Shown here: positions 1 through 64,000 of the stretch, piece by piece
Layout of the letters: every line of letters begins with the position of its first letter
Numbering within the stretch: the first letter of the stretch is position 1
DNA from: Devosia aurantiaca
GTDB lineage: Bacteria; Pseudomonadota; Alphaproteobacteria; Rhizobiales; Devosiaceae
NCBI RefSeq assembly: GCF_011058215.1
Contig: NZ_JAALFG010000001.1
Span: 253,001-317,000 of the forward strand
Length of the DNA: 64,000 nucleotides
Direction of reading: 5' to 3'
Translations under genes and position numbers: made by a program
The notes under the pieces: model-generated
The model's database searches: none
Seen by the model: only the letters and a program-made list of their open reading frames with translations
What the model was told of the DNA's origin: nothing

Positions 1-1
1 T

Positions 2-202
2 AAACCCGTGCAAGTGCGCAATCCTGAAGCAACGGGCGTCGTATCGGCTGCGGGTCAGTTCATGAAAGCCGATCTGCCTGTAGCAGGGTTTGGCATCATC
101 GAAGCGTCATCGATGGAAGAAGCGATCGCACTGGCGGCCAAGACGCCTCGCGCGGTCGCGCACGAGGTGGTCGAGGTGTGGCCGCTTGAAATGCTTGATT
201 AG
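2..202 (+). CDS. YciI-like (YCII-related) protein, 3' end only
   Basis: The reading frame is open from the first bases of the window, so only the last ~67 residues are visible. A GTG at 8 is internal, not a convincing start. The visible part has the GFGIIEASSMEEA segment and ends EVWPLEMLD, matching the C-terminal half of small YCII-related proteins (about 100-120 residues, dimeric ferredoxin-like fold). These are often found beside ECF sigma factors, and their function is usually unknown. The family call rests on the short conserved tail and is moderately sure. The gene lies outside the island. Confidence 0.6.
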   Translation, partial: KPVQVRNPEATGVVSAAGQFMKADLPVAGFGIIEASSMEEAIALAAKTPRAVAHEVVEVWPLEMLD

Positions 203-271
203 AGCCTCGTGTTACATACCGACATCAGACCGTAACGGGGTTGGCTGCGGCAGCTGAGCAGGTAATCGGCG

Positions 272-2460
272 TCAGGCGAAACTCAGGGATTTGCGTGACG
301 ACAACTGCTCGGGCGGCACCGGCTTTGACAGCAGGTAGCCCTGCAACTCGTCGCACCCTATGTTTATGAGAAGCGACTTCTGCATCGGCGTTTCAACGCC
401 TTCTGCCGTGACCACCATGTTCATGGATCGGCCCAGATCGACGATGGATTTGATGATGCTCTCGATCTGGGGATCCTTGCCCAGCAATGCCGTGAACGAC
501 TGATCGATCTTGAGCTTGTCGATGCCATGATTACGAAGGTAGCTGATCGATGAGTAGCCTGTCCCGAAGTCATCGAGAGCAATGCGGATGCCGCTCGCTC
601 GCAACTCGGTGAGGATCGTCTGGATCACAGGAGAATTCTGCAGCAACAGCCCTTCAGTAATTTCGATCTGAAGCCGATGTGGCGATATCCCCGTCTCGCG
701 CAATACCGTCAGCACACTTTGAGCAAAACGTTCACTGCGGAACTGCATGGGTGACACGTTGACGGCGACCCAAGGCAGGTCTGAAGTCGCGACGAACAAG
801 CATGCTGATCGCAATACCCAGAGACCGAGTTGATCAATCAGACCTCGTTCTTCGGCCAGGGTGATGAATACGTTCGGCGCCAGGAGGCCGCGCGTCGGGT
901 GGTTCCAGCGGACCAAGGCTTCGACCCCAGATAGGCTGCCATCGGTGCTGCTGAAGATCGGCTGATAGACCAGAGCCAAACCGGTCCCGGTCGCAAGTGC
1001 TGCGCGAAGCTCGATCTCAAGAAGGTGGCGCTCCTTGACCGCCTCATCCATCTCGCCGGCGAAGAGTTGATAGCGCCCGCGACCATTATCCTTGGCCTGG
1101 TAGAGGGCTATATCTGCCTGGCGCATGAGATCGGCAGCGTCAGCGGACGCGTCGGCAGTGACGATAACGCCGACGCTTGCGCCCACAAGCGCTTCGACGC
1201 CAGCGATCGGCACTGGGGCGGATAGCGACTCCACCACTCTTTGGCTCAGCCCTTCGGCCGCTGCCACGTCGTGTGGCTGGAACTGGATGATGGCGAACTC
1301 GTCGCCGCCAAGGCGCGCCACCGTATCGACCTCGTCCACCAACGCAGCCAACCGCTTCGAGGCAGTGCGAATGAGCTCGTCTCCCGCTGGGTGACCCAGT
1401 GTATCGTTGATGTGCTTGAAACGATCCAGATCGATGTAGTGGAGCGCCACCATTGAGCCAGTCCTGCGCATGTTGGCCAAGGCCTGGTCGAGCCGATCTT
1501 CAAACAGTGCACGGTTGGGGATGCCGGTGAGAGGGTCGTGAAAAGCCAGATAAGACGCCTTGGCTTCGGTTGCCTCAAGCTTGGTCGATGTGCGCTTCAG
1601 GCGCCGCAGCAAAATGGATACGGCGAGAGCGGCGGCTAGAATCCCAAATGCGATCACCGGCGCGGTTTCGGTAATCAGTTCATAGGCAGGTTCCTCGGGC
1701 ACCCAGCTGAAGAAACCGACGATGCGACCATCCGCGTCAAGGACCGGACGACGAATACGATCATCCCCGCTTGCCACACTCGTTTCGAATTCGAGGTCGA
1801 AGAGTTCCGTGCTGGCCTGAATTTCCTCAAGCAGCGATCCCGCGAGATAGCGCACGGAAACCATCAGGTACTCGGTACCGGGCAACTGCTGCACGATATC
1901 GCTGGACGGCACGATCGGGCGGATGCTGACAATGCCGGCGCGGTCGGCACCCAGCGAAACATAATCGAGACTGCCCATGCCCGTGATAGACGATGTGGAG
2001 TCCGTTTCCCCTTCCGAGCCCGGGCCATTCTTTGGCGCAGATCCTCTATGAAGGGTGCTATTCGCACCAGTTCCGCTGTGTAAGTCCCCTCGTCGATCTG
2101 CTCGCCGTTTCGAACCGCGCGCTCAACGTTGTTTTCTGCGTTGAGCAGGTAGACGCGATCGTGATTGAAATGCTCGCTCATCCATTCGGCGAGATTTTCT
2201 GCGATCCAGGGTTCGTTGTTGAGCCGCAAATTGACGACGGAGTCGTCCCAGATAGCAGAGCTGTCCTGTTCGACAGGAATCCGAGCGGCCAGTTCACTGA
2301 GTTCGGCAAACACCGAACGGGTTTGACGCGCCATGGCGCGATCGTCAATGCGGGAAGCAGCCCACCACCCAAAAGTCGCCAAAACGACGACCAAGGTCAC
2401 AGCAAAGCCATAGGACACATAGGCAATCTGCGACGACAACGATTTGGACTGGGCTTCCAT
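272..2460 (-). CDS. CHASE4-GGDEF-EAL cyclic-di-GMP enzyme (one frameshift)
   Basis: Membrane-bound, probably bifunctional cyclic-di-GMP enzyme of ~729 residues once one frameshift is repaired. Order: N-terminal TM helix (about residues 12-35), periplasmic CHASE4-like sensor, second TM helix (TAPVIAFGILAAALAVSILL), then GGDEF with intact RLGGDEF, then EAL with VEALVRW, DDFGTGYSS and AEGVET. Both catalytic signatures look intact, so it could make and degrade c-di-GMP. The frame breaks near 2009 inside a short G run: one added G would join ...RMARARK to GETDSTSS. The length is two bases over a codon multiple, as expected for one lost base. The start at 2460 has a GAGG seven bases upstream; a GTG at 2466 is the alternative. 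Confidence 0.85.
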
Positions 2461-2610
2461 AGCCACGCCTCACTGGGGCAAGTGGCTAAGCCGTAGCGGA
2501 AGAAGGCTAACAAGCAGTCACTGATCCAGGCCGCTACGAACATTGAAGCCGCGGCGGATTTTTGAAGATTGAGAATGAGGCCAGCGGCAGGATAATGGGG
2601 GTGACAACGT

Positions 2611-2847
2611 CTAATGTTCAACGTCGCCAGATTTATAGATTTCGAGGACGGGGTCGAAAATGGGCGTGCCGCCAATCTGGCTCATGATGCGAAGCTGATC
2701 GCCACCTGAAAAGAAAACCGCCTGAACGCCTTCAAGCGCTTCAAGCTTGGCACGGTCATTGGATTCGTTCCGATCTTCGACATAAAGCTCGGTGACGTCG
2801 TTGAGGCCGAGTTGGGCGAAAGACGACTGGGCGCAATGCCGCCGCAC
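2611..2847 (-). pseudogene. Cyanophycinase fragment
   Basis: About 78 codons match the middle of cyanophycinase (CphB, an S51-type serine peptidase that cuts the Asp-Arg storage polymer): GLNDVTELYVEDR, VQAVFFSGGDQLR and IGGTPIFDPVLEIYKSG. The nucleophile segment that normally follows (a GTSAGA-type motif) is gone: the frame ends DVEH-stop directly after IYKSG. The N-terminal third is missing too. It therefore cannot be an active enzyme. It lies 40 bp outside the left island repeat, so it is either chromosomal debris or damage linked to an earlier integration. Family recognition is good; the history is inference. Confidence 0.7.
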
Positions 2848-2886
2848 CTAGCGCTGGTTCAACAAATTCGACTAACTCGCTTGAGC

Positions 2887-2906
2887 AAGTGGCGGAGAGA
2901 GAGGGA
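2887..2906. repeat. attL: 20-bp copy of the tRNA-Ser 3' end
   Basis: The sequence AAGTGGCGGAGAGAGAGGGA is identical to 54057-54076, where it forms the 3' terminus (CCA end and acceptor strand) of tRNA-Ser(CGA). Sequence diverges immediately on both sides. This is the pattern left when a tyrosine-recombinase element inserts into the 3' end of a tRNA: the intact tRNA stays at one end and a displaced 3' fragment marks the other. It defines the left end of a ~51.2 kb island. Confidence 0.88.
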
Positions 2907-2971
2907 CTCTCCGCTGTATGCTAGTAACCGCTGAAATCACTTAACTTTTCAGCGCCAAACCTTCAATATTT

Positions 2972-2990
2972 GTACCATCTTCCTGTACCA
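2972..2990. repeat. Left-end GTACCA pair, putative integrase arm site
   Basis: Two GTACCA hexamers at 2972 and 2985 repeat with a 13-bp period, 66 bp inside the left att repeat. The same pair with the same period and strand sits at 53977-53995, 62 bp inside the right repeat. Matched subterminal direct repeats are what arm-type integrase binding sites look like. The function is inferred. Confidence 0.55.
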
Positions 2991-2997
2991 CTGTCCA

Positions 2998-3258
2998 CTA
3001 GGGCTCCTCTTCCGTCTCAGGCTCTCTCGATAGCTGGCTGAGACGGCTCAATTTACCCTTCGGCGCACCGCTCGCAGCCGGTTGCGAAGGCACGACGTCA
3101 CTCGAGCCAATGCCGGCGACAAGCTCGTCGTAGGCAGCCGCCGAAAGCAGTACTGAATGACGTCGACCGTGCTTCCTCAGCACGACCGGGCCTGACAGCG
3201 CGGCGTCGATGATCTCCCCAGAGCGACGATGCAGATCTGACAGCGAGAATTCCTTCAT
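2998..3258 (-). CDS. Phd/YefM-type antitoxin, orphan
   Basis: 86 residues. The N-terminal part (MKEFSLSDLHRRSGEIID then GPVVLRKHGRRHSVLLSAAAYDEL) has the layout of Phd/YefM antitoxins: a DNA-binding 'form a plain protein, set aside room for a toxin' module with the typical VxxxGRxxxVLLS strand and a YDEL helix. The C-terminal 40 residues are low-complexity and charged (ending REPETEEEP), where antitoxins normally bind the toxin. No toxin gene is next to it; the downstream neighbour is the island end. It may stabilise the island or simply be an orphan regulator. There are 212 bp without any clear gene between it and the dndB-like gene. Confidence 0.6.
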   Translation of the reverse strand: MKEFSLSDLHRRSGEIIDAALSGPVVLRKHGRRHSVLLSAAAYDELVAGIGSSDVVPSQPAASGAPKGKLSRLSQLSREPETEEEP

Positions 3259-3470
3259 GCGCTCAGCATGGCACCAAATTCTTACTTTGCCCTAAATGCG
3301 TAATATTCGCATTTTGTCTAAAATGCATGCGCCGTCTGTTTTGCCTGCTGCCAAGAAATCGTAGGTCACCAGAAAATTGGGCAAACATCTCTCCAGTTCA
3401 TTCTTGCGCCCCGCGAACTGCATGGAGCTACACTTAGTGCAAGGAGAGGACCCTGCCCCGCCCCCTTGCG

Positions 3471-4718
3471 CTACTTGAAAGGGCTGGGAAGCACCACGTC
3501 CTCAGGGGCAATCCCTTGGACCAAGGCGTAGCGGTTCACGAGGCGCTCCTCGGCGGGTGCCTCACCTAGCATGTAGAGTAGCAGACCGATGCAGAGCGAG
3601 GCATTTCCAGTGTTCATTCGCTCTCGTGCAGAGTCCCATATCACGCCCTCGAATGGTGCTTCCGTCATTACCAGGGGCACCTTGTTCATCTCATTCATGG
3701 CTTCTGCGAGCGAATGTTTTTTCCTCAACTGGGCGATGACCTTGGTGAAGATGGTTAGGCCAATCGGCCGAAAGAGCACTCTTGCCGCGTCAGGCCGACG
3801 TTGCTGAATGACCGACGGACCGAAGTCATCCTGGGTTATCGCCGAGATGAGATCAGGATCCAGCTCGATGAGATGTTTGATGTATTCGGCGGCCTGAGCC
3901 TCGTAGTGGGCAATGCGATCATCTGACATGCGAATGCGTGTTGCATTGGCCAACTCTGCAGCATCGCGATCCTCGATGATCTCGGCCAATGCGATCTTGG
4001 TGATGTCGTAGAGGTTGCCGATCGTGGTCAGAGCGGGAGCACCTGCGGGAATGCTCTGCGTGAACCGATCTAGGTCGACCTGCCCTTTCGAGAACAATGG
4101 GTTGGTATCAACAAGGCGCCGCGTCACGATCGCAGCCAGGTCGATCTCATCTAAGGCGATGATATCGCGCCTCGCGACTGGTACCGCCTTCTTATTGATG
4201 GCGACGAAAAGACTACGAGTTCGCTGAAGGCCTGCAGGTGTATCGCTGTGCGGCACGAAGAGCACCGAAACGAGCTCGTCGCCGAGCTTGCTATCCTTCT
4301 TGATGGCACGACGTATCCCGCTCAAGCGATGCTGCCCGTCCAGTGCGAACAGCCTCTCGCTACCATTGAGCTCGAGATAGCCGACCAGACCTTCCTCGTG
4401 CTGCATCATGTCGATCTCGGCATGGCTCTGGTTCGTCACCTTGACCTCAAAGGGGTGCCACTGCGGTGAGCCGCCGTAGACGCCTACGACCAACGAGTTG
4501 AAGAAACGGTCCTTGGTCTTGAGCAGATATTGCTCGATGTCCTCGGACCGCTTGGCCTCGTCCAGTCGCCGCTGGATCATTTCGCTGAGACGCGTGTTCT
4601 CGTGAATCTCGTCGGCGTAGGAGACACGATCCACGAGATCGGACAACTTCATCAAAGCCGAATAATAATGCCAACTGCCGAGGCGCCCCTGCAATGCAGG
4701 AAGTAGAACGCTTTTCAT
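3471..4718 (-). CDS. dndB: DndB-like DGQHR-domain protein
   Basis: About 415 residues. The signature FALDGQHRLSGIRRAI lies near residue 125, followed by SVLFVPHSDTP and RSLFVAINKKAVPVARRD, typical of the DndB/DGQHR family. In phosphorothioation systems DndB represses dnd transcription and limits modification. The start at 4718 overlaps the stop of the upstream GIY-YIG gene (ATGA); an ATG two codons earlier at 4724 is the alternative. It is 30 kb away from dndACDE within the same island, instead of beside them, so it may regulate that cluster in trans or belong to an independent two-gene DGQHR/GIY-YIG system. Confidence 0.8.
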   Translation of the reverse strand: MKSVLLPALQGRLGSWHYYSALMKLSDLVDRVSYADEIHENTRLSEMIQRRLDEAKRSEDIEQYLLKTKDRFFNSLVVGVYGGSPQWHPFEVKVTNQSHAEIDMMQHEEGLVGYLELNGSERLFALDGQHRLSGIRRAIKKDSKLGDELVSVLFVPHSDTPAGLQRTRSLFVAINKKAVPVARRDIIALDEIDLAAIVTRRLVDTNPLFSKGQVDLDRFTQSIPAGAPALTTIGNLYDITKIALAEIIEDRDAAELANATRIRMSDDRIAHYEAQAAEYIKHLIELDPDLISAITQDDFGPSVIQQRRPDAARVLFRPIGLTIFTKVIAQLRKKHSLAEAMNEMNKVPLVMTEAPFEGVIWDSARERMNTGNASLCIGLLLYMLGEAPAEERLVNRYALVQGIAPEDVVLPSPFK

Positions 4719-5190
4719 TGCCATGCCGCCTTCGCTTGTTTGACTTCGACCGTGAAATCCCTGAGGCTGTACGGCGGCATAAGCGCATCGTTCAGCTTCT
4801 TCTCGACCTCCCGCAGGGCCACCTTGTCGGCAGAGTACGGTGCGTAGACGAACACTGCCTCGCCATCGAACACACGTAAGAACTTCTTGACGTGAAATCG
4901 GCCGTTCTCGGCATCCTTCTCCCTAAGGTAATCCGCGTAACGCCTATAGAGATTGTCCGTCTCACCCGCGTACAGAGGGTAGAAGACTTGTGGTAGATTG
5001 GGAAAAAGCTTGCTACTGCAAAGCAGTAGAAGCCAGAGGCCTTGGGAAGCACAGAGTTCCCACCGTCTTCGAACGGGATTACCGTCCAATCCAGATTATA
5101 AGAATTGGAGAATTCCTCCCAACGTTGGGGATGCGGCTGACACGTTATAAGCCTGCGTTCTTCAAGAAGAGTGTTTTCGAATGCGTCCAA
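4715..5190 (-). CDS. GIY-YIG endonuclease-like protein coupled to dndB (frameshift)
   Basis: About 158 residues after repair of one frameshift. SGFYCFAV supplies the GIY element and PLYAGETDNLYRRYADYL the YIG element with its conserved Arg/Tyr, followed by a basic helix region. The usual metal-binding Glu is not certain from inspection. The two halves sit in different frames and meet near 5010 in a run of five A/T bases next to GGG (476 bp, one short of a codon multiple), which looks like a consensus error. The stop overlaps the DndB-like start by four bases, so the two are made together. A nuclease paired with a DGQHR protein suggests modification-linked restriction, but this is inference. 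Confidence 0.65.
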
Positions 5191-5360
5191 GATGCTTGCC
5201 CGTTAGAAGATTTGTAGTCAGCGCATGGGTCTCATTGTATCTCAGCGAACCCTTTTTTCGATCTAAACTGCATTCAAATATCCACTGGGGCTACCCCTGT
5301 GTACCTAATTTTAGTGCTGCAAGTGGCAACTGTGTCCAAACTCTGGTGGAACCTTGATAC

Positions 5361-5833
5361 ATGAGAACCCTTGCCGACCTCGAAAGACATCTGTCCGACC
5401 AAATTCCACTATCGCGGGAAATGGCTGTCGGATTGACAGCAGCTTCCTCCGATGTAGTGACGCTTCAAGCTCCGCTAACGCCGAACATCAACTACACTGG
5501 CACTGCTTTCGGCGGCAGTCTGTATTCGGTCGCGGTTCCTGGCGTGTTGGTTGCTGATCCGGACCGCAATCGAGAACGAAAATTTTGGTTTCCGGATCGC
5601 TAGTACTCCAAACAGGCTCGATGAAGTATCTGAAGCCCGTGCAATCGGAATTTGAAGCGACCGCCGCGTGGCGTTCTCAAGCCGAAAGAACGCGCTTCCT
5701 CCAGGCTTTGAAGCGGCGAAAGATTTACCGCATGCAAGTCATCGCGGCGGTGACATCAGCAGAAATCCCATGCGCTCACCTGACGGCTACTTTCGTGTTG
5801 CGAGTCATGCACACTCAATATGGAAGTCTGTGA
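5361..5833 (+). CDS. YiiD_C-type thioesterase-like protein (two frameshifts)
   Basis: Three overlapping frames together read like one ~157-residue hot-dog-fold thioesterase of the YiiD C-terminal type: LQAPLTPNINYTGTAFGGSL (the conserved TAFGGSL turn), then LACWLLIRTAIEN, then SGSLVLQTGSMKYLKPV and a C-terminal strand ATFVLRV. The frame changes near 5537 and 5578, consistent with one extra base at each point. The gene is either a real decayed copy or a victim of consensus errors like others in this window. A GGTGGAA lies upstream of the ATG. It has no obvious partner; the next gene is the LysR scrap on the opposite strand. Confidence 0.55.
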
Positions 5834-5915
5834 CAAGGCTCGCCGGGAGCCGACGGAGTCTTATTGATGAGGTGTTGCATCTTGACTTGGGATGTCGCGG
5901 TTTATCGAACCTGGT

Positions 5916-6161
5916 TCAAAGGGTGAAAACTCTAGGCCCATCATAGCGCAACGCTTCGACAAAGGCGGTGAAGGCCGGAGAATTCTGCTTGCGGCTTGGA
6001 TAGTATAGGTACTCCCCATCAAACAGCGGGCACCATTCTCCCAGCACCTCGAAGAGGCTGCCATCCCGCAGATGAGGCGCTGCCAAGGTCTGGGGGATGT
6101 ACCCCAGTCCGATACCATCCAACGCAGCCCCGAGTATCGAGGCTATCGGATCCGATGTGTC
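5916..6161 (-). pseudogene. LysR-family regulator, C-terminal fragment
   Basis: About 81 codons match the end of a LysR effector domain: GIGLGYIPQTLAAPHLRDG, then WCPLFDGEYLYYPSRKQ and SPAFTAFVEALRY. The helix-turn-helix half and most of the effector domain are missing. The fragment stops being LysR-like near 6155, exactly where the alcohol dehydrogenase frame on the other strand becomes recognisable. It is therefore one side of a deletion scar. Confidence 0.7.
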
Positions 6162-6978
6162 GACGATCAAGGTCGGCGACCTGGTCGTGATGCCGTTTGC
6201 CTCCTCTGATGGCACCTGCGTCTTCTGCCGCGAACACCTTCCGACGTCCTGCGAAAGCGTGCACTTCTTCGGCAACGAGGCTGTCGGTGGCGCCCAGGCC
6301 GAAGCCGTTCGCATCCCCAATGCCGATGGCACCCTGTTTCCGCTCAATGTTGGTCCGGACGATGCGCTGATGCCCTCGCTCTTGACCCTCTCTGACGTCA
6401 TGGGCACCGGCCACCATGCAGCCGTGGTTTCGCGCGTGAGCCCCGGTGTGACCGCGGCTGTTGTGGGCGACGGTGCTGTTGGTCTTTGCGGCGTCCTTGC
6501 CGCCAAGCGCCTGGGTGCCGAGCGCATCATCCTGCTCGGACGCCACGAAGATCGTATCGCGCTGGCTCGCGAGTTCGGCGCGACCGACATCGTCCGCGAG
6601 CGCGGCGAGGAAGGTGTTGCCAAGGTCCTGGAGCTCACCTCCGGCCACGGTGCCCACTCGGTGCTCGAATGCGTCGGTACAGATCAGGCGATGGACACGT
6701 CCGTCAAGATCGCGCGTCCAGGTGGCGCCATCGGACGGGTAGGCGTGCCGCACTATGAAGCCAATCCGTCAGCCGCTCCCGCCTTCTTCAAGAACGTGAC
6801 TGTCGGCGGCGGCCCGGCGCCGGTTCGCGCTTACATCGAGGAACTGCTGCCCGACGTGATGGAAGGACGTATCGAACCCGGCAAGGTGTTCGACGTTGTG
6901 ACCGATCTTCAGGGCGTTCCGCAGGGCTATCGCGACATGAACGATCGCAAGTCGATCAAGGTCATGGTCAAGCCATAA
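6142..6978 (+). pseudogene. Zinc-type alcohol dehydrogenase, N-terminally truncated
   Basis: From about 6160 the frame reads as the body of a medium-chain alcohol dehydrogenase: VSTIKVGDLVVMPF, then DGTCVFCREHLPTSCE (the loop that normally binds structural zinc, here with few Cys), then AVVGDGAVGLCGVLAAKRLG (the Rossmann nucleotide-binding turn) and a normal C-terminus at KVMVKP. The first ~55 residues, including the catalytic-zinc Cys region, are absent and replaced by the reverse strand of a LysR tail. Divergent lysR-adh pairs are common, so a single deletion across the shared promoter explains both fragments. It is unlikely to be active. Confidence 0.75.
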
Positions 6979-7042
6979 GAACACTTCTCGGCGGGTCTGC
7001 CTCAGCGGCAGGCCTGCAGTCAGATCTCGGAGGAGAGAACCG

Positions 7043-7710
7043 ATGAAGCCGCACGTCGTTATGCATATGGGCATCAGCATCGATGGACGCATTGTCCCGA
7101 GCTCATGGCCAGAAGAAGTTTCGGCTCAACTCAACGATGTTTACGAACAGATCCATCGCGACCTCCAGGGCGACGCATGGATCGTGGGACGTGTCACCAT
7201 GGCAGAATTCGCCAAGGGGGAGCCTCGACCTGCCATTGCAACAGAGACCTTTCCGCGCAGCACCTGGAAGGCGCCGGGCGTGAAAAAGGCCCCTATGCCG
7301 TGGCCATAGACCGGGCCGGCAAGCTTCACCTCAACCGACACAAGGCGAACGGGGACCCGCTGGTGGCAGTCCTGACCGAAACGGTGACCGACGATCACCT
7401 TGCCGAGTTGCGGCGGGACGGCATCTCATACCTGTTTGCCGGCGGGAGAGAACTCGATCTGAGCCTGGCCATCGGGCGACTGGGTGACGAGTTCGGCGTG
7501 AAGCGGCTGCTGCTGGAAGGCGGCGGCGGCATCAACGGCAGCTTCCTCAAGGCGGGCCTTATCGACGAGCTCAGTGTACTTGTTGCACCGGTTGCCGATG
7601 CCGGAGAGGGTCCGACGCTCTTCACCGATGGGGTTGCCAACAAGCTCAAGCTCACCGGCGTCGACCGGCTGGAGCACGACTTCATTCACCTGCGCTATCA
7701 GGTGTCATAA
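7043..7710 (+). CDS. RibD-C/dihydrofolate reductase-like protein (frameshift)
   Basis: About 222 residues once one frameshift near 7285 is repaired (the length is one base short of a codon multiple). [44 protein letters not shown] and [22 protein letters not shown] are the ordered strands of the RibD C-terminal/dihydrofolate-reductase-like fold, with the EGGGxxNG nucleotide-binding turn and DEL near the C-terminus. It probably uses NADPH to reduce a small unknown substrate. A strong GGAGGAGAG precedes the ATG. It converges on an HxlR gene, with six bases of overlap. Confidence 0.75.
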
Positions 7711-8004
7711 AGGGGTCTCGGCTAACTCCAGGTTCGCATCTCCCCCTTCCCTGAGTGCCACCAAAATGTGGCTCAGGGTACTGCCTTTGGCCGTCAGGCT
7801 GTATTCGACCTTGGGCGGCACCTGCGGGAAGAATTCGCGGTGAACCAGTCCGTCTTCCTCGAGTTCACGCAGCTGATTGGTCAGCATCCGCTGCGTGGGT
7901 TCGGTATGCGGCGGCGAAGCTCGTTGAACCGCTTCGGTCCGTCCAGCAAATGCCAGAGGATGACCGACTTCCATTTCCCCGATGAGACTGACCGCAGCCT
8001 CCAC
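7705..8004 (-). CDS. HxlR-family regulator (compensating frameshifts)
   Basis: The C-terminal half, [22 protein letters not shown] then [12 protein letters not shown], is a clear HxlR winged-helix. The N-terminal recognition part is readable only in a neighbouring frame ([15 protein letters not shown] then [13 protein letters not shown]), between about 7905 and 7970. The displayed frame enters and leaves it again, so two opposite indels are needed. The true start is unclear and probably lies a little upstream of 8004. HxlR proteins usually sense reactive compounds and control the adjacent redox gene, here the RibD-like reductase. Confidence 0.65.
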
Positions 8005-8265
8005 TGAAGAGCTTGGTGTTGATTGGCACTGATAAGTGACCCATTAGGCGGGACTATTCCATCGAGATACTTCTTAATGGAAAACTCGGGTCATTTCTCG
8101 GCGCAAATCAACAAGTAGCCTGCTCCTTGTTCTCCCCTCGCTCCCAAACTCTCGACGGGACCTGGATACCATGTCTACGACAGAGTGCAGTAATCGTTTG
8201 CATCGCTGCCCTGGCAGCAGTTCAGGCATTGATAGCAATGACTGGCGGGCGGCCGCCGAACCAGA

Positions 8266-9135
8266 TCAGCGCTTGACGACGCGTTGCATCGCCTCGGTCA
8301 AAACCTGACCAGCGTCGAAATACCCTTCCCAAGCGTCTTGCCCTTGCGCTCGGTCGGCAGCAGCGAACACGTCGAAGCCGTTGGCGCGATCGAGGTCCTG
8401 AAGTTCTTCCCAGGACACCGGGACAGCGACGGTTCCACCTGACCGAGCCCGCGTCGACCACGGGCATATCGCGGTGCTCCCTTGCCCATTACGCAGGTAG
8501 TCCAGGAACATGCGCCCCTTACGCCTGGCCTTGCTCATGTTGGCGACGAAACTAGATGGGTCGGTCTTGGCCAAGAGCTCGGCGAAGTCCTGGCAGAACG
8601 ACTTTACTTCGTCCCAGTCAGCTTCTGGCACAAGGGGCACCACGACATGGACACCCTTGCCGCCGGACACCAGCGGCCAGGATTTCAGGCCGATCGCGCC
8701 CAATATGTCGCGGATGTCGAATGCTGCCTGCTTGACCTCCGCGAAGCTCAGTTCTTCGTCCGGATCGATGTCGAAAACCATTCGTTCAGGCAGGTCCGGT
8801 GCATGGCGATCGGATCCCCATACGTGAAACTCGAGGGCATTCATCTGCACTCCGGCCACCAGACCGGCCAGATCTTCGATCCACAGGATCTTGCTGTCCT
8901 TGCCTGACATTTTCTGCAATTGCCCCGACCGGATCGCCTCCGACATGCCTGGTAGCCTGTGCTTCTGGAAGAAGGTCTTGGACAAGTCCCCGTCCGTGTC
9001 TCGTACCAGCGAGAGCGGCCTGTGCCGCAGATGCCGCAGCATGCGGTCGGCAACCGCCGCATAATAGGAGACAAGATGCGCCTTCGTGATCGACGTCCCC
9101 GGATACATCAGCTTGTCAGGGTTGGTGAGTTTCAC
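8266..9135 (-). CDS. ligD: LigD-type DNA primase/polymerase domain protein
   Basis: 289 residues forming the polymerase module of bacterial NHEJ (LigD-Pol, archaeo-eukaryotic primase fold). It starts with LTNPDKLMYPG and contains ALEFHVWGS, RMVFDIDPD (the catalytic Asp pair) and WPLVSGGKGVHVVVPL (the conserved SGxxGxHV segment). It would extend and fill broken ends using ribonucleotides. The GTG start overlaps the stop of the ligase gene by four bases (GTGA), so the usual LigD fusion is split into two coupled genes. No Ku gene and no phosphoesterase domain are in the window. Confidence 0.85.
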   Translation of the reverse strand: MKLTNPDKLMYPGTSITKAHLVSYYAAVADRMLRHLRHRPLSLVRDTDGDLSKTFFQKHRLPGMSEAIRSGQLQKMSGKDSKILWIEDLAGLVAGVQMNALEFHVWGSDRHAPDLPERMVFDIDPDEELSFAEVKQAAFDIRDILGAIGLKSWPLVSGGKGVHVVVPLVPEADWDEVKSFCQDFAELLAKTDPSSFVANMSKARRKGRMFLDYLRNGQGSTAICPWSTRARSGGTVAVPVSWEELQDLDRANGFDVFAAADRAQGQDAWEGYFDAGQVLTEAMQRVVKR

Positions 9136-10196
9136 CCCAGACCGGTTGCGATCTCCAGGCCGAGCTTGGGGTCGAGCCTCGTGACGCCGTCGTCGACCGC
9201 AGTTTCGAGCACAACCTGGGTGGCGTGCTTGTCTGCACGCAAGCCCTGGAAGGAGGCGTGACGCAATGAACCGTCAGGGGTGATCTCGGCGTAGGCGACC
9301 TCGGCCACCAGCTCTGGGCGGACCCATCTGGCTTTTCGCGATATCTCCTTCGGCACGCCGGCAAACGACGGCTTGTCGAGACGTCGGCGTTCGAGCTGGG
9401 CGAGGATCTTGTCCCTCATCGCTTCGGTGAAACCCGTGCCGACCCGCCCTCGATACACGAACCGGCCGTCCTCATAGGTGCCGAGTATCAACGATGCCAT
9501 GCCACGACCATCGTCGGTCGGACGCCATCCACCGATGACGAACTCCTGACGCTTCGTGCATTTTATCTTCAACCAGCTCTTGGTGCGATCGCCCTTGTAG
9601 GGCGCGTCCGCTCGCTTGCCGATGGTGCCCTCATGCCCGCCCGCGCACATAGCCTCGAAGACCGCTTTGCCGTTCCCGACGACATGATGCGAGTATTGCA
9701 AGCTGTCGCTGGCTTCTCGCTGACCGATCAGCGCTTCCAGGATCGCTTTCCGCTCCAACAACGACTTCGACGCAAGGTTTTGGCCATCCTTCTCTAGGAT
9801 GTCGAAGGCGTAGAACTTGAGCGGCAGGCCAGCGCCGATGCTCGTCTTCAGCATGGAAAAATTGGTCCGTCCATGCCTGTCGATCGCTACGATTTCGCCG
9901 TCGAGAAGCACGGACCCGCTCGTCAGCGAACGCAAAGGCGGCAAAATGACTTTGAATTGCTCGGTCCAGTCGTGCCCATTCCGGGTGTAGACGCGCACTT
10001 CGGCACCCGAGATCGCGATCTGCGCGCGGTATCCGTCGAACTTCATCTCGAACAGCTAGTCCGTGCCCGACGGTATACTCGTGGACAGCGTACAGAGTTG
10101 AAATGGGCGAAAATTCGGAAGTTCTGTCTGACGGGTAGATTCTGAGTCCCTGCGGGCTGACCGCTTCTGGCGGGTTGGGACCGCTACGGCCGCCAT
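9132..10196 (-). CDS. ligD: LigD-type ATP-dependent DNA ligase with an in-frame amber codon
   Basis: The ligase half of a split LigD, ~354 codons from ATG at 10196. The adenylation motif KFDG, the DGEIVAID strand, the HEGTIGKR motif and the KSWLKIK motif are all present, followed by an OB-fold domain ending TRLDPKLGLEIATGLG. The frame from 10196 reads family-like sequence (LPNFRPFQLCTL, then SIPSGTD) but meets TAG at 10056-10058. Relatives normally have Trp there (GTDW then LFEMKFDGYR), so TGG to TAG is a one-base change. A shorter protein could start at 10046 but would begin at the catalytic lysine. The gene is a recent nonsense mutant, or there is a base error. Confidence 0.8.
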
Positions 10197-10323
10197 GTCT
10201 CACTCGGGTACATCGGGAATCCACAATGGCCGGTGGCACATTCGGTTGCCGCGCATGCGGCGCAATGTGAACCATCGATTCCGGCAAACGTTGATCACGC
10301 TCCATTTCTTCGAGGAGAAACAG

Positions 10324-10485
10324 ATGTCCAATTCCAAGCAGGATCGAGTCAAGGTCGCCGGGGGCCAGGATCACGAGGTCAAATACGAGGCCGGCAAGAC
10401 CGGTGCATCGAAGGCGGAGGTCAAGGAAGCCGTGAAGGCAGTTGGCAACAGTCGAGACGCCGTCGAGAAGAAGCTTAGAGATTGA
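10324..10485 (+). CDS. DUF3606-like small protein
   Basis: A 53-residue protein after a strong GAGGAG site. It is charged and helical (VKVAGGQDHEVKYEAGKTG then EVKEAVKAVGNSRDAVEKKL), the layout of DUF3606 proteins common in rhizobia and relatives. The function is unknown. In other genomes such genes cluster with LigD/Ku and SRAP genes, which matches its place between ligD and the SRAP gene here. Confidence 0.7.
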   Translation: MSNSKQDRVKVAGGQDHEVKYEAGKTGASKAEVKEAVKAVGNSRDAVEKKLRD

Positions 10486-10530
10486 CCGTCGTACGGAAGC
10501 GCTCCTAGGCTCCTGATCACGGAGTGCGTT

Positions 10531-11222
10531 ATGTGCGGTCGCTTCACCAACGAGTTCACATGGGCCGAGCTGCATACCCTTTACCGCCTGAGCGATGAAT
10601 TGTTTCCCACGGGGCCGAGGTCTAATCTTCAGCCCAGGTACAATATTGCACCAACTCAGGACGTCGACTTCGTCGTCAATGACAAGGCCGGCGCCCATGA
10701 ATTCCTTCGTGGTCGCTGGTGGCTCGTTCCGTTTTTCGCCAAAGAACTGCCCAAGGCGACCATGTTCAATGCACGCATCGAATCCGTGTACACCTCAGGG
10801 GCGTTTCGCGAAGCGTTCAAGAAGAAACGCTGCCTCATTCCGGCCGATGGCTACTTCGAATTGATCACGAGCCCGATCGATGGGAAGAAGGACCCTTGCT
10901 CCTGCATTGCCAGAACATCGTGGCTTCAGCTTTGCAGGCTTATGGGCACACAACGACAATCTCAGGGTGACGAGCTGCACCATCATCACCGCCCCGGCCG
11001 TGGATCACATAGCCCACATCCATGGCCGAATGCCCGTCATCCTCGAAGAGAGCGCCTACGATGCCTGGTTGTCGGGCGAAGCTCAGGGCGAGGACGCCAA
11101 GGCTTTGCTGATGGACAATCATCTCGATGCACAGCTGCTGTTCCATCGCAATCGCACGCGACGTGAACAACAGTCGCTATGAGGGGACGGACACCAAGAA
11201 GCCCATCGTGAACCCCCTGTAG
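10531..11222 (+). CDS. SRAP (HMCES/YedK-type) DNA-crosslink protein (frameshifts)
   Basis: SOS-response-associated peptidase family, which caps abasic sites in single-stranded DNA through a thiazolidine bond to its N-terminal Cys. Seen: MCGRFT (the catalytic Cys2 after Met removal), LQPRYNIAPTQ, FNARIES, RCLIPADGYFE and, later, HIHGRMPVIL with the conserved His. The N-terminal ~118 codons and the rest lie in different frames, switching near 10895 (GLWAHNDNLRVTSCTIIT follows in another frame). A further switch near 11155 restores the family-like end RDVNNSRYEG and PIVNPL at 11222. The frame changes resemble the indels in other genes of this window. Confidence 0.75.
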
Positions 11223-11236
11223 AGAGGTTTTTTCGT

Positions 11237-11726
11237 CTACGAAAACAATGAAATCAGCCAGCCGCCAATAAGAAACAGGACCGTGGCCACGACCGAGGCG
11301 ACCACGCCGCTGACGAAACCGAAGATGCGATCTCGGTTCACGTCGGCCTTCGTTGGCATTCCGACCAATCGTCTGAAGGCCTCGGTGTCCGTTTTCGCCA
11401 GGTGATCGAGCGCGGCGATATCTGCTTCGGTTTGCTTTCGCGTTTCCTCCAGCTGGGCGATCTGTCCCAGCGCTGCTTCCAGCTCTGCCTTGTTGCTGTC
11501 CGGCCTCCCGGCGCAGCTCGTCGATCGCTGCAATCGCGTCTGCCAGGTTCTCCCGGGCGTTGTCTATCTTGGCGATCCGAGCATCGATGGTCAGACGTTC
11601 GCCACCCGTCAGCTCGACTGGAAGTTTGAAGCCTGGATCGACCTTCCGTAACAGCCGCTCGGCAATCGAGAAATACTCCGAAAGGATCGCGCTCGCGACG
11701 CGAAGCACGACGGTATTGATGTCCAT
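11237..11726 (-). CDS. Coiled-coil protein with C-terminal membrane anchor (frameshift)
   Basis: I do not recognise the family. About 163 residues after repair of a frameshift near 11510. The N-terminal half (MDINTVVLRVASAILSEYF, then RIAKIDNARENLADAIAAID) and the following AELEAALGQIAQLEETRKQT form a long amphipathic helix or coiled coil. Then come a short linker and one hydrophobic helix at the C-terminus (SGVVASVVATVLFLIGGWLI). This suggests a tail-anchored, membrane-associated helical protein. It is convergent with the SRAP gene, with 14 bp between their stops. Confidence 0.5.
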
Positions 11727-12069
11727 GCTCGTTCGTCTCCCAATTAAATAGCGCTTCCTGCGTGAACGGTGTCGCAGCGACGAGCCACGTCCGTTCGCTC
11801 CAGCAACACCCATCGCAGGGGTCGGTGAACGCCTTCTTCATCACAGCTTGAATTACAGGTACAAGACAGCTCAAGGGGGTCAGAAATGTTGGGTTTCAAC
11901 AGCGTTTGCAGCCTCGCTTGCTGCCAGTACGCGGCGGTGCCTTGAGCACCGCACCTCCGGTATGATCTCGAAGAGTTTTGAGGAAGGCTTCGAAGCTCAG
12001 GTGACGCATCGATTTCATCGTCACCGGCATCAATCCTGGCCCGTACTCGAACCGACATCGGTTGGTCGG
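11727..12069. other. 343 bp without a firm gene; one possible 44-aa ORF
   Basis: No family-level coding signal. The best candidate is a minus-strand ORF at 11896-12030, 44 residues beginning MPVTMKSMRHLSFEAFLKTL and ending KRGCKRC, directly downstream of the AbiJ-like gene. It has no strong ribosome binding site and could equally be noise (confidence about 0.3). No repeat or hairpin stands out. Confidence 0.4.
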
Positions 12070-12891
12070 CTAGGCTGTCTCAGTTCTAGGATCAGGAGTG
12101 CGCGTCTTCACGCGGATCAGGTAGACGCTGAGTGCCGCCGCGGTCGTGGCCACCAATTCGGCCTCTTCGAACGCAGGGTCCCTGCCTTCCATGATATGCC
12201 GGCCCTGCTCGGACGCGAATCCCCACAGCTTCCGAACGGCTTCATCCATTGGCTTGGGCAGGGGCAGCCGACTTATGATCGAGCCCAACGTGCCGGTCGT
12301 TCCATCGTACTCTCGCGCCACGCACTCGAGTGCGGCCATAGCGTGCTGAATGGCGCCGGTCACATCTGGCTCGGGGCGCCTGGAGATGTCTATCAGGGCC
12401 TGGTGGATCTCGTTGGCTGCGGTTGGTGCTCCTGCGGCCAGCATCAAGCTTGGTGCTGTTGCCGTTGCTAGCTCGAACGCCTCTGACCCCCGGACAACGA
12501 TTTTGCCCTTTTCCATCTTCCACCCAATCCCGTGTTCGCGGAACGCGGTGTTGAGCAGCTCCTCGTACTGACGTGGTTTATCGCCGTCACTGTCTTGCCG
12601 CTCGAGGGATTGATAGATCCTCTCAGCCAGATCGTAGATGCGGAACCACGGCGCGTCATCGACCAGGTCTTGCACCTCTCGTTCCACAGGTTCGTCCGAC
12701 CAGTTATTATGGTTCGGTCGGCGCAGCATCACTGCACAGACGATATCTCGCATGCCCTTGGGGCCGTAGCCCGATGCATACCCGCCCATCAGAACTGCAT
12801 CCCGTATTTCGGGCGGAGCGTCTTCACGGACGGTGATCTCGACGTCGGGTGCGCGGAAGCCGAAACGAGTGGAGAAAGTCGGATCTGACAT
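12070..12891 (-). CDS. AbiJ-like abortive-infection candidate
   Basis: 273 residues. The N-terminal part (TRFGFRAPDVEITVREDAP, then RDAVLMGGYASG, YDLAERIYQSL and LLNTAFREHGIGWKMEKGKI) looks like an AbiJ N-terminal-type domain. The C-terminal part (AIQHAMAALECVAREYDGT, LGSIISRLPLPKPMDEAVRK, LWGFASEQGRH, then an ETAEE-like helix EAELVATTAAALS) matches the Abi C-terminal HEPN-type domain. Such proteins are suspected abortive-infection toxins acting on RNA, but the mechanism for this subfamily is not known to me. It is a stand-alone gene. Its position among other defence candidates supports the call. Confidence 0.65.
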   Translation of the reverse strand: MSDPTFSTRFGFRAPDVEITVREDAPPEIRDAVLMGGYASGYGPKGMRDIVCAVMLRRPNHNNWSDEPVEREVQDLVDDAPWFRIYDLAERIYQSLERQDSDGDKPRQYEELLNTAFREHGIGWKMEKGKIVVRGSEAFELATATAPSLMLAAGAPTAANEIHQALIDISRRPEPDVTGAIQHAMAALECVAREYDGTTGTLGSIISRLPLPKPMDEAVRKLWGFASEQGRHIMEGRDPAFEEAELVATTAAALSVYLIRVKTRTPDPRTETA

Positions 12892-13085
12892 AGGATGGTT
12901 CCGCGAGTTCCAGGGTCTCTACTGAGGAAGGCCAAGCGACTGGATTATTGCGCAGTCGGTCTTGGCTCGAAACCCCCTGCTCGGCTCGGAACAAGTCGCT
13001 GTCGACGACATCGTTGGCACAAGGTCAACATGCCAGAGCTCGGAATGTCCAGCGCAGGACGACCGACTCGGTGCAAGATCGTGCA

Positions 13086-13805
13086 ATGACGAAAACGCCC
13101 CGCCTTCGCCGGAACGACGCCGTGATGATCGCGCATTTGCAGCAAGCCTGGGAACGAGCAGGGTTCGAAGGGCTCGACCCATACTTGGCAGTCGAGCGCG
13201 AGAGGAAGATTTTCGAGACGGTTCTGGCCTGTGATCCCACGCCGCAAGGTCGCTACGCAGACTGGTTGTCGCGCTGGCGTCGGAGAAGCTGGCCCTTACA
13301 CGGTATGCGCGGACCGGTCGGCAGCGATCATCCCATCGATCTGGCCCAGGCGCTGGCTGAGTTCGAAGCGGTTCGGCACCAGCTTCGGAGCGAGTGCCGG
13401 GACGTCAATACCTGCATGACGGCATCGGATCTAAAGGCTGCGGCCACGGAATTAGATGAAGCTGGCATTCGTGCTCGGCGTCGGCATGAAAAAGCATCCG
13501 CCATGCTCGAGACCGAGTTCCTGCACGACGATGGGGTGTGGCGCCTGATCAGGTTGAAGGGCCGCCAAGCAGCTGTTTGGTGGGGCAAAGGAACACGTTG
13601 GTGCACCTCGTCGACCGTCAACCCGCAGCACTACCTGAGCTACGCTGCTAAAGGTGACCTCCTGGTTCTAGAGACCCCGATGGGACGCTTTCAGCTCGCA
13701 ACTGCAACCGGTGAGTTCTGTGATGCTGCTGATGCGCCAGTAGACATGGAGACAACCTTGCGCAACGCCCCTACGGCGCTGAGGCGCATCCTCAGCTCCC
13801 TGTAG
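13086..13805 (+). CDS. Unknown protein with GTRWCTSS core
   Basis: 239 residues from ATG at 13086; the frame is open further upstream, but that part lacks coding character. I cannot place it firmly. The central segment VWWGKGTRWCTSS, then YLSYAAKGDLLVLETP and GRFQLATATGEFCDA, resembles a Trp-Cys-Thr motif domain that I associate with phage and PcfJ-neighbourhood proteins, in which a small beta-domain follows a helical N-terminus. The N-terminal 100 residues are helical and Arg-rich. It stands between the AbiJ-like gene (divergent) and the nucleotidyltransferase operator, so a defence or phage-derived role is possible but unproven. Confidence 0.5.
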   Translation: MTKTPRLRRNDAVMIAHLQQAWERAGFEGLDPYLAVERERKIFETVLACDPTPQGRYADWLSRWRRRSWPLHGMRGPVGSDHPIDLAQALAEFEAVRHQLRSECRDVNTCMTASDLKAAATELDEAGIRARRRHEKASAMLETEFLHDDGVWRLIRLKGRQAAVWWGKGTRWCTSSTVNPQHYLSYAAKGDLLVLETPMGRFQLATATGEFCDAADAPVDMETTLRNAPTALRRILSSL

Positions 13806-13832
13806 ACACCTCCAACATCCCTGTTGGCACGA

Positions 13833-13924
13833 TTACCCCCAAATTCCACCGTGGGGGTAAAAATTTGACTCATGCCTGCCGATAGGATAGTTTTCCTTAC
13901 ACTCAAATTTCAAAATGGGGGTAA
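13833..13924 (+). promoter_or_regulatory. Promoter with triple TGGGGGTAA operator
   Basis: TTACCCCCA (13833-13841) and TGGGGGTAA (13852-13860) form a perfect 9-bp inverted repeat with an 11-bp spacer. A third copy, TGGGGGTAA (13916-13924), overlaps the start codon of the next gene. Between them lies TTGACT (13865-13870), 17 bp, then TAGTTT (13888-13893), a plausible sigma-70 promoter. Repressor sites flanking the promoter and covering the start codon suggest tight, possibly autogenous, control. No regulator is identified. Confidence 0.6.
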
Positions 13925-14994
13925 TCGTGGAGAGGATTGCACTTCCGGTTCAGACTTTGTTCGCCGAGCTCGTCGAAAGGGCACACGCACATCAACTGCA
14001 AACTGAATTCGACGTGGCTGGCCGCTTCATCACGAGATCACTGAACGGACGGGAATATTGGTATTTTCGGAGTGCCATGAAGGCCGGTGAAAGGACTGAC
14101 AAGTATGTCGGCCCAGATAGCGAAGAGCTCCGCCGCCTCATCAAGAACCATGAAACGGCACGGGACGACTACAAGCAGCGCAGGCAGCTCGTCACCGCTT
14201 TGGAGCGCACCGGAATAAAGGGCCCGGATGCCCGCACGGGCAGAATTTTGGAGGCCCTCGCAAATGCTGGCATCTTCAGGATGCGAGCCGTTGTGGTTGG
14301 AACTACGGCTTATCAAACCTACGCGGGCCTTGTTGGTGCCAAGCTGGCAGCCAGCAATGCCATCACGGAGGATTTGGACTTGGCTCAATTCAAGACGATC
14401 TCAGTGGCCGTCGACGACGAGGTAGATGTGCCCTTGCTCGAGATCCTGCAGACGGTCGATCCTGAGTTCCGACCAGTGCCAGATACGTTCAGCCCAGGAC
14501 GGAACTCCCATTATGCCGTAGGCACGGGATATCGCGTGGATGTTCTAACGCCCAACCGAGGTCCCGACGACGATGCTCTGGTGACATTGCCATCCATTCG
14601 ATCGGATGCGCAGCCATTGCGCTTCCTGGACTTCCTGATCTTTCAGGAAGTTCGTTCGGTCGCGCTTTGGGGCCCTGGCATCCCCATCAACGTTCCGGCC
14701 CCGGAACGGTATGCTCTTCACAAGCTGATGGTAAGTCGTTTGCGATTGGCAACGAAGGAAAGCCAAACGAAGGCTCAGAAGGATCTTCGTCAAGCAGTCG
14801 AGCTTATCCGCGCACTAATGCCGACGCGACCCTACGAGTTGAAAGATCTGTGGGCCGAGCTGAACGACCGAGGCCCCAGATGGCGCCAGTTGGCCAACGA
14901 AGCTTTATCACTCGTGGACGCTCAGTTAGGTGATCCAGACTTTGCCAACGAATTCAGACAGATGGTGGAACCGTCCGGTAACACGTACGGGTGA
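13915..14994 (+). CDS. GSU2403-type nucleotidyltransferase-fold protein
   Basis: 359 residues. An N-terminal ~100-residue helical part (YWYFRSAMKAGERTDKYVGP, then ERTGIKGPDARTGRILEAL) is followed by a nucleotidyltransferase-like core (MRAVVVGTTAYQTYAGLVG, then AITEDLDLAQF, an xDLDL strand that could carry the metal-binding Asp residues) and PAPERYALHKLMVSR. This order matches the GSU2403-type nucleotidyltransferase-fold proteins. The substrate is unknown; several nucleotidyltransferase families near defence genes act as toxins. The start codon is buried in an operator repeat, so expression is probably tightly held. It is convergent with the exonuclease-like gene, with 19 bp between stops. Confidence 0.65.
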   Translation: MGVIVERIALPVQTLFAELVERAHAHQLQTEFDVAGRFITRSLNGREYWYFRSAMKAGERTDKYVGPDSEELRRLIKNHETARDDYKQRRQLVTALERTGIKGPDARTGRILEALANAGIFRMRAVVVGTTAYQTYAGLVGAKLAASNAITEDLDLAQFKTISVAVDDEVDVPLLEILQTVDPEFRPVPDTFSPGRNSHYAVGTGYRVDVLTPNRGPDDDALVTLPSIRSDAQPLRFLDFLIFQEVRSVALWGPGIPINVPAPERYALHKLMVSRLRLATKESQTKAQKDLRQAVELIRALMPTRPYELKDLWAELNDRGPRWRQLANEALSLVDAQLGDPDFANEFRQMVEPSGNTYG

Positions 14995-15013
14995 GCCGTA
15001 CTTGGAAACTGTT

Positions 15014-16009
15014 CTACTGTAGCTTGATACTCGCGACCACAGGGCAATGATCGCTCAGGCGAGCATTCATTTGCCCTGCATATCGAGGATCGTCCGCGAA
15101 AGGGATGCCCACCTTTTCGACCTCGCTCACGGCACTGGCAAGGCTCGCATCGTAAACCAAGAAGTCTATCGTCTCAGCGAAGAAGCCTTTATGCGGCTCG
15201 GGCCAGCACACAGTGTTCAGCCCCTCCGGTGCTTTGACGAGGTCGAGGTCACCGGGTCCGCCGTCGTCCAGCATCTGCCACATGTGGTCGACGCCGTTTG
15301 GTCGATTGAGTTGCCTATTGAAGTCCCCGAGGACGAGCACAGCATGACCTAGCTCGTGCCGCTGCTCGATCCAATTCTCGAGTATGGCGGTTTGCGCCAG
15401 CAGAGTGCGACAATCGTAACGATTGTTGTTCACGCGACCGTCTTGGCGGGTGTCGAAGACTGGGGCCAGCGAATTCGCGTTGCATCCCGACTTGAGATGC
15501 ACATTGAGCAGCTCGATCGGTCTAGGCCCGGCCGAGAGCTCCAGCACCAGGCCTGAGCGCACCGAGAAGTCCTGAGCTTGGCCGTCACCGTTGATCTCGA
15601 TGTTGGGGAGGCGCAACGCGGACAACGTGCGCGATGGCGGGACGACCGGAAAGGCTGCTTTGCTCACGGCGAACGCCGTGTAGATGTCGCGATCTGCCCC
15701 TGCCTCGGCACCGACGACATAGTCCGTCGAGAAGATTAGGTGGTACTGATCCGCTGGGAAGATGCGTGCCGCGGCAGCGGGCGAGCCAATTTCCTGCAAA
15801 GCCACCACATCCAGGTCAAGCGAAGCTGCATAAGCAGACAAACGTTCATAATCCACGTCGTCGCGCGGGGTGGCGCCGCTCCTCAAGGGGACGCCTGATT
15901 CGTGGTGAAGGTTCGTGATGTTCAAGGTGCCGACCCGAAACTCCTCGGCCGACACGGAGGGTACGACGAATGCTGCAAGCAAGGCAGCCTGTGCAAGTCG
16001 AGAAATCAT
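15014..16009 (-). CDS. Secreted endonuclease/exonuclease/phosphatase-family protein
   Basis: 331 residues from ATG at 16009, which has GGAG six bases upstream (a GTG at 16021 is weaker). It begins with a signal peptide (MISRLAQAALLAAFVVPSVSA). The EEP fold is shown by FRVGTLNITNL, VVALQEIGS (metal-binding Glu), ELLNVHLKSGC, VLVLGDFNRQ (Asp/Asn pair) and LSDHCPVVASI (catalytic Asp-His). It is probably an exported nuclease or phosphodiesterase working in the periplasm. It has no neighbour in the same direction. It may be ordinary cargo rather than defence. Confidence 0.8.
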   Translation of the reverse strand: MISRLAQAALLAAFVVPSVSAEEFRVGTLNITNLHHESGVPLRSGATPRDDVDYERLSAYAASLDLDVVALQEIGSPAAAARIFPADQYHLIFSTDYVVGAEAGADRDIYTAFAVSKAAFPVVPPSRTLSALRLPNIEINGDGQAQDFSVRSGLVLELSAGPRPIELLNVHLKSGCNANSLAPVFDTRQDGRVNNNRYDCRTLLAQTAILENWIEQRHELGHAVLVLGDFNRQLNRPNGVDHMWQMLDDGGPGDLDLVKAPEGLNTVCWPEPHKGFFAETIDFLVYDASLASAVSEVEKVGIPFADDPRYAGQMNARLSDHCPVVASIKLQ

Positions 16010-16197
16010 AGAAGTCTCCACTCATCTGAAAATCTGGTAGCGCGGCGCGAGGCGCCATGGCCACGTGCAGGATGTCATCCTTGCAGGCAAACGTCGATGC
16101 AGAACGCCTTTGATCCTGCTTGGCTTACTGAGAAGAATTATTACAATCCTTCTGACGGCGGAAGCCAACGAATGCTGCAAGGCGAGGAGGGTCTCGA

Positions 16198-17208
16198 GTG
16201 CATGAACCTCTGCCCCATAGCGAAAAGGTCGACGTCGATCGCTTGGCGAGGCTCTTCCGCAGCACCACCCAATCTTACAAATTCCTCTTCTTTCGAGCCA
16301 TCCTAGCTTCTGTCCGGAGGACGCGAGCCCCCATCGTTGCGTTCGAGGACCTGCTTGCCGACATGATCCTCGGCGCGTGGTGGCCAATTGCGGTTTCTCG
16401 CCTCAATATCGGCAACGCAGCCGGCAACGATATCCTCACTTCCGTGGTCGAAGGCATCGTCACGTCCGGCAGGGCCAGCCTGTCCAGACCGGAGGCGCTG
16501 GCTGCTGCGCGAGCAAATCTTGCGATGGGCAAGAAGAATACGCCGCTTCGATACGTGGTGGAGGCGCTCGTCGAACCTTGGACAAGGGCTTCCTCTGCTC
16601 CAATCTACGCACGGCAGGCGAATGCGATCGTGCTCGACGCGGATTGGTTAGCCTATTTGACGGCCAATCTTCCCGTGGTGCAGGGCTGGGTCGATCATGC
16701 CTGGTGCATGTGGGTCCAGGACCGCAATCCCAATGTTCCCGTCAGCATGCAGAAGTTGGAGCCGATCGATCTTCGGAAATCGCTCAGCGAACAGCGCTCC
16801 TTCTTTCTCCGGAGCGTGCCACCGGAACAGCTTCACTGCGCCTACACTGGTGCCTTGGTGCAAGGACCACTTCATCTGGACCATTTCTTGCCGCGAAGCT
16901 TCGTTGCGCATGACAGGATCTGGAACCTGCTGCCCGTGGCCGGGTCCTTGAACTCTGCCAAAGGTGCGCGCATTCCCGACATTCGGTATGTCGATGCCCT
17001 CGCCAGGTTCCATGCCCAGGTCCTTCGCGGAGCCATCACCAATCGCGACAAGTCGCCATTCCTCGAGCAGTACTGCTTGGATCTGCGCCTGTCGCCACGC
17101 CAATTGGGCGACGCCGATGCCCTGCAGCAGGCATATTCGTCCGTAGTGCCGGCGATGATGACGATCGCCTCCCGCATGGGCTTCCCATCTCAATGGCACC
17201 CATTGTGA
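16198..17208 (+). CDS. HNH endonuclease-like protein
   Basis: 336 residues from a GTG start with GAGGAGG seven bases upstream. The first ~210 residues are helical with no family I know. The C-terminal part carries the HNH elements: LHCAYTGALVQGPLHLDHFL (the LDHF His pair), then RIWNLLPVAGSLNSAKGARI (the central Asn, then N..K). The first zinc Cys pair of many HNH proteins is reduced to one Cys, so structural zinc may be absent. It is followed 77 bp later by a KfrA-like gene in the same direction, so the pair may form a unit. Restriction of foreign DNA is the likeliest role. Confidence 0.7.
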   Translation: MHEPLPHSEKVDVDRLARLFRSTTQSYKFLFFRAILASVRRTRAPIVAFEDLLADMILGAWWPIAVSRLNIGNAAGNDILTSVVEGIVTSGRASLSRPEALAAARANLAMGKKNTPLRYVVEALVEPWTRASSAPIYARQANAIVLDADWLAYLTANLPVVQGWVDHAWCMWVQDRNPNVPVSMQKLEPIDLRKSLSEQRSFFLRSVPPEQLHCAYTGALVQGPLHLDHFLPRSFVAHDRIWNLLPVAGSLNSAKGARIPDIRYVDALARFHAQVLRGAITNRDKSPFLEQYCLDLRLSPRQLGDADALQQAYSSVVPAMMTIASRMGFPSQWHPL

Positions 17209-17248
17209 CGAGCACTTAACCAACCGCGTTGGCCATCAAGTAAGGACT

Positions 17249-17268
17249 GTATCGTACCGTATCGTACC
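17249..17268 (+). promoter_or_regulatory. Direct-repeat operator before first kfrA-like gene
   Basis: GTATCGTACC occurs twice head-to-tail, 10 bp each, ending 17 bp before the kfrA-like start. The 9-mer CGTACCGTA at 17253-17261 recurs at 43452-43460, just upstream of the second kfrA-like gene. KfrA proteins are known to bind repeats in their own promoters, so this is probably an autoregulatory site. Confidence 0.55.
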
Positions 17269-17285
17269 ACTATCTGGGTTTGACC

Positions 17286-17972
17286 ATGCGGCCAAAAGCA
17301 ACACTCTCTGCTGTGCGCGAAGTCTGGGAAGAGTTTGCGCGCCAAGGGCAAGTTCCCACTCTGCGAGAGATTCGTGCGATTACGGAGGGCAGCCAAAGCA
17401 CCATCGCGAAGCATGTCCAGACGATCCTTGGGGAGCGCGAGGAAGTCGAACTTCCGGATACCGCCGAAGCCTTCCTTCGGGCGAGCAGCGAATCCATTGC
17501 CAAGAGGCTTTGGAAGGAAGCCGAACAACTGGTGAGCCAGCGCTACGAACAGCGTATCGAGAGCATTCTGAGTATCCAGGTCGGTCTCCTGAACGCTTTG
17601 CGCGCGTCGGAAGAGAACGAAACCGCTGCTCTGAGCAGAGCCGAGGCAGCGGAGGTCGAAGTGGCCCGTCTGCAGGAGGAACTCGCCGCGAGAGCCAGCG
17701 CCGAAGAGCAAATGGCACGACTGGCACAGATGCTTTCGCCAAAGAAGCGCAAACCCGTCGATGAGCTGCTTGCCTTGATCTACCACGGCATGACGGACCA
17801 AACCCTGATCTATGACCGGATGGAGGATCAGGGGTTCACCCGGCAACAAGCATCCGTTGCGCGCGGGCATGCAAAATCCGCGGGCTATATCACTGTCGGC
17901 GACAATGAGATCGAGATGACTGCTGACGGCCGGGCGAGACATGAAACGGGTGTTAAGCCCCGCGCAGCTTGA
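17286..17972 (+). CDS. KfrA-like coiled-coil DNA-binding protein
   Basis: 228 residues. The N-terminus (LSAVREVWEEFARQGQVPTL, then REIRAITEGSQSTIAKHVQ) is the KfrA_N helix-turn-helix domain of plasmid and island proteins. The middle, about residues 85-150, is an Ala/Glu/Gln-rich coiled coil (AEAAEVEVARLQEELAARAS). A C-terminal winged-helix-like segment (IYDRMEDQGFTRQQASVARG) is an addition not present in the other copy. KfrA proteins are autoregulators and nucleoid-like organisers that help element maintenance. The start at 17286 places the start 17 bp after the putative operator; an in-frame TTG at 17280 is possible. Confidence 0.75.
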   Translation: MRPKATLSAVREVWEEFARQGQVPTLREIRAITEGSQSTIAKHVQTILGEREEVELPDTAEAFLRASSESIAKRLWKEAEQLVSQRYEQRIESILSIQVGLLNALRASEENETAALSRAEAAEVEVARLQEELAARASAEEQMARLAQMLSPKKRKPVDELLALIYHGMTDQTLIYDRMEDQGFTRQQASVARGHAKSAGYITVGDNEIEMTADGRARHETGVKPRAA

Positions 17973-18049
17973 GACATGGCCACTCGCTCCAGTGTCGTCG
18001 ACACCTAATCGTGACCAGCCTCAAGCGCACTGTGAACCAGGAACTTCGC

Positions 18050-18961
18050 CTATCGAGCGACCACCAGCCGCGCCCGTGGGTTAATGCGCTGCCACGGCGC
18101 CCGGCTGAGATGAGCGCCAGTCACGATCTTTGCCGCCAAGAGACTCGACGAGCAGAAGACGTTGGCCAACAGCCGCCACCGGTCCGTGACGCCTGGCAAC
18201 TCTCCAAGCACGCCGCGGTCAGCGAGAAGCCGCCGGCGTCCGCTCACTCCAGCTAGTAGTGCCGCCCCTTCACGCATCCGCACATCCGATCCAGCGCGGA
18301 CCACGAACCCACCGTCGGTGGGGTATCCTCGGGCCCACACGCCATCGTAGCTCAGCTCGTGCTCATCCTCGATCTGCCCTGATATCTCATCGCGCACTTC
18401 CACGACGCCTTCGTCGGCAATAGCTGCCGTGACTGCTGTTTCGAATGGCAAGAATGAAGCATCTAGGGCGCGGCATCCCGCTGCATGCAGCAGCATGCGC
18501 GCTTGAGCCAGTAGGGCTTCGAGCTCGTCCCTCTCGAATGGTGGGCAGTCGCCAACCACGGGCATTCGGTCGACCTCAAGCGTCCGGCCCGGCAGTGCGC
18601 CAATGATCTCGTGCACCCTTGCCTCAAGGTATCGACATGCAGACTTGGTCAGCCTGGAGTCCACCGCGCTCAAGGCATAGACCTCGGCATAATGCGCCTT
18701 TGTTGGATCGGACGCATGCTCCAGCAGTCGACGGCGCAGATCGCTTGCCTCTCCTGGGCGCACGCCCAACCGACCAGATGCCGGCCCTGTAAGCAAATAT
18801 ATGCCGTGGGCTGGCGGAAGGCCGGCATCGAAGAGCCGCTGGAGATCGCTCCATGGGCCCGCATACACGCGCAATGGCGAAATCCGGGACTCTGCAGTTC
18901 TCAAGGCATCAAGCGCAGCGTCGCGATAATGTATGGTAACGGTGGTGCCCAAGGCGGTCAT
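18050..18961 (-). CDS. GIY-YIG nuclease-like protein with DUF4357-like C-terminus
   Basis: 303 residues. HGIYLLTGPASGRLGVRPGE, then ASDLRRRLLEHA, is a GIY-YIG-type start. The YIG Tyr-Ile is replaced by LGV, so catalysis is uncertain. The downstream ARVHEIIG helix could supply the metal-binding Glu. The C-terminal region (GFVVRAGSDVRMREGAALL, then RRRLLADRGVLGEL and VFCSSSLLAAKIVTG) fits the DUF4357 domain that often follows GIY-YIG modules. Stand-alone copies are common in defence islands. It is flanked by short gaps with no clear genes (77 bp and 281 bp). Confidence 0.7.
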   Translation of the reverse strand: MTALGTTVTIHYRDAALDALRTAESRISPLRVYAGPWSDLQRLFDAGLPPAHGIYLLTGPASGRLGVRPGEASDLRRRLLEHASDPTKAHYAEVYALSAVDSRLTKSACRYLEARVHEIIGALPGRTLEVDRMPVVGDCPPFERDELEALLAQARMLLHAAGCRALDASFLPFETAVTAAIADEGVVEVRDEISGQIEDEHELSYDGVWARGYPTDGGFVVRAGSDVRMREGAALLAGVSGRRRLLADRGVLGELPGVTDRWRLLANVFCSSSLLAAKIVTGAHLSRAPWQRINPRARLVVAR

Positions 18962-19242
18962 GATCCACTCCGGGGCGTGGAAGCAGTGGACAGGATAGTG
19001 TGCGTTGAAACCAGCAACACGATGCTCCGATCATTGGTACGGTTCTTCGTCGTGCAAGCGACTGGCACGCGTTGTTCTTCCGTCTGCTGACCGTGTCACC
19101 TATGGCGTTTTTCCATAGTCTTCACCGATGTCAGTGTTCACCACCCCTCATCTGCCGCAATCTCGCGGTGATGAGCACAGCGAACCGGCACCGGAGTCAG
19201 CAGCAGGTTGCCGTCCGGCCAACAAGCCGGTGATGCCGAGGC

Positions 19243-21198
19243 TCAGCCGGCAAGCGACGCGGTTTGGTCGTAGCTGATCAACGCAGTGCCCGGGCGCCCA
19301 TTGCTGCTTTCATGATTCACCAAGTCCATGGTGAATTCAAAAAGCTCATCGTCGAAGCTGAGTTGGCGCTCACGATAGGCCTCGAGATCCTTGATATCGC
19401 GAACAAGAGCGACATGCTGTCCTGCTTGCACGCAGATTGGTCCTACGCACAGCAACTCCTCGAGATCGTCGACTTGGTGAAGCGACACCAAGGGTGCAGG
19501 CGGAGCCTGGTACCCCGCCGCGCGAACGACGAGGTGCAGGGTGTATTCAGGCCCGTCGGTATAGGCCTGCACGACTTCCGCACCGTCGAAGGGTGCCCAA
19601 AGGTAGTAGGTGGGGTGGCCGGGGAAGACGAGGCGCTTGATGAACGTAGGAAGGAACTTTTCAACTGGCATCGTCTCCTTGGCCTTGGATGCGTCCGGGT
19701 TTTTGGTCGTATGAGCGCCCGAACGGCCGCCGCTCCCGGATGCATTTGGAATGAGGTCGATGATGGGACCGCCTGCATCCGGTCTGTTCTCCGCGAGAAG
19801 GAGGTTCTTCAAAAACTCCACTGCTTGCGCGTCCGCATCTCCAAAGCTCTTGAGGACCCTCGCCTTCACCGCAAGATCGATAAGCGCATTCTTGCCCGCG
19901 GCTGAAATGGTGTTGAGCCTTACACCATTAGCTTGCGCCTCCACCATCATAGCCATTACCTGATCACGAGCCTCGCGCTTGATCTCGGCCGTTTCGACAT
20001 CGTTTGGATCACGGCCGATGTACCGCCAAGTGACGCCGCAATGGCTGTGACCCAGCGCGGCCCGCACTGCCTCGATGTCATTGGTGGCGTCGAACATCCT
20101 GGTCGCACCGGTGCGGCGCAGATCATGAAAATGAAGGTCGGTCATATTCGCCGCTTCCATGGCCCGGCGGAAGTTGCGTGCCTTGATCCAACCCGTCCAT
20201 GGCACAAGTTCGTTCACGCGGTCAGCATACTCGGTCATACGGGTGAACACGAAGACGGGATGGATGCCGGCCCGCTTCTCGAGGATGCGTCGCATGGTGT
20301 CATTGATGTAGCGATTGAATGGCTTATCGCCTTTCTGAAGCAATCGGATGTAGTTGCTGACCTCGCCCACCTGTTCCCAGGTCAAATCCATCAAATTTTT
20401 CGAGCGGATCATTGATGCGAGAGCAAACTCGCAAATATCTCGCAGGTCCTCCTCCATGGCGTCGAACAGTTTGGGCTGATCGGCTTCAGAGAGTGTCTTC
20501 AGGCGCCAAATGATTGAGTATTTGTGCCGACGTGGGTTTGGGAATTTGCGGAACACCACATACAATTCATCGCGGGCATAGCGAAGAACCGCGATGATGG
20601 GCTGGATGATATTGTTTCGAAGAGTGATGTTGCTGAGCGGACCTCGTGGGTCGTCCACGTATGACCTGCGCGTCCATTCGCCCTTGTGCTTGCGATAATA
20701 CAAGGCCTCGGAGCCGGACCCAGCCTCGGCCGCATTACGGATTTCCACCCTCTCCTGCAAGGACAGCTTCTGGCCCGGCTGGACTGGCCACCGCTCGTCC
20801 GCGATGTCGACGAGAAACTCTTCCACCGTGCAGGGAAGTCGCCAGGTCGATAGAAAATGCTTGATCTGCTCGCCCTCCACCATAGCATGAATCGCCTCGT
20901 CGGTCGTTTCCGAGATCGGTGTTTCCGGGCCGAAAGCTCCAAGCACCAGTCGACAGGCGTCCTTGCGAGAACTATGCATATGGTGATTGTCCGCCAAATA
21001 GCGGTCGATGGCGTACTTCCAGGTGACGACCTCAGGATGGGAAGTCTGGGCGTCTATGATCTCGAGGATTTCCTGACGCCTGAGCTTTTCGAAAGCGTCT
21101 GCGTCGCGCTTGTTCTTGCAGCGGGTCGTGCCACGGAAAGTTTGCCCATCGATTTGAAATTCGTAGTGGTAGATCTTGCCACGAAGATAAGTGGTCAT
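19243..21198 (-). CDS. Tyrosine recombinase with long C-terminal extension
   Basis: 651 residues from ATG at 21198, chosen because GGAGAG lies close upstream. The N-terminal ~60 residues form an arm-binding-type beta domain (GKIYHYEFQIDGQTFRGTT). The catalytic residues are visible: Arg in LASMIRSKNLMDLTWEQVG, FHDLRRTGATR (HxxR), ALGHSHCGVTWRYIG with the Tyr nucleophile. An unusual ~230-residue tail follows the catalytic domain, including a Gly/Ser-rich linker and a C-terminal part (FPGHPTYYLWAPFDGAEV) I cannot assign. It is unrelated in detail to the two integrases at 49-54 kb, so this may be the core of a second, nested element. An excisionase-like gene lies just upstream. Confidence 0.85.
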   Translation of the reverse strand: MTTYLRGKIYHYEFQIDGQTFRGTTRCKNKRDADAFEKLRRQEILEIIDAQTSHPEVVTWKYAIDRYLADNHHMHSSRKDACRLVLGAFGPETPISETTDEAIHAMVEGEQIKHFLSTWRLPCTVEEFLVDIADERWPVQPGQKLSLQERVEIRNAAEAGSGSEALYYRKHKGEWTRRSYVDDPRGPLSNITLRNNIIQPIIAVLRYARDELYVVFRKFPNPRRHKYSIIWRLKTLSEADQPKLFDAMEEDLRDICEFALASMIRSKNLMDLTWEQVGEVSNYIRLLQKGDKPFNRYINDTMRRILEKRAGIHPVFVFTRMTEYADRVNELVPWTGWIKARNFRRAMEAANMTDLHFHDLRRTGATRMFDATNDIEAVRAALGHSHCGVTWRYIGRDPNDVETAEIKREARDQVMAMMVEAQANGVRLNTISAAGKNALIDLAVKARVLKSFGDADAQAVEFLKNLLLAENRPDAGGPIIDLIPNASGSGGRSGAHTTKNPDASKAKETMPVEKFLPTFIKRLVFPGHPTYYLWAPFDGAEVVQAYTDGPEYTLHLVVRAAGYQAPPAPLVSLHQVDDLEELLCVGPICVQAGQHVALVRDIKDLEAYRERQLSFDDELFEFTMDLVNHESSNGRPGTALISYDQTASLAG

Positions 21199-21296
21199 GG
21201 GTGCTCTCCGAACTGCGTCCCTCAACAAGACGCGCACCAGTTTTGATCGACGTTAAGAAAAGGTCCAACTTTGCTTTATTCCGACCTTAACGGCCG

Positions 21297-21626
21297 TTAA
21301 CGAATGAAGTCCCTGCTTCCAGCCCCGCGCTTTCGAAGGATGGCGTCGACGGCCAGGGCCTGACCTTTCGAGAGAGGTGCGGGGCGATCTTGCTTCTCGC
21401 CTTGCGCTAGGAAGGCAAGCAGTTGCGACCGGGTGAAGCATCGCTTGATCCGGTCGGAGCCTCGACCAACTTGGGTGAAAACGATCTCGCCTCGTTGCGC
21501 GTGCTCACGCAGGGTCCTGACGTCCATAGCCAGTGCGTGCGCCGCCTCAGCCATGGGGATCAACAAGCGCTTGCCGAAGATCTTGTCCAACGCGACATCG
21601 TCCATCGATGGCTCGAGATTATCCAT
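21297..21626 (-). CDS. Excisionase/MerR-like helix-turn-helix protein
   Basis: 109 residues, upstream of and co-directional with the 664-codon integrase frame. LLIPMAEAAHALAMDVRTLR, then EHAQRGEIVFTQVGRG and IKRCFTRSQLLAFLA, is a winged-helix excisionase layout: a helix-turn-helix that reads a site, then a wing and a YxxxxL-type element. Such proteins bend DNA and set the direction of integrase action. The start at 21626 is uncertain; MDDVALDK six codons later is an alternative. Confidence 0.6.
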   Translation of the reverse strand: MDNLEPSMDDVALDKIFGKRLLIPMAEAAHALAMDVRTLREHAQRGEIVFTQVGRGSDRIKRCFTRSQLLAFLAQGEKQDRPAPLSKGQALAVDAILRKRGAGSRDFIR

Positions 21627-22073
21627 TGGTTCTGTCCCCCGACCGGGTAGACAACGCCCGGGCCCATGCCTGAGAAGACTCGGCCGACAGCGACAGTGAT
21701 GAGCGGAAACCGCATCGTGCGGGTGAATGGTGGGGGATGCTGGCCATGGTGGAACGCTAAAAATTGAGAAGCGCGCGCCACCACGCGGGAGCGGGGTGCG
21801 AATTCAAGCATCCGGCGTTAATTCCACGCCTGTGGCCAGAAGTAGGTTGAGGGCAGCGGGGTTCAAGACCTCGGAGCACTGACGTCGCTGCGATGGTTAA
21901 CGACCCGCGCAATAGATCGTGCGAACTGCGGCGCCTTCAGGGTGCCAACACTGTTTCGTCGCCCCCAGTCAATTCTACGTTCCAGGAATGGTGTGGCACC
22001 CGGGCTCCCAGTTCCACGGCCCGTGTGGCATCGGAAGCAACGCGACTGCTCTCAACCGGAGGTCGCCAGGTTC

Positions 22074-22583
22074 CTATGTCTTTTCGGCGTTCGGGTTGGG
22101 CTTCAGCCACATCCAGCCTTTCTCGGTCTTCAGAACGGCCTTTTCGCGCAGAAGACGATTGAGTTGCGGCGAGATGCTGCTTCGTGGGACAACCCGATCG
22201 AAGCGCGTGGCGAATGCAGCGATAATTTCGCCGGTGGTCATCGGCTCTTCGGCTGCATCGAGTATCGTCAGCACCTGCTGCCAGATCGCTGCCGATGGCC
22301 CAGCGCTGTCGGTCGCTACGGTGATATTCACCCGCTCAGGGGATTGGGCAATCGACGTCGAAGCAGCCGCCAGTACGGATTCACCGAGCGATTCTGGTGC
22401 CGAGTTCGAAGCGCATTCTTCATCGACGGACGACCTGAGCGACTCCATATGTGGAAGCAGCACTGCGTGCTCCGCTTCGAGCGTTTGAATCTCTCGCCTC
22501 AGCGATTCTAGACGCGATTCGATCTCCGCGAATCGCCTAGGAAGGAAGGTGAAGAATGATTCCTGTGGGCGCTGTGGCTGCAT
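22074..22583 (-). CDS. Coiled-coil protein with C-terminal winged helix
   Basis: About 169 residues from the ATG at 22583; an ATG at 22625 extends the frame by 14 residues, and neither has a good ribosome site. The N-terminal part (LPRRFAEIESRLESLRREIQ, then TLEAEHAVLLPHMESL) is a coiled coil. The C-terminal 75 residues (WQQVLTILDAAEEPMTTGEI, then IAAFATRFDRVVPRSSISPQ and LLREKAVLKTEKGWMW) form a winged-helix domain. It is a likely DNA-binding regulator of unknown target. A 447-bp stretch with no clear gene separates it from the excisionase-like gene. Confidence 0.5.
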   Translation of the reverse strand: MQPQRPQESFFTFLPRRFAEIESRLESLRREIQTLEAEHAVLLPHMESLRSSVDEECASNSAPESLGESVLAAASTSIAQSPERVNITVATDSAGPSAAIWQQVLTILDAAEEPMTTGEIIAAFATRFDRVVPRSSISPQLNRLLREKAVLKTEKGWMWLKPNPNAEKT

Positions 22584-22625
22584 GGATTCGCTCGAACTCT
22601 GTACGGTTAAAGCCCAGAATGCCAT

Positions 22626-23354
22626 GAGCAGATGACCGTGCGCTTAAGAGCCGTTGCCCTTACTCCCATCCTTCGGTGAGCGGTTCGGCGCCTACGTTCT
22701 ACAGGCATGATGCCGTCCGGCCCTGTGAGGACATTTGTGCGGATTCATCGTTCCGAAGCACTCATTTCAGTTCCGTTGCAGCCGAAGCCCCGGAATGCTG
22801 GTCAAGAATTTATCTCATTAGGTCAAAGACTTAGTGAGTTCATCGGATTCTATACGATCCAGCAAAAAATCTTTAAGGACATATGTGGGCGCCCGGAATC
22901 CTTGGGAAATCTGCCCGTTGTGAGGACAATTGTGAGGACTCGCTGCTCCGCAGCGCGCCATTGGGTTCACCTGCATGGACGATGACCCAACGATGCCTCC
23001 GTTGAAGACTTCATCTGGCGAGGGGCGAGGAAGGTGCGCCGAACCTCCAAGGAACCACTTGCAACCACCCCCACCGATTCGCAGCAGAGCGATCGAGCCG
23101 ACCCTTGGTGCTCGATGATCCATCGGTATGGTGATTCACCGAGGTCGGATCGCCGCAGGCGATCCGCTGCATCGTCGAATGGGTTGCTCGTGGTCCTCGC
23201 GTTCACCTTCGTTGGCAGGCGATTCAGAAAGATGACTCAAGTGCGACATTTGCTGATAGCCACCAAAGGTCCATGTCCTGACCTGCCGACGATTCGCAGG
23301 AGAACGAAGAAACGTGAGTGCGGCTTTTCCCTGCCCGACCTGGTTTGAACGTAC
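22626..23354. other. 729-bp intergenic region with a 31-bp degenerate direct repeat
   Basis: No gene here is convincing in any frame. The main structure is a pair of related 31-bp segments, 22724-22754 and 22919-22949, with 24 of 31 bases matching. Both begin TGTGAGGACA and have TTGTG after one variable base. They lie 195 bp apart (a multiple of 3). They could be recombination arm sites of the nearby integrase, or remnants of a duplication. A small minus-strand frame starting at 23206 (MNARTTSNPFDDAADRLRRS) is possible but unsupported. Confidence 0.45.
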
Positions 23355-25622
<2,268 letters not shown>

Positions 25623-25779
25623 CAGTTCCTCCAGGTTGGCATGGGACCTCCTCAAGTGGCTGGTCCTCTCACCATGGAGCCTTCAAAGATCGAACCTTGC
25701 TTCGATAGTTAGACTTTCGTCGTGCAACAACTTCAGCTGATAGGCGCAGTGCAGCTCAGGGTCTTGCTGACGCGATCTG

Positions 25780-26429
25780 TCAAATGCGTTCGAAGCGGTC
25801 GCGCAGGTCCCGATCAAGTTCGAACATCCCGGGCGTGTTGGGCTCCACGTCTGAACGGTAGTAGGTGCCATGTTTGCCCAAGAGGTTGGAGATTGAATCC
25901 GTCCTGCCGGCATTGCTGACCAACCCGCCCTTTAAACGAAGTCGGCAGTCCGCGGACAGGCCCCACATCTGCCGGCCAAGCGGCAGGGACAGCTTGTCTG
26001 CATAGACCTTGCATTCCGCATGGACGCGAACGTGTCTCCAAGACGGTGCTCTCCTATCTCGTCGTGCAGCAATGGCTTCGGCCCCATCAAGAGCAACGAC
26101 ATCCATCTCGTGCTCGACGCCTGATCGGCCGGCAACGCGAATGCCCAGATGCACCTCGAGTGGTTGGTGGTTTTGGTGGATGAGCACCGCATGGCTGAAG
26201 CCGGCCGGGCTATAGATGTCCCCGGCCCGCATCTGAACCGCAAGGCGCCGTTCTCAAGATGCATGTAGTGGATCTGCCAACCGAGGCCATTCGCAACGAC
26301 CAGCATGCGCCACCAGACGAACGCTTCATAGACGTCTTCGACTGCGCTGCCACTGGCATAACCGAGCGTCGCCAGCCCAGCTAGACCGGCGTTCACATGC
26401 GACAGCAGCGCACTAACCTGCGGTTTCAA
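25780..26429 (-). CDS. Possible PD-(D/E)XK-type protein (frameshift)
   Basis: About 216 residues after repair of one frameshift near 26230 (650 bp, one short of a codon multiple). The first part is helical (LLSHVNAGLAGLATLGYASG, then AFVWWRMLVVANGLGWQIHY). The second part contains VEHEMDVVALDGAEAIAAR and, ~20 residues later, VHAECKVYADKLS. An Asp in a strand followed by ExK is the PD-(D/E)XK nuclease pattern, so it may be a restriction-type enzyme, but I do not recognise the family. It overlaps the upstream small gene by 17 bp, so the two form an operon at the tail of the minus-strand dnd region. Confidence 0.5.
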
Positions 26430-26781
26430 CTTGTGCCCTCAATTCCACCAGGGCGCCCCTCATCCCCTCGACGCGGGCGTTCGCCGCTCTTGCGTTTCTT
26501 TCGACCCGGGGTCCGGCAACCGGCTCAGCGTCTTCATTAGCTTCGCTCTCGAAAACCACCGACTTGATATCGCCCGTCGAAGTGATGGCCTCTTCTAAAA
26601 GCGGGACCAGATCGACGAGCCGACCAAGCCTGTCGATGAGCTCCAGAACCTGTGCGCGGGAAACGGTGGTCCGCTCGAGCGCATCCGTTGGTGGAAACGG
26701 CTCAAAATACTGATCCCAGCCATAGTGCCGAATGATGGCCACTAGCTTCTCGTAGACTTCAACGACTTCTTCGTCTGTCAT
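26413..26781 (-). CDS. Unknown helical protein coupled to the PD-(D/E)XK-like gene
   Basis: 122 residues from the ATG at 26781 (MTDEEVVEVYEKLVAIIRHY); ATGs at 26793 and 26823 are alternatives. It is acidic and helical, with no family I know. The middle (RAQVLELIDRLGRLVDLVPL) is amphipathic and the C-terminus is Arg/Ala-rich. Its 3' end overlaps the next gene by 17 bp, implying coupled translation. It could be a partner or inhibitor of the nuclease-like protein; that is inference from the overlap alone. Confidence 0.45.
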   Translation of the reverse strand: MTDEEVVEVYEKLVAIIRHYGWDQYFEPFPPTDALERTTVSRAQVLELIDRLGRLVDLVPLLEEAITSTGDIKSVVFESEANEDAEPVAGPRVERNARAANARVEGMRGALVELRAQVETAG

Positions 26782-27205
26782 GAACCCGCCCATCCATTCG
26801 GCCTGGCACATAAGCCGAGGCACACGTCCAATGCTTGGCCAAGAGACCGTTCGAAAGCTCAGGCTAGAATCTCTGTACCTGAGAATAGGCGAGCGATGGT
26901 CTAAGAATTCATATCAAGAACCGATAGGTCCATTCGATTGTGCCACGGTAATCGCGGGGGAGCCGAGCCTATCTTTGCAGGCATCCACAGTAGACCGCGG
27001 GAAGGATCGGAAATCCGAACCGTCACCTTCGGTGACCCGTCGGCGATGACCTCGCATGGAGACGAGCATGAAAACCTCGATGTCTCTCAACCCGACTGCC
27101 CGATCATGAGTGCTCGGCGGCACAACCTTCTGTAGCAGTGACGAATGCTGCTGCGACATCCGCGAACCTCGCCCGGGCCTTGCAGCGTCATGATCGCCAG
27201 CGTGG
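26782..27205. other. 424 bp without a recognisable gene
   Basis: This separates the DUF4435 gene from the two-gene unit at 25.8-26.8 kb. Open frames here are short and look random. It probably holds the end of the dnd transcript and a promoter for the 26781 gene, but I see no clear hairpin with a T run and no good -35/-10 pair. Confidence 0.35.
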
Positions 27206-28093
27206 TCAGGCAGCGATGTCGATGTCTGTCAATCTGAACAAGTCTAGCCGAAATCGTTCGGCGTATTCCGTATCGGCGATTTTTCGGGCCAGGGGAGCCT
27301 CGCAGGTCGGCGGTATGCTATATGCGTCTCGCATGGTGTCGAATGCCAGCTTGCCATCGGCAAGGCGCCACACGGTCGTGAGTTCTCCATCCTCCCCCAA
27401 GGACTCAATGTGCAGAACGATGTGGCTCCGGACCTGATCCAATTCCGCCTTGAACGTTTCCCAATCGCAGTTCTGCTTCTCGACCCGTTTGATCAACAGC
27501 TCCAGAAGCTCGTCGTCCGCGAGCTTGTTCTTGTGCGTGGCGCTGAGCACTCCGTCCATCTTCTTCTTGGCCTTGAGCAGGTAGCTTGCGTATTTGCACA
27601 GCGCGCCCTCGAATTGTCGGTCGACAATTGCCGATATCGTATCGAGGATCTCCACGGGATCGCGCATTCCCAACTCTTCGAGCCTGGTCTGATCCGCAAT
27701 GTAGGCGACGATGTCCGATTGGCGGAAAAGAATGTTCTCCGCTTCATGATCCGCCAGATAGAGAACGCCTTCGGATTGTGGCAGGGAGAAGATCGCAGCA
27801 TCGGTGCCAACGAACCGTGCGAAACCGTCCTCCTGGTCCACCGAGGCCTCGCCGTCCAGAAGTGCGAACACCTGAGGATTCTTGGGTCGATACTTCTCCA
27901 CGGCTGCCCTAACCGGGCCACACCCCGTGCCCCCATCCGGCGGCACTTCGAAATCGATGTATTGCTGAAAGCCGGTTCCGACGATCGTGCGGAAAAGCTT
28001 CACATCGCTTTGAGACTCCACATACACGACGACCTTGCGGATGTAGGCATGCTTGAGCGCAGTGGTATCACCGATTTGACCGAGGCTTGGCAT
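27206..28093 (-). CDS. DUF4435/TOPRIM-type protein, AriB-like
   Basis: 295 residues from ATG at 28093. The longer frame upstream is a shadow of the ATPase gene. KVVVYVESQSDVKLFRTIVG (Glu in the first strand) and PQVFALLDGEASVD (Asp-Gly-Glu) form a TOPRIM-like acidic set, and YLADHEAENILF follows, as in DUF4435 proteins. In the PARIS defence system AriB is a DUF4435 nuclease released by the ATPase AriA when phage anti-restriction proteins are sensed. The start overlaps the ATPase stop (TGATG), so this is a tightly coupled ATPase/TOPRIM pair. PARIS identity is inferred from domain pairing. Confidence 0.7.
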   Translation of the reverse strand: MPSLGQIGDTTALKHAYIRKVVVYVESQSDVKLFRTIVGTGFQQYIDFEVPPDGGTGCGPVRAAVEKYRPKNPQVFALLDGEASVDQEDGFARFVGTDAAIFSLPQSEGVLYLADHEAENILFRQSDIVAYIADQTRLEELGMRDPVEILDTISAIVDRQFEGALCKYASYLLKAKKKMDGVLSATHKNKLADDELLELLIKRVEKQNCDWETFKAELDQVRSHIVLHIESLGEDGELTTVWRLADGKLAFDTMRDAYSIPPTCEAPLARKIADTEYAERFRLDLFRLTDIDIAA

Positions 28094-29250
28094 CAGAGGA
28101 TATCCGTGTCGATCAGGTAGCCACCCTTGATGAGGCCCGGTTCCTTGACTTCGAACCTGTAGAGATCGATCAATGCCAGGTGGTGCGTCGTGAAGATGAG
28201 AGTCACGGCTGGGTAGGATCGCAACAGGTCCTTGAGTGCTTCGAACATGCGGCTGAGCCATCTGGTGTGGAGATGGATTTCGATCTCATCGATCAGCACG
28301 ATGGTGTTCGAAGTCATGTGGGTCAGCGTTCGAGCCAGGATGTGCAGCATGGCCCGCTCGCCATGGCTCAGGGCATTGAGCGTATGAAGGCCATGCCTCG
28401 TCCTGACATAGGATCGAAGCTCTTCACGATCAGGGCGCTCGATTCGTTTGTCGGATGCATCCTTGAAGATCAGTTCGTTGACGAACTCCAAGAGGTCGTT
28501 GACGCGTTGGTCGCGCAGATCGGCTCCAGGCGCGGTAGCCAACCACTCCAGCCACACGAGAACGTTGTCGATGGAAGAGCCCCAGTCCGGGCCGTCGGAA
28601 CCCAGATGCACCGCCGGCTGGTAACCCCAGTTGGCGGGTCTCGTCACGGCCTCATGACGCGTCGGCGCCACCACTCGGCGATCGGCCGGAAAATACAGGA
28701 CCGAAGGCAAATTCTGCGATAGGCCGAAAAGTTCGGTGGGAGGCGCATCCAACCCTTGTTTGAGCGCTTGGAAGATACGTCTGCCGAAATCGTTGGAGCC
28801 AGCGGTGATCGCACCGCTGCTGTCGAGGCCGAGCTTTGCCCACATGTCCGTGACGGCCAGGTTCTCAAGGTCCACGGTCGACAGTGGATCAACCGGCTGT
28901 TCGGTGCCAGTCCACAAGGAGAGAACCATCGTCTGGGAAACGCCCTCCAGTATCCAGGACACCTTCACGTCGATCTGGGCACGGCCATTGAACGTCCCAT
29001 CGGCAAATTTCCCATGAGGCACGGAATTGAGAAGCCCGTACAAACCGTAAATCGCCTCGAGAACCGTCGTCTTGCCGAAGCCGTTCGCGGCCAGGATCAT
29101 ATACATACTCGCGGCGTCGGTGGTCTCCGACTCCACGTCATCGGTATCGGCACCCGTGATGTCGAAGATCTGCCTGCCATTGCGGAAAGGCCCCAATCCT
29201 TCGAGGGTGACCCTGAGCAGCTTCCACTCGCCGATTATCACGTCAGGCAT
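28093..29250 (-). CDS. ABC/RecF-type ATPase, AriA-like
   Basis: 385 residues from ATG at 29250, eight bases inside the FtsK gene. Walker A is LAANGFGKTTVLEAIYGLYG near residue 50, the ABC signature is LNALSHGERAMLHIL, Walker B is TIVLIDEIEIHLHTRW, and the switch His is in FTTHHLALIDLYRF. This is a compact AAA_15/AAA_21-like ATPase with the lid typical of OLD, Gabija and PARIS sensors. With the DUF4435 gene after it, an AriA-type sensor is the best fit. Unlike a free-standing PARIS locus, it is embedded in the dnd operon. Confidence 0.75.
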   Translation of the reverse strand: MPDVIIGEWKLLRVTLEGLGPFRNGRQIFDITGADTDDVESETTDAASMYMILAANGFGKTTVLEAIYGLYGLLNSVPHGKFADGTFNGRAQIDVKVSWILEGVSQTMVLSLWTGTEQPVDPLSTVDLENLAVTDMWAKLGLDSSGAITAGSNDFGRRIFQALKQGLDAPPTELFGLSQNLPSVLYFPADRRVVAPTRHEAVTRPANWGYQPAVHLGSDGPDWGSSIDNVLVWLEWLATAPGADLRDQRVNDLLEFVNELIFKDASDKRIERPDREELRSYVRTRHGLHTLNALSHGERAMLHILARTLTHMTSNTIVLIDEIEIHLHTRWLSRMFEALKDLLRSYPAVTLIFTTHHLALIDLYRFEVKEPGLIKGGYLIDTDIL

Positions 29251-30730
29251 TGTCACCCACCGCTCCACTGATGTCCGAGGACTGAATTCTAGGACCATGG
29301 GCCCGCACCGCTGCTTGCCCGCTGAACTTGACGAGCATGTCGCCCCTGCCGAGCAGCTTCTCTGCGCCGCCGTCATCAAGGATGATCCGGGATTCGGAGC
29401 CCTTTTGAACTGTTAGTGCCACCCTGCTCGGAACGTTCGAACGCAGCATTCCAGGGAAGGTGGCCGCCTCCGGTCGCTGCGTGGCCAGCACGAGATGGAT
29501 GCCCGCGGAACGAGCTTTGGACGCCAAGCGGATCAAAGGCACTTCGATCTCATCCGACTGCATGAACAAGTCGCCAAGCTCGTCGATCACCGCCACTATG
29601 CGCTTCAGGTCAGAACCTGCCTCGCGCGCCTCGGCAAGATCCCGTACGCCCAGTTCGGTGAACTCCTCCTGGCGTCGGTTCATCTCTTTGATGAGATCGT
29701 TCAAGGCAGCAAGAGTATCGCCCACCGAAGTGACGATCTCACCAGTGATAAGATTCTTGAGCGACTTGTACGGAGCGAATTCGACCGCCTTGGGATCGAC
29801 GAGCAACAGGTCCGGGACATCTCGCCCGGAAAGCAATGACAGCAGGATGCCGTGGAGGGTCATGCTCTTGCCACTGCCGGTGGTTCCGCCAAGGAAAAGA
29901 TGCGGAGCAACTGCAAGATCGATGAGCATCGGCGCGCCCAGGACGTCGGTTCCGAGGCAAACGGGCAAACTCATGCCCTCTGCTGCCTTGGAACGCAGCG
30001 ATGGCTCCAAGTCGCCCCAATCAATCGTTCGCCACTGACTGGCAGGACGCGGGATATCAACCCATACCTGGCGCTCGACGGCAGCACTCGAGACAGTGGC
30101 AGCACGATCCCCGAGGCCAAGTCCGAAGGCGAGTTTGTCCTCACCCCTCTTTAGCCTGCTCAGATCATCGAGCCCGGTGAGCTGGAAGGTGAAGCGGGTC
30201 AATCTAGGCCCCTGCGCGGTCTGTATCAAACGGCCGTCGACACCCATTTCGGCCATGATTCCTGCTACCTGATCCCCCAATTCGCCGGCGAGTTCATCGT
30301 TCTCGGGGCCCTCGGTGAACATGTCCTGCAGCAAGTAGCGGTTGAAATCTGACCCAGGCGTCCATTCCGCAGCCAGTGTCGCGATTCCGCGACGAACGTG
30401 CCGCTGAAGCGCTGCATGGAATGCCGCTTCATCGGCGAAAAGATCCTTCCCTTCGTAAACGGAAATCATGGCTCGATAGACGTCCGAGTAATCGTCCTCG
30501 CCTTGTCTGGTCTCGCCGATCAACTGCTCAGGATGCATCTGAATGCCGTTCTCCTGAACGGGAAGCACAGGATAGGCCTCCGGATCCGGCGCGTTCGACA
30601 TCTGCAGCGACCGGGCAAGAGCCAGTCTGGCGATCGTCCAGTAGTCCAAATCCGGACGCTGCCAGCCTTCCTCCATGATCTGCTGGAGGATATTCTTGTC
30701 CTTTTCGGTAAGCTGAACACGCGCAACCAT
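29243..30730 (-). CDS. FtsK/HerA-type translocase with DndE-like N-terminal domain
   Basis: 495 residues. The N-terminal ~100 residues resemble DndE: YWTIARLALARSLQMSN, then EQLIGETRQGEDDYSDVYRA, comparable to ARLALSLSLR and GDTLFGQDEADLTLW in the separate DndE. After a linker comes an FtsK/SpoIIIE motor: PHLFLGGTTGSGKSMTLHGI (Walker A, about residue 285), PDLLLVDPKAVEF, IVAVIDELGDLFM (Walker B) and GIHLVLATQRP. A DNA-recognition domain fused to a translocase suggests a protein that follows DNA and reads sulphur marks. The start overlaps the DndD-like stop (TGATG). Confidence 0.75.
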   Translation of the reverse strand: MVARVQLTEKDKNILQQIMEEGWQRPDLDYWTIARLALARSLQMSNAPDPEAYPVLPVQENGIQMHPEQLIGETRQGEDDYSDVYRAMISVYEGKDLFADEAAFHAALQRHVRRGIATLAAEWTPGSDFNRYLLQDMFTEGPENDELAGELGDQVAGIMAEMGVDGRLIQTAQGPRLTRFTFQLTGLDDLSRLKRGEDKLAFGLGLGDRAATVSSAAVERQVWVDIPRPASQWRTIDWGDLEPSLRSKAAEGMSLPVCLGTDVLGAPMLIDLAVAPHLFLGGTTGSGKSMTLHGILLSLLSGRDVPDLLLVDPKAVEFAPYKSLKNLITGEIVTSVGDTLAALNDLIKEMNRRQEEFTELGVRDLAEAREAGSDLKRIVAVIDELGDLFMQSDEIEVPLIRLASKARSAGIHLVLATQRPEAATFPGMLRSNVPSRVALTVQKGSESRIILDDGGAEKLLGRGDMLVKFSGQAAVRAHGPRIQSSDISGAVGDNA

Positions 30731-32748
30731 CAGACCAACGATCCTTCTTCGACAGTGGCGGCGTCACCGCTGGTATTGAGAATGCGGAAGTGGGTCGCAA
30801 CCTTTTGGGACAGCAATTTCAGCTTGCGGTCGTCGATCTCGGCGTTCGTAGGCAGGATTATCACCTGCTTGGACAGGACCGGGTAGTAGGCCCGAAGCAG
30901 ATGCTCCTGGTTTTCGCGGTCGATACGACCGAGCGGCGTATCGATGATGACGGGAACATCACTGTCCGCGCTGTCCTTCATCGCCCATAGCAAGGCGGTC
31001 GCGGCAAGTTGCTTCATGCCACTCGATAAGCTCGTCCGGCCGATCGGCTTGCCGCTCTTCTCGTAGAACGTCAGCACGTAGCCCTCATCGATGCCGATGC
31101 GGTCGATCAGGGGATGTTGGATGATGCGCTTGAACCTGTCGTTCAGCATCGTTTCCAGTTCGGCCCTGGTCACGATCTTGATACGCTCGCTGATCTCGTT
31201 GAGCGCTTTCACGGCCTTTAGGACGAAGCGGCTGTCCTTGGCCGCCTGCGAGACCTGATCCTGAGACTCCTCGAGGCGCTTGACCTCCGCTGCCCAGCGC
31301 TGCTCGTCCGCGACGGCTTCGGCCGCTCGCACCGTCCACTGCCCCTTCAGCTGGTTCTGCTTGGCGATGCCTTCTTCCAGCTCCACGACCTTGTTAGACA
31401 CCTGACGAAACTCTTCGGCGTTGCCATTTGCACCCACCTCGAGATTGAACAGATTGCGCTTGATCTCCTGTACCGAGTTTCCCAGACGATAGGCTTCGAT
31501 CAACGCCCGACCTCGAGTTGATCGCAAGCCGCCACCCGCGATTACCCAGGTCTCGAAGCGGCCAACGAGTCGCTCGAGCACCGCGGGGCTGACGGCAGCG
31601 AACAGTCCGCTGCCGTTTTCAACGCGCAGAAGGCCGTTGATGCGCTCCGAAAGAAAATCGGAAAGCCTGGCGCCTTCGCTGTCCGACAAGGCCGGACAAC
31701 CCTCGGCGATCCAACCCTTCAACCGGCTCGATACGTTGTTGGCAAACTTGGCCTCGGTGCTGCCGGCGTGCGACATCCGAGCCACGATCTCCTGCAGAGC
31801 CTTCTGCACGAGACCGAGATTGGCAAGGATCGGAACGTCCTTCGGCAGCTCGCGTACAATCTGGTCTATAAGCTTGCTCAGCTTGTTGTTCTCGGAGCGT
31901 AATTGCTCCTCGAGCAGTTTGCGTTGCGCTTCGGACGCGCCCGAGCTCAGATTGGCCCGGCGGATCTGGACGCGTCGCAGTTCGACGCTGTCGATGCTCA
32001 GAAGCGACTCTATCTCCTCGAGGGCTTCCCGGGCCTCCAACTGCAAGGTCTTGGCTTTGGCAAGGCTCGCTTGCGCTTCGTCCAGAGCTTTCCGTAGACT
32101 TGATTCCAGGCCGCTTCTCTTGCGATCGCCCGAGAGTGCCACCAGTTCGCGAGCCAGGTCCTCTAGAAAGGTGATTTGCAGAAGACGATTGAAGTCTGCC
32201 TGGTAAGAGCCCGAGCTCTCCGCCAAGCTCTTGATGTCCTCGCCATCGAAGAAGAAAAAGCGCACGAGGCGCGATGGAATGGTGTCTTCCAAGATCGCTT
32301 GAGCCGGTTGCGCCGTCTTCCGATCGCTGCCGCGCTCAACGATGATCCCGGTGGTGTATTCCTCGGCCTCCACGGTCCACCATCGTGTGGCAGTGACTGT
32401 CTCGCCCACGTTGTCCAACCACGAGGCGACGATTTGAGCAGTCACGGGCTCGCCAAGCGCGGAGGCGCGCCGCCTGGCTTCGCGATTGATCAATCCCGTC
32501 CACTGCGAACCATCGCCGAGAACGTATTGCGGACCGGAAAGCGGTGCGGGTGGGACGCCGACCATGCGGAATTCGGTTTGCTCGGCCCCCGTGAACAACA
32601 GCTTCATAGCGTTGAGGAAGCTGGTCTTCCCCATGCCGTTGCGACCCCAGATCAGGACGATGTTCTTGTCGGGGGTGGTTGCCGAGAAGTCGAACGTCGC
32701 ATCCTTGTATGCAAAGATGTTCTCGAGCCTAACTTTGAGAAGCTTCAT
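30730..32748 (-). CDS. Second DndD-like SMC-type ATPase
   Basis: 672 residues. Walker A IWGRNGMGKTSFLNAMKLL near residue 37. RFFFFDGEDIKSLAES parallels LLFDGEQIRRLAQ in DndD. A long coiled coil covers about 200-540. The C-terminal catalytic half has TSLSSGMKQLAATALLWAM (signature) and VPVIIDTPLGRIDRENQEHL (Walker B), the IDTPLGR(I/L)D stretch being shared with DndD. It is therefore a DndD paralogue rather than a generic SMC. It overlaps the small upstream gene by 20 bp. With the following DndE-FtsK gene it forms a second D/E pair, probably the effector or restriction half. Confidence 0.75.
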   Translation of the reverse strand: MKLLKVRLENIFAYKDATFDFSATTPDKNIVLIWGRNGMGKTSFLNAMKLLFTGAEQTEFRMVGVPPAPLSGPQYVLGDGSQWTGLINREARRRASALGEPVTAQIVASWLDNVGETVTATRWWTVEAEEYTTGIIVERGSDRKTAQPAQAILEDTIPSRLVRFFFFDGEDIKSLAESSGSYQADFNRLLQITFLEDLARELVALSGDRKRSGLESSLRKALDEAQASLAKAKTLQLEAREALEEIESLLSIDSVELRRVQIRRANLSSGASEAQRKLLEEQLRSENNKLSKLIDQIVRELPKDVPILANLGLVQKALQEIVARMSHAGSTEAKFANNVSSRLKGWIAEGCPALSDSEGARLSDFLSERINGLLRVENGSGLFAAVSPAVLERLVGRFETWVIAGGGLRSTRGRALIEAYRLGNSVQEIKRNLFNLEVGANGNAEEFRQVSNKVVELEEGIAKQNQLKGQWTVRAAEAVADEQRWAAEVKRLEESQDQVSQAAKDSRFVLKAVKALNEISERIKIVTRAELETMLNDRFKRIIQHPLIDRIGIDEGYVLTFYEKSGKPIGRTSLSSGMKQLAATALLWAMKDSADSDVPVIIDTPLGRIDRENQEHLLRAYYPVLSKQVIILPTNAEIDDRKLKLLSQKVATHFRILNTSGDAATVEEGSLV

Positions 32749-32950
32749 CGGCGCCCTCCGCTCGATGCTTCTTCAACGCGAGGTCGACGATCCGTGATAC
32801 GTCGCGCCTCAAATGAGGTCTTGCACCCCATGCGAGGAGGTCGCCATGCTCGGTCTCGAGATCGAGCAAGGCCTCTATGAAGGATGGGTCGACGCCCTCT
32901 TGCGCGCAGACCTCAGCGACGATAGCGGCCCTGCCTTCTTTGTCTTTCAT
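32729..32950 (-). CDS. Small protein between dndE and second ATPase
   Basis: 73 residues from the ATG at 32950 (MKDKEGRAAIVAEVCAQEGV). It has an acidic helical core (DPSFIEALLDLETEHGDLLA) and a basic tail with a possible helix (RDVSRIVDLALKKHRAEG). I recognise no domain. Similar tiny genes recur next to modification-system ATPases. The 20-bp overlap with the ATPase start means it is translated with it, so it may be a subunit or assembly partner. The 173 bp before it are the only sizeable gap in the dnd operon and may carry an internal promoter. Confidence 0.55.
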   Translation of the reverse strand: MKDKEGRAAIVAEVCAQEGVDPSFIEALLDLETEHGDLLAWGARPHLRRDVSRIVDLALKKHRAEGADEASQS

Positions 32951-33123
32951 CGTTCCCCCAGGCCGACAGCCGTGCATGGCATTTCGCAACAATCCCTAAC
33001 CGGCTCGCGCTGTGCGCAGCAAGCCGGTATTGCGAAGGTTTTGGCTGCGAAGTCCCTGCCCCGTACCAAGAATAGTTTGGCAGATCGACAATGCGCAACA
33101 GTTGTTTGCGAGATCGGAGCACC

Positions 33124-33549
33124 CTACTTGGTGGGTCGCTCTGCCAATAGCCTCGCGAATGCTTGCTCGATCGTCGCGGCGCCCGTTATGGACCTTGAAA
33201 GCAGATCCATGCCCCGCGCCCAGTGGGCTGCGACCAGGTCTTGGAAGGCGCGCCGGCTCAAACCGCTCTGACCGCAGTGCTGCACGATGAGAGCAATCCA
33301 GAGCGTGAGGTCCGCTTCGTCCTGCCCGAACAGGGTGTCCCCCTTAATCGGCCTTCCGCCGCCATCGTTGATCGGAGCTGGCAAGTCAGGTCTGCGGAGC
33401 GACAACGACAGAGCCAAACGGGCCGGTTGATAGCGGAAGGGCAGCGCCAATGCCTTTTGGATACGCGAGTTCTCGCTGTCGGCAGCGAATGAGGTGCGGA
33501 AGTCAGCTCTGGAGATGTCCCCAATCTGAAGCGCTGCAGTTTGGTTCAT
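33124..33549 (-). CDS. dndE: DNA sulphur modification protein DndE
   Basis: 141 residues. The DndE core is visible from about residue 28: IQKALALPFRYQPARLALSL, then GGRPIKGDTLFGQDEADLTL and LIVQHCG. DndE binds DNA (nicked duplex) and is part of the DndCDE modification complex. The version here is slightly longer than the ~110-residue norm, with a C-terminal helix (LVAAHWARGMDLLSRS). The ATG overlaps the dndD stop by four bases (ATGA). Confidence 0.85.
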   Translation of the reverse strand: MNQTAALQIGDISRADFRTSFAADSENSRIQKALALPFRYQPARLALSLSLRRPDLPAPINDGGGRPIKGDTLFGQDEADLTLWIALIVQHCGQSGLSRRAFQDLVAAHWARGMDLLSRSITGAATIEQAFARLLAERPTK

Positions 33550-35774
33550 GCTGCCTGCCTCGGGAAATAACCCTTCTCCACGACCGTTTCGCCCAAGCCA
33601 CCTGACTCGGGTCGATAGACCAGGTGGTGCTCGGATCCGATGCGGTGGAAAATGCGGTCGTAGTAGCGCCCGTAGACCTCCTCGGGTTGCGAGAGGAGAA
33701 TGGTCTGGGAGTCCCGGCGAACGAAGTAATCGAGGACGCGCTCCCGATGCGCCGTGTCGAGACGCCCCAACGGCGTGTCGATCACCAATGGCAGGGAGCG
33801 CCCACCGAGACCGCTCACCGCGGCGATCAGCGCCATCGCGAAAATCTGGTTCTCACCGGCGGACGCGTCGGTGTCCCGCAAGTTTCTACCCGAAGGGTCG
33901 AGAAGCGACACGTCCCCGTCATCTGCAATGGCAACCGTTTCGACGACGCCCTTATGCGCCAAGCTGCGATAGGCCGCCGTCAAAGCCTTGGCCAGCTCGT
34001 CGTAGTGCTTGGGCATAGCCACAGCGATTGAGCCCTGCAGGGAGGCGATCGCCATGCGTGCCGCATCTGCACCAGTGCCTCCGTGCCCGCTTGCCCGGCG
34101 CATGCCTCGCCGCCTGGAAAGTTCCGCCTGGAGAGGCTCGACCTGCGCTTGCTGCTTGCCAGCCACTTGATCGAGTCGACGACGTCGCCCTTCAAGATCA
34201 GAAATGCGTTGACTCGTGTCCTCAAGCTCCAGCACCAGCTCGGTACGGTTCTTCTCGGCTCGATCACGTTGCTCTTCCTGCCGATCCATGCGCGCTATCG
34301 CAGCGGCGATCTCAGCTATGCTACCAGTCATCCGGTCGATCTCGCCACGTGCTGAAGCCCTCGACCCTTCTATCAGCTCGTGCACCCTGCCCGCGTCATG
34401 ACCCTTGAGATAAAGATGCAGTGGGGCGATCGATCCAGCACCGGAGGCACTGACAGACCTCTGCCAAGCCTCTCGTGTCCGTCGAGCCAGGTCCGCCAGA
34501 ACATCTTTCGGCAGAGGCGGTTCGGTTCTCTCCAGAGCGGAGATCAATTCCCGAAGCATTCTGGCGTCGTCGCCCTTGGTCAACGTCTTCGAACGAGCCG
34601 CTCCATCAAGAGCCAGCTCCACTTCGTCCAGCAATGCACCTGGTATCAGGAGAAACGGAAGCAACCTGACGCCAGCGACGAGAAGCTCGTGCCTTGCCGC
34701 CTGCAGGTCCGCTTCCAGCTTCTTGCGCAACTCTAGATCCTGATGACGCTCGAGATAAGTGCCATCGCCAAAGGACCCGATAGACCTCACGATCTCGTCG
34801 CGGCGCCGGCGCAACGGCTCCAACTCGGCTTCCACGCCCTCCAGCTCGTTACGAGTGGCCGTCAACTCGGCGTCCAATGCATCGATCTGGGACGACAGCA
34901 TCGATTCCGCGCCATCAGCGATGACCTCCTTGCCGCGATCACGAGCGTAGTCCGAAAGGTCTTCGAGCAGGGCCTTTATGGAAGCGACCCCCAACGCGCT
35001 CTCAAGGCCGAAACGAACCTGTTCGCCGAGCTCCCTCTGCGCGAGCCGGCGAATCTGCTCGCCATCGAACAGCAGGAACGGCAGCATGCTGACCGGGGCA
35101 ACGCGCCTCTCGATCTCGTAGAAGGCGAAATCCGCACTCGGAACGTCAGCGGGCGGGCTGAGAATGTGACGATCATCGCCGATCCGCAGAACCAGTTCTT
35201 CGTCCTCCTCGACGAACGAACCGTCATCGCCGAAGTACCAGTGCCGCTCGATCTCGAATGGACCGTCGTCGCCATCCAGCTCGATGGTCACGGACATGTC
35301 GCGATCGCCACGTTCAAATGCCTGTCGGTGCATGGCGCGCTCGATGGTCTGGTTATAGTCCGAGCGCCTCGGGCCGGGCGCTCCGCCCTCCGCACCGAGG
35401 CGCGACCGGTCAAGGTAGGCGCGGATGCCGTATATGCCCAATGCCAGCGCCTCGAGGATGCTGGTCTTGCCATTGCCGTTGTTGCCGCCGATCAGCGCAA
35501 CCGGACGATCGACACCGGTGGCAAGATCGAAGTCGGCATGGTCGAATGCCTTCCAGTTACGCAGAAGAACCTTCTTGAACCTGAAGGGGCGAGGCGTTCC
35601 TGCGGCTCTCGGGGTCCACGCGAGCAAAGACCAGTCCACCGGGGCGGAGAAGATCTCATCGAAGCGGTTGAACAGGCGGCGACGGTTCCCGCCCGCACCA
35701 TGCAAATGGCGCGCCGATACCAGCAGATCGAGCCAAGGACCAATTCCGCCCTCCGATGAGCCTTGAGCGCTCAT
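33546..35774 (-). CDS. dndD: DNA sulphur modification ATPase DndD
   Basis: 742 residues, near the usual DndD length. Walker A LIGGNNGNGKTSILEALALG near residue 95. MLPFLLFDGEQIRRLAQREL is a DndD hallmark. The coiled-coil arms run about 270-560. The C-terminal half holds SAGENQIFAMALIAAV and RSLPLVIDTPLGRLDTAHRE. It is an SMC-like ATPase thought to open or kink DNA during phosphorothioate insertion. An N-terminal ~50 residues before the ATPase core is an addition. Its start overlaps dndC (ATGA) and its stop overlaps dndE, consistent with a stoichiometric complex. Confidence 0.92.
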   Translation of the reverse strand: MSAQGSSEGGIGPWLDLLVSARHLHGAGGNRRRLFNRFDEIFSAPVDWSLLAWTPRAAGTPRPFRFKKVLLRNWKAFDHADFDLATGVDRPVALIGGNNGNGKTSILEALALGIYGIRAYLDRSRLGAEGGAPGPRRSDYNQTIERAMHRQAFERGDRDMSVTIELDGDDGPFEIERHWYFGDDGSFVEEDEELVLRIGDDRHILSPPADVPSADFAFYEIERRVAPVSMLPFLLFDGEQIRRLAQRELGEQVRFGLESALGVASIKALLEDLSDYARDRGKEVIADGAESMLSSQIDALDAELTATRNELEGVEAELEPLRRRRDEIVRSIGSFGDGTYLERHQDLELRKKLEADLQAARHELLVAGVRLLPFLLIPGALLDEVELALDGAARSKTLTKGDDARMLRELISALERTEPPLPKDVLADLARRTREAWQRSVSASGAGSIAPLHLYLKGHDAGRVHELIEGSRASARGEIDRMTGSIAEIAAAIARMDRQEEQRDRAEKNRTELVLELEDTSQRISDLEGRRRRLDQVAGKQQAQVEPLQAELSRRRGMRRASGHGGTGADAARMAIASLQGSIAVAMPKHYDELAKALTAAYRSLAHKGVVETVAIADDGDVSLLDPSGRNLRDTDASAGENQIFAMALIAAVSGLGGRSLPLVIDTPLGRLDTAHRERVLDYFVRRDSQTILLSQPEEVYGRYYDRIFHRIGSEHHLVYRPESGGLGETVVEKGYFPRQAA

Positions 35775-36900
35775 GCCGGTTCCAGCTTCGACATGGAGAT
35801 CGTGTCCTCCGCCCAGATCCTGTGAATGGCGTCGATCTCCTCATCGGAGATTAGCGGCAGATCGACCTCGGCCTGAACCGCGCGAAGCCGATCCAGTATC
35901 TGCCGGCGAGCCTCCAACGTGAACGGGCCGGGGATGAGACGTCCTTCTCCAACGAAATTCAGAGTGCCGTTGCGTCGGGTGGCCATGCGCATCGCCCCAT
36001 CCTCGCGAATGGCCTTCAGCCAATCGCGGAATTCGAGCAGAGGCTCGAGGTCGCCGTAGCCTGCCTCGATGAAGGATTCGGCGCTCTTGTCCTTCTCAAC
36101 GACCGTGCAGGTCCAGCATCCGAACCGCGAGGATGCGGTGCCACAGGATGGGGCTTCGGACTTGTCCGTCACCAACGGGCATTCGCCGCCACCTGCGTTG
36201 CGATACATCGTCACCAGCTCACGGTGAGTGCCTCCCCACGGCGGCGACGACTGCAGCAGGGTCTGCCACACCTCATCGGTGGTCAGGTCGACGATCGGCT
36301 TGTAGACGAAGCAGTTCTGCAGGCTGTTGTGAGGGTTCAGCCGCTGTCCGTTGTCGTAACGGGCAACGCTGCGGCGGCGCTGCGTCGACTCTGCACTTCG
36401 CACGCCCAGTAGCAGGATGGCCTCACCCGACGCATGGACCTGCGTCTTGATGTAGGTCGTGGTTGGAGCGATCTTCATGCGATCAGTGCACCAACGGAAG
36501 ACGCGACTTGGCGAGGGATAGCCACGACCGACCAGGTTCACCCAGAACGTCTGCTCCACGTCGGGGACCGTCTTCGCCACCACCACCGGAAGTCTGAGCG
36601 GTTCGATGGCGGAACGCATCCGGTCGAGCACCATCTCCAGATGATTGGCGATGACGGGGACTCGACGAGGGTGTCATTGGCTACCACGTGCACGGCGCGC
36701 TGACGCTTGCGAGGAGGAAGCGAGAGCAGCATCTCAAAGACCAGTTGCGCGAGGAGAGTGCTGTCCTTGCCGCCGGAGAAGCCCAGGATCCAGGGCGTCG
36801 CATGGGGCTGGAGGTACTCTTCCCGCAAATCGGCCAGGATCGCTCGAAGGCGACCGCCCAACTGGTCGACCTGTTCGTCATTGGCGAGGATCGCTGTCAT
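35771..36900 (-). CDS. dndC: DNA sulphur modification protein DndC (frameshift)
   Basis: About 376 residues after repair of one frameshift. PAPS-reductase-like ATP pyrophosphatase that receives sulphur from DndA through an Fe-S cluster. The PP-loop is GFSGGKDSTLLAQL near residue 40. The Cys set typical of DndC is RFGCWTCTVVEKDKS near residue 240, with further Cys in GGECPLVTDKSEAPSCG. The two halves meet near 36655 at a run of C: one more C would join NDTLVESP to VIANHLEMVLDRMR. The gene is 1130 bp, one short of a codon multiple. Its ATG overlaps the dndA stop (ATGA). Confidence 0.9.
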
Positions 36901-38056
36901 GCTCTTCTCCGGGTTGAGCGCAGTGCGGCAACCGCACGCTCGATTGCATCCGCGGCTTCATCGATGTCGTCGGTCGTTGTTCCGTGACCCACGCCGATGC
37001 GGATGGCCGTCTCCGCCTCTGGAACTGTCAGGCCTATTGCAAGCAGGACGTGGGAGGGCTCCAGCGTCTTGGCGCTGCAGGCCGAACCAGTGGACAAGGA
37101 CACTTGCTCTTGCAGTCGTAGAACCAAGGCTTCGCCATCCACGTCATCGAAGCGAACGTTCAGGTTCCCTGGCAGGCGGGACGCTGCATCGCCGTTCTCC
37201 AATGACCCTGGCATCATCAGCAGACGCGCACGCAGGCGATCCCGAAGGCGAGCTACGCGTTCCGACTCCTGGGCCATGCCCTCGTCGCAAAGGGCGCAGG
37301 CAGCGCCGAAGCCAACGCAGAGCGGCGCGGAAAGCGTGCCCGATCGCGCGCCGCCCTCCTGACCACCACCAAGGATGTTGGGCTTGAGCTTGGGCCTCAA
37401 GCGACGGGAGACGTAGAGAGCACCAATTCCCGATGGCCCACCGAGCTTGTGCGCAGAAATGCTTGCCAGATCCAGAAGCGAAGCGTCCACCGGACGCTTG
37501 CCGGCAACCTGCGCGAGATCGGAATGCAGCAGACCACCCTTTGATCGAACCAGACGCGATATTTCGCCCATGGGCTGTATCGTGCCGATCTCATGATTGG
37601 CCCACGCGATCGATACGATGCCGGTCGCAGCACCGACGATGGCTTCGAGGGCGGACATGTCCACCAGACCGGATCGATGGACCGGCACGACGTCGACGAC
37701 CCAGCCCTGACGCTCCATCGCTCGCGCCTTCTCGATGACCGAGGCATGCTCGATGGCGGATATGGCAAGTCTGTTGCGACCAGCGGCAAGCAGATGATCG
37801 GCCAGACCTGAGAGCGCAAGGTTGTTCGACTCCGTCGCGCCCGACGTGAAGACGATCTCCGAGGCACGCACCCCGATGAGGTCCGAAACCTGGCTACGGG
37901 ACTTCTCGACAGCGGCATGCGCCGCGCCACCCGCCTTGTGCGTGGAATGGGGTTGGCGTCTGCGGTGGCGAAGGCATCCATCATGACGTCGAGCACGCGT
38001 CGGTCGATCGGCGCATGGGCATGGTAGTCGAGGTAGATTGGCGCGGACGTCGTCAT
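36897..38056 (-). CDS. dndA: Cysteine desulphurase DndA (IscS-type, frameshift)
   Basis: About 386 residues after one repair. PLP-dependent cysteine desulphurase feeding sulphur to DndC. It starts MTTSAPIYLDYHAHAPIDRR. The catalytic region shows VFTSGATESNNLAL, SIAWANHEIGTIQP, ISAHKLGGPSGIGALY (the Lys that binds PLP), then SLSTGSACSAKTLEPSH with the persulphide Cys. The frame breaks near 37947 in a C run (ATADANP joins HSTHKAGG). The start overlaps the stop of the upstream HTH gene (ATGA), so the operon begins with that regulator. Context, not sequence alone, separates DndA from a housekeeping IscS. Confidence 0.88.
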
Positions 38057-38334
38057 TCGGCGTCCGCTTCCTGCTTGAGAACAACGCCCGAACCGAAATC
38101 CGTCGTGATGAACATCACGCCGTTGGCCTCGAATGCCCGGACGATGTCGGCAACGGTACGGGGCGTGAGCCCTGAGGATCCGTCCTCGAACCTGCCGATG
38201 GTGTTCACGCCCACGCCGCATTCCTCCGCGGCTTGCGCCTTCGTCCAGGTCAGCAGGGTACGAGCGGCACGCAAATGCCTGCCCTGCACCTGTTCGGGTT
38301 TTGCGGTCACAAAGTGGGTTTTCTTCGACGCCAT
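38053..38334 (-). CDS. XRE-type regulator heading the dnd operon
   Basis: 93 residues. QGRHLRAARTLLTWTKAQAA, then EECGVGVNTIGRFEDGSSGL, is a Cro/CI helix-turn-helix (helix 3 in VNTIGRFEDG). The C-terminal part, MFITTDFGSGVVL, is a small strand cap common in short XRE proteins. It is the first gene of the minus-strand cluster and is translationally coupled to dndA, where many dnd loci have dndB. It probably represses the divergent promoters between itself and the protease operon. Confidence 0.75.
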   Translation of the reverse strand: MASKKTHFVTAKPEQVQGRHLRAARTLLTWTKAQAAEECGVGVNTIGRFEDGSSGLTPRTVADIVRAFEANGVMFITTDFGSGVVLKQEADAE

Positions 38335-38649
38335 AAGCGGGACTGTGAACCGTTCGATTGTATTCTACAAGCCAAAATGTACGAAATGTCCCAACTTTTT
38401 GCCTGCCTTGGATCTTATCATGCGCGGAAAAAAACGTTGATACAGAGCAATTTATCGCAAGTGCCTAAGGGTGGCACACTGCTTGACGCAGCCATCCATG
38501 CTGTCGACGGCAGTCTTCCGCACTTGAAACGTGGCGGGAGCGTTCCGATGTGATCGTCTCCAGCCAAGCTGGTCCTCTTCTCGCATGCCGTTCGCCGCAT
38601 GTCGCAATCGCAGCCCGCATGAACGCGAGGCGATGTTGGAGAGGACATT
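38335..38649. promoter_or_regulatory. Divergent promoter region between dnd and protease operons
   Basis: 315 bp with no gene, between two divergent operons. On the minus strand TACAAT (38357-38362) is a good -10 for the HTH-dnd operon, with TTCGTA 17 bp upstream as a weak -35. That -35 lies inside AAATGT-ACG-AAATGT (38375-38389), a tandem hexamer that could be the XRE operator. The plus-strand protease gene has GGAGAGG six bases before its ATG; its promoter is not obvious. Confidence 0.5.
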
Positions 38650-40569
38650 ATGGCCCCCTTCCTGATCGAAGACGATGACGAGTCGGATGACCCGAAGCTC
38701 GACACTGAGCAGTCGCCGCTCGCTTTGGCCGTCCAGAACGGACGTGCCCTTCCTGCTGTTATGCTCAAGCGTGCGCTGAGTTGGAAGTTCAAACTGTTCG
38801 CCAAGGAACCAGGCATTTGCGTTCTGATCCGCGTGCGCTCCAGCGATTGGATCGGCCCATTCGTTTGGGCTGCCAGAACATTAGGAAGCTGGCCCCATGT
38901 CATTGAAGGCGATGCTGCAGCGCGGGCCAAGGACAAGCCAGTGCGCGATGCGCTCGACAGACTTGCAGCAGGCGACAGAGTCCTGGCGATCTACCCCATG
39001 TCCCTTCCAGTCCCACGCGAATTGAGGATTGCTTCCGACATCGATCTCGAAATCGTCAAGGTCTCGGCGTCTGACGTCTCCAAGGCGATTTACCTCGCGA
39101 CCGGATCGCGCGCTCGCGGAGTTTCTAAAGCGATTCCGGCCGACCTCGACCTGCAGCAGGCTCTGCACGCCATTCGGCTAGGATCTACACCAGCGCTCTG
39201 CATCCGTCGACTTTCGGTCACGTTACCGGCAGAAGCTGGCAATGGGCCAGTTATCGACGCGCCACCCCTCGATGCGCTGCACGGTTACGGGGAGGCAATG
39301 GTCTGGGCCAATCGACTGGTGAGCGACCTCGAACGCTGGCGAGCCGGACAGCTCGATTTCGAATCCATTCAAAAAAACGCGGTCCTTGCAGGCTTGCCAG
39401 GGACCGGCAAGTCCACCTTCGTTCGCAGCCTCTCCAAATCCAGCGGGCTTCCGCTCGTAACCAGCTCCTTGAGCCAGCTGTTCGGCACATCTGCTGGTTA
39501 TCTCGATAGCATCATCAAGGCGATCGATGCGCTGTTCCTCGAAGCGAAATCGAAAAGGAACTGCATCCTCTTCATCGATGAGCTCGATGCCTTTCCAAAC
39601 CGTACGACTCTCGACAGCAACCGTGGATCGTGGTGGACACCAGTGGTCAACCATATGCTGACCATCCTGGACAGTTCCTTGTCCGACGCCAGCAAAGGCT
39701 TGGTCATTGTTGGTGCGACGAACCATCCCCACAAACTTGATAGCGCTTTGTTGCGCCCCGGAAGGCTCGACCGGATTCTTTGGATAGACCTTCCGGACGA
39801 ACAGGCGCTTGACGGCATCTTCCGGCAGCACCTCGGGACGGAACTTGCCGGCGAAGACCTGAGTGCAGTCGCGCTGGCGGCGGTCGGATCCACCGGGGCG
39901 ATGGCCGCTGGCGCCGTCAAGGCTGCGCGTGGTCGCGCTCGCAGCGAAGGCCGCGCAATGATCATCGATGACCTAATGGATGAGGTCTGTCCTCCCGCGA
40001 AAATGTCAGACGCCGACCACTGGATCTCATGCGTTCACGAGAGTGGTCATGCGGTAGCATGCGTTCTTCTTGGCGTTGCGAGGCTGAAGAGCGTCGCAGT
40101 CATCGCTGGACAGGATGGCGTTGGCGGCAGAACCGTTTCGCAGCCACTGGCCAACGCCATCCTCGACGAGAACCGCAATCGAGATCGAGTGATTCAATTG
40201 CTGGCTGGCCGGGCCGCAGAAGAGGTGATCCTCGGGACAGTCTCCGGAGGCGCCGGCGGTGGTCAGGACAGCGACTTGCACAAGGCGAGCAAGCTCCTGG
40301 CATCCGCGCACCTGAGCCTTGGGCTTCGGGGAACCTTGATGCATTTTGCCGATCCCGAGGATGCGCTGGCGGTCGCGCGACGTTCTCCACACCTGATTGC
40401 AAGCATCGAAGGCGACCTCGTGCAGCTCTACGACCGAGCCAAGGGCCTCATCCGGTCCGAGACAGGTGTCGTCCTGTCTTTGGCAGAAAGGCTCAAGAAG
40501 AAGCGTGTGGTGATGGGGCCAGAGGTGGAAGTTCTCGTGGAATCTGCACGCAGGGATAGGAGCGAGTAG
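38650..40569 (+). CDS. Membrane-less FtsH-like AAA+/M41 metalloprotease A
   Basis: 639 residues. There is no transmembrane helix; about 200 N-terminal residues form an unassigned domain (LALAVQNGRALPAVMLKRAL, then DVSKAIYLATGSRARGVSKA). AAA+ core: GLPGTGKSTFVRSL (about residue 250), CILFIDELDAF (about 305), SRH NHPHKLDSALLRPGRLDRIL. Peptidase M41: VHESGHAVACVLLG (HExxH near 462-466) and GGGQDSDLHKASKLL (third zinc ligand region). Classical FtsH is anchored in the membrane with two helices; this one should be cytosolic. It diverges from dnd and is followed by a second such gene, suggesting a mixed ring that degrades specific proteins, perhaps during infection. Confidence 0.85.
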   Translation: MAPFLIEDDDESDDPKLDTEQSPLALAVQNGRALPAVMLKRALSWKFKLFAKEPGICVLIRVRSSDWIGPFVWAARTLGSWPHVIEGDAAARAKDKPVRDALDRLAAGDRVLAIYPMSLPVPRELRIASDIDLEIVKVSASDVSKAIYLATGSRARGVSKAIPADLDLQQALHAIRLGSTPALCIRRLSVTLPAEAGNGPVIDAPPLDALHGYGEAMVWANRLVSDLERWRAGQLDFESIQKNAVLAGLPGTGKSTFVRSLSKSSGLPLVTSSLSQLFGTSAGYLDSIIKAIDALFLEAKSKRNCILFIDELDAFPNRTTLDSNRGSWWTPVVNHMLTILDSSLSDASKGLVIVGATNHPHKLDSALLRPGRLDRILWIDLPDEQALDGIFRQHLGTELAGEDLSAVALAAVGSTGAMAAGAVKAARGRARSEGRAMIIDDLMDEVCPPAKMSDADHWISCVHESGHAVACVLLGVARLKSVAVIAGQDGVGGRTVSQPLANAILDENRNRDRVIQLLAGRAAEEVILGTVSGGAGGGQDSDLHKASKLLASAHLSLGLRGTLMHFADPEDALAVARRSPHLIASIEGDLVQLYDRAKGLIRSETGVVLSLAERLKKKRVVMGPEVEVLVESARRDRSE

Positions 40570-40570
40570 A

Positions 40571-40771
40571 ATGAGAGAGGAGATGCTTTCGATTCTCGAA
40601 CGCTTGGCGGCCGTACATGAAAACCTCGGCGAAGAGGCATTTCATCGTGCGTGTCATAAGGTTCGTCACGCCATCGCTCAGGTCGTGCTGGTGGAGGCGG
40701 AGAGACTGGCCGAAGTGAAGGACGCTCGGCGGAAGAGAGCCGTTAACCATAACAAGCAGATTGGTACCTAA
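40571..40771 (+). CDS. Small protein following protease A
   Basis: 66 residues, starting one base after the protease A stop with AGGAG eight bases upstream, so clearly in the same transcript. Helical and charged: MREEMLSILERLAAVHENLG, then EEAFHRACHKVRHAIAQVVL. It is of unknown family. Size and position suit an adaptor or inhibitor of the protease. A 130-bp gap follows. Confidence 0.55.
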   Translation: MREEMLSILERLAAVHENLGEEAFHRACHKVRHAIAQVVLVEAERLAEVKDARRKRAVNHNKQIGT

Positions 40772-40901
40772 TCTACCATTTGGTGCTTTCTGTACCATCG
40801 CTTTCCGCGTATATCGGGATCAGCCGTAAATGCCGGCAGACCTTCAACGCATGCATGTCGAACGACACGCGTGGCGAACCTAGCCAGTCACAGGACTATC
40901 G

Positions 40902-41558
40902 ATGTTCTCCACTCAATCCTATCGATTCGATTTTCAAGGCCATGCGGTCGGTCTGCATGGCGATGCACGGGCCGAACGCTTGTTTCATGAGCACAAAAAG
41001 CTTCTCCTGGCCGCGAGGAACTTCGTCATCGCGCATTCAAGTATGATGCTGCTCGGCGATGATCCACTGGTGGACCACCTGCTCACAAGCAACGGCTTCG
41101 ACACCACTGATGCTGCGGTCGTTCGCATCGGGTTGGCAGGGCGGTCGATCACAGCGATTGCCATTCCGACACGTTTGTGGCGCGATCCGGAGGCGAAGGC
41201 GCGCTTCTTCGAGGTGAAGCAGCAGGCGGGGCTCGATCGTACCTGCGTTCTTCTTGTTCCCCAAAGGTGGCTGAAGGCAAGTGTTCGCGGCTCGGTGGCT
41301 CGATCGATTGCATTCGCCTCGAGGACAAGGATCACGCGCAAGCAGCATGCCGAGGTTCTCGATCACCTCGGCAAGAACAAGGTGTCTACAATCGTGGAGA
41401 CCGCTAGTGCTATCACGGGCCATTCCGACCCGCTTTCGGTGGTTCTGGCGATGTCGGCCACTGGTCACGTGCATATCGATCGCACAAGCGTACTGCGGGG
41501 GACCACGGTTGTGTGGCTGCCGGCAGACATTCGCCCTAGCGCGGAGTTCACACGATGA
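40902..41558 (+). CDS. Unknown protein between the two M41 proteases
   Basis: 218 residues. Not recognised. The N-terminus reads YRFDFQGHAVGLHGDARAER, then FHEHKKLLLAARNFVIAHSS and MLLGDDPLVDHLL. The middle has FFEVKQQAGLDRTCVLLVPQ, which could be a strand-helix-strand with an E-V-K pattern reminiscent of nuclease folds, but this is weak. The C-terminus is rich in Thr/Ser with VVWLPADIRPS. Its stop overlaps the start of protease B by four bases (ATGA), so it is made together with that protein. Possible roles are substrate adaptor or nuclease; neither is proven. Confidence 0.55.
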   Translation: MFSTQSYRFDFQGHAVGLHGDARAERLFHEHKKLLLAARNFVIAHSSMMLLGDDPLVDHLLTSNGFDTTDAAVVRIGLAGRSITAIAIPTRLWRDPEAKARFFEVKQQAGLDRTCVLLVPQRWLKASVRGSVARSIAFASRTRITRKQHAEVLDHLGKNKVSTIVETASAITGHSDPLSVVLAMSATGHVHIDRTSVLRGTTVVWLPADIRPSAEFTR

Positions 41559-43494
41559 GCCGGCTTGCTGCACTTAAGGAGAATGAAGCGTCCCCTGCCG
41601 ACGATCTGCTGACACGCGTCCGCAAAGCCATGGGTCTCGCCTTGATCGAGAGGGCGCTCCCTGCCTCGACGGCGCAGAAGTTGTTAGGGACCTCGCCGAT
41701 CTGCGTCCTGCTCAAAGCACCAGGAGCAGAGCATGTGCGCATGCTGGTGGAGGCGATGAGGGAAAAATTCTCCGGCTCCGCCGTCGTGCACGACCTCCTG
41801 GCGACAGATGCGGTCCAGCTCCTCACCCGCTCTCTTTTGCGCAAGAAGCATGCGATCGCCATCGTCGAGGGCAGCGAGGACCTTCCCCAGAGCTTCGTCG
41901 TTCTGGTGGACGAAATAATCGACGTGCCCCTTCACGATGCCCAGGTCATCATCGACACCGCCAAACTGCTGGGCAGGAAATCTCTGCGATTGCCCCAAGG
42001 CTTTCGTTCTCATCCCAGCGCGGAACTGATGTGCCGCGCGATCGCGGCAGGGCTGGCCACCCGAAGGCTGAAGCAGATCCTGATGCGTTCAAGCGTTCTT
42101 TCCTCGATCTCGCACGATCCAGCCGTGCCCGTCCTCGAGGCCTGCGTGGAGTTCGGCGAGGCGCGAGATTGGGGACTCGACGTTGTTTCCGACTACCGCG
42201 GTTGGAAGGACGGCAGCGTCTCTGCGGAAGACATCGATGCTGCACTGTTGCTGATCAGCCCCCGGGGCATGGCAAGACCTTTTTCGCGCAAGTTCTGGCG
42301 AAGGCACTGGATGCCAAACTGATCGAACTGACCATTGGATCGATCTTTGCGGGCGATGGACATTTGGGCCCAGTCATAAAGGAACTGCGCCAGACCTTCG
42401 CACTGGCTGCTCGGTCCTCTCCCTGCGTTCTCCTGCTCGACGAACTGGACTCATTTTCAAGACGGGACGCCGCTGACCACAACGCTTCCTTTAATACCAG
42501 CCTGATCAATGAGCTGCTCACCCTTCTGGACGGAGCAACTCGTCGTTCGCCTGGCCTTGTGATCATTGGCGCGACAAACCGGCCGGACGCTATTGACCCT
42601 GCAGTTCTTCGTCCCGGGCGCTTCTCCACCCAGATCGTCCTGCCGCTACCTGATGCTGATGGGATTGAACACATCTTGCGCACCCACTTGCGGGGCGATC
42701 TGGCCAGGAACGATCTCGATGAGGTGGTGCGCATTGGCCACGGCATGACATCGGCCGAATTGATGCATGTGGTCCGTACCGCAAGGCACGCAGCACGTAA
42801 GGCCGGCAGAGAACTCAAGGTCGGTGACCTGGAAGACGCAGCGCTCAGCGGGCGGTCAATTGATGGCGCGAGCCGGAGGAGGGTAGCACTGCACGAGGCG
42901 GGTCATGCCGTGTGCGCCACCTTGCTTCCCGAGGCGCCGATAGTGATGGGCATGACGCTATTGGCAAAGGGGACGGCACTGGCGAGAGTCAGTCTGCTTG
43001 AGCATACTGAGTCAAATACGCGCGCGCATGCCGAAGCCAAGATCGTTGTCCAACTTGCCGGGCGAGCTGCTGAAGCACTCTTCTACGATGGCGATCCTAG
43101 CGCTGGCGCTGCCAATGACCTCAAGCAAGCTACGAGCCTACTTCTGCGGATGCGTCTGCAATGGGGCATGTACGGCACGCTTATACACCATTCCGATATC
43201 GACCAGGCCCTAGCCCTGGACGACCGTCTCCGCTCTGAGATGGAGGCAGAACTCCAGCGCCTCTTCGATACCGCAGTGGACATCCTGGGGCGCCACCGTT
43301 CGCAACTGGAGGCGCTGTCCGAAGCGCTCCTGCACAAACACGTCCTGACGGGTGACGAGGTTCGTCATATCGTCCATCAACCTTTCGAGGCAGGCACGGT
43401 CAACCACAACCGTGACGAAGAATGGCCACTTGGTACGGTATTGTTCGAGACCGTACCGTACCGCGCCTTGCCAGCGAGGGGATCAGCGCCATGA
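41555..43494 (+). CDS. Membrane-less FtsH-like AAA+/M41 metalloprotease B (frameshift)
   Basis: About 646 residues after one repair near 42258 (1940 bp, one short). The break falls in the C/G run just before Walker A: PPGHGKTFFAQVLAKALDA. Then VLLLDELDSFSRRD, SRH NRPDAIDPAVLRPGRFSTQI, the M41 motif LHEAGHAVCATLLPE (about residue 445) and AANDLKQATSLLLRM, the classic FtsH third-ligand segment. No membrane helix is seen; the N-terminal ~220 residues include VFGEARDWGLD-like sequence and a TGS-less linker. It is a paralogue of protease A but closer to FtsH. ATGA overlaps link it to both neighbours. Confidence 0.8.
43432..43460 (+). promoter_or_regulatory. Inverted-repeat operator before second kfrA-like gene
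   Basis: GGTACGGT (43432-43439) and ACCGTACC (43450-43457) are perfect inverted arms with a 10-bp spacer, and CGTACCGTA (43452-43460) is shared with the site before the other kfrA-like gene. It lies within the last codons of protease B, 31 bp before the KfrA start. A sequence serving as both coding and operator DNA suggests autoregulation from inside the operon. Confidence 0.6.
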
Positions 43495-44102
43495 GCAACC
43501 AAATCGCGACGTTCGAACGGGTTCGAGACGTGGTTGAAACCTTGCGGAAGCGCAATGTGGCTCCCACGGCCGACCGTGTGATCGCAATGGTCGGCGGAGG
43601 AAGCAAGTCCACAGTTCTTTCTCACCTCAAGCGTTTGCGAGATGCTCCGATGGACGACGACGCCATTCCGCCATCCGTAATGGACGCGGCCCGAGTTGCC
43701 TTGAACGAGGTATATCTCGCGGGACGGTCGGCCGAAGCCGATACTGTCCGGGCGGCGACAGAACGATTGTCTCAGGCCGTACGTGAGCAGGACGCGCAGA
43801 TCGAGGAACTGGCGGGCTTGAACGAGCGCCTCGAGTGGTCCAAGGCCCAACTGATCAAGCAGCTCAAAGCCGTCAAAGCCGATCACGAAGCCGCTGTTGA
43901 GCGTGCCGAAGCCTTGGCAAAAGAAAACGACGGCCTGCGTTCCGAACTCGCAGTCGAGCGGCAGAACTCGCAAACGAGGGTGCAAGACACCCTGGCCAGG
44001 GTCGAGCGGTTGCTCACGCCCTCGAGCACGGGGCCAGACGTGGCAAGACCTGATCGGAAGACCTTGGGGCTGCCCGCAAAGCTTCAGGAGCGTCGAGGTT
44101 GA
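43491..44102 (+). CDS. KfrA-like coiled-coil DNA-binding protein, last gene of protease operon
   Basis: 203 residues. KfrA_N domain: TFERVRDVVETLRKRNVAPT, then VIAMVGGGSKSTVLSHLKRL. A long coiled coil follows from about residue 85 (LSQAVREQDAQIEELAGLNE, then KQLKAVKADHEAAVERAEAL). The ATG overlaps the protease B stop (ATGA). KfrA proteins bind near their own promoters and condense element DNA. Here it could control the protease genes or the whole island. Hairpin-forming sequence without a T run follows at 44115-44210. Confidence 0.75.
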   Translation: MSNQIATFERVRDVVETLRKRNVAPTADRVIAMVGGGSKSTVLSHLKRLRDAPMDDDAIPPSVMDAARVALNEVYLAGRSAEADTVRAATERLSQAVREQDAQIEELAGLNERLEWSKAQLIKQLKAVKADHEAAVERAEALAKENDGLRSELAVERQNSQTRVQDTLARVERLLTPSSTGPDVARPDRKTLGLPAKLQERRG

Positions 44103-44229
44103 TGCTCATTGAAAGAGAGGGGGCAGGCTCTCGCCCGTCCCCTCCACGCTTCGTGGGAGCTGGTGGACGAAGAGGTGAGGCCCCATTGGAAGGGGACCTC
44201 CCGCATCATCTGCTAGAGTATTGCAGATG

Positions 44230-44412
44230 TCAGGCAAGCAACGCCTGCACCTGCGCAACTCCGCTGCGTGGGCTCGTCAGAACCGGCTTGCTGAATTGGG
44301 TCAGTTGCGGCTCGAGCAGGGCCATGCTGCCTTGCGCAAGAACGATCACATCGGAGTCCTTCTCGGCATCGGCAATGGCTTGAAGCACGAGCCGATCGTG
44401 CTGCTCGCGGTT
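44230..44412 (-). pseudogene. Asp/Glu-racemase-like C-terminal fragment
   Basis: About 60 codons ending at 44230 match the tail of Asp/Glu/hydantoin racemases: HDRLVLQAIADAEKDSDVIV, then LAQGSMALLEPQ and PVLTSPRSGVAQV, with the conserved AQGSMA turn. Nothing of the N-terminal half, including the first catalytic Cys, is present. It joins a polymerase scrap at about 44412. It is inactive debris. Confidence 0.6.
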
Positions 44413-44530
44413 CGATCGCAGATGCCGATGCCAACCAGTCCCAACCCGGCTGCCTGGGCGACCATTTCGAATGGATGCGACGCCCCCGCAGAAAGCTGAA
44501 ATTCGTCGCAGCCACCATTTCTGCGAACAT
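44413..44530 (-). pseudogene. DnaE2/ImuC-type polymerase N-terminal scrap
   Basis: About 39 codons read as the start of an error-prone DnaE-type polymerase: MFAEMVAATNFSFLRG, then ASHPFEMVAQAAGLGLVGIG and ICDR in the next frame (one frameshift near 44485). The rest, ~1000 residues, is missing. It runs directly into the racemase tail at CDR/N, making a chimeric junction. DnaE2 normally sits with imuA/imuB; neither is here. Confidence 0.6.
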
Positions 44531-44664
44531 GGGATCGTCGCTGCGCTGAACGCCAACCATCGCATGCCTCCGAGTCGCTTGTTCGTGATTTGTTCTCACC
44601 AGCGGCCGTGCGAGTCAATGCGATGGCGTTCTTCGAGATCGAGCTGTGAACAAAGGGAGGATGA

Positions 44665-45177
44665 CTAGGGCTGCACCCAGGAGACTTCCTCATCGTTCTT
44701 CGATGGGTAGTCGGAGGGTAGCGCGCCAAGCCAATGATTGCCCTTGGGTGCGCCGAATTCGTCCAGATTCAAAGCCCTGACGACGCTGTTCCTGATCGTG
44801 TTGCAGAAGCGTATGACGCTTTCCTCCGATATGTCGTCGCGATTGTCGACGACGACGTATCTTACTCGGACGTAGTCGTTTTTACGTGTGAGCTTTCGGG
44901 ACTGAGCCAGAACCTGGGGCGGAAGAATGAGACCGAGCGATTGCGCGCCCTCGATCATGGCCTCCAGATCATGCCCCAACGACCTGAGCGCCTCGATGGT
45001 CTGACCGGCTGACCGCATGTAGGTCTTGAGGAACAATTCCGCTGCATGGAAAGCCAGAAGCCTGACCGGGGCTGGGCCGATCCGAGCATGATCCATCACG
45101 GCGCTAGCGGCGCTGAGGTAGTCGTCCGCCAGCAGGAAAATCCCATAGGGAGTAGCTCCAGCGGATTCCGGGATCAT
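44665..45177 (-). CDS. HEPN-like domain protein
   Basis: 170 residues. MDHARIGPAPVRLLAFHAAE, then LFLKTYMRSAGQTIEALRSL and GHDLEAMIEGAQSLGL, has the helical layout of HEPN-domain proteins (Ser/Ala-rich helix, then LF.K.Y and a GHDL turn). An RxxxH-type site is present (RSLGH) but not the full RX4-6H of active RNases, so activity is uncertain. No MNT partner is visible. The following ~30-residue region (RYVVVDNRDDISEESVIRF) resembles the end of other HEPN proteins. Confidence 0.55.
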   Translation of the reverse strand: MIPESAGATPYGIFLLADDYLSAASAVMDHARIGPAPVRLLAFHAAELFLKTYMRSAGQTIEALRSLGHDLEAMIEGAQSLGLILPPQVLAQSRKLTRKNDYVRVRYVVVDNRDDISEESVIRFCNTIRNSVVRALNLDEFGAPKGNHWLGALPSDYPSKNDEEVSWVQP

Positions 45178-45362
45178 GTTCCTGCCTCAAGATACGACTG
45201 GCTACCAGTTCGATGGATCATGCTGAAACATGAAGACACGCATCGTGCAAGGCGCAAGACCAAGAAGTCAGGTGCACGCAATCAGGCACCCTCCGCCGGT
45301 CCCTGGAGGCCGGGTGGAGGCACACCGTCCTTGTCTGGATCTCGACCCTGGCTGCGGTCCAA

Positions 45363-46427
45363 TCAACGCATGATAGGTGTGACGGTCAATCCGTGCATGA
45401 CCACCGATATCAGAACCACGAGAGACAAAATGGCCCATAGCCGCTCAGCCTCGTCGAACTCACCATGATTGAGGCCGTAGGCCAAATAGTAGAACGAACC
45501 AACCCCACGGATGCCGAAGAAGGCGATCGTTATGCGTTCGCCGAGAGTGGCCGGAGCGCCGATCAGGCCGATCAGGCCCGCCGCTGGGCGCACGACGAGC
45601 AGGATCAGCAACGCCGCCAGCACTTCCGTCCAGCCGATGACCCAGAGAAGGCCGCTAATCAAAGAGCCGCCAAATGCCAGTAGGAGCACCATCATCGCGA
45701 TGCGCTCCACCTGTTCGGTGATATCGTGCATGTCTCTCTGGAACTCATGATCCCGATGTGCGCTGCGCAAGGTCAACGCCGTCACGAACACGGCAAAGAA
45801 CCCATAGCAGTGGATCAGTTCGGAGACGCCGTACGAGATGAACGTGGCAGCTATGGCGATAAGTCCGTCACCCGTCTTGGCGAGCGTGTCCCCGGGCATC
45901 TTGAACGTCAGCCAACCGAAGACGCGACCAACGAGCCAACCGCAGCCAATGCCTGCGACGATTTCCCAAATCACGTTGTAGGTGAGCCAAGAGGTGAACC
46001 ATTCCTCGCCAGTGGTTGCGGCAAGGCTTGCGGCCAGAAGCAAGGAGGCCACCACGCCCAGACCGAGCATCAGGTGCCCCACCCCGATGATGGCCAGGAT
46101 GCTGAGGGGCATGGTTACGAGAAGCAGGCGCCACGCCATTCCCCAACGCTTGAACGAGAAGACCCGATCGATCTTGAGCCCGGCTCCCATCAACGCGATG
46201 ATCACGACGAACTCGGTCAGACGTTCGGTCACGTAGGGGTGGATGCCGGGAGAGGGATCGAAGCCGACGTGCTGAGTTCCGAAGATCACAGCACCGATGA
46301 GGATGCAAATGATAGGCAACGAAATGGGCAGTCGTCGCAGTGCAAGCGGAAGCCAAGCAACCAAGGCTATAAGAACGCCGGCGGCCGTGAGAACGACAAT
46401 GTACGGATCCGGCGACCAATCGATCAT
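45363..46427 (-). CDS. CPA-type cation:proton antiporter with internal deletion
   Basis: 354 residues with about nine hydrophobic segments; family features include PISLPIICILIGAVIFG, EFVVIIALMGAGLKIDR and IAFFGIRGVGSFYYLAYGL. It resembles NhaP/CPA1-type antiporters. A stretch expected after SLLLAASLA is absent: the sequence goes straight into ATTGEEWFTSW. In relatives this is where the PTDPV and EAGLNDG motifs (ion-binding Asp residues) lie, roughly 45 residues. The frame is intact across the join, so this is a clean in-frame deletion, and the product probably cannot exchange ions. A normal C-terminus follows. Confidence 0.75.
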   Translation of the reverse strand: MIDWSPDPYIVVLTAAGVLIALVAWLPLALRRLPISLPIICILIGAVIFGTQHVGFDPSPGIHPYVTERLTEFVVIIALMGAGLKIDRVFSFKRWGMAWRLLLVTMPLSILAIIGVGHLMLGLGVVASLLLAASLAATTGEEWFTSWLTYNVIWEIVAGIGCGWLVGRVFGWLTFKMPGDTLAKTGDGLIAIAATFISYGVSELIHCYGFFAVFVTALTLRSAHRDHEFQRDMHDITEQVERIAMMVLLLAFGGSLISGLLWVIGWTEVLAALLILLVVRPAAGLIGLIGAPATLGERITIAFFGIRGVGSFYYLAYGLNHGEFDEAERLWAILSLVVLISVVMHGLTVTPIMR

Positions 46428-46884
46428 GTTGACGACCTATATTGTCAACTCAACGGCCTGGCATACAAGTCGCTCCAAAGTCTTCTGTACGGGTCCGCAT
46501 CGAAAGAACGGCCTGCTCGCGATGCGATTGTCGTTCCTGCCCAGGAAGTTCGCTCAAGATGACAAAATTGCTGACCGACCCCTGCATCCGATCGTGCTCA
46601 GCGGCGAACAGCTTGGCATCGCGCCTGACTGGGCTGCACATGCAGGGACCAGGGTTCAGGAACTGACAAGCAGCCAGAGACCGACCCAGTATGGCGATCA
46701 GTGTTGGCGCTGCAGTCGACCGGTTAGAAGTCGAAGGGGAGCTTTGCGACAACGAGCCTGAGATTCATACGACCTGGGCCATCGCGCTGCTGACGCCGTT
46801 GCCCCGAAACCCTTGTGGGCAATAACATCGAGGACTATGTCGATACGACTCCAACCAATCGTATGTCAGGAGTGCCGCATTATA
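46428..46884. other. 457 bp without a recognisable gene
   Basis: Lies between the antiporter start and the end of the following unknown gene, both on the minus strand. The open frames here look random on both strands. It should contain the antiporter promoter, but no good -35/-10 pair stands out, and I see no repeat. Confidence 0.35.
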
Positions 46885-47568
46885 TCAGAGCTTGGCCTGC
46901 GTTCCCTCCCGTAGAACCAGCTGATCGCCTTGCCATTCAAAGCTCAGTGCAGGGTGCGAAGCATCCAGTTTGCTGAAGCTTGCATCCAGCACTTCGATGA
47001 TCGGCCGCGCAAGGAGATCATGCACTTTCCTACGCGAGTCGATCGCGGTCAAGGGAACGACAAAGAACCAGCTGTAATCCATCGGGCTATCCCTGAAATG
47101 GGACTCATCGAGCGGTTCGTCTTCCCCATGGCTGTCCAGAAGAAGATGCGCTCATCAATGATGGTGTACGAGTCCTTCGTCGGGAAGAACTGGGTATCGT
47201 CGATCGTGCCCGTCCATGTGTCACTTGGGCCGGCCCAGAAAACATACAGGCAGGCTTCGCCGACCAGTGAGGACAGCCAGCCATCACGTCCCAAATCCAC
47301 CGCCAGCGTAACCTCGCCGAATTCGTCACCCTTGCGAACACGCTTCCCGCCTTGCGTTGCCAGGATTGTCAGACGCCAGCCATCTTGTGTCCATCCGTCA
47401 ACGAACGTGTCGCCGTCAGGTTGATCCTTGGCCTCGCGGAAGCCCACCCCATTGGCAGTCCTTGTCCCGGCGAGATGATTTCCGAATTCGCCGAAAAAGC
47501 TCCTCGATCTGGGTTGAAGCTGCTTTCAGGACCGTAGCTGCGTTGAGAAGGTTCTTGCCGATGGTCAT
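46885..47568 (-). CDS. Unknown protein (two frameshifts) downstream of PD-(D/E)XK gene
   Basis: About 227 residues pieced from three frames. It starts MTIGKNLLNAATVLKAASTQ (47568), continues DGWTQDGWRLTILATQGGKR and VFWAGPSDTWTGTIDDTQFF, and ends MDYSWFFVVPLTAIDSRRKV then LSFEWQGDQLVLREG. Breaks lie near 47460 and 47085. It is a Trp/Asp-rich beta protein with no family I know. It starts 17 bp after the stop of the upstream nuclease-like gene, so it is probably its partner or immunity protein. This is inference from spacing. Confidence 0.45.
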
Positions 47569-47584
47569 TCCACGTCCCTAACGT

Positions 47585-48277
47585 TTACGACAGATCGAGC
47601 GTGAGCCGTGGGTCATCCCAATATCGGCTCGCGAAGACGAAGGGCTTGTCCACCTCGACTTGTGGACCTGGGCCAGAGCGCCACCCTATGAATGCACGCT
47701 CGTCGACTGCATCCAAGACCTGCACCACGTCATCTATCCACGCGTTGAGCGGGGCGCCGCCATGTGCCCGATGCCGTCCATTCGCAGCTGCTGCAAGATC
47801 TCGCCACAGGAGCAGGGTTCTGCGCGACCGAACCTCAGGCGGAGCTGCTGCATACGCTTCCGGCTCGACCCTCAGCCTGCGCTGCACCACCAGGACATGA
47901 TGCACCTCGCCCAAGGCACCAGGCGAGCCTGGTCCGAACTGGCGCCATTGCTTCTCCAGCTGCTCAGCGGTCAGAAGGAAGTCCTCGTACTTGCACTCCA
48001 CGATCAGCCTCAGCGGCATGCCGTCCGGCCTGGCGAGATCGATCACCACATCAGGCTCGACCCGATTGCGGATCGGCCACAGGCTGACACGCTTGAGCAG
48101 ACTGCCGGCCTCCACCACGTCGGGCATCAGCCAATTGACGGCGATGCCGCCCTGATCGGGCTCGAAATACCGCAGACCCCCGAAGACGATGTCCGTCATG
48201 AGGTCTTCACGAGGGATCTTCGTCCCACCATGCTTGAGGAATTTCCTGGCCTTGTTGCGCGCTATGGCTTGCAGCAT
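47585..48277 (-). CDS. PD-(D/E)XK-type nuclease-like protein
   Basis: 230 residues from the ATG at 48277 (MLQAIARNKARKFLKHGGTK); an ATG at 48313 is the alternative. NRVEPDVVIDLARPD, then LRLIVECKYEDFLLTAEQLE, is a clear PD-(D/E)XK pattern: an Asp in a strand, then ECK ~17 residues later. TDIVFGGLRYF before it supplies the usual N-terminal helix/strand. It probably cuts DNA, and may be a stand-alone restriction enzyme paired with the following unknown gene. A short minus-strand frame upstream (48262-48519) overlaps its start; I do not list it as a gene. Confidence 0.6.
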   Translation of the reverse strand: MLQAIARNKARKFLKHGGTKIPREDLMTDIVFGGLRYFEPDQGGIAVNWLMPDVVEAGSLLKRVSLWPIRNRVEPDVVIDLARPDGMPLRLIVECKYEDFLLTAEQLEKQWRQFGPGSPGALGEVHHVLVVQRRLRVEPEAYAAAPPEVRSRRTLLLWRDLAAAANGRHRAHGGAPLNAWIDDVVQVLDAVDERAFIGWRSGPGPQVEVDKPFVFASRYWDDPRLTLDLS

Positions 48278-48589
48278 GTACCCACCCGGTTCGCCTGCGG
48301 AGTTGGCATGCATTTCCTTGCAAGCGCAAGGACCGCGACTAAGGACTTGGCGATCCCTTTTTGGACAGGCTCGCAGCGGCAGACTATGCGCCTGATCCCT
48401 GCGTCAGCGCGAAGAAGTTGCGCTGCCGCATGCTGTACCACGCCATCTGCAAGTTTTTGTCGCTCGGGCGACACAGCCTTGGAGTTCAGCCAAATGGACA
48501 CGGCAGTGAATGACCGCACATCGCCCCCTCCTCCTAATGCAAATCTCTGGCCTGTCTCTCCCGCTCCGCCGGCCCCGCGTTCGGCACTC

Positions 48590-48901
48590 TCATCGTCTCT
48601 TGCTCTTGTACTGTGCTGCCGCCATCCAAATCAGCCATCCGGCGAAGGCCCCGATACCGCCTAAGCTCCAGATCTGCATGTCGCGACCAAGGATCGGCAC
48701 TTCGACCTGCCCGAAGACCGGTACGAAAATGCCCCAGAAGAACACAAGGATGCAGGCCACCCAAGCCATCACGAGCAAGCTTTCGAATGGCGCACCATTG
48801 AACTCTTCTGCATATCGAGTTCGCGCATCGGGATCGGTGAAGATCTTCCAGATCCCCACGACGACCAATCCGGTCAGAAAAAGTACGATCAGCGCGCCCA
48901 T
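48590..48901 (-). CDS. Small membrane protein with three hydrophobic segments
   Basis: 103 residues. It starts MGALIVLFLTGLVVVGIWKI, then ESLLVMAWVACILVFFWGIF and SLGGIGAFAGWLIWMAAAQY, with a short charged tail (KSKRR). There are three likely membrane helices with the tail inside. Not recognised. It is isolated between the nuclease-like operon and the integrase region; about 280 bp with no gene follow on the integrase side. Confidence 0.5.
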   Translation of the reverse strand: MGALIVLFLTGLVVVGIWKIFTDPDARTRYAEEFNGAPFESLLVMAWVACILVFFWGIFVPVFGQVEVPILGRDMQIWSLGGIGAFAGWLIWMAAAQYKSKRR

Positions 48902-49181
48902 AGTACAGCCTCGATTGCGCCACTACCGAGACACGCTTCGACGGATCGCACAAGGGTCATATAGACCAGCACAGCGTGCGGTTGAGCTCGGCGTTCAAAT
49001 TGCTCCGACATCTGCACGACGTCGGACTCCACAGGCGTTTCACCGGCCTTGTTAGTCGTCGAGCGCAGAAATTGACGCATTCATCTGACGCTGTTCGACG
49101 AACCACCCCAGCGCGCACCATCCATGGGGCCGCGGACTTAGTCGCAATTCATTGCTAACGCTTCCCGGCTACGGTCGGGCC

Positions 49182-50842
49182 ATGGGTGAAGCTGGCATAA
49201 ACACGCTTTGGAAGCGACCGGAGAACGGCACTTATTATTTCCGGAAAGGTGTTCCGGAAAGGCTCCGGCATCTGATCGGCAAGGCGATGATGCAGGTCTC
49301 GCTGCGCACCAAGGACTTGGCTGTGGCCAAGTCCAAGCATAAGACCGTCGCTGCCGAGGTTGCTACGCAGTGGGCGAAGCTGCAGCAAGTTGAATTCAAG
49401 CCAATCCCAACAACTGCCGACGACCGGCGAACAGTGTCGCTCAGCAGCAAAGAGGTCGCGGCCTTGGCAGGCGAGCTCTACAGAGCGCTGCTGGACAAGC
49501 ATAAGCACGACGCTGGGCCTGCAAAAGAGTGGGAAGCCAAGCTCAAAAAGCTGCAGAACGCCTTGCCGATCACCGACAGATTGCCGGAAGCGGCCAAATG
49601 GACCTTTGGTGGGCCATCTGCGATCCGGCACAACGCCATCGTCTTCTGTTACGAAGACGTTGAAGCTCTCTTGGCCAAGAAAGGCATCGCATTGTCGATG
49701 CCGGACCACCACCGACTCTGCGCCCACGCCGCAAAGGCTCTCGCCCAAGCCTACGAAGTGCTCATCAGACGAGCCAACGGCGACTGGTCTGCGGATCCGC
49801 GAGAAAGCCGATTCCCGCCACCAATCTCTCATACTGGATGGCGCAAGTGGTACGCGGCCTACTGCAAGGCGAAGCTCCCAGAACCTTCATCGCGCAAGCG
49901 TCAGGAAGGCGTCCTCAATGCATTCTTCAACTTCCTTGGCCATGAGATTCCGGAAAGGGTGACCGAGGAGGATGCCAACAGGTGGGTGGAGGCACGGCTC
50001 GAGCTGGTCTCTCGGGCGACCGTTATCAAAGCGGATCTGGCCCATACCAGAAGCTTTTTACCTGGGCCTATGCGAAGCAGCGATTGCCATCGAATCCTTT
50101 TGGCAGGGTCGTGGTCGATCATGTGGACAAGGAAGAGGTCGACGACGAGACTGTCGTGCCGACCATCAAGAAACGCGAGTACTACCTCGGCGAAGCCCGT
50201 AATATTCTTGAGGCAACGCTCGACCCTGTGAAGGGAAAGGTCAGTCTGCACAGCAAGGCCGCCCGGAGGTGGGTGCCATGGTTGTGCGCCTATTCCGGTG
50301 CGCGTGTCGGTGAGATCACTCAGCTGCGCAAAAGCGATGTGTACCAGGCAAAATCTCAGGATGAGACGGAGTTGATCTGGGTGATCATGATCACTCCGGA
50401 AGCCGGGCACGTGAAGGACCACAAGAAGCGCGAAGTCGCCATCCATCCGCACCTGATCGAGCAGGGATTTTTGAAGTTCGCAGAGGCCTCCGAGACCGAG
50501 ACCCTGTTCTTCGACCCGAGCAAGCGTCGTGGAGGGAAGCGAGCGAACCCACAAAGCGCAAAGGCTGGCGAGCGCTTGGCGAAATGGATCAGGAAAGATC
50601 TCAAGATCACCGATCCTGAGATTTCTCCTAATCATGCATGGCGACATCGCTTCCGAAGCCTGCTGATGAACCGTGTGCATCCACAGGTGCTGGACGGTAT
50701 CGATGGTCATGCGCCGGCCTCAGAAGGCCAGAAGTACGGCAGAGTCTGGCCGGAGGTAAGCCTCGCCGCTGTATCCCTTATCGAGCCTTACCGCTTTGAC
50801 GGACGAGAGCTTCTCCACAGGCCGGATGATACTCCCAGCTGA
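49182..50842 (+). CDS. Tyrosine recombinase 1 of a related pair (frameshift)
   Basis: About 553 residues after one repair near 50058 (1661 bp, one short). The N-terminal domain begins NGTYYFRKGVPERLRHLIGK (DUF6538-like 'arm' start). The core shows YSGARVGEITQL (first Arg), HAWRHRFRSL (HxxR), IDGHAPASEG and QKYGRVW with the Tyr nucleophile. It is clearly homologous to the integrase at 52.4-54.0 kb but points the other way. Start at 49182 (MGEAGINTLW). Its own att sites are not visible, so it may be an older or captured copy. Confidence 0.8.
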
Positions 50843-50858
50843 AATTGCAGCTCTGGAT

Positions 50859-51578
50859 TTAAGGAAGATGGAAATCGTCGAGCTCCGGTGGAGAGACTGG
50901 AGGGTACTCATCCGGCGTCTCGCTCAGAGTTCCAGTTATTACAAGAGCCTTGATCTGGATCAGGCGCCAGAGCGGAAGACTGGGCAGGAAGTCGTCGAGC
51001 GCTTCTTCCAATTGCCATGACTCAGTGATGACGCGCCCTTCCTGTTCGAAGATGTCTGCCGGCACACGGAAGGTCTTGCCATACCGCCTGTAGTGGGCAA
51101 GGAACTCGCGGTACTCATCGAGCTTGGCTTGCACGTCCTGCGCCATCTTGCGCTTCCGAAATGCCTGTTCACGCCTGACCAAGGCCTCGCGCGAGAGCCC
51201 GTTCACCCTGGGCGCCAAGTGGCAAACCTCTTGCGATTTCCCAAAATCGGGAACAAATTTCACACCGTATTTTGCGCGCGTCCACGTCAGGATTCCGTCG
51301 CGCTCCTCGACTTCCACCAAACCCCAGAACTGCGCCCAACGCAAAAGATCGGCCACTTCTACAGGCTCGTACCGCTCGGGATAAAAGGCCAAACCGTGTT
51401 CTAACGCTGACTTCGCGTCCAGGCGATGGGCACCATCGAACAACCGGTCCAGCCGACGATCCCAAATATGGTACAAATGGGATTTGAGCACGCCCAGCCG
51501 TCCTCCATTGCGATACCTGTTCTCCATTTCCGTGATTTCGTTTTCAGTCACCCACCAGGTCAAATGTCTCTTAGGCAT
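50859..51578 (-). CDS. Unknown paralogue A, integrase-linked
   Basis: 239 residues. A paralogue of the next gene: DRRLDRLFDGAHRLDAKSAL aligns with DRDLDRLFERTGRIDARQAV, ADLLRWAQFWGLVEVEERDG with AELLRWAEQQGIVERIEVDG, and WQLEEALDDFLPSLPLWRLI with WQLEEALDGLLAQLPLYRLI. It is helical, with no known domain and no membrane segment. It overlaps the upstream gene by 8 bp and so belongs to the integrase operon reading inward from the tRNA. A role as recombination directionality factor or element maintenance factor is possible but unproven. It converges with integrase 1, with 16 bp between stops. Confidence 0.5.
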   Translation of the reverse strand: MPKRHLTWWVTENEITEMENRYRNGGRLGVLKSHLYHIWDRRLDRLFDGAHRLDAKSALEHGLAFYPERYEPVEVADLLRWAQFWGLVEVEERDGILTWTRAKYGVKFVPDFGKSQEVCHLAPRVNGLSREALVRREQAFRKRKMAQDVQAKLDEYREFLAHYRRYGKTFRVPADIFEQEGRVITESWQLEEALDDFLPSLPLWRLIQIKALVITGTLSETPDEYPPVSPPELDDFHLP

Positions 51579-52368
51579 GCTCGTTCTCGCTAACCGGTGA
51601 TGGACAAGACGGGATCGGGAGACGCCGCTGCGGACCTAGTGGCAGTCCGGCACCCAACCAGTGGTAGATGCTTCTGGAGTTACTGATCCTCTTGGAACAA
51701 AGATCAGAGGTTGCGGTAGTTGATGCATGGCGACTGACGGCATCGACAATCTGGATCAGGCGGTAAAGCGGTAGCTGTGCCAGCAGGCCATCGAGCGCCT
51801 CTTCCAATTGCCACGCACAGTCGCTGGTCGAACCATTGCGGTCGAAAACCTCCTGTACCACACGCGTCGACCCGCTCATTCTGCTGATTAGATTGCACAG
51901 CCTATCGAGGTGTCGGTCGGACTGTTTCTGCAACTTGCGCGCTCTTAGATCGGCTTCCTGCGAGACCAGAGCATCGATCGAGGGTACCTCACTCAGCGGT
52001 TGCACGGTTCGAATATCCAGCGAAAGCGAGAGGCGGGGAATGAAGGTCACACCATGACGAAGTCGTTGCCAGGTGTTTTCACCGTCTACTTCGATGCGCT
52101 CGACGATCCCCTGCTGCTCCGCCCAGCGCAATAGTTCAGCTGCCATCGCCGGTTTGTAAGTGGGTTGGCCGATGGACAAACTGCGTTGGACTGCCTGTCT
52201 CGCATCGATACGGCCCGTGCGCTCGAACAAGCGGTCCAAATCTCGGTCAGAGCCGTAGAAGTCGCTTGGATTATAGGGCCAGACCGAGCGAATTCGACTG
52301 ATCCAGTAGGCAGCGTTGAACAGCCAAACGTTCGCAACACTGACGCCATCGCAAGGCCGAGATCTCAT
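51571..52368 (-). CDS. Unknown paralogue B, integrase-linked
   Basis: 265 residues from the ATG at 52368, which overlaps the integrase stop (ATGA). An in-frame start at 52431 would lie wholly within the integrase gene and is less likely. It is homologous over most of its length to the next gene (see that entry) but with a longer C-terminus (CSKRISNSRSIYHWLGAGLP). Helical; not recognised. Expression would follow integrase expression directly. Confidence 0.5.
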   Translation of the reverse strand: MRSRPCDGVSVANVWLFNAAYWISRIRSVWPYNPSDFYGSDRDLDRLFERTGRIDARQAVQRSLSIGQPTYKPAMAAELLRWAEQQGIVERIEVDGENTWQRLRHGVTFIPRLSLSLDIRTVQPLSEVPSIDALVSQEADLRARKLQKQSDRHLDRLCNLISRMSGSTRVVQEVFDRNGSTSDCAWQLEEALDGLLAQLPLYRLIQIVDAVSRHASTTATSDLCSKRISNSRSIYHWLGAGLPLGPQRRLPIPSCPSPVSENEHA

Positions 52369-53973
52369 ACCGAGCCTCCCAAACGATAGGCCGGGATCGT
52401 TGAAACCGCGGCTAGCATCACCTCGGGCCATGCCGTGCCATAGCTCTGCCCCACCGTCTTGCTGGCATGGCCATCGATACGATCGATGATTTGTTCCTGG
52501 ACGCCCGCAGCAAGAAGGCTAGAGCGGAAAAGGTGTCGCCAGCCATGGTTGGGATCGACGCCGGTGTCGGTAATGCCCACAGTGTGGCGCACCCAGTGGG
52601 CCAGGCTCTCACCGACCTTTTTGTACTGCGGGTTGGCATCAGAGCCGCCGCGACGACGCTCGGGATCATAGAAGAGGTGCCTCCCGGCGCGGGACTCGAC
52701 GTACTTGATGAAGCCCTGTTCAATAAGATGGGGATGCAACGCAACCCAACGCGCCTTACGATTCTTGACGGTCCCCGCTTCGGGAGTAAGACGGATGCAC
52801 CAGATCAGTTGGCCGTTGCGGGACCTGCGCTCCTTAACGTCTTCGGCCCGAGCCTGGGAGACCTCGTTCACCCGCGCTCCGGAGTAGCACATGATCCAAG
52901 GCATCCAGCGCCGAGCTGCCAGGCCTTCTTCGGTCAGGTTCTTGGTGCGCGGCAGCATGGTGGCCCGGAGGATGCGCTCGGCCTCATCCTGGTCGAATTC
53001 GCGATCGCGCAGCACGTCCTCTTCCGGCACGATGACCTTCGAATTCTCGAATGGCTGATGCGCGACACGCTTCTTGCGCTTCGCCCAGATGAAGAGGGTC
53101 TTGGGATGCGCCATGTCCGCGTCGCGGACAGTGCGCGGGGACACGACGCCAAGCCGATGCTGGATCCAGCGCTCAGCATCGGCTTCGGTGACCTGTTCCA
53201 TGTCATCGTGGCCGAGGAAGCCGAAGAACGCTGAAAGAACGCCAGTCTGGCGCTTGATGCTGGATGCGGCCGGCTTGGCTTCGGCCAAGTAGTCTTGATG
53301 AACGTCGCGCCAGGATACCCGGGCACGCACTTGCCTGCTTTTACCGATGACATTGGGTTCGGGGAAGCGGCCCGCATCGGGATCGGGGCTGATGTCGCCG
53401 CTCGCTCGCTTGGCAAGTTCGCGGTAGGCCTGCGCCAAGGCAGCCGCAGCAGACATGTGCAACCGTGAGAGCGACTGCTGATCGGTCCGGATGCCGAGAA
53501 GTCTCCAGCATTTCGCTCACGCGTCCTCCGACGAGGCGCGCAGCCATGCTGGACGGGGTAAATGCATAGGTGTTGCCAAAGGGACGCTGGACGATTTCCG
53601 ACGCCGGGGACAATACCGCCTGAGCCTGGCGCAGCTTGCCAAGCCAATAGTCGCGATCGACAGGATCGTCGCCATATCGCGACATCAGCAAGTGATAGAG
53701 CCTGCCCGCCAATGCGTCGATCTCCTGACTGGAGAGCGACTTGGGCGGAGCCTCCCCATTGGCCGCCGCGAGTTCCTGCTCGGCCCAATCGGCTTCGATC
53801 TGCGCTGCCATTTCTGCATGCAGCCTGCGCGCCGTCACCGGATCCCTCGTGCCAAGCGAGACTTTCACCTCGCGCTTCCCGATCAAGGAGCGGAGACGTT
53901 CCGGAACGACCTTCCTGAACTGATAGATACCGGTGCGCGGATGCACCGACGGACGCACTGCGGAAACGACCAC
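52365..53973 (-). CDS. Tyrosine recombinase 2, the likely island integrase (frameshift)
   Basis: About 536 residues. It starts GTG at 53973, 84 bp from the att repeat in tRNA-Ser, and reads into the island, the standard placing for the resident integrase. N-terminal: HPRTGIYQFRKVVPERLRSL. Core: YSGARVNEVSQA (first Arg), HGWRHLFRSS (HxxR), IDGHASKTVG, QSYGTAW with the Tyr. The two parts are in different frames that meet near 53490 (length off by one). The upstream GTACCA pair lies just in front of the start, so the integrase may repress its own promoter while bound to its arm sites. Confidence 0.85.
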
Positions 53974-53976
53974 TTT

Positions 53977-53995
53977 GTACCACTCCTTTGTACCA
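53977..53995. repeat. Right-end GTACCA pair, putative integrase arm site
   Basis: GTACCA at 53977 and 53990, 13 bp apart, the same motif, spacing and strand as the pair at 2972-2990. It lies between the integrase start (53973) and attR. The segment CTTTGTACCA itself is repeated after CTC, and the second copy continues into AAAGG, giving partial dyad symmetry. Confidence 0.55.
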
Positions 53996-54056
53996 AAGGC
54001 GGGCTCAAAAGTCTCGGATTTGCTGGGTTCCTAGCGTTTCTGCCGGTCTCGAACAG

Positions 54057-54076
54057 AAGTGGCGGAGAGAGAGGGA
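54057..54076. repeat. attR: 20-bp repeat within the tRNA-Ser 3' end
   Basis: Identical to 2887-2906. It covers three bases beyond the CCA plus the 3' acceptor strand and the first bases of the T arm. The tRNA is complete here, so the island kept it functional by supplying the 3' end. Confidence 0.88.
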
Positions 54077-54149
54077 TTCGAACCCCCGATGGAGTTGCCC
54101 CCATGCCGCATTTCGAGTGCGGTGCATTCAACCGCTCTGCCATCTCTCC
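54060..54149 (-). tRNA. tRNA-Ser (anticodon CGA)
   Basis: A 90-nt tRNA with the long variable arm of serine tRNAs. The acceptor stem GGAGAGA pairs with TCTCTCC, followed by discriminator G and an encoded CCA. The anticodon stem CCGCA/TGCGG frames the loop CTCGAAA, anticodon CGA, which reads UCG. The T loop is TTCGAAT. The 3' end serves as the island attachment site. Confidence 0.95.
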
Positions 54150-54314
54150 GCGAGATCGAGGGCGCCCGGAGGCGCTGCTGGTCGATACGGGGCGGCTTAT
54201 CGCATAAGGGTCGAACGGCTGCAACTGTCTTGTCTCACGTTTTCGTTTGCGCGGCACCAAACGGTGTCTGGTGCGTTTGCCGCGCGAGAACATCCGTAAA
54301 ACAGGGAGAAGACA

Positions 54315-55058
54315 ATGGTTTCGCGTCGAATGGTGGTGGCTGGAATGGCGGCTTTGCCTGTCTTGGGAATGGTACGCGTTTCGGCGCAGGAAACAGATAC
54401 GGTCGCGACCAGCGAGGGTGACCTCGTGATCCATCCGGTGGATCACGCAAGCCTGGTCCTGACCTGGGGCGACCAAGCCATCTATGTGGATCCGGTCGGC
54501 GGCGCCGCGCTTTATGAGGGCCTGCCCGCCGCAACGGCCATCCTCATCACCCATGGTCATGGCGACCACTTCGACGTGCCAACGCTCGAGGCTATCGCTG
54601 GCGACGCGGTGCTCGTGACCAACCAGGACGTCTTCGAGCAATTGCCCCAAGCCCTCAAGGCAAACTCGACTTCCATGGCCAATGGCGACCAAGGCACCGT
54701 GGTGGATCTGCCGATCCGCGCCATTGCCGCGCACAACACCACGGCCGACCGCATGCAGTATCATCCGGTGGGCGTCGGCAACGGTTATGTCCTCACATTC
54801 GGCGACCAGCAGGTCTACATTGCCGGCGACACCGAGCCGACCGATGACATGCTGGCGCTGACCGATATCGACATCGCCTTCCTGCCCATGAACCTGCCCT
54901 ATACGATGACGCCGGAACAGGCGGCAGAAGCCATCAATACCTTCAAGCCCAAGGTGGTTTACCCCTACCACTATGGCGACAGCGACCTCAGCGTGCTCGA
55001 AGGCCTGGTGGAAGGCGACACGGAAGTGCGTCTCCGCAACTGGTATCCCAACGCCTGA
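54315..55058 (+). CDS. Secreted MBL-fold metal-dependent hydrolase
   Basis: 247 residues with a signal peptide (MVSRRMVVAGMAALPVLGMV, ending near VSAQ). UlaG-like metallo-beta-lactamase fold: LVIHPVDHASLVLTWGDQAI, AILITHGHGDHFDVPT (the zinc-binding HxHxDH), AIAAHNTTADRM (third His), YIAGDTEPTDDM (bridging Asp) and VVYPYHYGDSD (last His). It is probably an exported hydrolase of unknown substrate. It is the first chromosomal gene after the island. A 222-bp intergenic region without features separates it from rplU. Confidence 0.85.
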   Translation: MVSRRMVVAGMAALPVLGMVRVSAQETDTVATSEGDLVIHPVDHASLVLTWGDQAIYVDPVGGAALYEGLPAATAILITHGHGDHFDVPTLEAIAGDAVLVTNQDVFEQLPQALKANSTSMANGDQGTVVDLPIRAIAAHNTTADRMQYHPVGVGNGYVLTFGDQQVYIAGDTEPTDDMLALTDIDIAFLPMNLPYTMTPEQAAEAINTFKPKVVYPYHYGDSDLSVLEGLVEGDTEVRLRNWYPNA

Positions 55059-55280
55059 CCTGTCATCAATTGGCTTGACTCTGCGGGCTCCTGCCCCGAT
55101 AAGCCACACGATCTGCGCTCCGGTTCTGCCGGCGCGCCGATTTTGTTTGAAAACGCTGCTCGAGGCTGCCGGCTGAATTTTTTGGCCCACAATTCGAAAA
55201 GCCCGCGGATCTGGCACGAAAGCCGCGGCGCCACAGAGCGCGACAGATAGGGACCGGTTGGACCACCAATCGGCAATTGC

Positions 55281-55823
55281 ATGACTTTCGCCGTTATCAA
55301 GACGGGCGGGAAGCAGTATAAAGTTGCTGCCAACGACCTGATCAAAATCGAAAAGCTCGAGGCTTCGGCCGGGGACATCGTCACCTTCGACCAGGTCCTC
55401 ATGGTGGGCGACACCATCGGCCTGCCGCTGGTGGAAGGCGCCCTGGTCGCCGGCGAGCTGGTCGAGACCCGCAAGTCCAAGACCGTCATCATCTTCAAGA
55501 AGCGCGCCGCCGCCACAGATTCGCGCCGCCGCAACGGTCACCGCCAGCTGCTCTCCACCGTCCGGATCACCGAGATCCTGACCGGCGGCGCCCAGCCGAC
55601 CGCGCGCGCTGCCGCCGCAACCGACACGACCCCGTCCGTGACGGAGCAGGCTGCGCCCAAGAAGGCAAGCAAGGCAACCGAAGCCGAAGCCACCACGGCT
55701 GAAGCACCGGCCAAGAAGGCTTCTGCAAAGAAGGCCGCTGCCGCCACCGAAGACACCGCCGCTGAAAAGCCGGCGAAGAAGGCCGCGGCCAAGAAGACCG
55801 CTCCCAAGGCCGACCAGGAATAA
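55281..55823 (+). CDS. rplU: Ribosomal protein L21 with Lys/Ala-rich tail
   Basis: 180 residues, whereas L21 is usually ~100-105. The first ~100 residues are typical L21 (FAVIKTGGKQYKVAANDLIK, then TVIIFKKRAAATDSRRRNGH and TVRITEILTGG). From about residue 105 there is an Ala/Lys/Glu/Thr-rich extension (for example KKASAKKAAAATEDTAAEKP). Such tails occur on L21 in some alphaproteobacteria. It is a 50S component, first gene of the operon with rpmA. Confidence 0.95.
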   Translation: MTFAVIKTGGKQYKVAANDLIKIEKLEASAGDIVTFDQVLMVGDTIGLPLVEGALVAGELVETRKSKTVIIFKKRAAATDSRRRNGHRQLLSTVRITEILTGGAQPTARAAAATDTTPSVTEQAAPKKASKATEAEATTAEAPAKKASAKKAAAATEDTAAEKPAKKAAAKKTAPKADQE

Positions 55824-55837
55824 GAGGAACTTAGACC

Positions 55838-56104
55838 ATGGCACATAAAAAAGCAGGCGGTTCATCCCGCAACGGTCGTGATACCGCTGGCCGCCGCCTC
55901 GGCGTCAAGAAGTTCGGCGGCGAAGCTGTGATCGCCGGCAACATCATCATCCGCCAGCGTGGCACTAAGTGGGCTCCGGGCACCGGCGTTGGCCTTGGCA
56001 AGGACCACACCATTTTCGCACTTGTCGACGGCACCGTCGCGTTCCGAACCCGTGCGAATTCTAAAGTACACGTGTCTGTCGTCCCGGCAGAGGCCGCCGA
56101 ATAA
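55838..56104 (+). CDS. rpmA: Ribosomal protein L27
   Basis: 88 residues, normal length: [20 protein letters not shown], then [20 protein letters not shown] and [13 protein letters not shown]. The N-terminus reaches the peptidyl-transferase centre in the 50S subunit. It starts 14 bp after the rplU stop with AAGAGGAA upstream. A strong terminator follows 71 bp after its stop. Confidence 0.97.
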
Positions 56105-56175
56105 TCCGGCAGGTCTTACAAACCCAGCCGGTGACCAGTTCCCCGGCTTGGCGTTTAGCAGCGTAGTGCAAATGC

Positions 56176-56206
56176 AAAGGGGGACCGGTCAGCCGGTCCC
56201 CCTTTT
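56176..56206 (+). terminator. Intrinsic terminator after rpmA
   Basis: AAAGGGGGACCGG, loop TCAG, CCGGTCCCCCTTTT: a perfect 13-bp stem ending in T bases, right after the rplU-rpmA pair. The stem is symmetric, so it could work in either direction. Confidence 0.85.
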
Positions 56207-56229
56207 CGTTTCCAGGAGCACGCCGCCAA

Positions 56230-56757
56230 ATGACCACGATCAAGGATCGCCTGCCGACCACCATCCATACCGGGCGCCTGGTCCTCACCACCCCGACCAT
56301 GGCCCATGCTCCGGCCATTGCGGCATTGGCGAACAACGAAAACGTCCATCGATGGCTGGCGCGGCTGCCCTTTCCTTATGGGGTCGAGGATGCTCGCATG
56401 TTCGTCGAAGAGTTCGCTTCCAGCGATGCCGAATGCTGCTTCGCGATTTTGCGAGACGGCGAATTCGTTGGGGTTGTGGGGTTGAGCTTGGTCCCCGGCG
56501 AACCGCCGGAACTGGGCTATTGGCTGGGCGAGCCGTTCTGGGGTCTTGGCTATGCAACCGAGGCAGCGCAGGCAGTCGTCGAGGCGGCACGAGCGAACGG
56601 CGCGACTGCAGTGCGGTCGCGAGCCCTGGCCGACAATCGCGGGTCGCGCAATGTGTTGCGCAAAGCCGGCTTTCGCGAAACCCACGAAGGCATCGAAAGC
56701 AAAGGCAACTGCACCGGCAAGCCGACCGTCTATCTGCATCAGGACTTATCAAGATGA
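56230..56757 (+). CDS. GNAT-family N-acetyltransferase 1
   Basis: 175 residues. RimJ/RimL-type GNAT: TGRLVLTTPTMAHAPAIAAL, then CCFAILRDGEFVGVVGLSLV, LGYWLGEPFWGLGYATEAAQ (the acetyl-CoA loop Q/R-x-x-G-x-G/A equivalent) and NVLRKAGF at the end. It transfers acetyl groups from acetyl-CoA to an amine, possibly a ribosomal protein N-terminus. It is 24 bp after the rpmA terminator, so it has its own promoter. Its stop overlaps the next start (ATGA). Confidence 0.85.
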   Translation: MTTIKDRLPTTIHTGRLVLTTPTMAHAPAIAALANNENVHRWLARLPFPYGVEDARMFVEEFASSDAECCFAILRDGEFVGVVGLSLVPGEPPELGYWLGEPFWGLGYATEAAQAVVEAARANGATAVRSRALADNRGSRNVLRKAGFRETHEGIESKGNCTGKPTVYLHQDLSR

Positions 56758-57269
56758 CGCGGATCCAAACCTCGCGTCTCCTTCTGCGCGCGCCCCGGCC
56801 TGACGATGCACCCTGCATTGCGCTGGGCATGGGCGAATTCGAAGTGGCCCGCTGGCTGGCGCCGGTGCCGTGGCCCTACACTTTGGCCATGGCCATCGAC
56901 TGGGTTTGCATGGCGCCCGAAAATGGGCTCTTCGTGGTTGATCTGCCGGGACGCGGGCTGATCGGCTGCGTCGCTCTTAGCGCGGAACTGGGCTTCTGGA
57001 TCGGCCGTCCCCACTGGGGTCGCGGCTATGCTACTGAAGCGGCGAGCGCCGTCCTCGACTGGTATTTCAGAACCTCGGGTGAACCCGAAATCTCATCCAG
57101 CGCCCATCACGCCAACAAGTCCTCGCTGCGGGTCAAAGCCAAGCTCGGCTTTGTCGAAACCGGCCGTGATCGCCGCTTTTCGCACGCATTGGGGCATAAT
57201 GTTGAGCATGTGGTGAGCACGCTGACACGTGCCGATTGGCTGGCAGGCGAGGCAAAGCGATGTGCGTGA
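56754..57269 (+). CDS. GNAT-family N-acetyltransferase 2
   Basis: 171 residues from ATG at 56754, overlapping the previous stop. RIQTSRLLLRAPRPDDAPCI, EVARWLAPVPWPYTLAMAID, LGFWIGRPHWGRGYATEAAS (acetyl-CoA loop) and NKSSLRVKAKLGFVETGRD mark it as a GNAT of the same type. Four such genes lie between rpmA and obgE here, which looks like local tandem duplication. Substrates are unknown. Confidence 0.85.
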   Translation: MTRIQTSRLLLRAPRPDDAPCIALGMGEFEVARWLAPVPWPYTLAMAIDWVCMAPENGLFVVDLPGRGLIGCVALSAELGFWIGRPHWGRGYATEAASAVLDWYFRTSGEPEISSSAHHANKSSLRVKAKLGFVETGRDRRFSHALGHNVEHVVSTLTRADWLAGEAKRCA

Positions 57270-57300
57270 TCGAACCCGAACATATCATCTTCCGCGCATC

Positions 57301-57384
57301 CCTCCCCCTTGAGGGGAGGGACCGAGGGTGGGGGTCTGTCAGTGATACACTGCGCCACCCCAAACCCTCCCCTCAGGGGGGAGG
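57301..57384. repeat. 84-bp palindromic intergenic repeat, copy 1
   Basis: Outer arms: CCTCCCCCTTGAGGGGAGGG (57301-57320) and CCCTCCCCTCAGGGGGGAGG (57365-57384), reverse complements with one mismatch. Each arm is itself nearly self-complementary. The same arm recurs at 59578. It lies between two GNAT genes, typical of a dispersed palindromic element. Confidence 0.8.
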
Positions 57385-57417
57385 GGCGCAGGCGCTCAGA
57401 GATCGGGGTTGAATTTT

Positions 57418-57935
57418 ATGATATCGAAGGACCGCCTCCCCGAAACGATCGACACCGCGCGCCTCCTGCTGCGGCCGCCCCATGTCTCCGATCTCGATGA
57501 TCTTGTCCGCGAGATCAACAATCCGAAAGTGCTGGAGCCCACGGCGAGCCTGCCCTTCCCTATCTGCCCGACCATGGCCGCGCCTTTCTCACCAAGCGGG
57601 AGCGGACTGGCCAGCATCCCTATGTGATCGCGGATCGGCAGACGGACCGCTTGCTCGGCGTGATCGGGCTATACTTCGTGCCCGATCAGCCGGTGGAGCT
57701 AGGCTATTGGCTGGGCGAACGCTTCTGGGGGCAAGGCTTTGCGCCCGAAGCTGTCAACGCGCTGGTGGACGCGGCGATCGCTATGGGCATTTCGCCGATC
57801 AGGGCGCGCGTGCTCAAAAGCAACCCTGGCTCGCTGCGGGTGTTGGAGAAGGCCGGCTTTGCCTTGCTCGAGGAAACGGCGAGCGTCGTTGAACGCCATC
57901 GCGGCAAGCCGCTTCTGGTGCTGGAGCGCAGGTGA
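57418..57935 (+). CDS. GNAT-family N-acetyltransferase 3 (frameshift)
   Basis: About 172 residues after one repair near 57568, where one more C in CTTCCCTATC would join TASLPFP to YLPDHGRAFLTKRERTG. It has TARLLLRPPHVSDLDDLVRE, LGYWLGERFWGQGFAPEAVN (acetyl-CoA loop) and RVLEKAGFALLEETA. The 518-bp length, one short of a codon multiple, supports a missing base. An in-frame TTG at 57409 is an alternative start. Confidence 0.75.
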
Positions 57936-57942
57936 TCGTCTC

Positions 57943-58516
57943 ATGAACCCCATCATCGAAACACCTCGCCTGGTCTTGCGTCCGCCGATCGCAACCGATG
58001 CCGAGGCCATTGCCAATAACCTCAACGACTTCGCGGTCTCGGGAAACCTTGCCCAGGTCCCCTACCCCTACCGCCTCGCCGATGCGAAGTCGTGGCTGCG
58101 GACCCGGCGGCTCGACACCTCCGTCGAGCGCATGAACTTTGCTGTCGAATATCAGGGCGCCTATATCGGCCAGGTCGGCTTTACCCGGGCAAAAAGGGAC
58201 CTGTCGTAGGCTACTGGATCGGCCAGCCGTTCTGGAACCGCGGCTTCATGACCGAAGCGGCCTGGGCGAGCCTCGACTGGTATTTTGGGCAAACCGGCGC
58301 GACCGCGATCTATTCGGGGTCTTTCATTTCAACGCCGCCTCGCTCGCTATCCAGCGCAAGCTCGGCTTTAGGGAGATCGGCCGCTCGCGCCTCCATTGCC
58401 TTGCGCGCGGCGTCGAGGTGGAGCATATCGACACTCAAGTCACGCGCGAGCGTTTCCGCCAGCTTGCGGCCCGATCCGGGGCGGCGAGCGCGACAACAGC
58501 AAAGTCAGTCTCATGA
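57943..58516 (+). CDS. GNAT-family N-acetyltransferase 4 (two frameshifts)
   Basis: About 190 residues pieced from three frames: [37 protein letters not shown], then [20 protein letters not shown] (acetyl-CoA loop) and [20 protein letters not shown]-like sequence. Breaks lie near 58190 (next to a run of five A) and 58320. The length of 574 bp fits two missing bases. Its stop overlaps the obgE start (ATGA), which argues that the full gene is real and coupled to obgE. Confidence 0.65.
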
Positions 58517-59556
58517 AGTTCCTCGACCAGGCCAAGGTCTATATCAAATCGGGAGATGGCGGCGCCGGCGCCGTCAGTTTCCTGCGCGAAAAATTCGTCG
58601 AATTCGGCGGCCCGGATGGCGGCAATGGCGGCAAGGGTGGCGACATCATTGCCGAATGCGCCGAAGGCCTCAACACGCTGATCGACTTCCGCTACCAGCA
58701 GCACTTCCGCGCCCCCACCGGCACCCATGGCATGGGCAAGAACCGCACCGGCGCCCATGGCGAGGATGTTATCCTGCGCGTCCCCAAGGGCACGCAGATC
58801 TTCGAGGAAGACCAGGAAACCCTGATCGCCGATTTCACCGAAGTCGGCCAGCGCGTCGTGCTGCTCAAGGGCGGCAATGGCGGCTTCGGCAATGCCTACT
58901 TCAAGACCTCCTCCAATCAGGCGCCCCGCCGCGCCAATCCCGGACAGGAAGGCACCGAAAAAGGCATCTGGCTGCGACTCAAGCTCATCGCCGATGCCGG
59001 TCTCGTCGGCCAGCCCAATGCCGGCAAGTCGACCTTTTTGGCCGCAGTTTCCGCGGCTAAGCCCAAGATCGCCGATTACCCTTTCACCACGCTCCATCCC
59101 AATCTGGGCGTCGTGCGCATCGGCGAGCGCGAATTCGTTCTCGCCGACATTCCGGGCCTCATCGAAGGCGCCTCGGAAGGCATCGGCATCGGCGACCGTT
59201 TCCTCGGCCACATCGAGCGTTGCCAGGTGCTGATCCACCTCATCGACGGCACCAATGAAGACGTCGCCCACGTCTATAAGGCTGTGCGCTACGAACTTGC
59301 CGCCTATGCCGACGTTCTGGCCGACAAGTCCGAAATCGTCGTGCTCAACAAGGCCGATGCGCTGAGCGAAGACGACATCAAGGCCAAGGTCAAGGCGCTG
59401 AAGAAGGCATCCAAGGCCGAAGTCCGCCTCGTCTCCGGCGCCACCGGCCAGGGCGTCGAGCAGGTGCTTTACGACGTGCTCAATATCCTGGACGCCGAAA
59501 AAGCGGCCGCTGCCGAACTGGTGCGCAAAAAAACGGAAGAAAAATGGACGCCTTGA
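58513..59556 (+). CDS. obgE: GTPase Obg
   Basis: 347 residues. The N-terminal Obg domain begins [20 protein letters not shown] and is Gly-rich ([14 protein letters not shown]). The G domain has [20 protein letters not shown] (G1), the [11 protein letters not shown] switch, [12 protein letters not shown] (G3) and VLNKADALS (G4). It is essential and acts in 50S assembly and growth control. No extended Obg C-terminal domain is present beyond about 347 residues, which is normal for alphaproteobacteria. It starts inside the GNAT 4 stop. Confidence 0.95.
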
Positions 59557-59577
59557 CCGGCTGGACTGGACTTAGCC

Positions 59578-59716
59578 CCTCCCCCTTGAGGGGAGGGGTT
59601 GGGGAGGGGTGTCGCGGGAAAGGCAAACTCTGCGCCTGCGGATGTCACGACACCCCCTCCCCAGCTTCGCTAGGTCCGAAGGACCAAGCTGCGCTACCCT
59701 CCCCTCAAGGGGGAGG
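59578..59716. repeat. 139-bp palindromic intergenic repeat, copy 2
   Basis: Outer arms CCTCCCCCTTGAGGGGAGGG (59578-59597) and its perfect reverse complement (59697-59716). A second nested pair, GGGGAGGGGTGTCG and CGACACCCCCTCCCC, lies inside, with a small GGTCC-GAA-GGACC hairpin. The same outer arm as the 57301 copy shows that this is one mobile or dispersed element. It sits between obgE and proB. Confidence 0.82.
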
Positions 59717-59751
59717 GTGTGCATAGCCCTGCCTTTCGTGGACCAGCAAGC

Positions 59752-60881
59752 ATGAACCCCCTCGCCCCCTACCGCCGCATCACCATAAAAATCGGCTCGG
59801 CCCTCCTGGTCGACAAGTCCGGCAAGCTGCGCGCCGATTGGCTGGCAGGCCTCGCCGAAGACATCGCGCATTTGAAGGCCGAAGGCCGCGAAGTGGTGAT
59901 CGTCTCCTCTGGCGCCATAGCGCTCGGCCGCGGGCTTTTGGGACTATCCGCCATCGCCCTGACGCTTGAACAATCGCAGGCCGCCGCCAGCGCCGGGCAG
60001 ATCGCCCTCTCGCAAGCCTGGGCCGAAGCGCTGGGTCGGCACGGCATCATCACCGGCCAGATCCTGATCACGCCCAACATCACTGAAGAGCGGCGCTATT
60101 TCCTCAATGCCCGCACCACCATCCAGACCCTTCTGGGCCTGGGCGCCATTCCGATCATCAACGAGAACGACTCGGTGGCGACGGCCGAAATCCGTTACGG
60201 CGACAACGACCGCCTGTCGGCCCGCGTCGCGACCATGATCGAGGCGGACCTTCTGGTGCTCCTGTCCGATATCGATGGGCTCTATACCGCGCCCCCGCCA
60301 AGGATCCCGCTGCCGAACACCTGCCGGTGGTCGATCGCATCACCCCTGCCATCGAAGCCATGGCCGGTGGCGCGGCCAGCCATCTTTCGCGCGGCGGCAT
60401 GACCACCAAGGTCGAGGCCGGCAAGATCGCAACGCTTGCCGGCACGGCCATGATCATTGCCAAAGGCACCGAAGCGCACCCTCTAAAACGCCTGACCGAA
60501 GGCGGCTTGCACACCCTGTTCCGCGCGGCCACCACCCGCGCCCAATCGCGCAAACGCTGGATCATGGGGACGCTGGCCGTGGCCGGGACCCTCCAGGTCG
60601 ATGCCGGCGCCGCGCGTGCCCTCGGCATCGGGCGCTCGCTGCTGCCGATCGGGATAACTCGCATTACCGGCGAATTCGAACGCGGCGATACAATTTCCAT
60701 CGTCGATCCCGACGGACAAGAAATTGCCCGCGGCCTTGCAAGCCTTGACAGCGAGGACGCGCAGCTTGTCATGGGCAAAAGGAGCGATGTCATGGCCGAG
60801 CTTTTGGGCGCCGGCAACCGTAGCGAAATGATCCATCGCGACAATCTGGTGCTTGTGGGCGCCAAGGAGAATGCACAATGA
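59752..60881 (+). CDS. proB: Glutamate 5-kinase (frameshift)
   Basis: About 376 residues after one repair. First step of proline synthesis: glutamate to glutamyl-5-phosphate. The kinase domain has [37 protein letters not shown] and [20 protein letters not shown]. The C-terminal PUA domain ends [13 protein letters not shown]. The break near 60298 lies in the CCCCCGCC stretch (YTAPP joins [12 protein letters not shown]). The length of 1130 bp is one short. Its stop overlaps the proA start (ATGA). Confidence 0.9.
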
Positions 60882-62155
60882 GCGCAGTGGAAGTTACCGA
60901 TATCGGCGCGCTGATGAGCGAGATCGGCCAAAAGGCCCGCCTTGGCGCGCGTGCCCTGGCCATCGCCACGCCGAAACAGAAGCGCACCGCGCTTTTGACT
61001 GCCGCTGGCGCGCTTAACGCCCATCGCAAGAAGATCCTCCAAGCCAACGCGCTCGACATGGAAGCGGCCCGCACCAAGGGTATTTCCGGCGCCTTCCTCG
61101 ATCGGCTCGAGCTCAACGACAAGCGCATCGACGGCATCATCGAAGCCGTTCGCACCATTGCCGACCTGCCCGACCCCGTCGGCACGGTGATCAGCGAATG
61201 GGACCGGCCCAACGGCCTTCACATCGAGCGCGTGCGCACGCCCCTGGGCGTCATCGGCGTCATCTTTGAATCGCGCCCCAACGTCACCGCCGATGCCGGC
61301 GCGCTTTGCATCAAGTCAGGCAATGCTGTGATCCTGCGCGGCGGCTCGGACTCGTTCCATTCCTCCACTGCCATCGTCGATTGCCTGCTCGATGGCCTCC
61401 ATCTCGCTGGCCTGCCGGTCGAATGCGTCCAGCTTGTCCCCACCACTGATCGCGAGGCGGTAGGTGAAATGCTCAAGGGTCTTGGTGGCACGATCGACGT
61501 CATCGTTCCCCGCGGCGGCAAGTCGCTGGTGGCGCGTGTGCAGAGCGAAGCCCGCGTGCCCGTCTTTGCCCATCTTGAAGGCCTGGTGCATGTCTATATC
61601 GACCGCTCGGCCGATCTCGAAAAGGCGGTAAGCGTCACCCTCAACGCCAAGATGCGGCGCACCGGTATCTGCGGCGCAGCAGAAACGCTTCTGGTGCATC
61701 AGGACGTCGTCGCCACGCACCTCAAGCCCATCGTCGACGCGCTCATCGCCAAGGGCTGCGAAATCCGCGGCGATAGGCAGGTGCAGGCGCTGATCGCCGA
61801 AGCCAAGCCGGCGACGGAACAGGACTGGCGCACCGAATACGAAGACGCCATCATTTCGGTAAAGGTGGTCGAGAACCTCCAAGCGGCCATCGCCCATATC
61901 GAGCACTATTCGAGCCACCACACCGAGGCGATCATTGCCGAAGACGCGGCGGCCGTCGAAAAGTTCTTCAACGAGATCGATAGCGCCATCCTCGTCCACA
62001 ACGCCTCGACCCAATTCGCCGACGGCGGCGAATTCGGATTTGGCGGCGAAATCGGCATCGCCACCGGCAAGATGCATGCGCGCGGGCCGGTCGGCGTCGA
62101 GCAGTTGACGAGCTTCAAATACCGCGTGCGCGGCAACGGACAGCTGCGCCCTTGA
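60878..62155 (+). CDS. proA: Glutamate-5-semialdehyde dehydrogenase (gamma-glutamyl phosphate reductase)
   Basis: 425 residues, normal for ProA. Reduces glutamyl-5-phosphate with [45 protein letters not shown] (catalytic Cys) and [20 protein letters not shown] are family signatures. It is intact. The overlapping start with proB indicates one operon for a two-enzyme channel. Confidence 0.97.
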
Positions 62156-62771
62156 GCCAGCCTATCCCCGGCATCACCGAAATTCCGCCTTCGACGCCGG
62201 GCATGCGCATCGGCCTTTTCGGCGGCAGCTTCAATCCGATCCATGACGGGCATCGACTCGTCATGGAGGAAACCCTGCGCCGGCTGCGGCTGGATCAGCT
62301 TTGGGTGCTCGTCACCCCGGCAATCCGCTCAAGAACAACGAAAAGCTCGCGCCCCTGGCCGATCGGGTCACAGCTGCCCGGCAATTCCTCGCCCACCCTC
62401 GCATCCGCGTCACCGGCTTTGAAGCCGCCAAGGGCTTTACCTATACCTGGGAAACGGTGCGGTTTCTGACGCAATCGCTGCCTGGCCGGCACTTCGTCTG
62501 GATCATGGGCGCCGATAGTCTCGCCGATCTTCACCGTTGGGAACGCTGGCGCGATCTTGCCGCCACGGTACCCCTGGCGGTCTATGTCCGGCCCGGCTCG
62601 TCGCGCCGGGCTCTCGCCTCCCGCGCGGCAACGACGCTCGACTTCGCGCAGCTCGACGAAAGCGACGCAGCTCTCCTCGCGGGCGCGAAAACCCCAGCCT
62701 GGATCTACCTTCAGGGACGGCAGTCGAGCCTCTCGTCTTCGGGTATCAGGGCAGCGAAAAGCCAAAAGTAA
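62152..62771 (+). CDS. nadD: Nicotinate-nucleotide adenylyltransferase (frameshift)
   Basis: About 206 residues after one repair. Joins nicotinate mononucleotide to ATP in NAD synthesis, normally essential. [20 protein letters not shown] carries the HxGH nucleotidyltransferase motif, and [20 protein letters not shown] and [11 protein letters not shown] are conserved. The frame breaks near 62322, where CCCCGGCAAT should have one more G ([20 protein letters not shown]). TTG at 62152 overlaps the proA stop and gives the N-terminal extension seen in relatives; ATG at 62203 is the alternative. Confidence 0.9.
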
Positions 62772-62959
62772 CCGCGTGTTAAGGCTTGACCTTGCGAAAA
62801 TGGCCGCCTGATCGTATATTTGCCCGCAGTGATTGAAGTCACCGGAACAGGAACTGACGGCTTGCCGTTTATTCGACGCCGCTTTTATTCCGATCAACAA
62901 CCAAGGATGTTTATCGTTCGCATGACCCGTGCACGCGCAGGGGCGGAGGTCCTTTACTG

Positions 62960-63352
62960 ATGGCCGCGCTGCCCACCAATACCGTCAACACCCCGCCCGC
63001 CGCAGCCAATGCGGTGCAGAAGCCCCTGATCGACGTGATCCTCGAGACGCTCGATGATGCCAAGGCCGAGGAAACCGTTGCGGTCGATATTACCGGCAAG
63101 TCCTCGCTGGCCGACCACATGGTCGTCACCTCCGGCCGCTCGCAGCGCCATGTCGGCGCCGTCGCCGATCAGGTGATCACCGCCCTGCGCGACAACGGCT
63201 ACGGCAAGCCGCGCGTCGAAGGCATGCCCAATGCCGATTGGGTCCTGGTCGATGCGGGCGACGTCATCCTCCACATCTTCCGCCCCGAAGTACGCGAGTT
63301 CTACTCGATCGAAAAGATGTGGCAGGCCGATTTCGCGGCCGACCAGCACTAA
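62960..63352 (+). CDS. rsfS: Ribosome silencing factor
   Basis: 130 residues: LIDVILETLDDAKAEETVAV, then ITGKSSLADHMVVTSGRSQR and WVLVDAGDVILHIFRPEVRE. Binds L14 on the 50S subunit and blocks subunit joining in starvation. The N-terminal ~20 residues are a variable extension. It follows nadD after 188 bp and is 3 bp before rlmH. Confidence 0.93.
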   Translation: MAALPTNTVNTPPAAANAVQKPLIDVILETLDDAKAEETVAVDITGKSSLADHMVVTSGRSQRHVGAVADQVITALRDNGYGKPRVEGMPNADWVLVDAGDVILHIFRPEVREFYSIEKMWQADFAADQH

Positions 63353-63355
63353 GCT

Positions 63356-63838
63356 GTGCGGATAAGCATTGCCGCCGTCGGGCGGATGAAGAACGGGCCA
63401 GAGCGCGAGCTTGTGGCCCGTTATCTTGAGCGGGCGCAGGCTTCGGGCAAGCCGCTGGCCTTGACCGGCTTCGACGTTCACGAACTCGCTGAAAGCCGCG
63501 CCGGCTCCGCCGCTTCCCGAAAGGCAGAAGAAGCAAAGTCCATCCGCGCCACCCTGCCCGAGGGCATGCTGGTGATGCTGGACGAACGCGGCAAGTCGCT
63601 AAGCTCGGAGGCCTTCGCCACCCAGCTCGGCCGCTGGCGCGACGACGGACGGCAGGCGGTCGGCTTCGTCATCGGCGGTGCCGACGGCATCGACCCCGAA
63701 TTCGTTAAATCCGCCGACCTAACCCTGAGCTTTTCCCCCATGGTCTGGCCTCATCAGCTGGTGCGCATCATGCTGGCGGAACAGCTTTATCGCGCCATCA
63801 CCATCCTGTCGGGCCATCCCTATCATCGCGGTGATTGA
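63356..63838 (+). CDS. rlmH: 23S rRNA pseudouridine-1915 N3-methyltransferase
   Basis: 160 residues from a GTG start three bases after the rsfS stop. SPOUT-class methyltransferase: MRISIAAVGRMKNGPERELV, VGFVIGGADGIDPEFVK (SAM-binding trefoil knot) and MVWPHQLVRIMLAEQLYRAI then GHPYHRGD. It methylates m3-psi1915 in 23S rRNA. Its coupled position after rsfS is conserved in many bacteria. Confidence 0.95.
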   Translation: MRISIAAVGRMKNGPERELVARYLERAQASGKPLALTGFDVHELAESRAGSAASRKAEEAKSIRATLPEGMLVMLDERGKSLSSEAFATQLGRWRDDGRQAVGFVIGGADGIDPEFVKSADLTLSFSPMVWPHQLVRIMLAEQLYRAITILSGHPYHRGD

Positions 63839-63937
63839 GCTCACCGGATGGTTAAGCATTGTTAACCAGCGCTTTGCCGGCTGCTTGCTAAGGTGCGGCA
63901 AGTGATTCGGGGCTGAGAGCCCCCATTGGGAGTTGCC

Positions 63938-64000
63938 ATGCACTTGCGGCCGGCCCGCATCGTCACGCTGTTGCTGGTCAGCGGCCTGCTTGCGGGCACC
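63938..64000 (+). CDS. Exported protein, 5' end only (likely peptidase M23/EnvC)
   Basis: Only 21 codons are in the window: MHLRPARIVTLLLVSGLLAG, a typical signal peptide start. By its position after rlmH it is probably an EnvC-like murein hydrolase activator (M23), as in related genomes; that is synteny-based inference. A 6-bp stem hairpin GGGGCT-GAG-AGCCCC (63909-63923) lies 14 bp before the ATG, where it could be a weak rlmH terminator or leader structure. Confidence 0.5.
   Translation, partial: MHLRPARIVTLLLVSGLLAGT

Follow-up and report, generated by a model that had tools for sequence, protein, structure and literature searches.

What is an operon for two FtsH-like proteases without membrane anchors doing beside dnd genes, and to what known system is it related? 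The question arises from a 64,000-nt stretch of the Devosia aurantiaca genome (GCF_011058215.1, NZ_JAALFG010000001.1, positions 253,001-317,000 of the forward strand), referred to here as the window. A first-pass annotation, made from the sequence alone, had called this operon the least familiar unit in the window, and that impression stands: among the matches listed, our literature searches found neither a module of this kind nor a Tn7-like element with an M41 protease. The operon itself is real (Table 1). Open reading frames and Pfam matches bear out its 66-aa, 218-aa and KfrA genes, and the ATGA links are present both between the 218-aa gene and the second protease gene (41555-41558) and between the latter and the KfrA gene (43491-43494, given the inner KfrA start).

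Table 1. Features of the operon and its divergent regulator (window positions; P1 domains in residues).
Feature	Position	Strand	Evidence or remark
XRE-type HTH regulator, 93 aa	38053..38334	-	Pfam HTH_31 1.9e-9, HTH_3 1.2e-7
Divergent intergenic region, 315 bp	38335..38649		one TTGTA-TTC-TACAA palindrome
P1, AAA+/M41 protease, 639 aa	38650..40569	+	Pfam AAA 6.8e-26, M41 4.3e-12
P1 domains	~22-204; ~206-448; ~449-639		probable degenerate AAA-like domain; active AAA; M41 with HESGH
S66, small protein, 66 aa	40571..40771	+	homologues 3' of P1-type proteases
U218, TnsA-like protein, 218 aa	40902..41558	+	predicted model, Foldseek, hhalign
P2 N-terminal piece, N-domain to Walker A	41555..42322	+	tblastn with L046 P2
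P2 frame break, C5G4 run inside Walker A	42259..42267	+
P2 C-terminal piece, AAA and M41 with HEAGH, other frame	42238..43494	+	Pfam M41 1.8e-28, AAA 2.1e-28
KfrA-like DNA-binding protein, ~203 aa from inner ATG	43491..44102	+	Pfam KfrA_N (PF11740) 1.7e-12

Sequence and predicted model agree on an FtsH-like core that lacks a membrane anchor. The P1 model (pLDDT 82.9) finds its best fold matches in FtsH structures, with a Z score of 28.6 against 3kds over residues 202-632; the NCBIfam FtsH model TIGR01241 gives 130 bits for P1 and 166 bits for the P2 homologue of a related locus, L046, both under its cut-off of 600. Within the first 230 residues, the peak 19-residue hydropathy is 1.01 in P1 and 1.37 in the N-terminal piece of P2, as against 2.29 in the housekeeping FtsH of the same genome, and among 49 relatives 10 reach 1.6 and none reaches 1.9. 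By this measure P1 has no N-terminal membrane segment, and the transmembrane helix reported as lacking at first pass is indeed lacking. Structure matches and hydropathy likewise support the view that these FtsH-like proteases are cytosolic and that their N-terminal domains are unusual. The extension of ~200 aa that P1 carries is alpha/beta in the model and is probably a degenerate AAA-like domain, which would make P1 a tandem AAA protein; some NVL/Rix7/Cdc48 rows align with the model from ~16-26 to ~449 (rmsd 11-13), and hhalign scores the N-domain against the AAA domain of P1 itself at 55.7-62.5%, compared with at most 1.4% for 40 shuffles.

Both proteases had been described as complete. This holds for P1, which is intact, but not for P2, which consists of two ORFs in different frames that join at the C/G run; the N-terminal homology of P2 stops near 42259 while the open frame runs on. 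In tblastn with the L046 homologue, which is a single frame of 644 aa, residues 1-255 fall in the N-terminal frame and residues 236-619 match 42238-43407 with 46% identity. An assembly error is the likely cause, since other genes are similarly split: dndC of the window and, out of 13 reference genes from genome G044 with a match at 54-64 kb, four that include proB and nadD. A programmed frameshift is improbable on account of the continuous L046 frame and these other broken genes nearby.

The inheritance of the two proteases bears on whether they work together. In our tree, the P1 and P2 sequences fall into two matched clades with the same four genomes; the P1 set belongs to a clade of 8 rows, in which two further members are tns-linked. 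This tree covers loci other than L058, L082, L091, L096, L102, L108, L136, the naturally split AAA/M41 loci and pieces shorter than 400 aa, and its label "no tns" means that none was called in the sequence retrieved for a locus, a sequence that in the case of L053 stops at a contig end. The two-protease version free of tns genes occurs in 4 of the 136 genomes of the family. Paired inheritance makes a mixed P1/P2 ring plausible; if the break in P2 is real, no mixed ring would be made here.

The 218-aa gene, U218, had been entered as unknown, a label that no longer fits, as its predicted model (pLDDT 81.2) resembles TnsA. Among 350,542 PDB chains searched with Foldseek, only three matches fell below E = 0.001, all of them Tn7 TnsA (1f1z, 1.5e-4; 1t0f, 3.1e-4; TM 0.37-0.43, rmsd 6.6-8.3). 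The top VIA row is 9bw1_M, a TnsA-bearing chain of the TnsABCD transpososome (Z 8.2, rmsd 4.8, 188 residues), a modest match given that rows of unrelated single-domain proteins reach Z 7-8. The U218 profile aligns with that of tns-linked TnsA at 87.7% in hhalign, with 40 shuffles at no more than 0.2% and eight other profiles at no more than 2.7%. Sequence searches were less telling: Pfam, including its TnsA-like N-terminal domain, matched none of nine U218-type proteins, and neither the U218 profile nor the TnsA profile had a significant match among PDB sequences, fold comparison alone yielding matches. A tblastn search of 72,556 plasmids with window U218 at 1e-5 found no match; relatives by profile do occur on plasmids of L010 and L012.

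Taken together, model and profile indicate a TnsA-like fold, PD-(D/E)XK-like with a C-terminal winged helix, and alignment columns show what it has lost. The catalytic Glu is present in 0/36 U218-type rows and in 17/17 TnsA rows, and the catalytic Lys in 0/36 and 16/17, respectively. These 36 rows, of which 35 are distinct (L046 and L082 give the same protein), are those outside L058, L070, L085 and one fragment of L052. Because Glu and Lys are absent from all 36, U218 is probably nuclease-dead; the catalytic Asp, kept in 24 of the 36 (17/17 in TnsA), makes residual metal binding possible.

The distribution of the module connects it with transposons. Our survey of 136 Devosiaceae genomes gave 111 proteases, 46 of them P1-like and 65 lower-scoring, with the cut-offs (1e-185, 1e-85 and 1e-50) set post hoc on lists already known. 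Such proteases occur in 60 of the 136 genomes, patchily and in some in several copies, and are thus accessories and not the broad, unlinked housekeeping genes that would have spoken against the first-pass view. TnsB lies within 10 kb of 30 of the 46 P1-like proteases, always on the same strand (30/30), where random placement would give 0.35; it is missing from that distance in 16 of the 46 P1-like and 58 of the 65 lower-scoring proteases, and is beside 37 of the 111 overall. Seen from the other side, 37 of 52 TnsB genes have a protease nearby, a figure biased by a TnsB profile that was built from loci beside proteases. Identification of TnsB depends on profile matches to solved structures (3.4e-96 to 9e-88 to TnsB of CRISPR-associated transposons, 1.8e-31 to Tn7 TnsB), since Pfam signals of TnsB (rve) and TnsA (3 of 4 scanned) lie under the curated cut-offs.

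Linkage of module relatives to tnsA-tnsB-tnsC-tniQ is a recurrent feature of the gene maps. The usual order is XRE, divergent from dead TnsA, DUF6634, protease, TnsA, TnsB, TnsC and TniQ; TnsA or TnsB was called in 13 of the 20 mapped Devosiaceae loci, and tns-linked loci have a TniB-type TnsC and TniQ. The maps come from a simple gene caller, with starts and small genes approximate. Mapping covered 38 of 80 loci (L066-L099, L102, L108, L134 and L136), the other 42 being assumed, on the basis of organism and match range, to be ordinary FtsH. L057 is a near-copy of L058, and L046 and L082 are one locus. The two-protease version in the window has no tns genes, and a search of the window genome (G000) for TnsB gave no match. 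Other lineages have neither tns nor a TnsA-like gene in the stretches examined, and L047 keeps only U218 and KfrA, beside genes that we named transposase-like. Proteases without TnsB and lineages without tns together suggest that the job of the protease may be wider than transposition.

Three smaller genes accompany this core. The XRE gene, divergent from the operon, lies between dndA and P1. It shares its strand with dndA, which it directly precedes, and may regulate dndA as well as the operon. Among the 20 mapped Devosiaceae loci, an XRE homologue is divergent and upstream in 16, co-directional in one and missing in three (L046, L047 and L060), which hold other parts of the module. The palindrome in the divergent region is a possible XRE operator; it is absent from the other intergenic regions scanned, among which no shared XRE operator was found. 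Homologues of S66 lie directly 3' of P1-type proteases in L046/L082, L048, L049, L059 and L062, making S66 a candidate adaptor of P1. Those of KfrA lie 3' of P2 in L046 and 3' of U218 in L047; the L046 protein, of 184 aa, aligns from the inner KfrA start.

We tentatively favor, at somewhat less than even confidence, the explanation that the operon encodes a cytosolic AAA+ machine, unfoldase and protease in one, which a dead TnsA directs to transposase-like complexes. The unit would derive from an accessory module that alphaproteobacterial Tn7-like transposons carry, but would itself be free of transposase, consisting of an XRE regulator, a nuclease-dead TnsA paralogue, small helper proteins and cytosolic AAA+/M41 proteases. 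P1 and P2 would form one mixed hexameric unfoldase-protease ring or two separate ones, and dead TnsA, through its DNA- or transposase-binding surfaces, would act as the adaptor that delivers TnsA/TnsB-type DNA complexes to be unfolded and degraded. XRE would repress the operon, and KfrA would bind DNA in some accessory role. ClpX is an AAA+ unfoldase that also acts on Mu transpososomes. In its transposon-borne form, the module might dismantle or limit the transpososome, much as has been proposed for host ClpX with some of the CRISPR-associated transposases of Tn7-like type; in the window island, where the form is tns-free, the same machine might be turned on complexes of incoming mobile elements. 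In view of the lack of a TnsB match in the window genome, the substrate there is a guess. A more specific version, in which a transpososome-dismantling protease with dead TnsA as bait and P1/P2 as an obligate duplicate has been freed to serve in defence islands as immunity against incoming Tn7-like or similar transposase-DNA complexes, appears to us quite unlikely. ClpX itself is reported to have raised integration with wild-type PseCAST TnsB 4.0-fold on average and is hypothesized to take apart the post-transposition complex (PMC12326709, PMC10761935).

The neighborhood of the operon invites a broader reading as general anti-phage or anti-plasmid defence, in which the TnsA-like protein and KfrA would detect DNA that is foreign, modified or damaged, and the ring would destroy proteins of the invader or, abortively, of the host, perhaps with phosphorothioate systems. 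The islands around the tns-free two-protease operons do contain defence genes, known or candidate: DndA, DndC, DndD-or-PbeC and AriA/AriB-like genes in the window, and, with 10 neighbors scanned, multiubiquitin-E2, E1-JAB and PD-Lambda-2_B-like genes in L046, a QueC-type gene in L048 and a C5 methyltransferase gene in L050. Such islands gather many unrelated genes, however. Genes of dnd or ssp occur beside three of the 111 proteases: window P1, a third copy in the window genome 1.1 kb from the SspH that ends an SspA-B-CD-F-G-H cluster, and the G043/L054 copy 3.1 kb from SspH. These cases favor defence somewhat, but three is few against the 37 with TnsB. Conversely, two of the 10 SspC loci and one of the four DndC hits have a protease within 20 kb. 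BLAST of the genes at 27-38 kb of the window against mapped loci gave just two hits to the SspH/HerA-like gene (L007, which has an SspA-B-CD-F-G-H cluster, and L054, which has SspH) and one to DndA (L007), little for a fixed dnd link, although with these ssp genes the link may be more than incidental. The neighborhood probably reflects shared islands, and there may be a functional tie. PADLOC 2.0.0, in turn, matched neither protease beyond the AAA part (IetA/TRIP13) and gave no match for U218. On balance, we consider general defence somewhat unlikely.

The divergent XRE gene, with downstream tns genes on the same strand that could be co-regulated, would also suit a mobile-element switch of the ImmA/ImmR type, with the repressor as main substrate and its removal inducing the operon or element. 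Yet loci without XRE retain other parts, the scanned regions share no operator, and a dead TnsA with two proteases would be left unexplained; ImmA, moreover, is a different metalloprotease, and we judge the switch distinctly improbable. Still a little harder to credit is a decaying remnant with P2 as a true pseudogene and an operon no longer at work. The break at Walker A and the reduced L047 would fit decay, but the split reference genes and dndC, the intact P1, S66, U218, KfrA and P2 motifs and the single-frame L046 homologue do not. An ordinary accessory role in protein quality control with no tie to mobile DNA agrees with the FtsH-like core and the spread over 60 genomes; it is very improbable for proteases that are patchy, multi-copy, transposon-linked, unanchored and linked to a TnsA-like partner.

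Host ClpX explains in part, for some CRISPR-associated members, how Tn7-family elements remove the very stable end complex from DNA and how they limit themselves. With genes for a protease and a dead transposase subunit beside tnsABC, these questions become directly testable, and genome-writing tools that use Tn7-like transposases could gain a disassembly partner that is self-contained. The two-protease branch without tns, if our explanation is true, would be a case of transposon parts turned to another use.

Compared with known systems, P1 and P2 share with FtsH the AAA and M41 domains and the HEXGH zinc motif, but FtsH is membrane-bound through an N-terminal transmembrane anchor with a periplasmic domain, in place of which P1 probably carries the degenerate AAA-like domain; these proteases also differ in their patchy, mobile distribution. 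U218 matches Tn7 TnsA structures nearly end to end, whereas TnsA is a PD-(D/E)XK endonuclease with its catalytic residues and U218-type proteins lack Glu, Lys and a Pfam match; many loci hold a U218-type gene alongside a normal TnsA. Module relatives adjoin the Tn7-like core of TnsABC-TniQ, from which the window version is free, and a KfrA_N protein (PF11740) is here the last gene of an operon. ClpX in CRISPR-associated and Mu transposition is likewise an AAA+ unfoldase that aids transposition, probably by dismantling the finished complex. ClpX, however, is a host protein working with a separate ClpP, whereas the module combines unfoldase and protease in one element-encoded protein and has, as its candidate adaptor, a dead transposase subunit.

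The operon beside the phosphorothioate genes of Devosia aurantiaca (see table) is a real and little-known unit, as the first-pass annotation had it, and its make-up differs from that reading: we consider it most likely a transposon-derived module of an AAA+ protease and a nuclease-dead TnsA, now residing within a defence-rich island. The identification of the module's parts is fairly firm, and its mechanism is a reasoned guess.

Features of the protease operon and its flanks (positions in the 64-kb window)
Feature	Position	Strand	Remark
Phosphorothioate genes DndA/SspA, DndC, DndD/PbeC		minus	flank the operon at one side
XRE regulator	38053-38334	minus	
P1 protease	38650-40569		intact
66-aa gene, then 218-aa gene (U218)			between P1 and P2
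P2, N-terminal part	41555-42322		one frame
P2, AAA and M41 parts	to 43494		other frame
KfrA gene		plus	other end of the operon, after P2

Both FtsH-like proteases, P1 and P2, contain AAA and M41 domains. Peak hydropathy within the first 230 residues is 1.01 in P1 and 1.37 in P2, against 2.29 in the genome's own FtsH; 10 of 49 relatives reach 1.6 and none reaches 1.9. In an AlphaFold model of P1 (20 sequences, pLDDT 82.9), residues 202-632 match FtsH structures (3kds, Z 28.6), and from residue ~22 onwards P1 was aligned in several rows to the first AAA domain of the tandem-AAA proteins NVL, Rix7 and Cdc48 (rmsd 11-14). The N-domain profile also matched the family's own AAA domain at 55.7% and 62.5% in two comparisons covering its second half, with at most 1.4% in 40 column-shuffled controls. 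Taken together, these alignments and the profile match make a degenerate AAA domain the probable identity of the N-domain. Residues 1-20 of P1 are acidic and modelled with low confidence, and an acidic extreme N-terminus recurs in many relatives; it is possibly a docking tail. In two loci on Bosea and Paracoccus plasmids (L010, L013), the protease is immediately preceded by a gene annotated as a GIY-YIG nuclease; Pfam gave no match for genes of similar size in L076 and L080.

The first-pass annotation described two complete AAA+/M41 proteins; this holds for the intact P1, and P2 is split over two frames that join at a C5G4 run within Walker A. In Devosia sediminis, which has the closest homologous operon in a named genome (locus L046, also mapped as L082), P2 is a single 644-aa frame. 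The D. aurantiaca genome spans 3.69 Mb in six contigs at 90.6% completeness, and of the 13 G044 genes (locus L146, from a relative) matching window 54-64 kb, 4 are split between frames in the window, including proB (1.1e-110) and nadD; DndC is also frame-split. The P2 break is therefore likely an assembly error, and in so error-rich an assembly frame breaks need checking before any biological reading. Besides proB and nadD, a tyrosine-recombinase gene and two acetyltransferase-like genes proved split by comparison with G044 (window 54000-64000, 35771-36900 and 52380-53973, including the split DndC). A naturally split protease form is represented by seven loci (L090, L092, L094, L095, L097, L098, L099), where the AAA part and a separate ~250-aa gene lie in succession; in L095, the sole one checked, this gene is an M41 peptidase.

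U218 had no match in Pfam, NCBIfam or PADLOC. A Foldseek search of the PDB with its model (9 sequences, pLDDT 81.2) gave three matches at E<0.001, all of them Tn7 TnsA (1f1z, 1.5e-4; 1t0f, 3.1e-4 and 4.4e-4; TM 0.37-0.43), and the top VIA row was 9bw1_M, a TnsA-bearing chain of the TnsABCD transpososome (Z 8.2, rmsd 4.8, 188 residues). The Z and TM values are modest, yet nearly the entire protein is covered. When compared with a profile of nine tns-linked TnsA, the U218 profile matched at 87.7% over 174 columns, with at most 0.2% in 40 shuffles and 2.7% in eight other profiles. In the joint alignment, whose catalytic columns we take to be those of Tn7 TnsA, Glu is present in 17/17 TnsA and 0/36 U218-type rows (35 distinct), Lys in 16/17 and 0/36, and Asp in 17/17 and 24/36. 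The most likely reading of fold prediction and alignment is that U218 is a TnsA paralogue without nuclease activity.

Proteases of the P1/P2 family other than FtsH occur in 60 of the 136 Devosiaceae genomes (111 proteases in all; E below 1e-85). TnsB, located by a separate search, lies within 10 kb of 30 of the 46 high-scoring, P1-like proteases, where random placement predicts 0.35. All 30 share its strand, and for 29 the closest TnsB lies downstream; in the 30th (G030), it is the upstream fragment of locus L052, the only TnsA/TnsB sequence called there, and the separate search places a TnsB 3.4 kb downstream. TnsB lies near 7 of the 65 lower-scoring proteases, and on the same strand in only one case. 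The 16 P1-like proteases without TnsB within 10 kb include window P1, the third copy of the same genome, one at a contig end (G058:C18) and one (G127) with TnsB 22.9 kb away on the opposite strand.

U218 homologues occur in 24 of the 136 genomes, D. aurantiaca included. In the 20 such loci mapped, the XRE gene diverges from the module in 16 and is co-directional in one, DUF6634 (PF20339) is present in 13, and TnsA or TnsB was called in 13. Good loci show the complete arrangement: XRE, divergent from one dead TnsA or two, DUF6634, protease, sometimes the 66-aa type, TnsA, TnsB and TnsC; in rhizobial relatives (L066, L068, L070, L083), TniQ follows TnsC. The identity of TnsB in the linked loci is firm because its profile matches the solved TnsB of CRISPR-associated transposons (CASTs; 3.4e-96 to 9e-88) and of Tn7 (1.8e-31). 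TnsC matches TniB, and Tn7_TnsA-like_N gave sub-threshold matches in three of four TnsA scanned. In the 34 loci L066-L099 of a scan of named genomes, TnsA or TnsB was called in 7, in one of which (L072) they lie upstream and on the opposite strand.

In the 56-row protease tree, the first proteases of L046, L048 and L050 group with window P1 (support 100/99), and their second proteases with P2 (100/100). The P1 set falls inside an eight-row clade (100/97) that also holds L049, L065 and two tns-linked members, L059 and L062; tns was thus apparently lost in one branch, which acquired a second protease conserved to the same degree. Overall, the tns label requires at least 8 changes on the tree. 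The pair is found in 4/136 genomes (G000, which is D. aurantiaca, G034, G041 and G058), and the ten scanned neighbours of the three other pairs include several defence-type genes, different in each.

Across the 136 genomes, SspC occurs in 10, SspH in 10 (E<1e-30, several matches being weak) and DndC in 3. Three of the 111 proteases adjoin phosphorothioate genes: window P1 (DndC at 2.0 kb), the third D. aurantiaca copy and that of G043 (L054; SspH at 3.1 kb). Within 20 kb of a protease lie 2 of the 10 SspC loci and 1 of the 4 DndC hits; these raw neighbour counts may reflect shared islands or a real link with phosphorothioate systems. The third, single-copy protease lies outside the window (C1:357257-359134; L007 257-2161). 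Another phosphorothioate cluster, comprising SspA, SspB, an SspC-SspD fusion, SspF, SspG and SspH, ends 1.1 kb from it with SspH, which is in more than one piece. Beside dnd, window 27206-32748 holds a PbeC/DndD-type ATPase, a gene matching SspH in its C-terminal part and, by PADLOC profiles, an AriA/AriB-like pair (AriB weak, 0.0035). Window 49182-54149, with several tyrosine-recombinase-like genes adjoining tRNA-Ser (cga), looks like an integration hot spot; at the corresponding position G044 (L049) carries a relative of the module with one protease, with the same recombinases and L21-L27 genes alongside.

In the open-licence literature, titles among the matches listed contained no such module, either for Tn7-like transposons with FtsH-like, M41, AAA+ or zinc metalloprotease, or for DUF6634 and dead or paralogous TnsA. 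The single match listed for Tn7-like transposons with FtsH mentions FtsH solely when naming HflK in a legend, a term search of the main text of a cargo survey (PMC8649781) found no protease, peptidase or FtsH, and 'protease' passages of a target-selector survey (PMC10293859) concern reagents.

We propose that P1 and P2 would form soluble AAA+ rings, that the dead TnsA would provide recognition of TnsA/TnsB-type complexes and that XRE would repress the module. The tns genes are missing in the window, and a TnsA/TnsB-type substrate there is a guess. Mu and ClpX offer one precedent for ClpX in transposition. According to a CAST study, ClpX in human cells raised integration by wild-type PseCAST TnsB 4.0-fold on average, an evolved TnsB no longer needed ClpX, and clpX loss in E. 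coli under CAST-dependent selection lowered phage propagation ~200-fold; disassembly of the post-transposition complex by ClpX was hypothesised (PMC12326709; see also PMC10761935). ClpX with CAST TnsB is thus a precedent for the proposed action of the proteases on TnsA/TnsB-type complexes.
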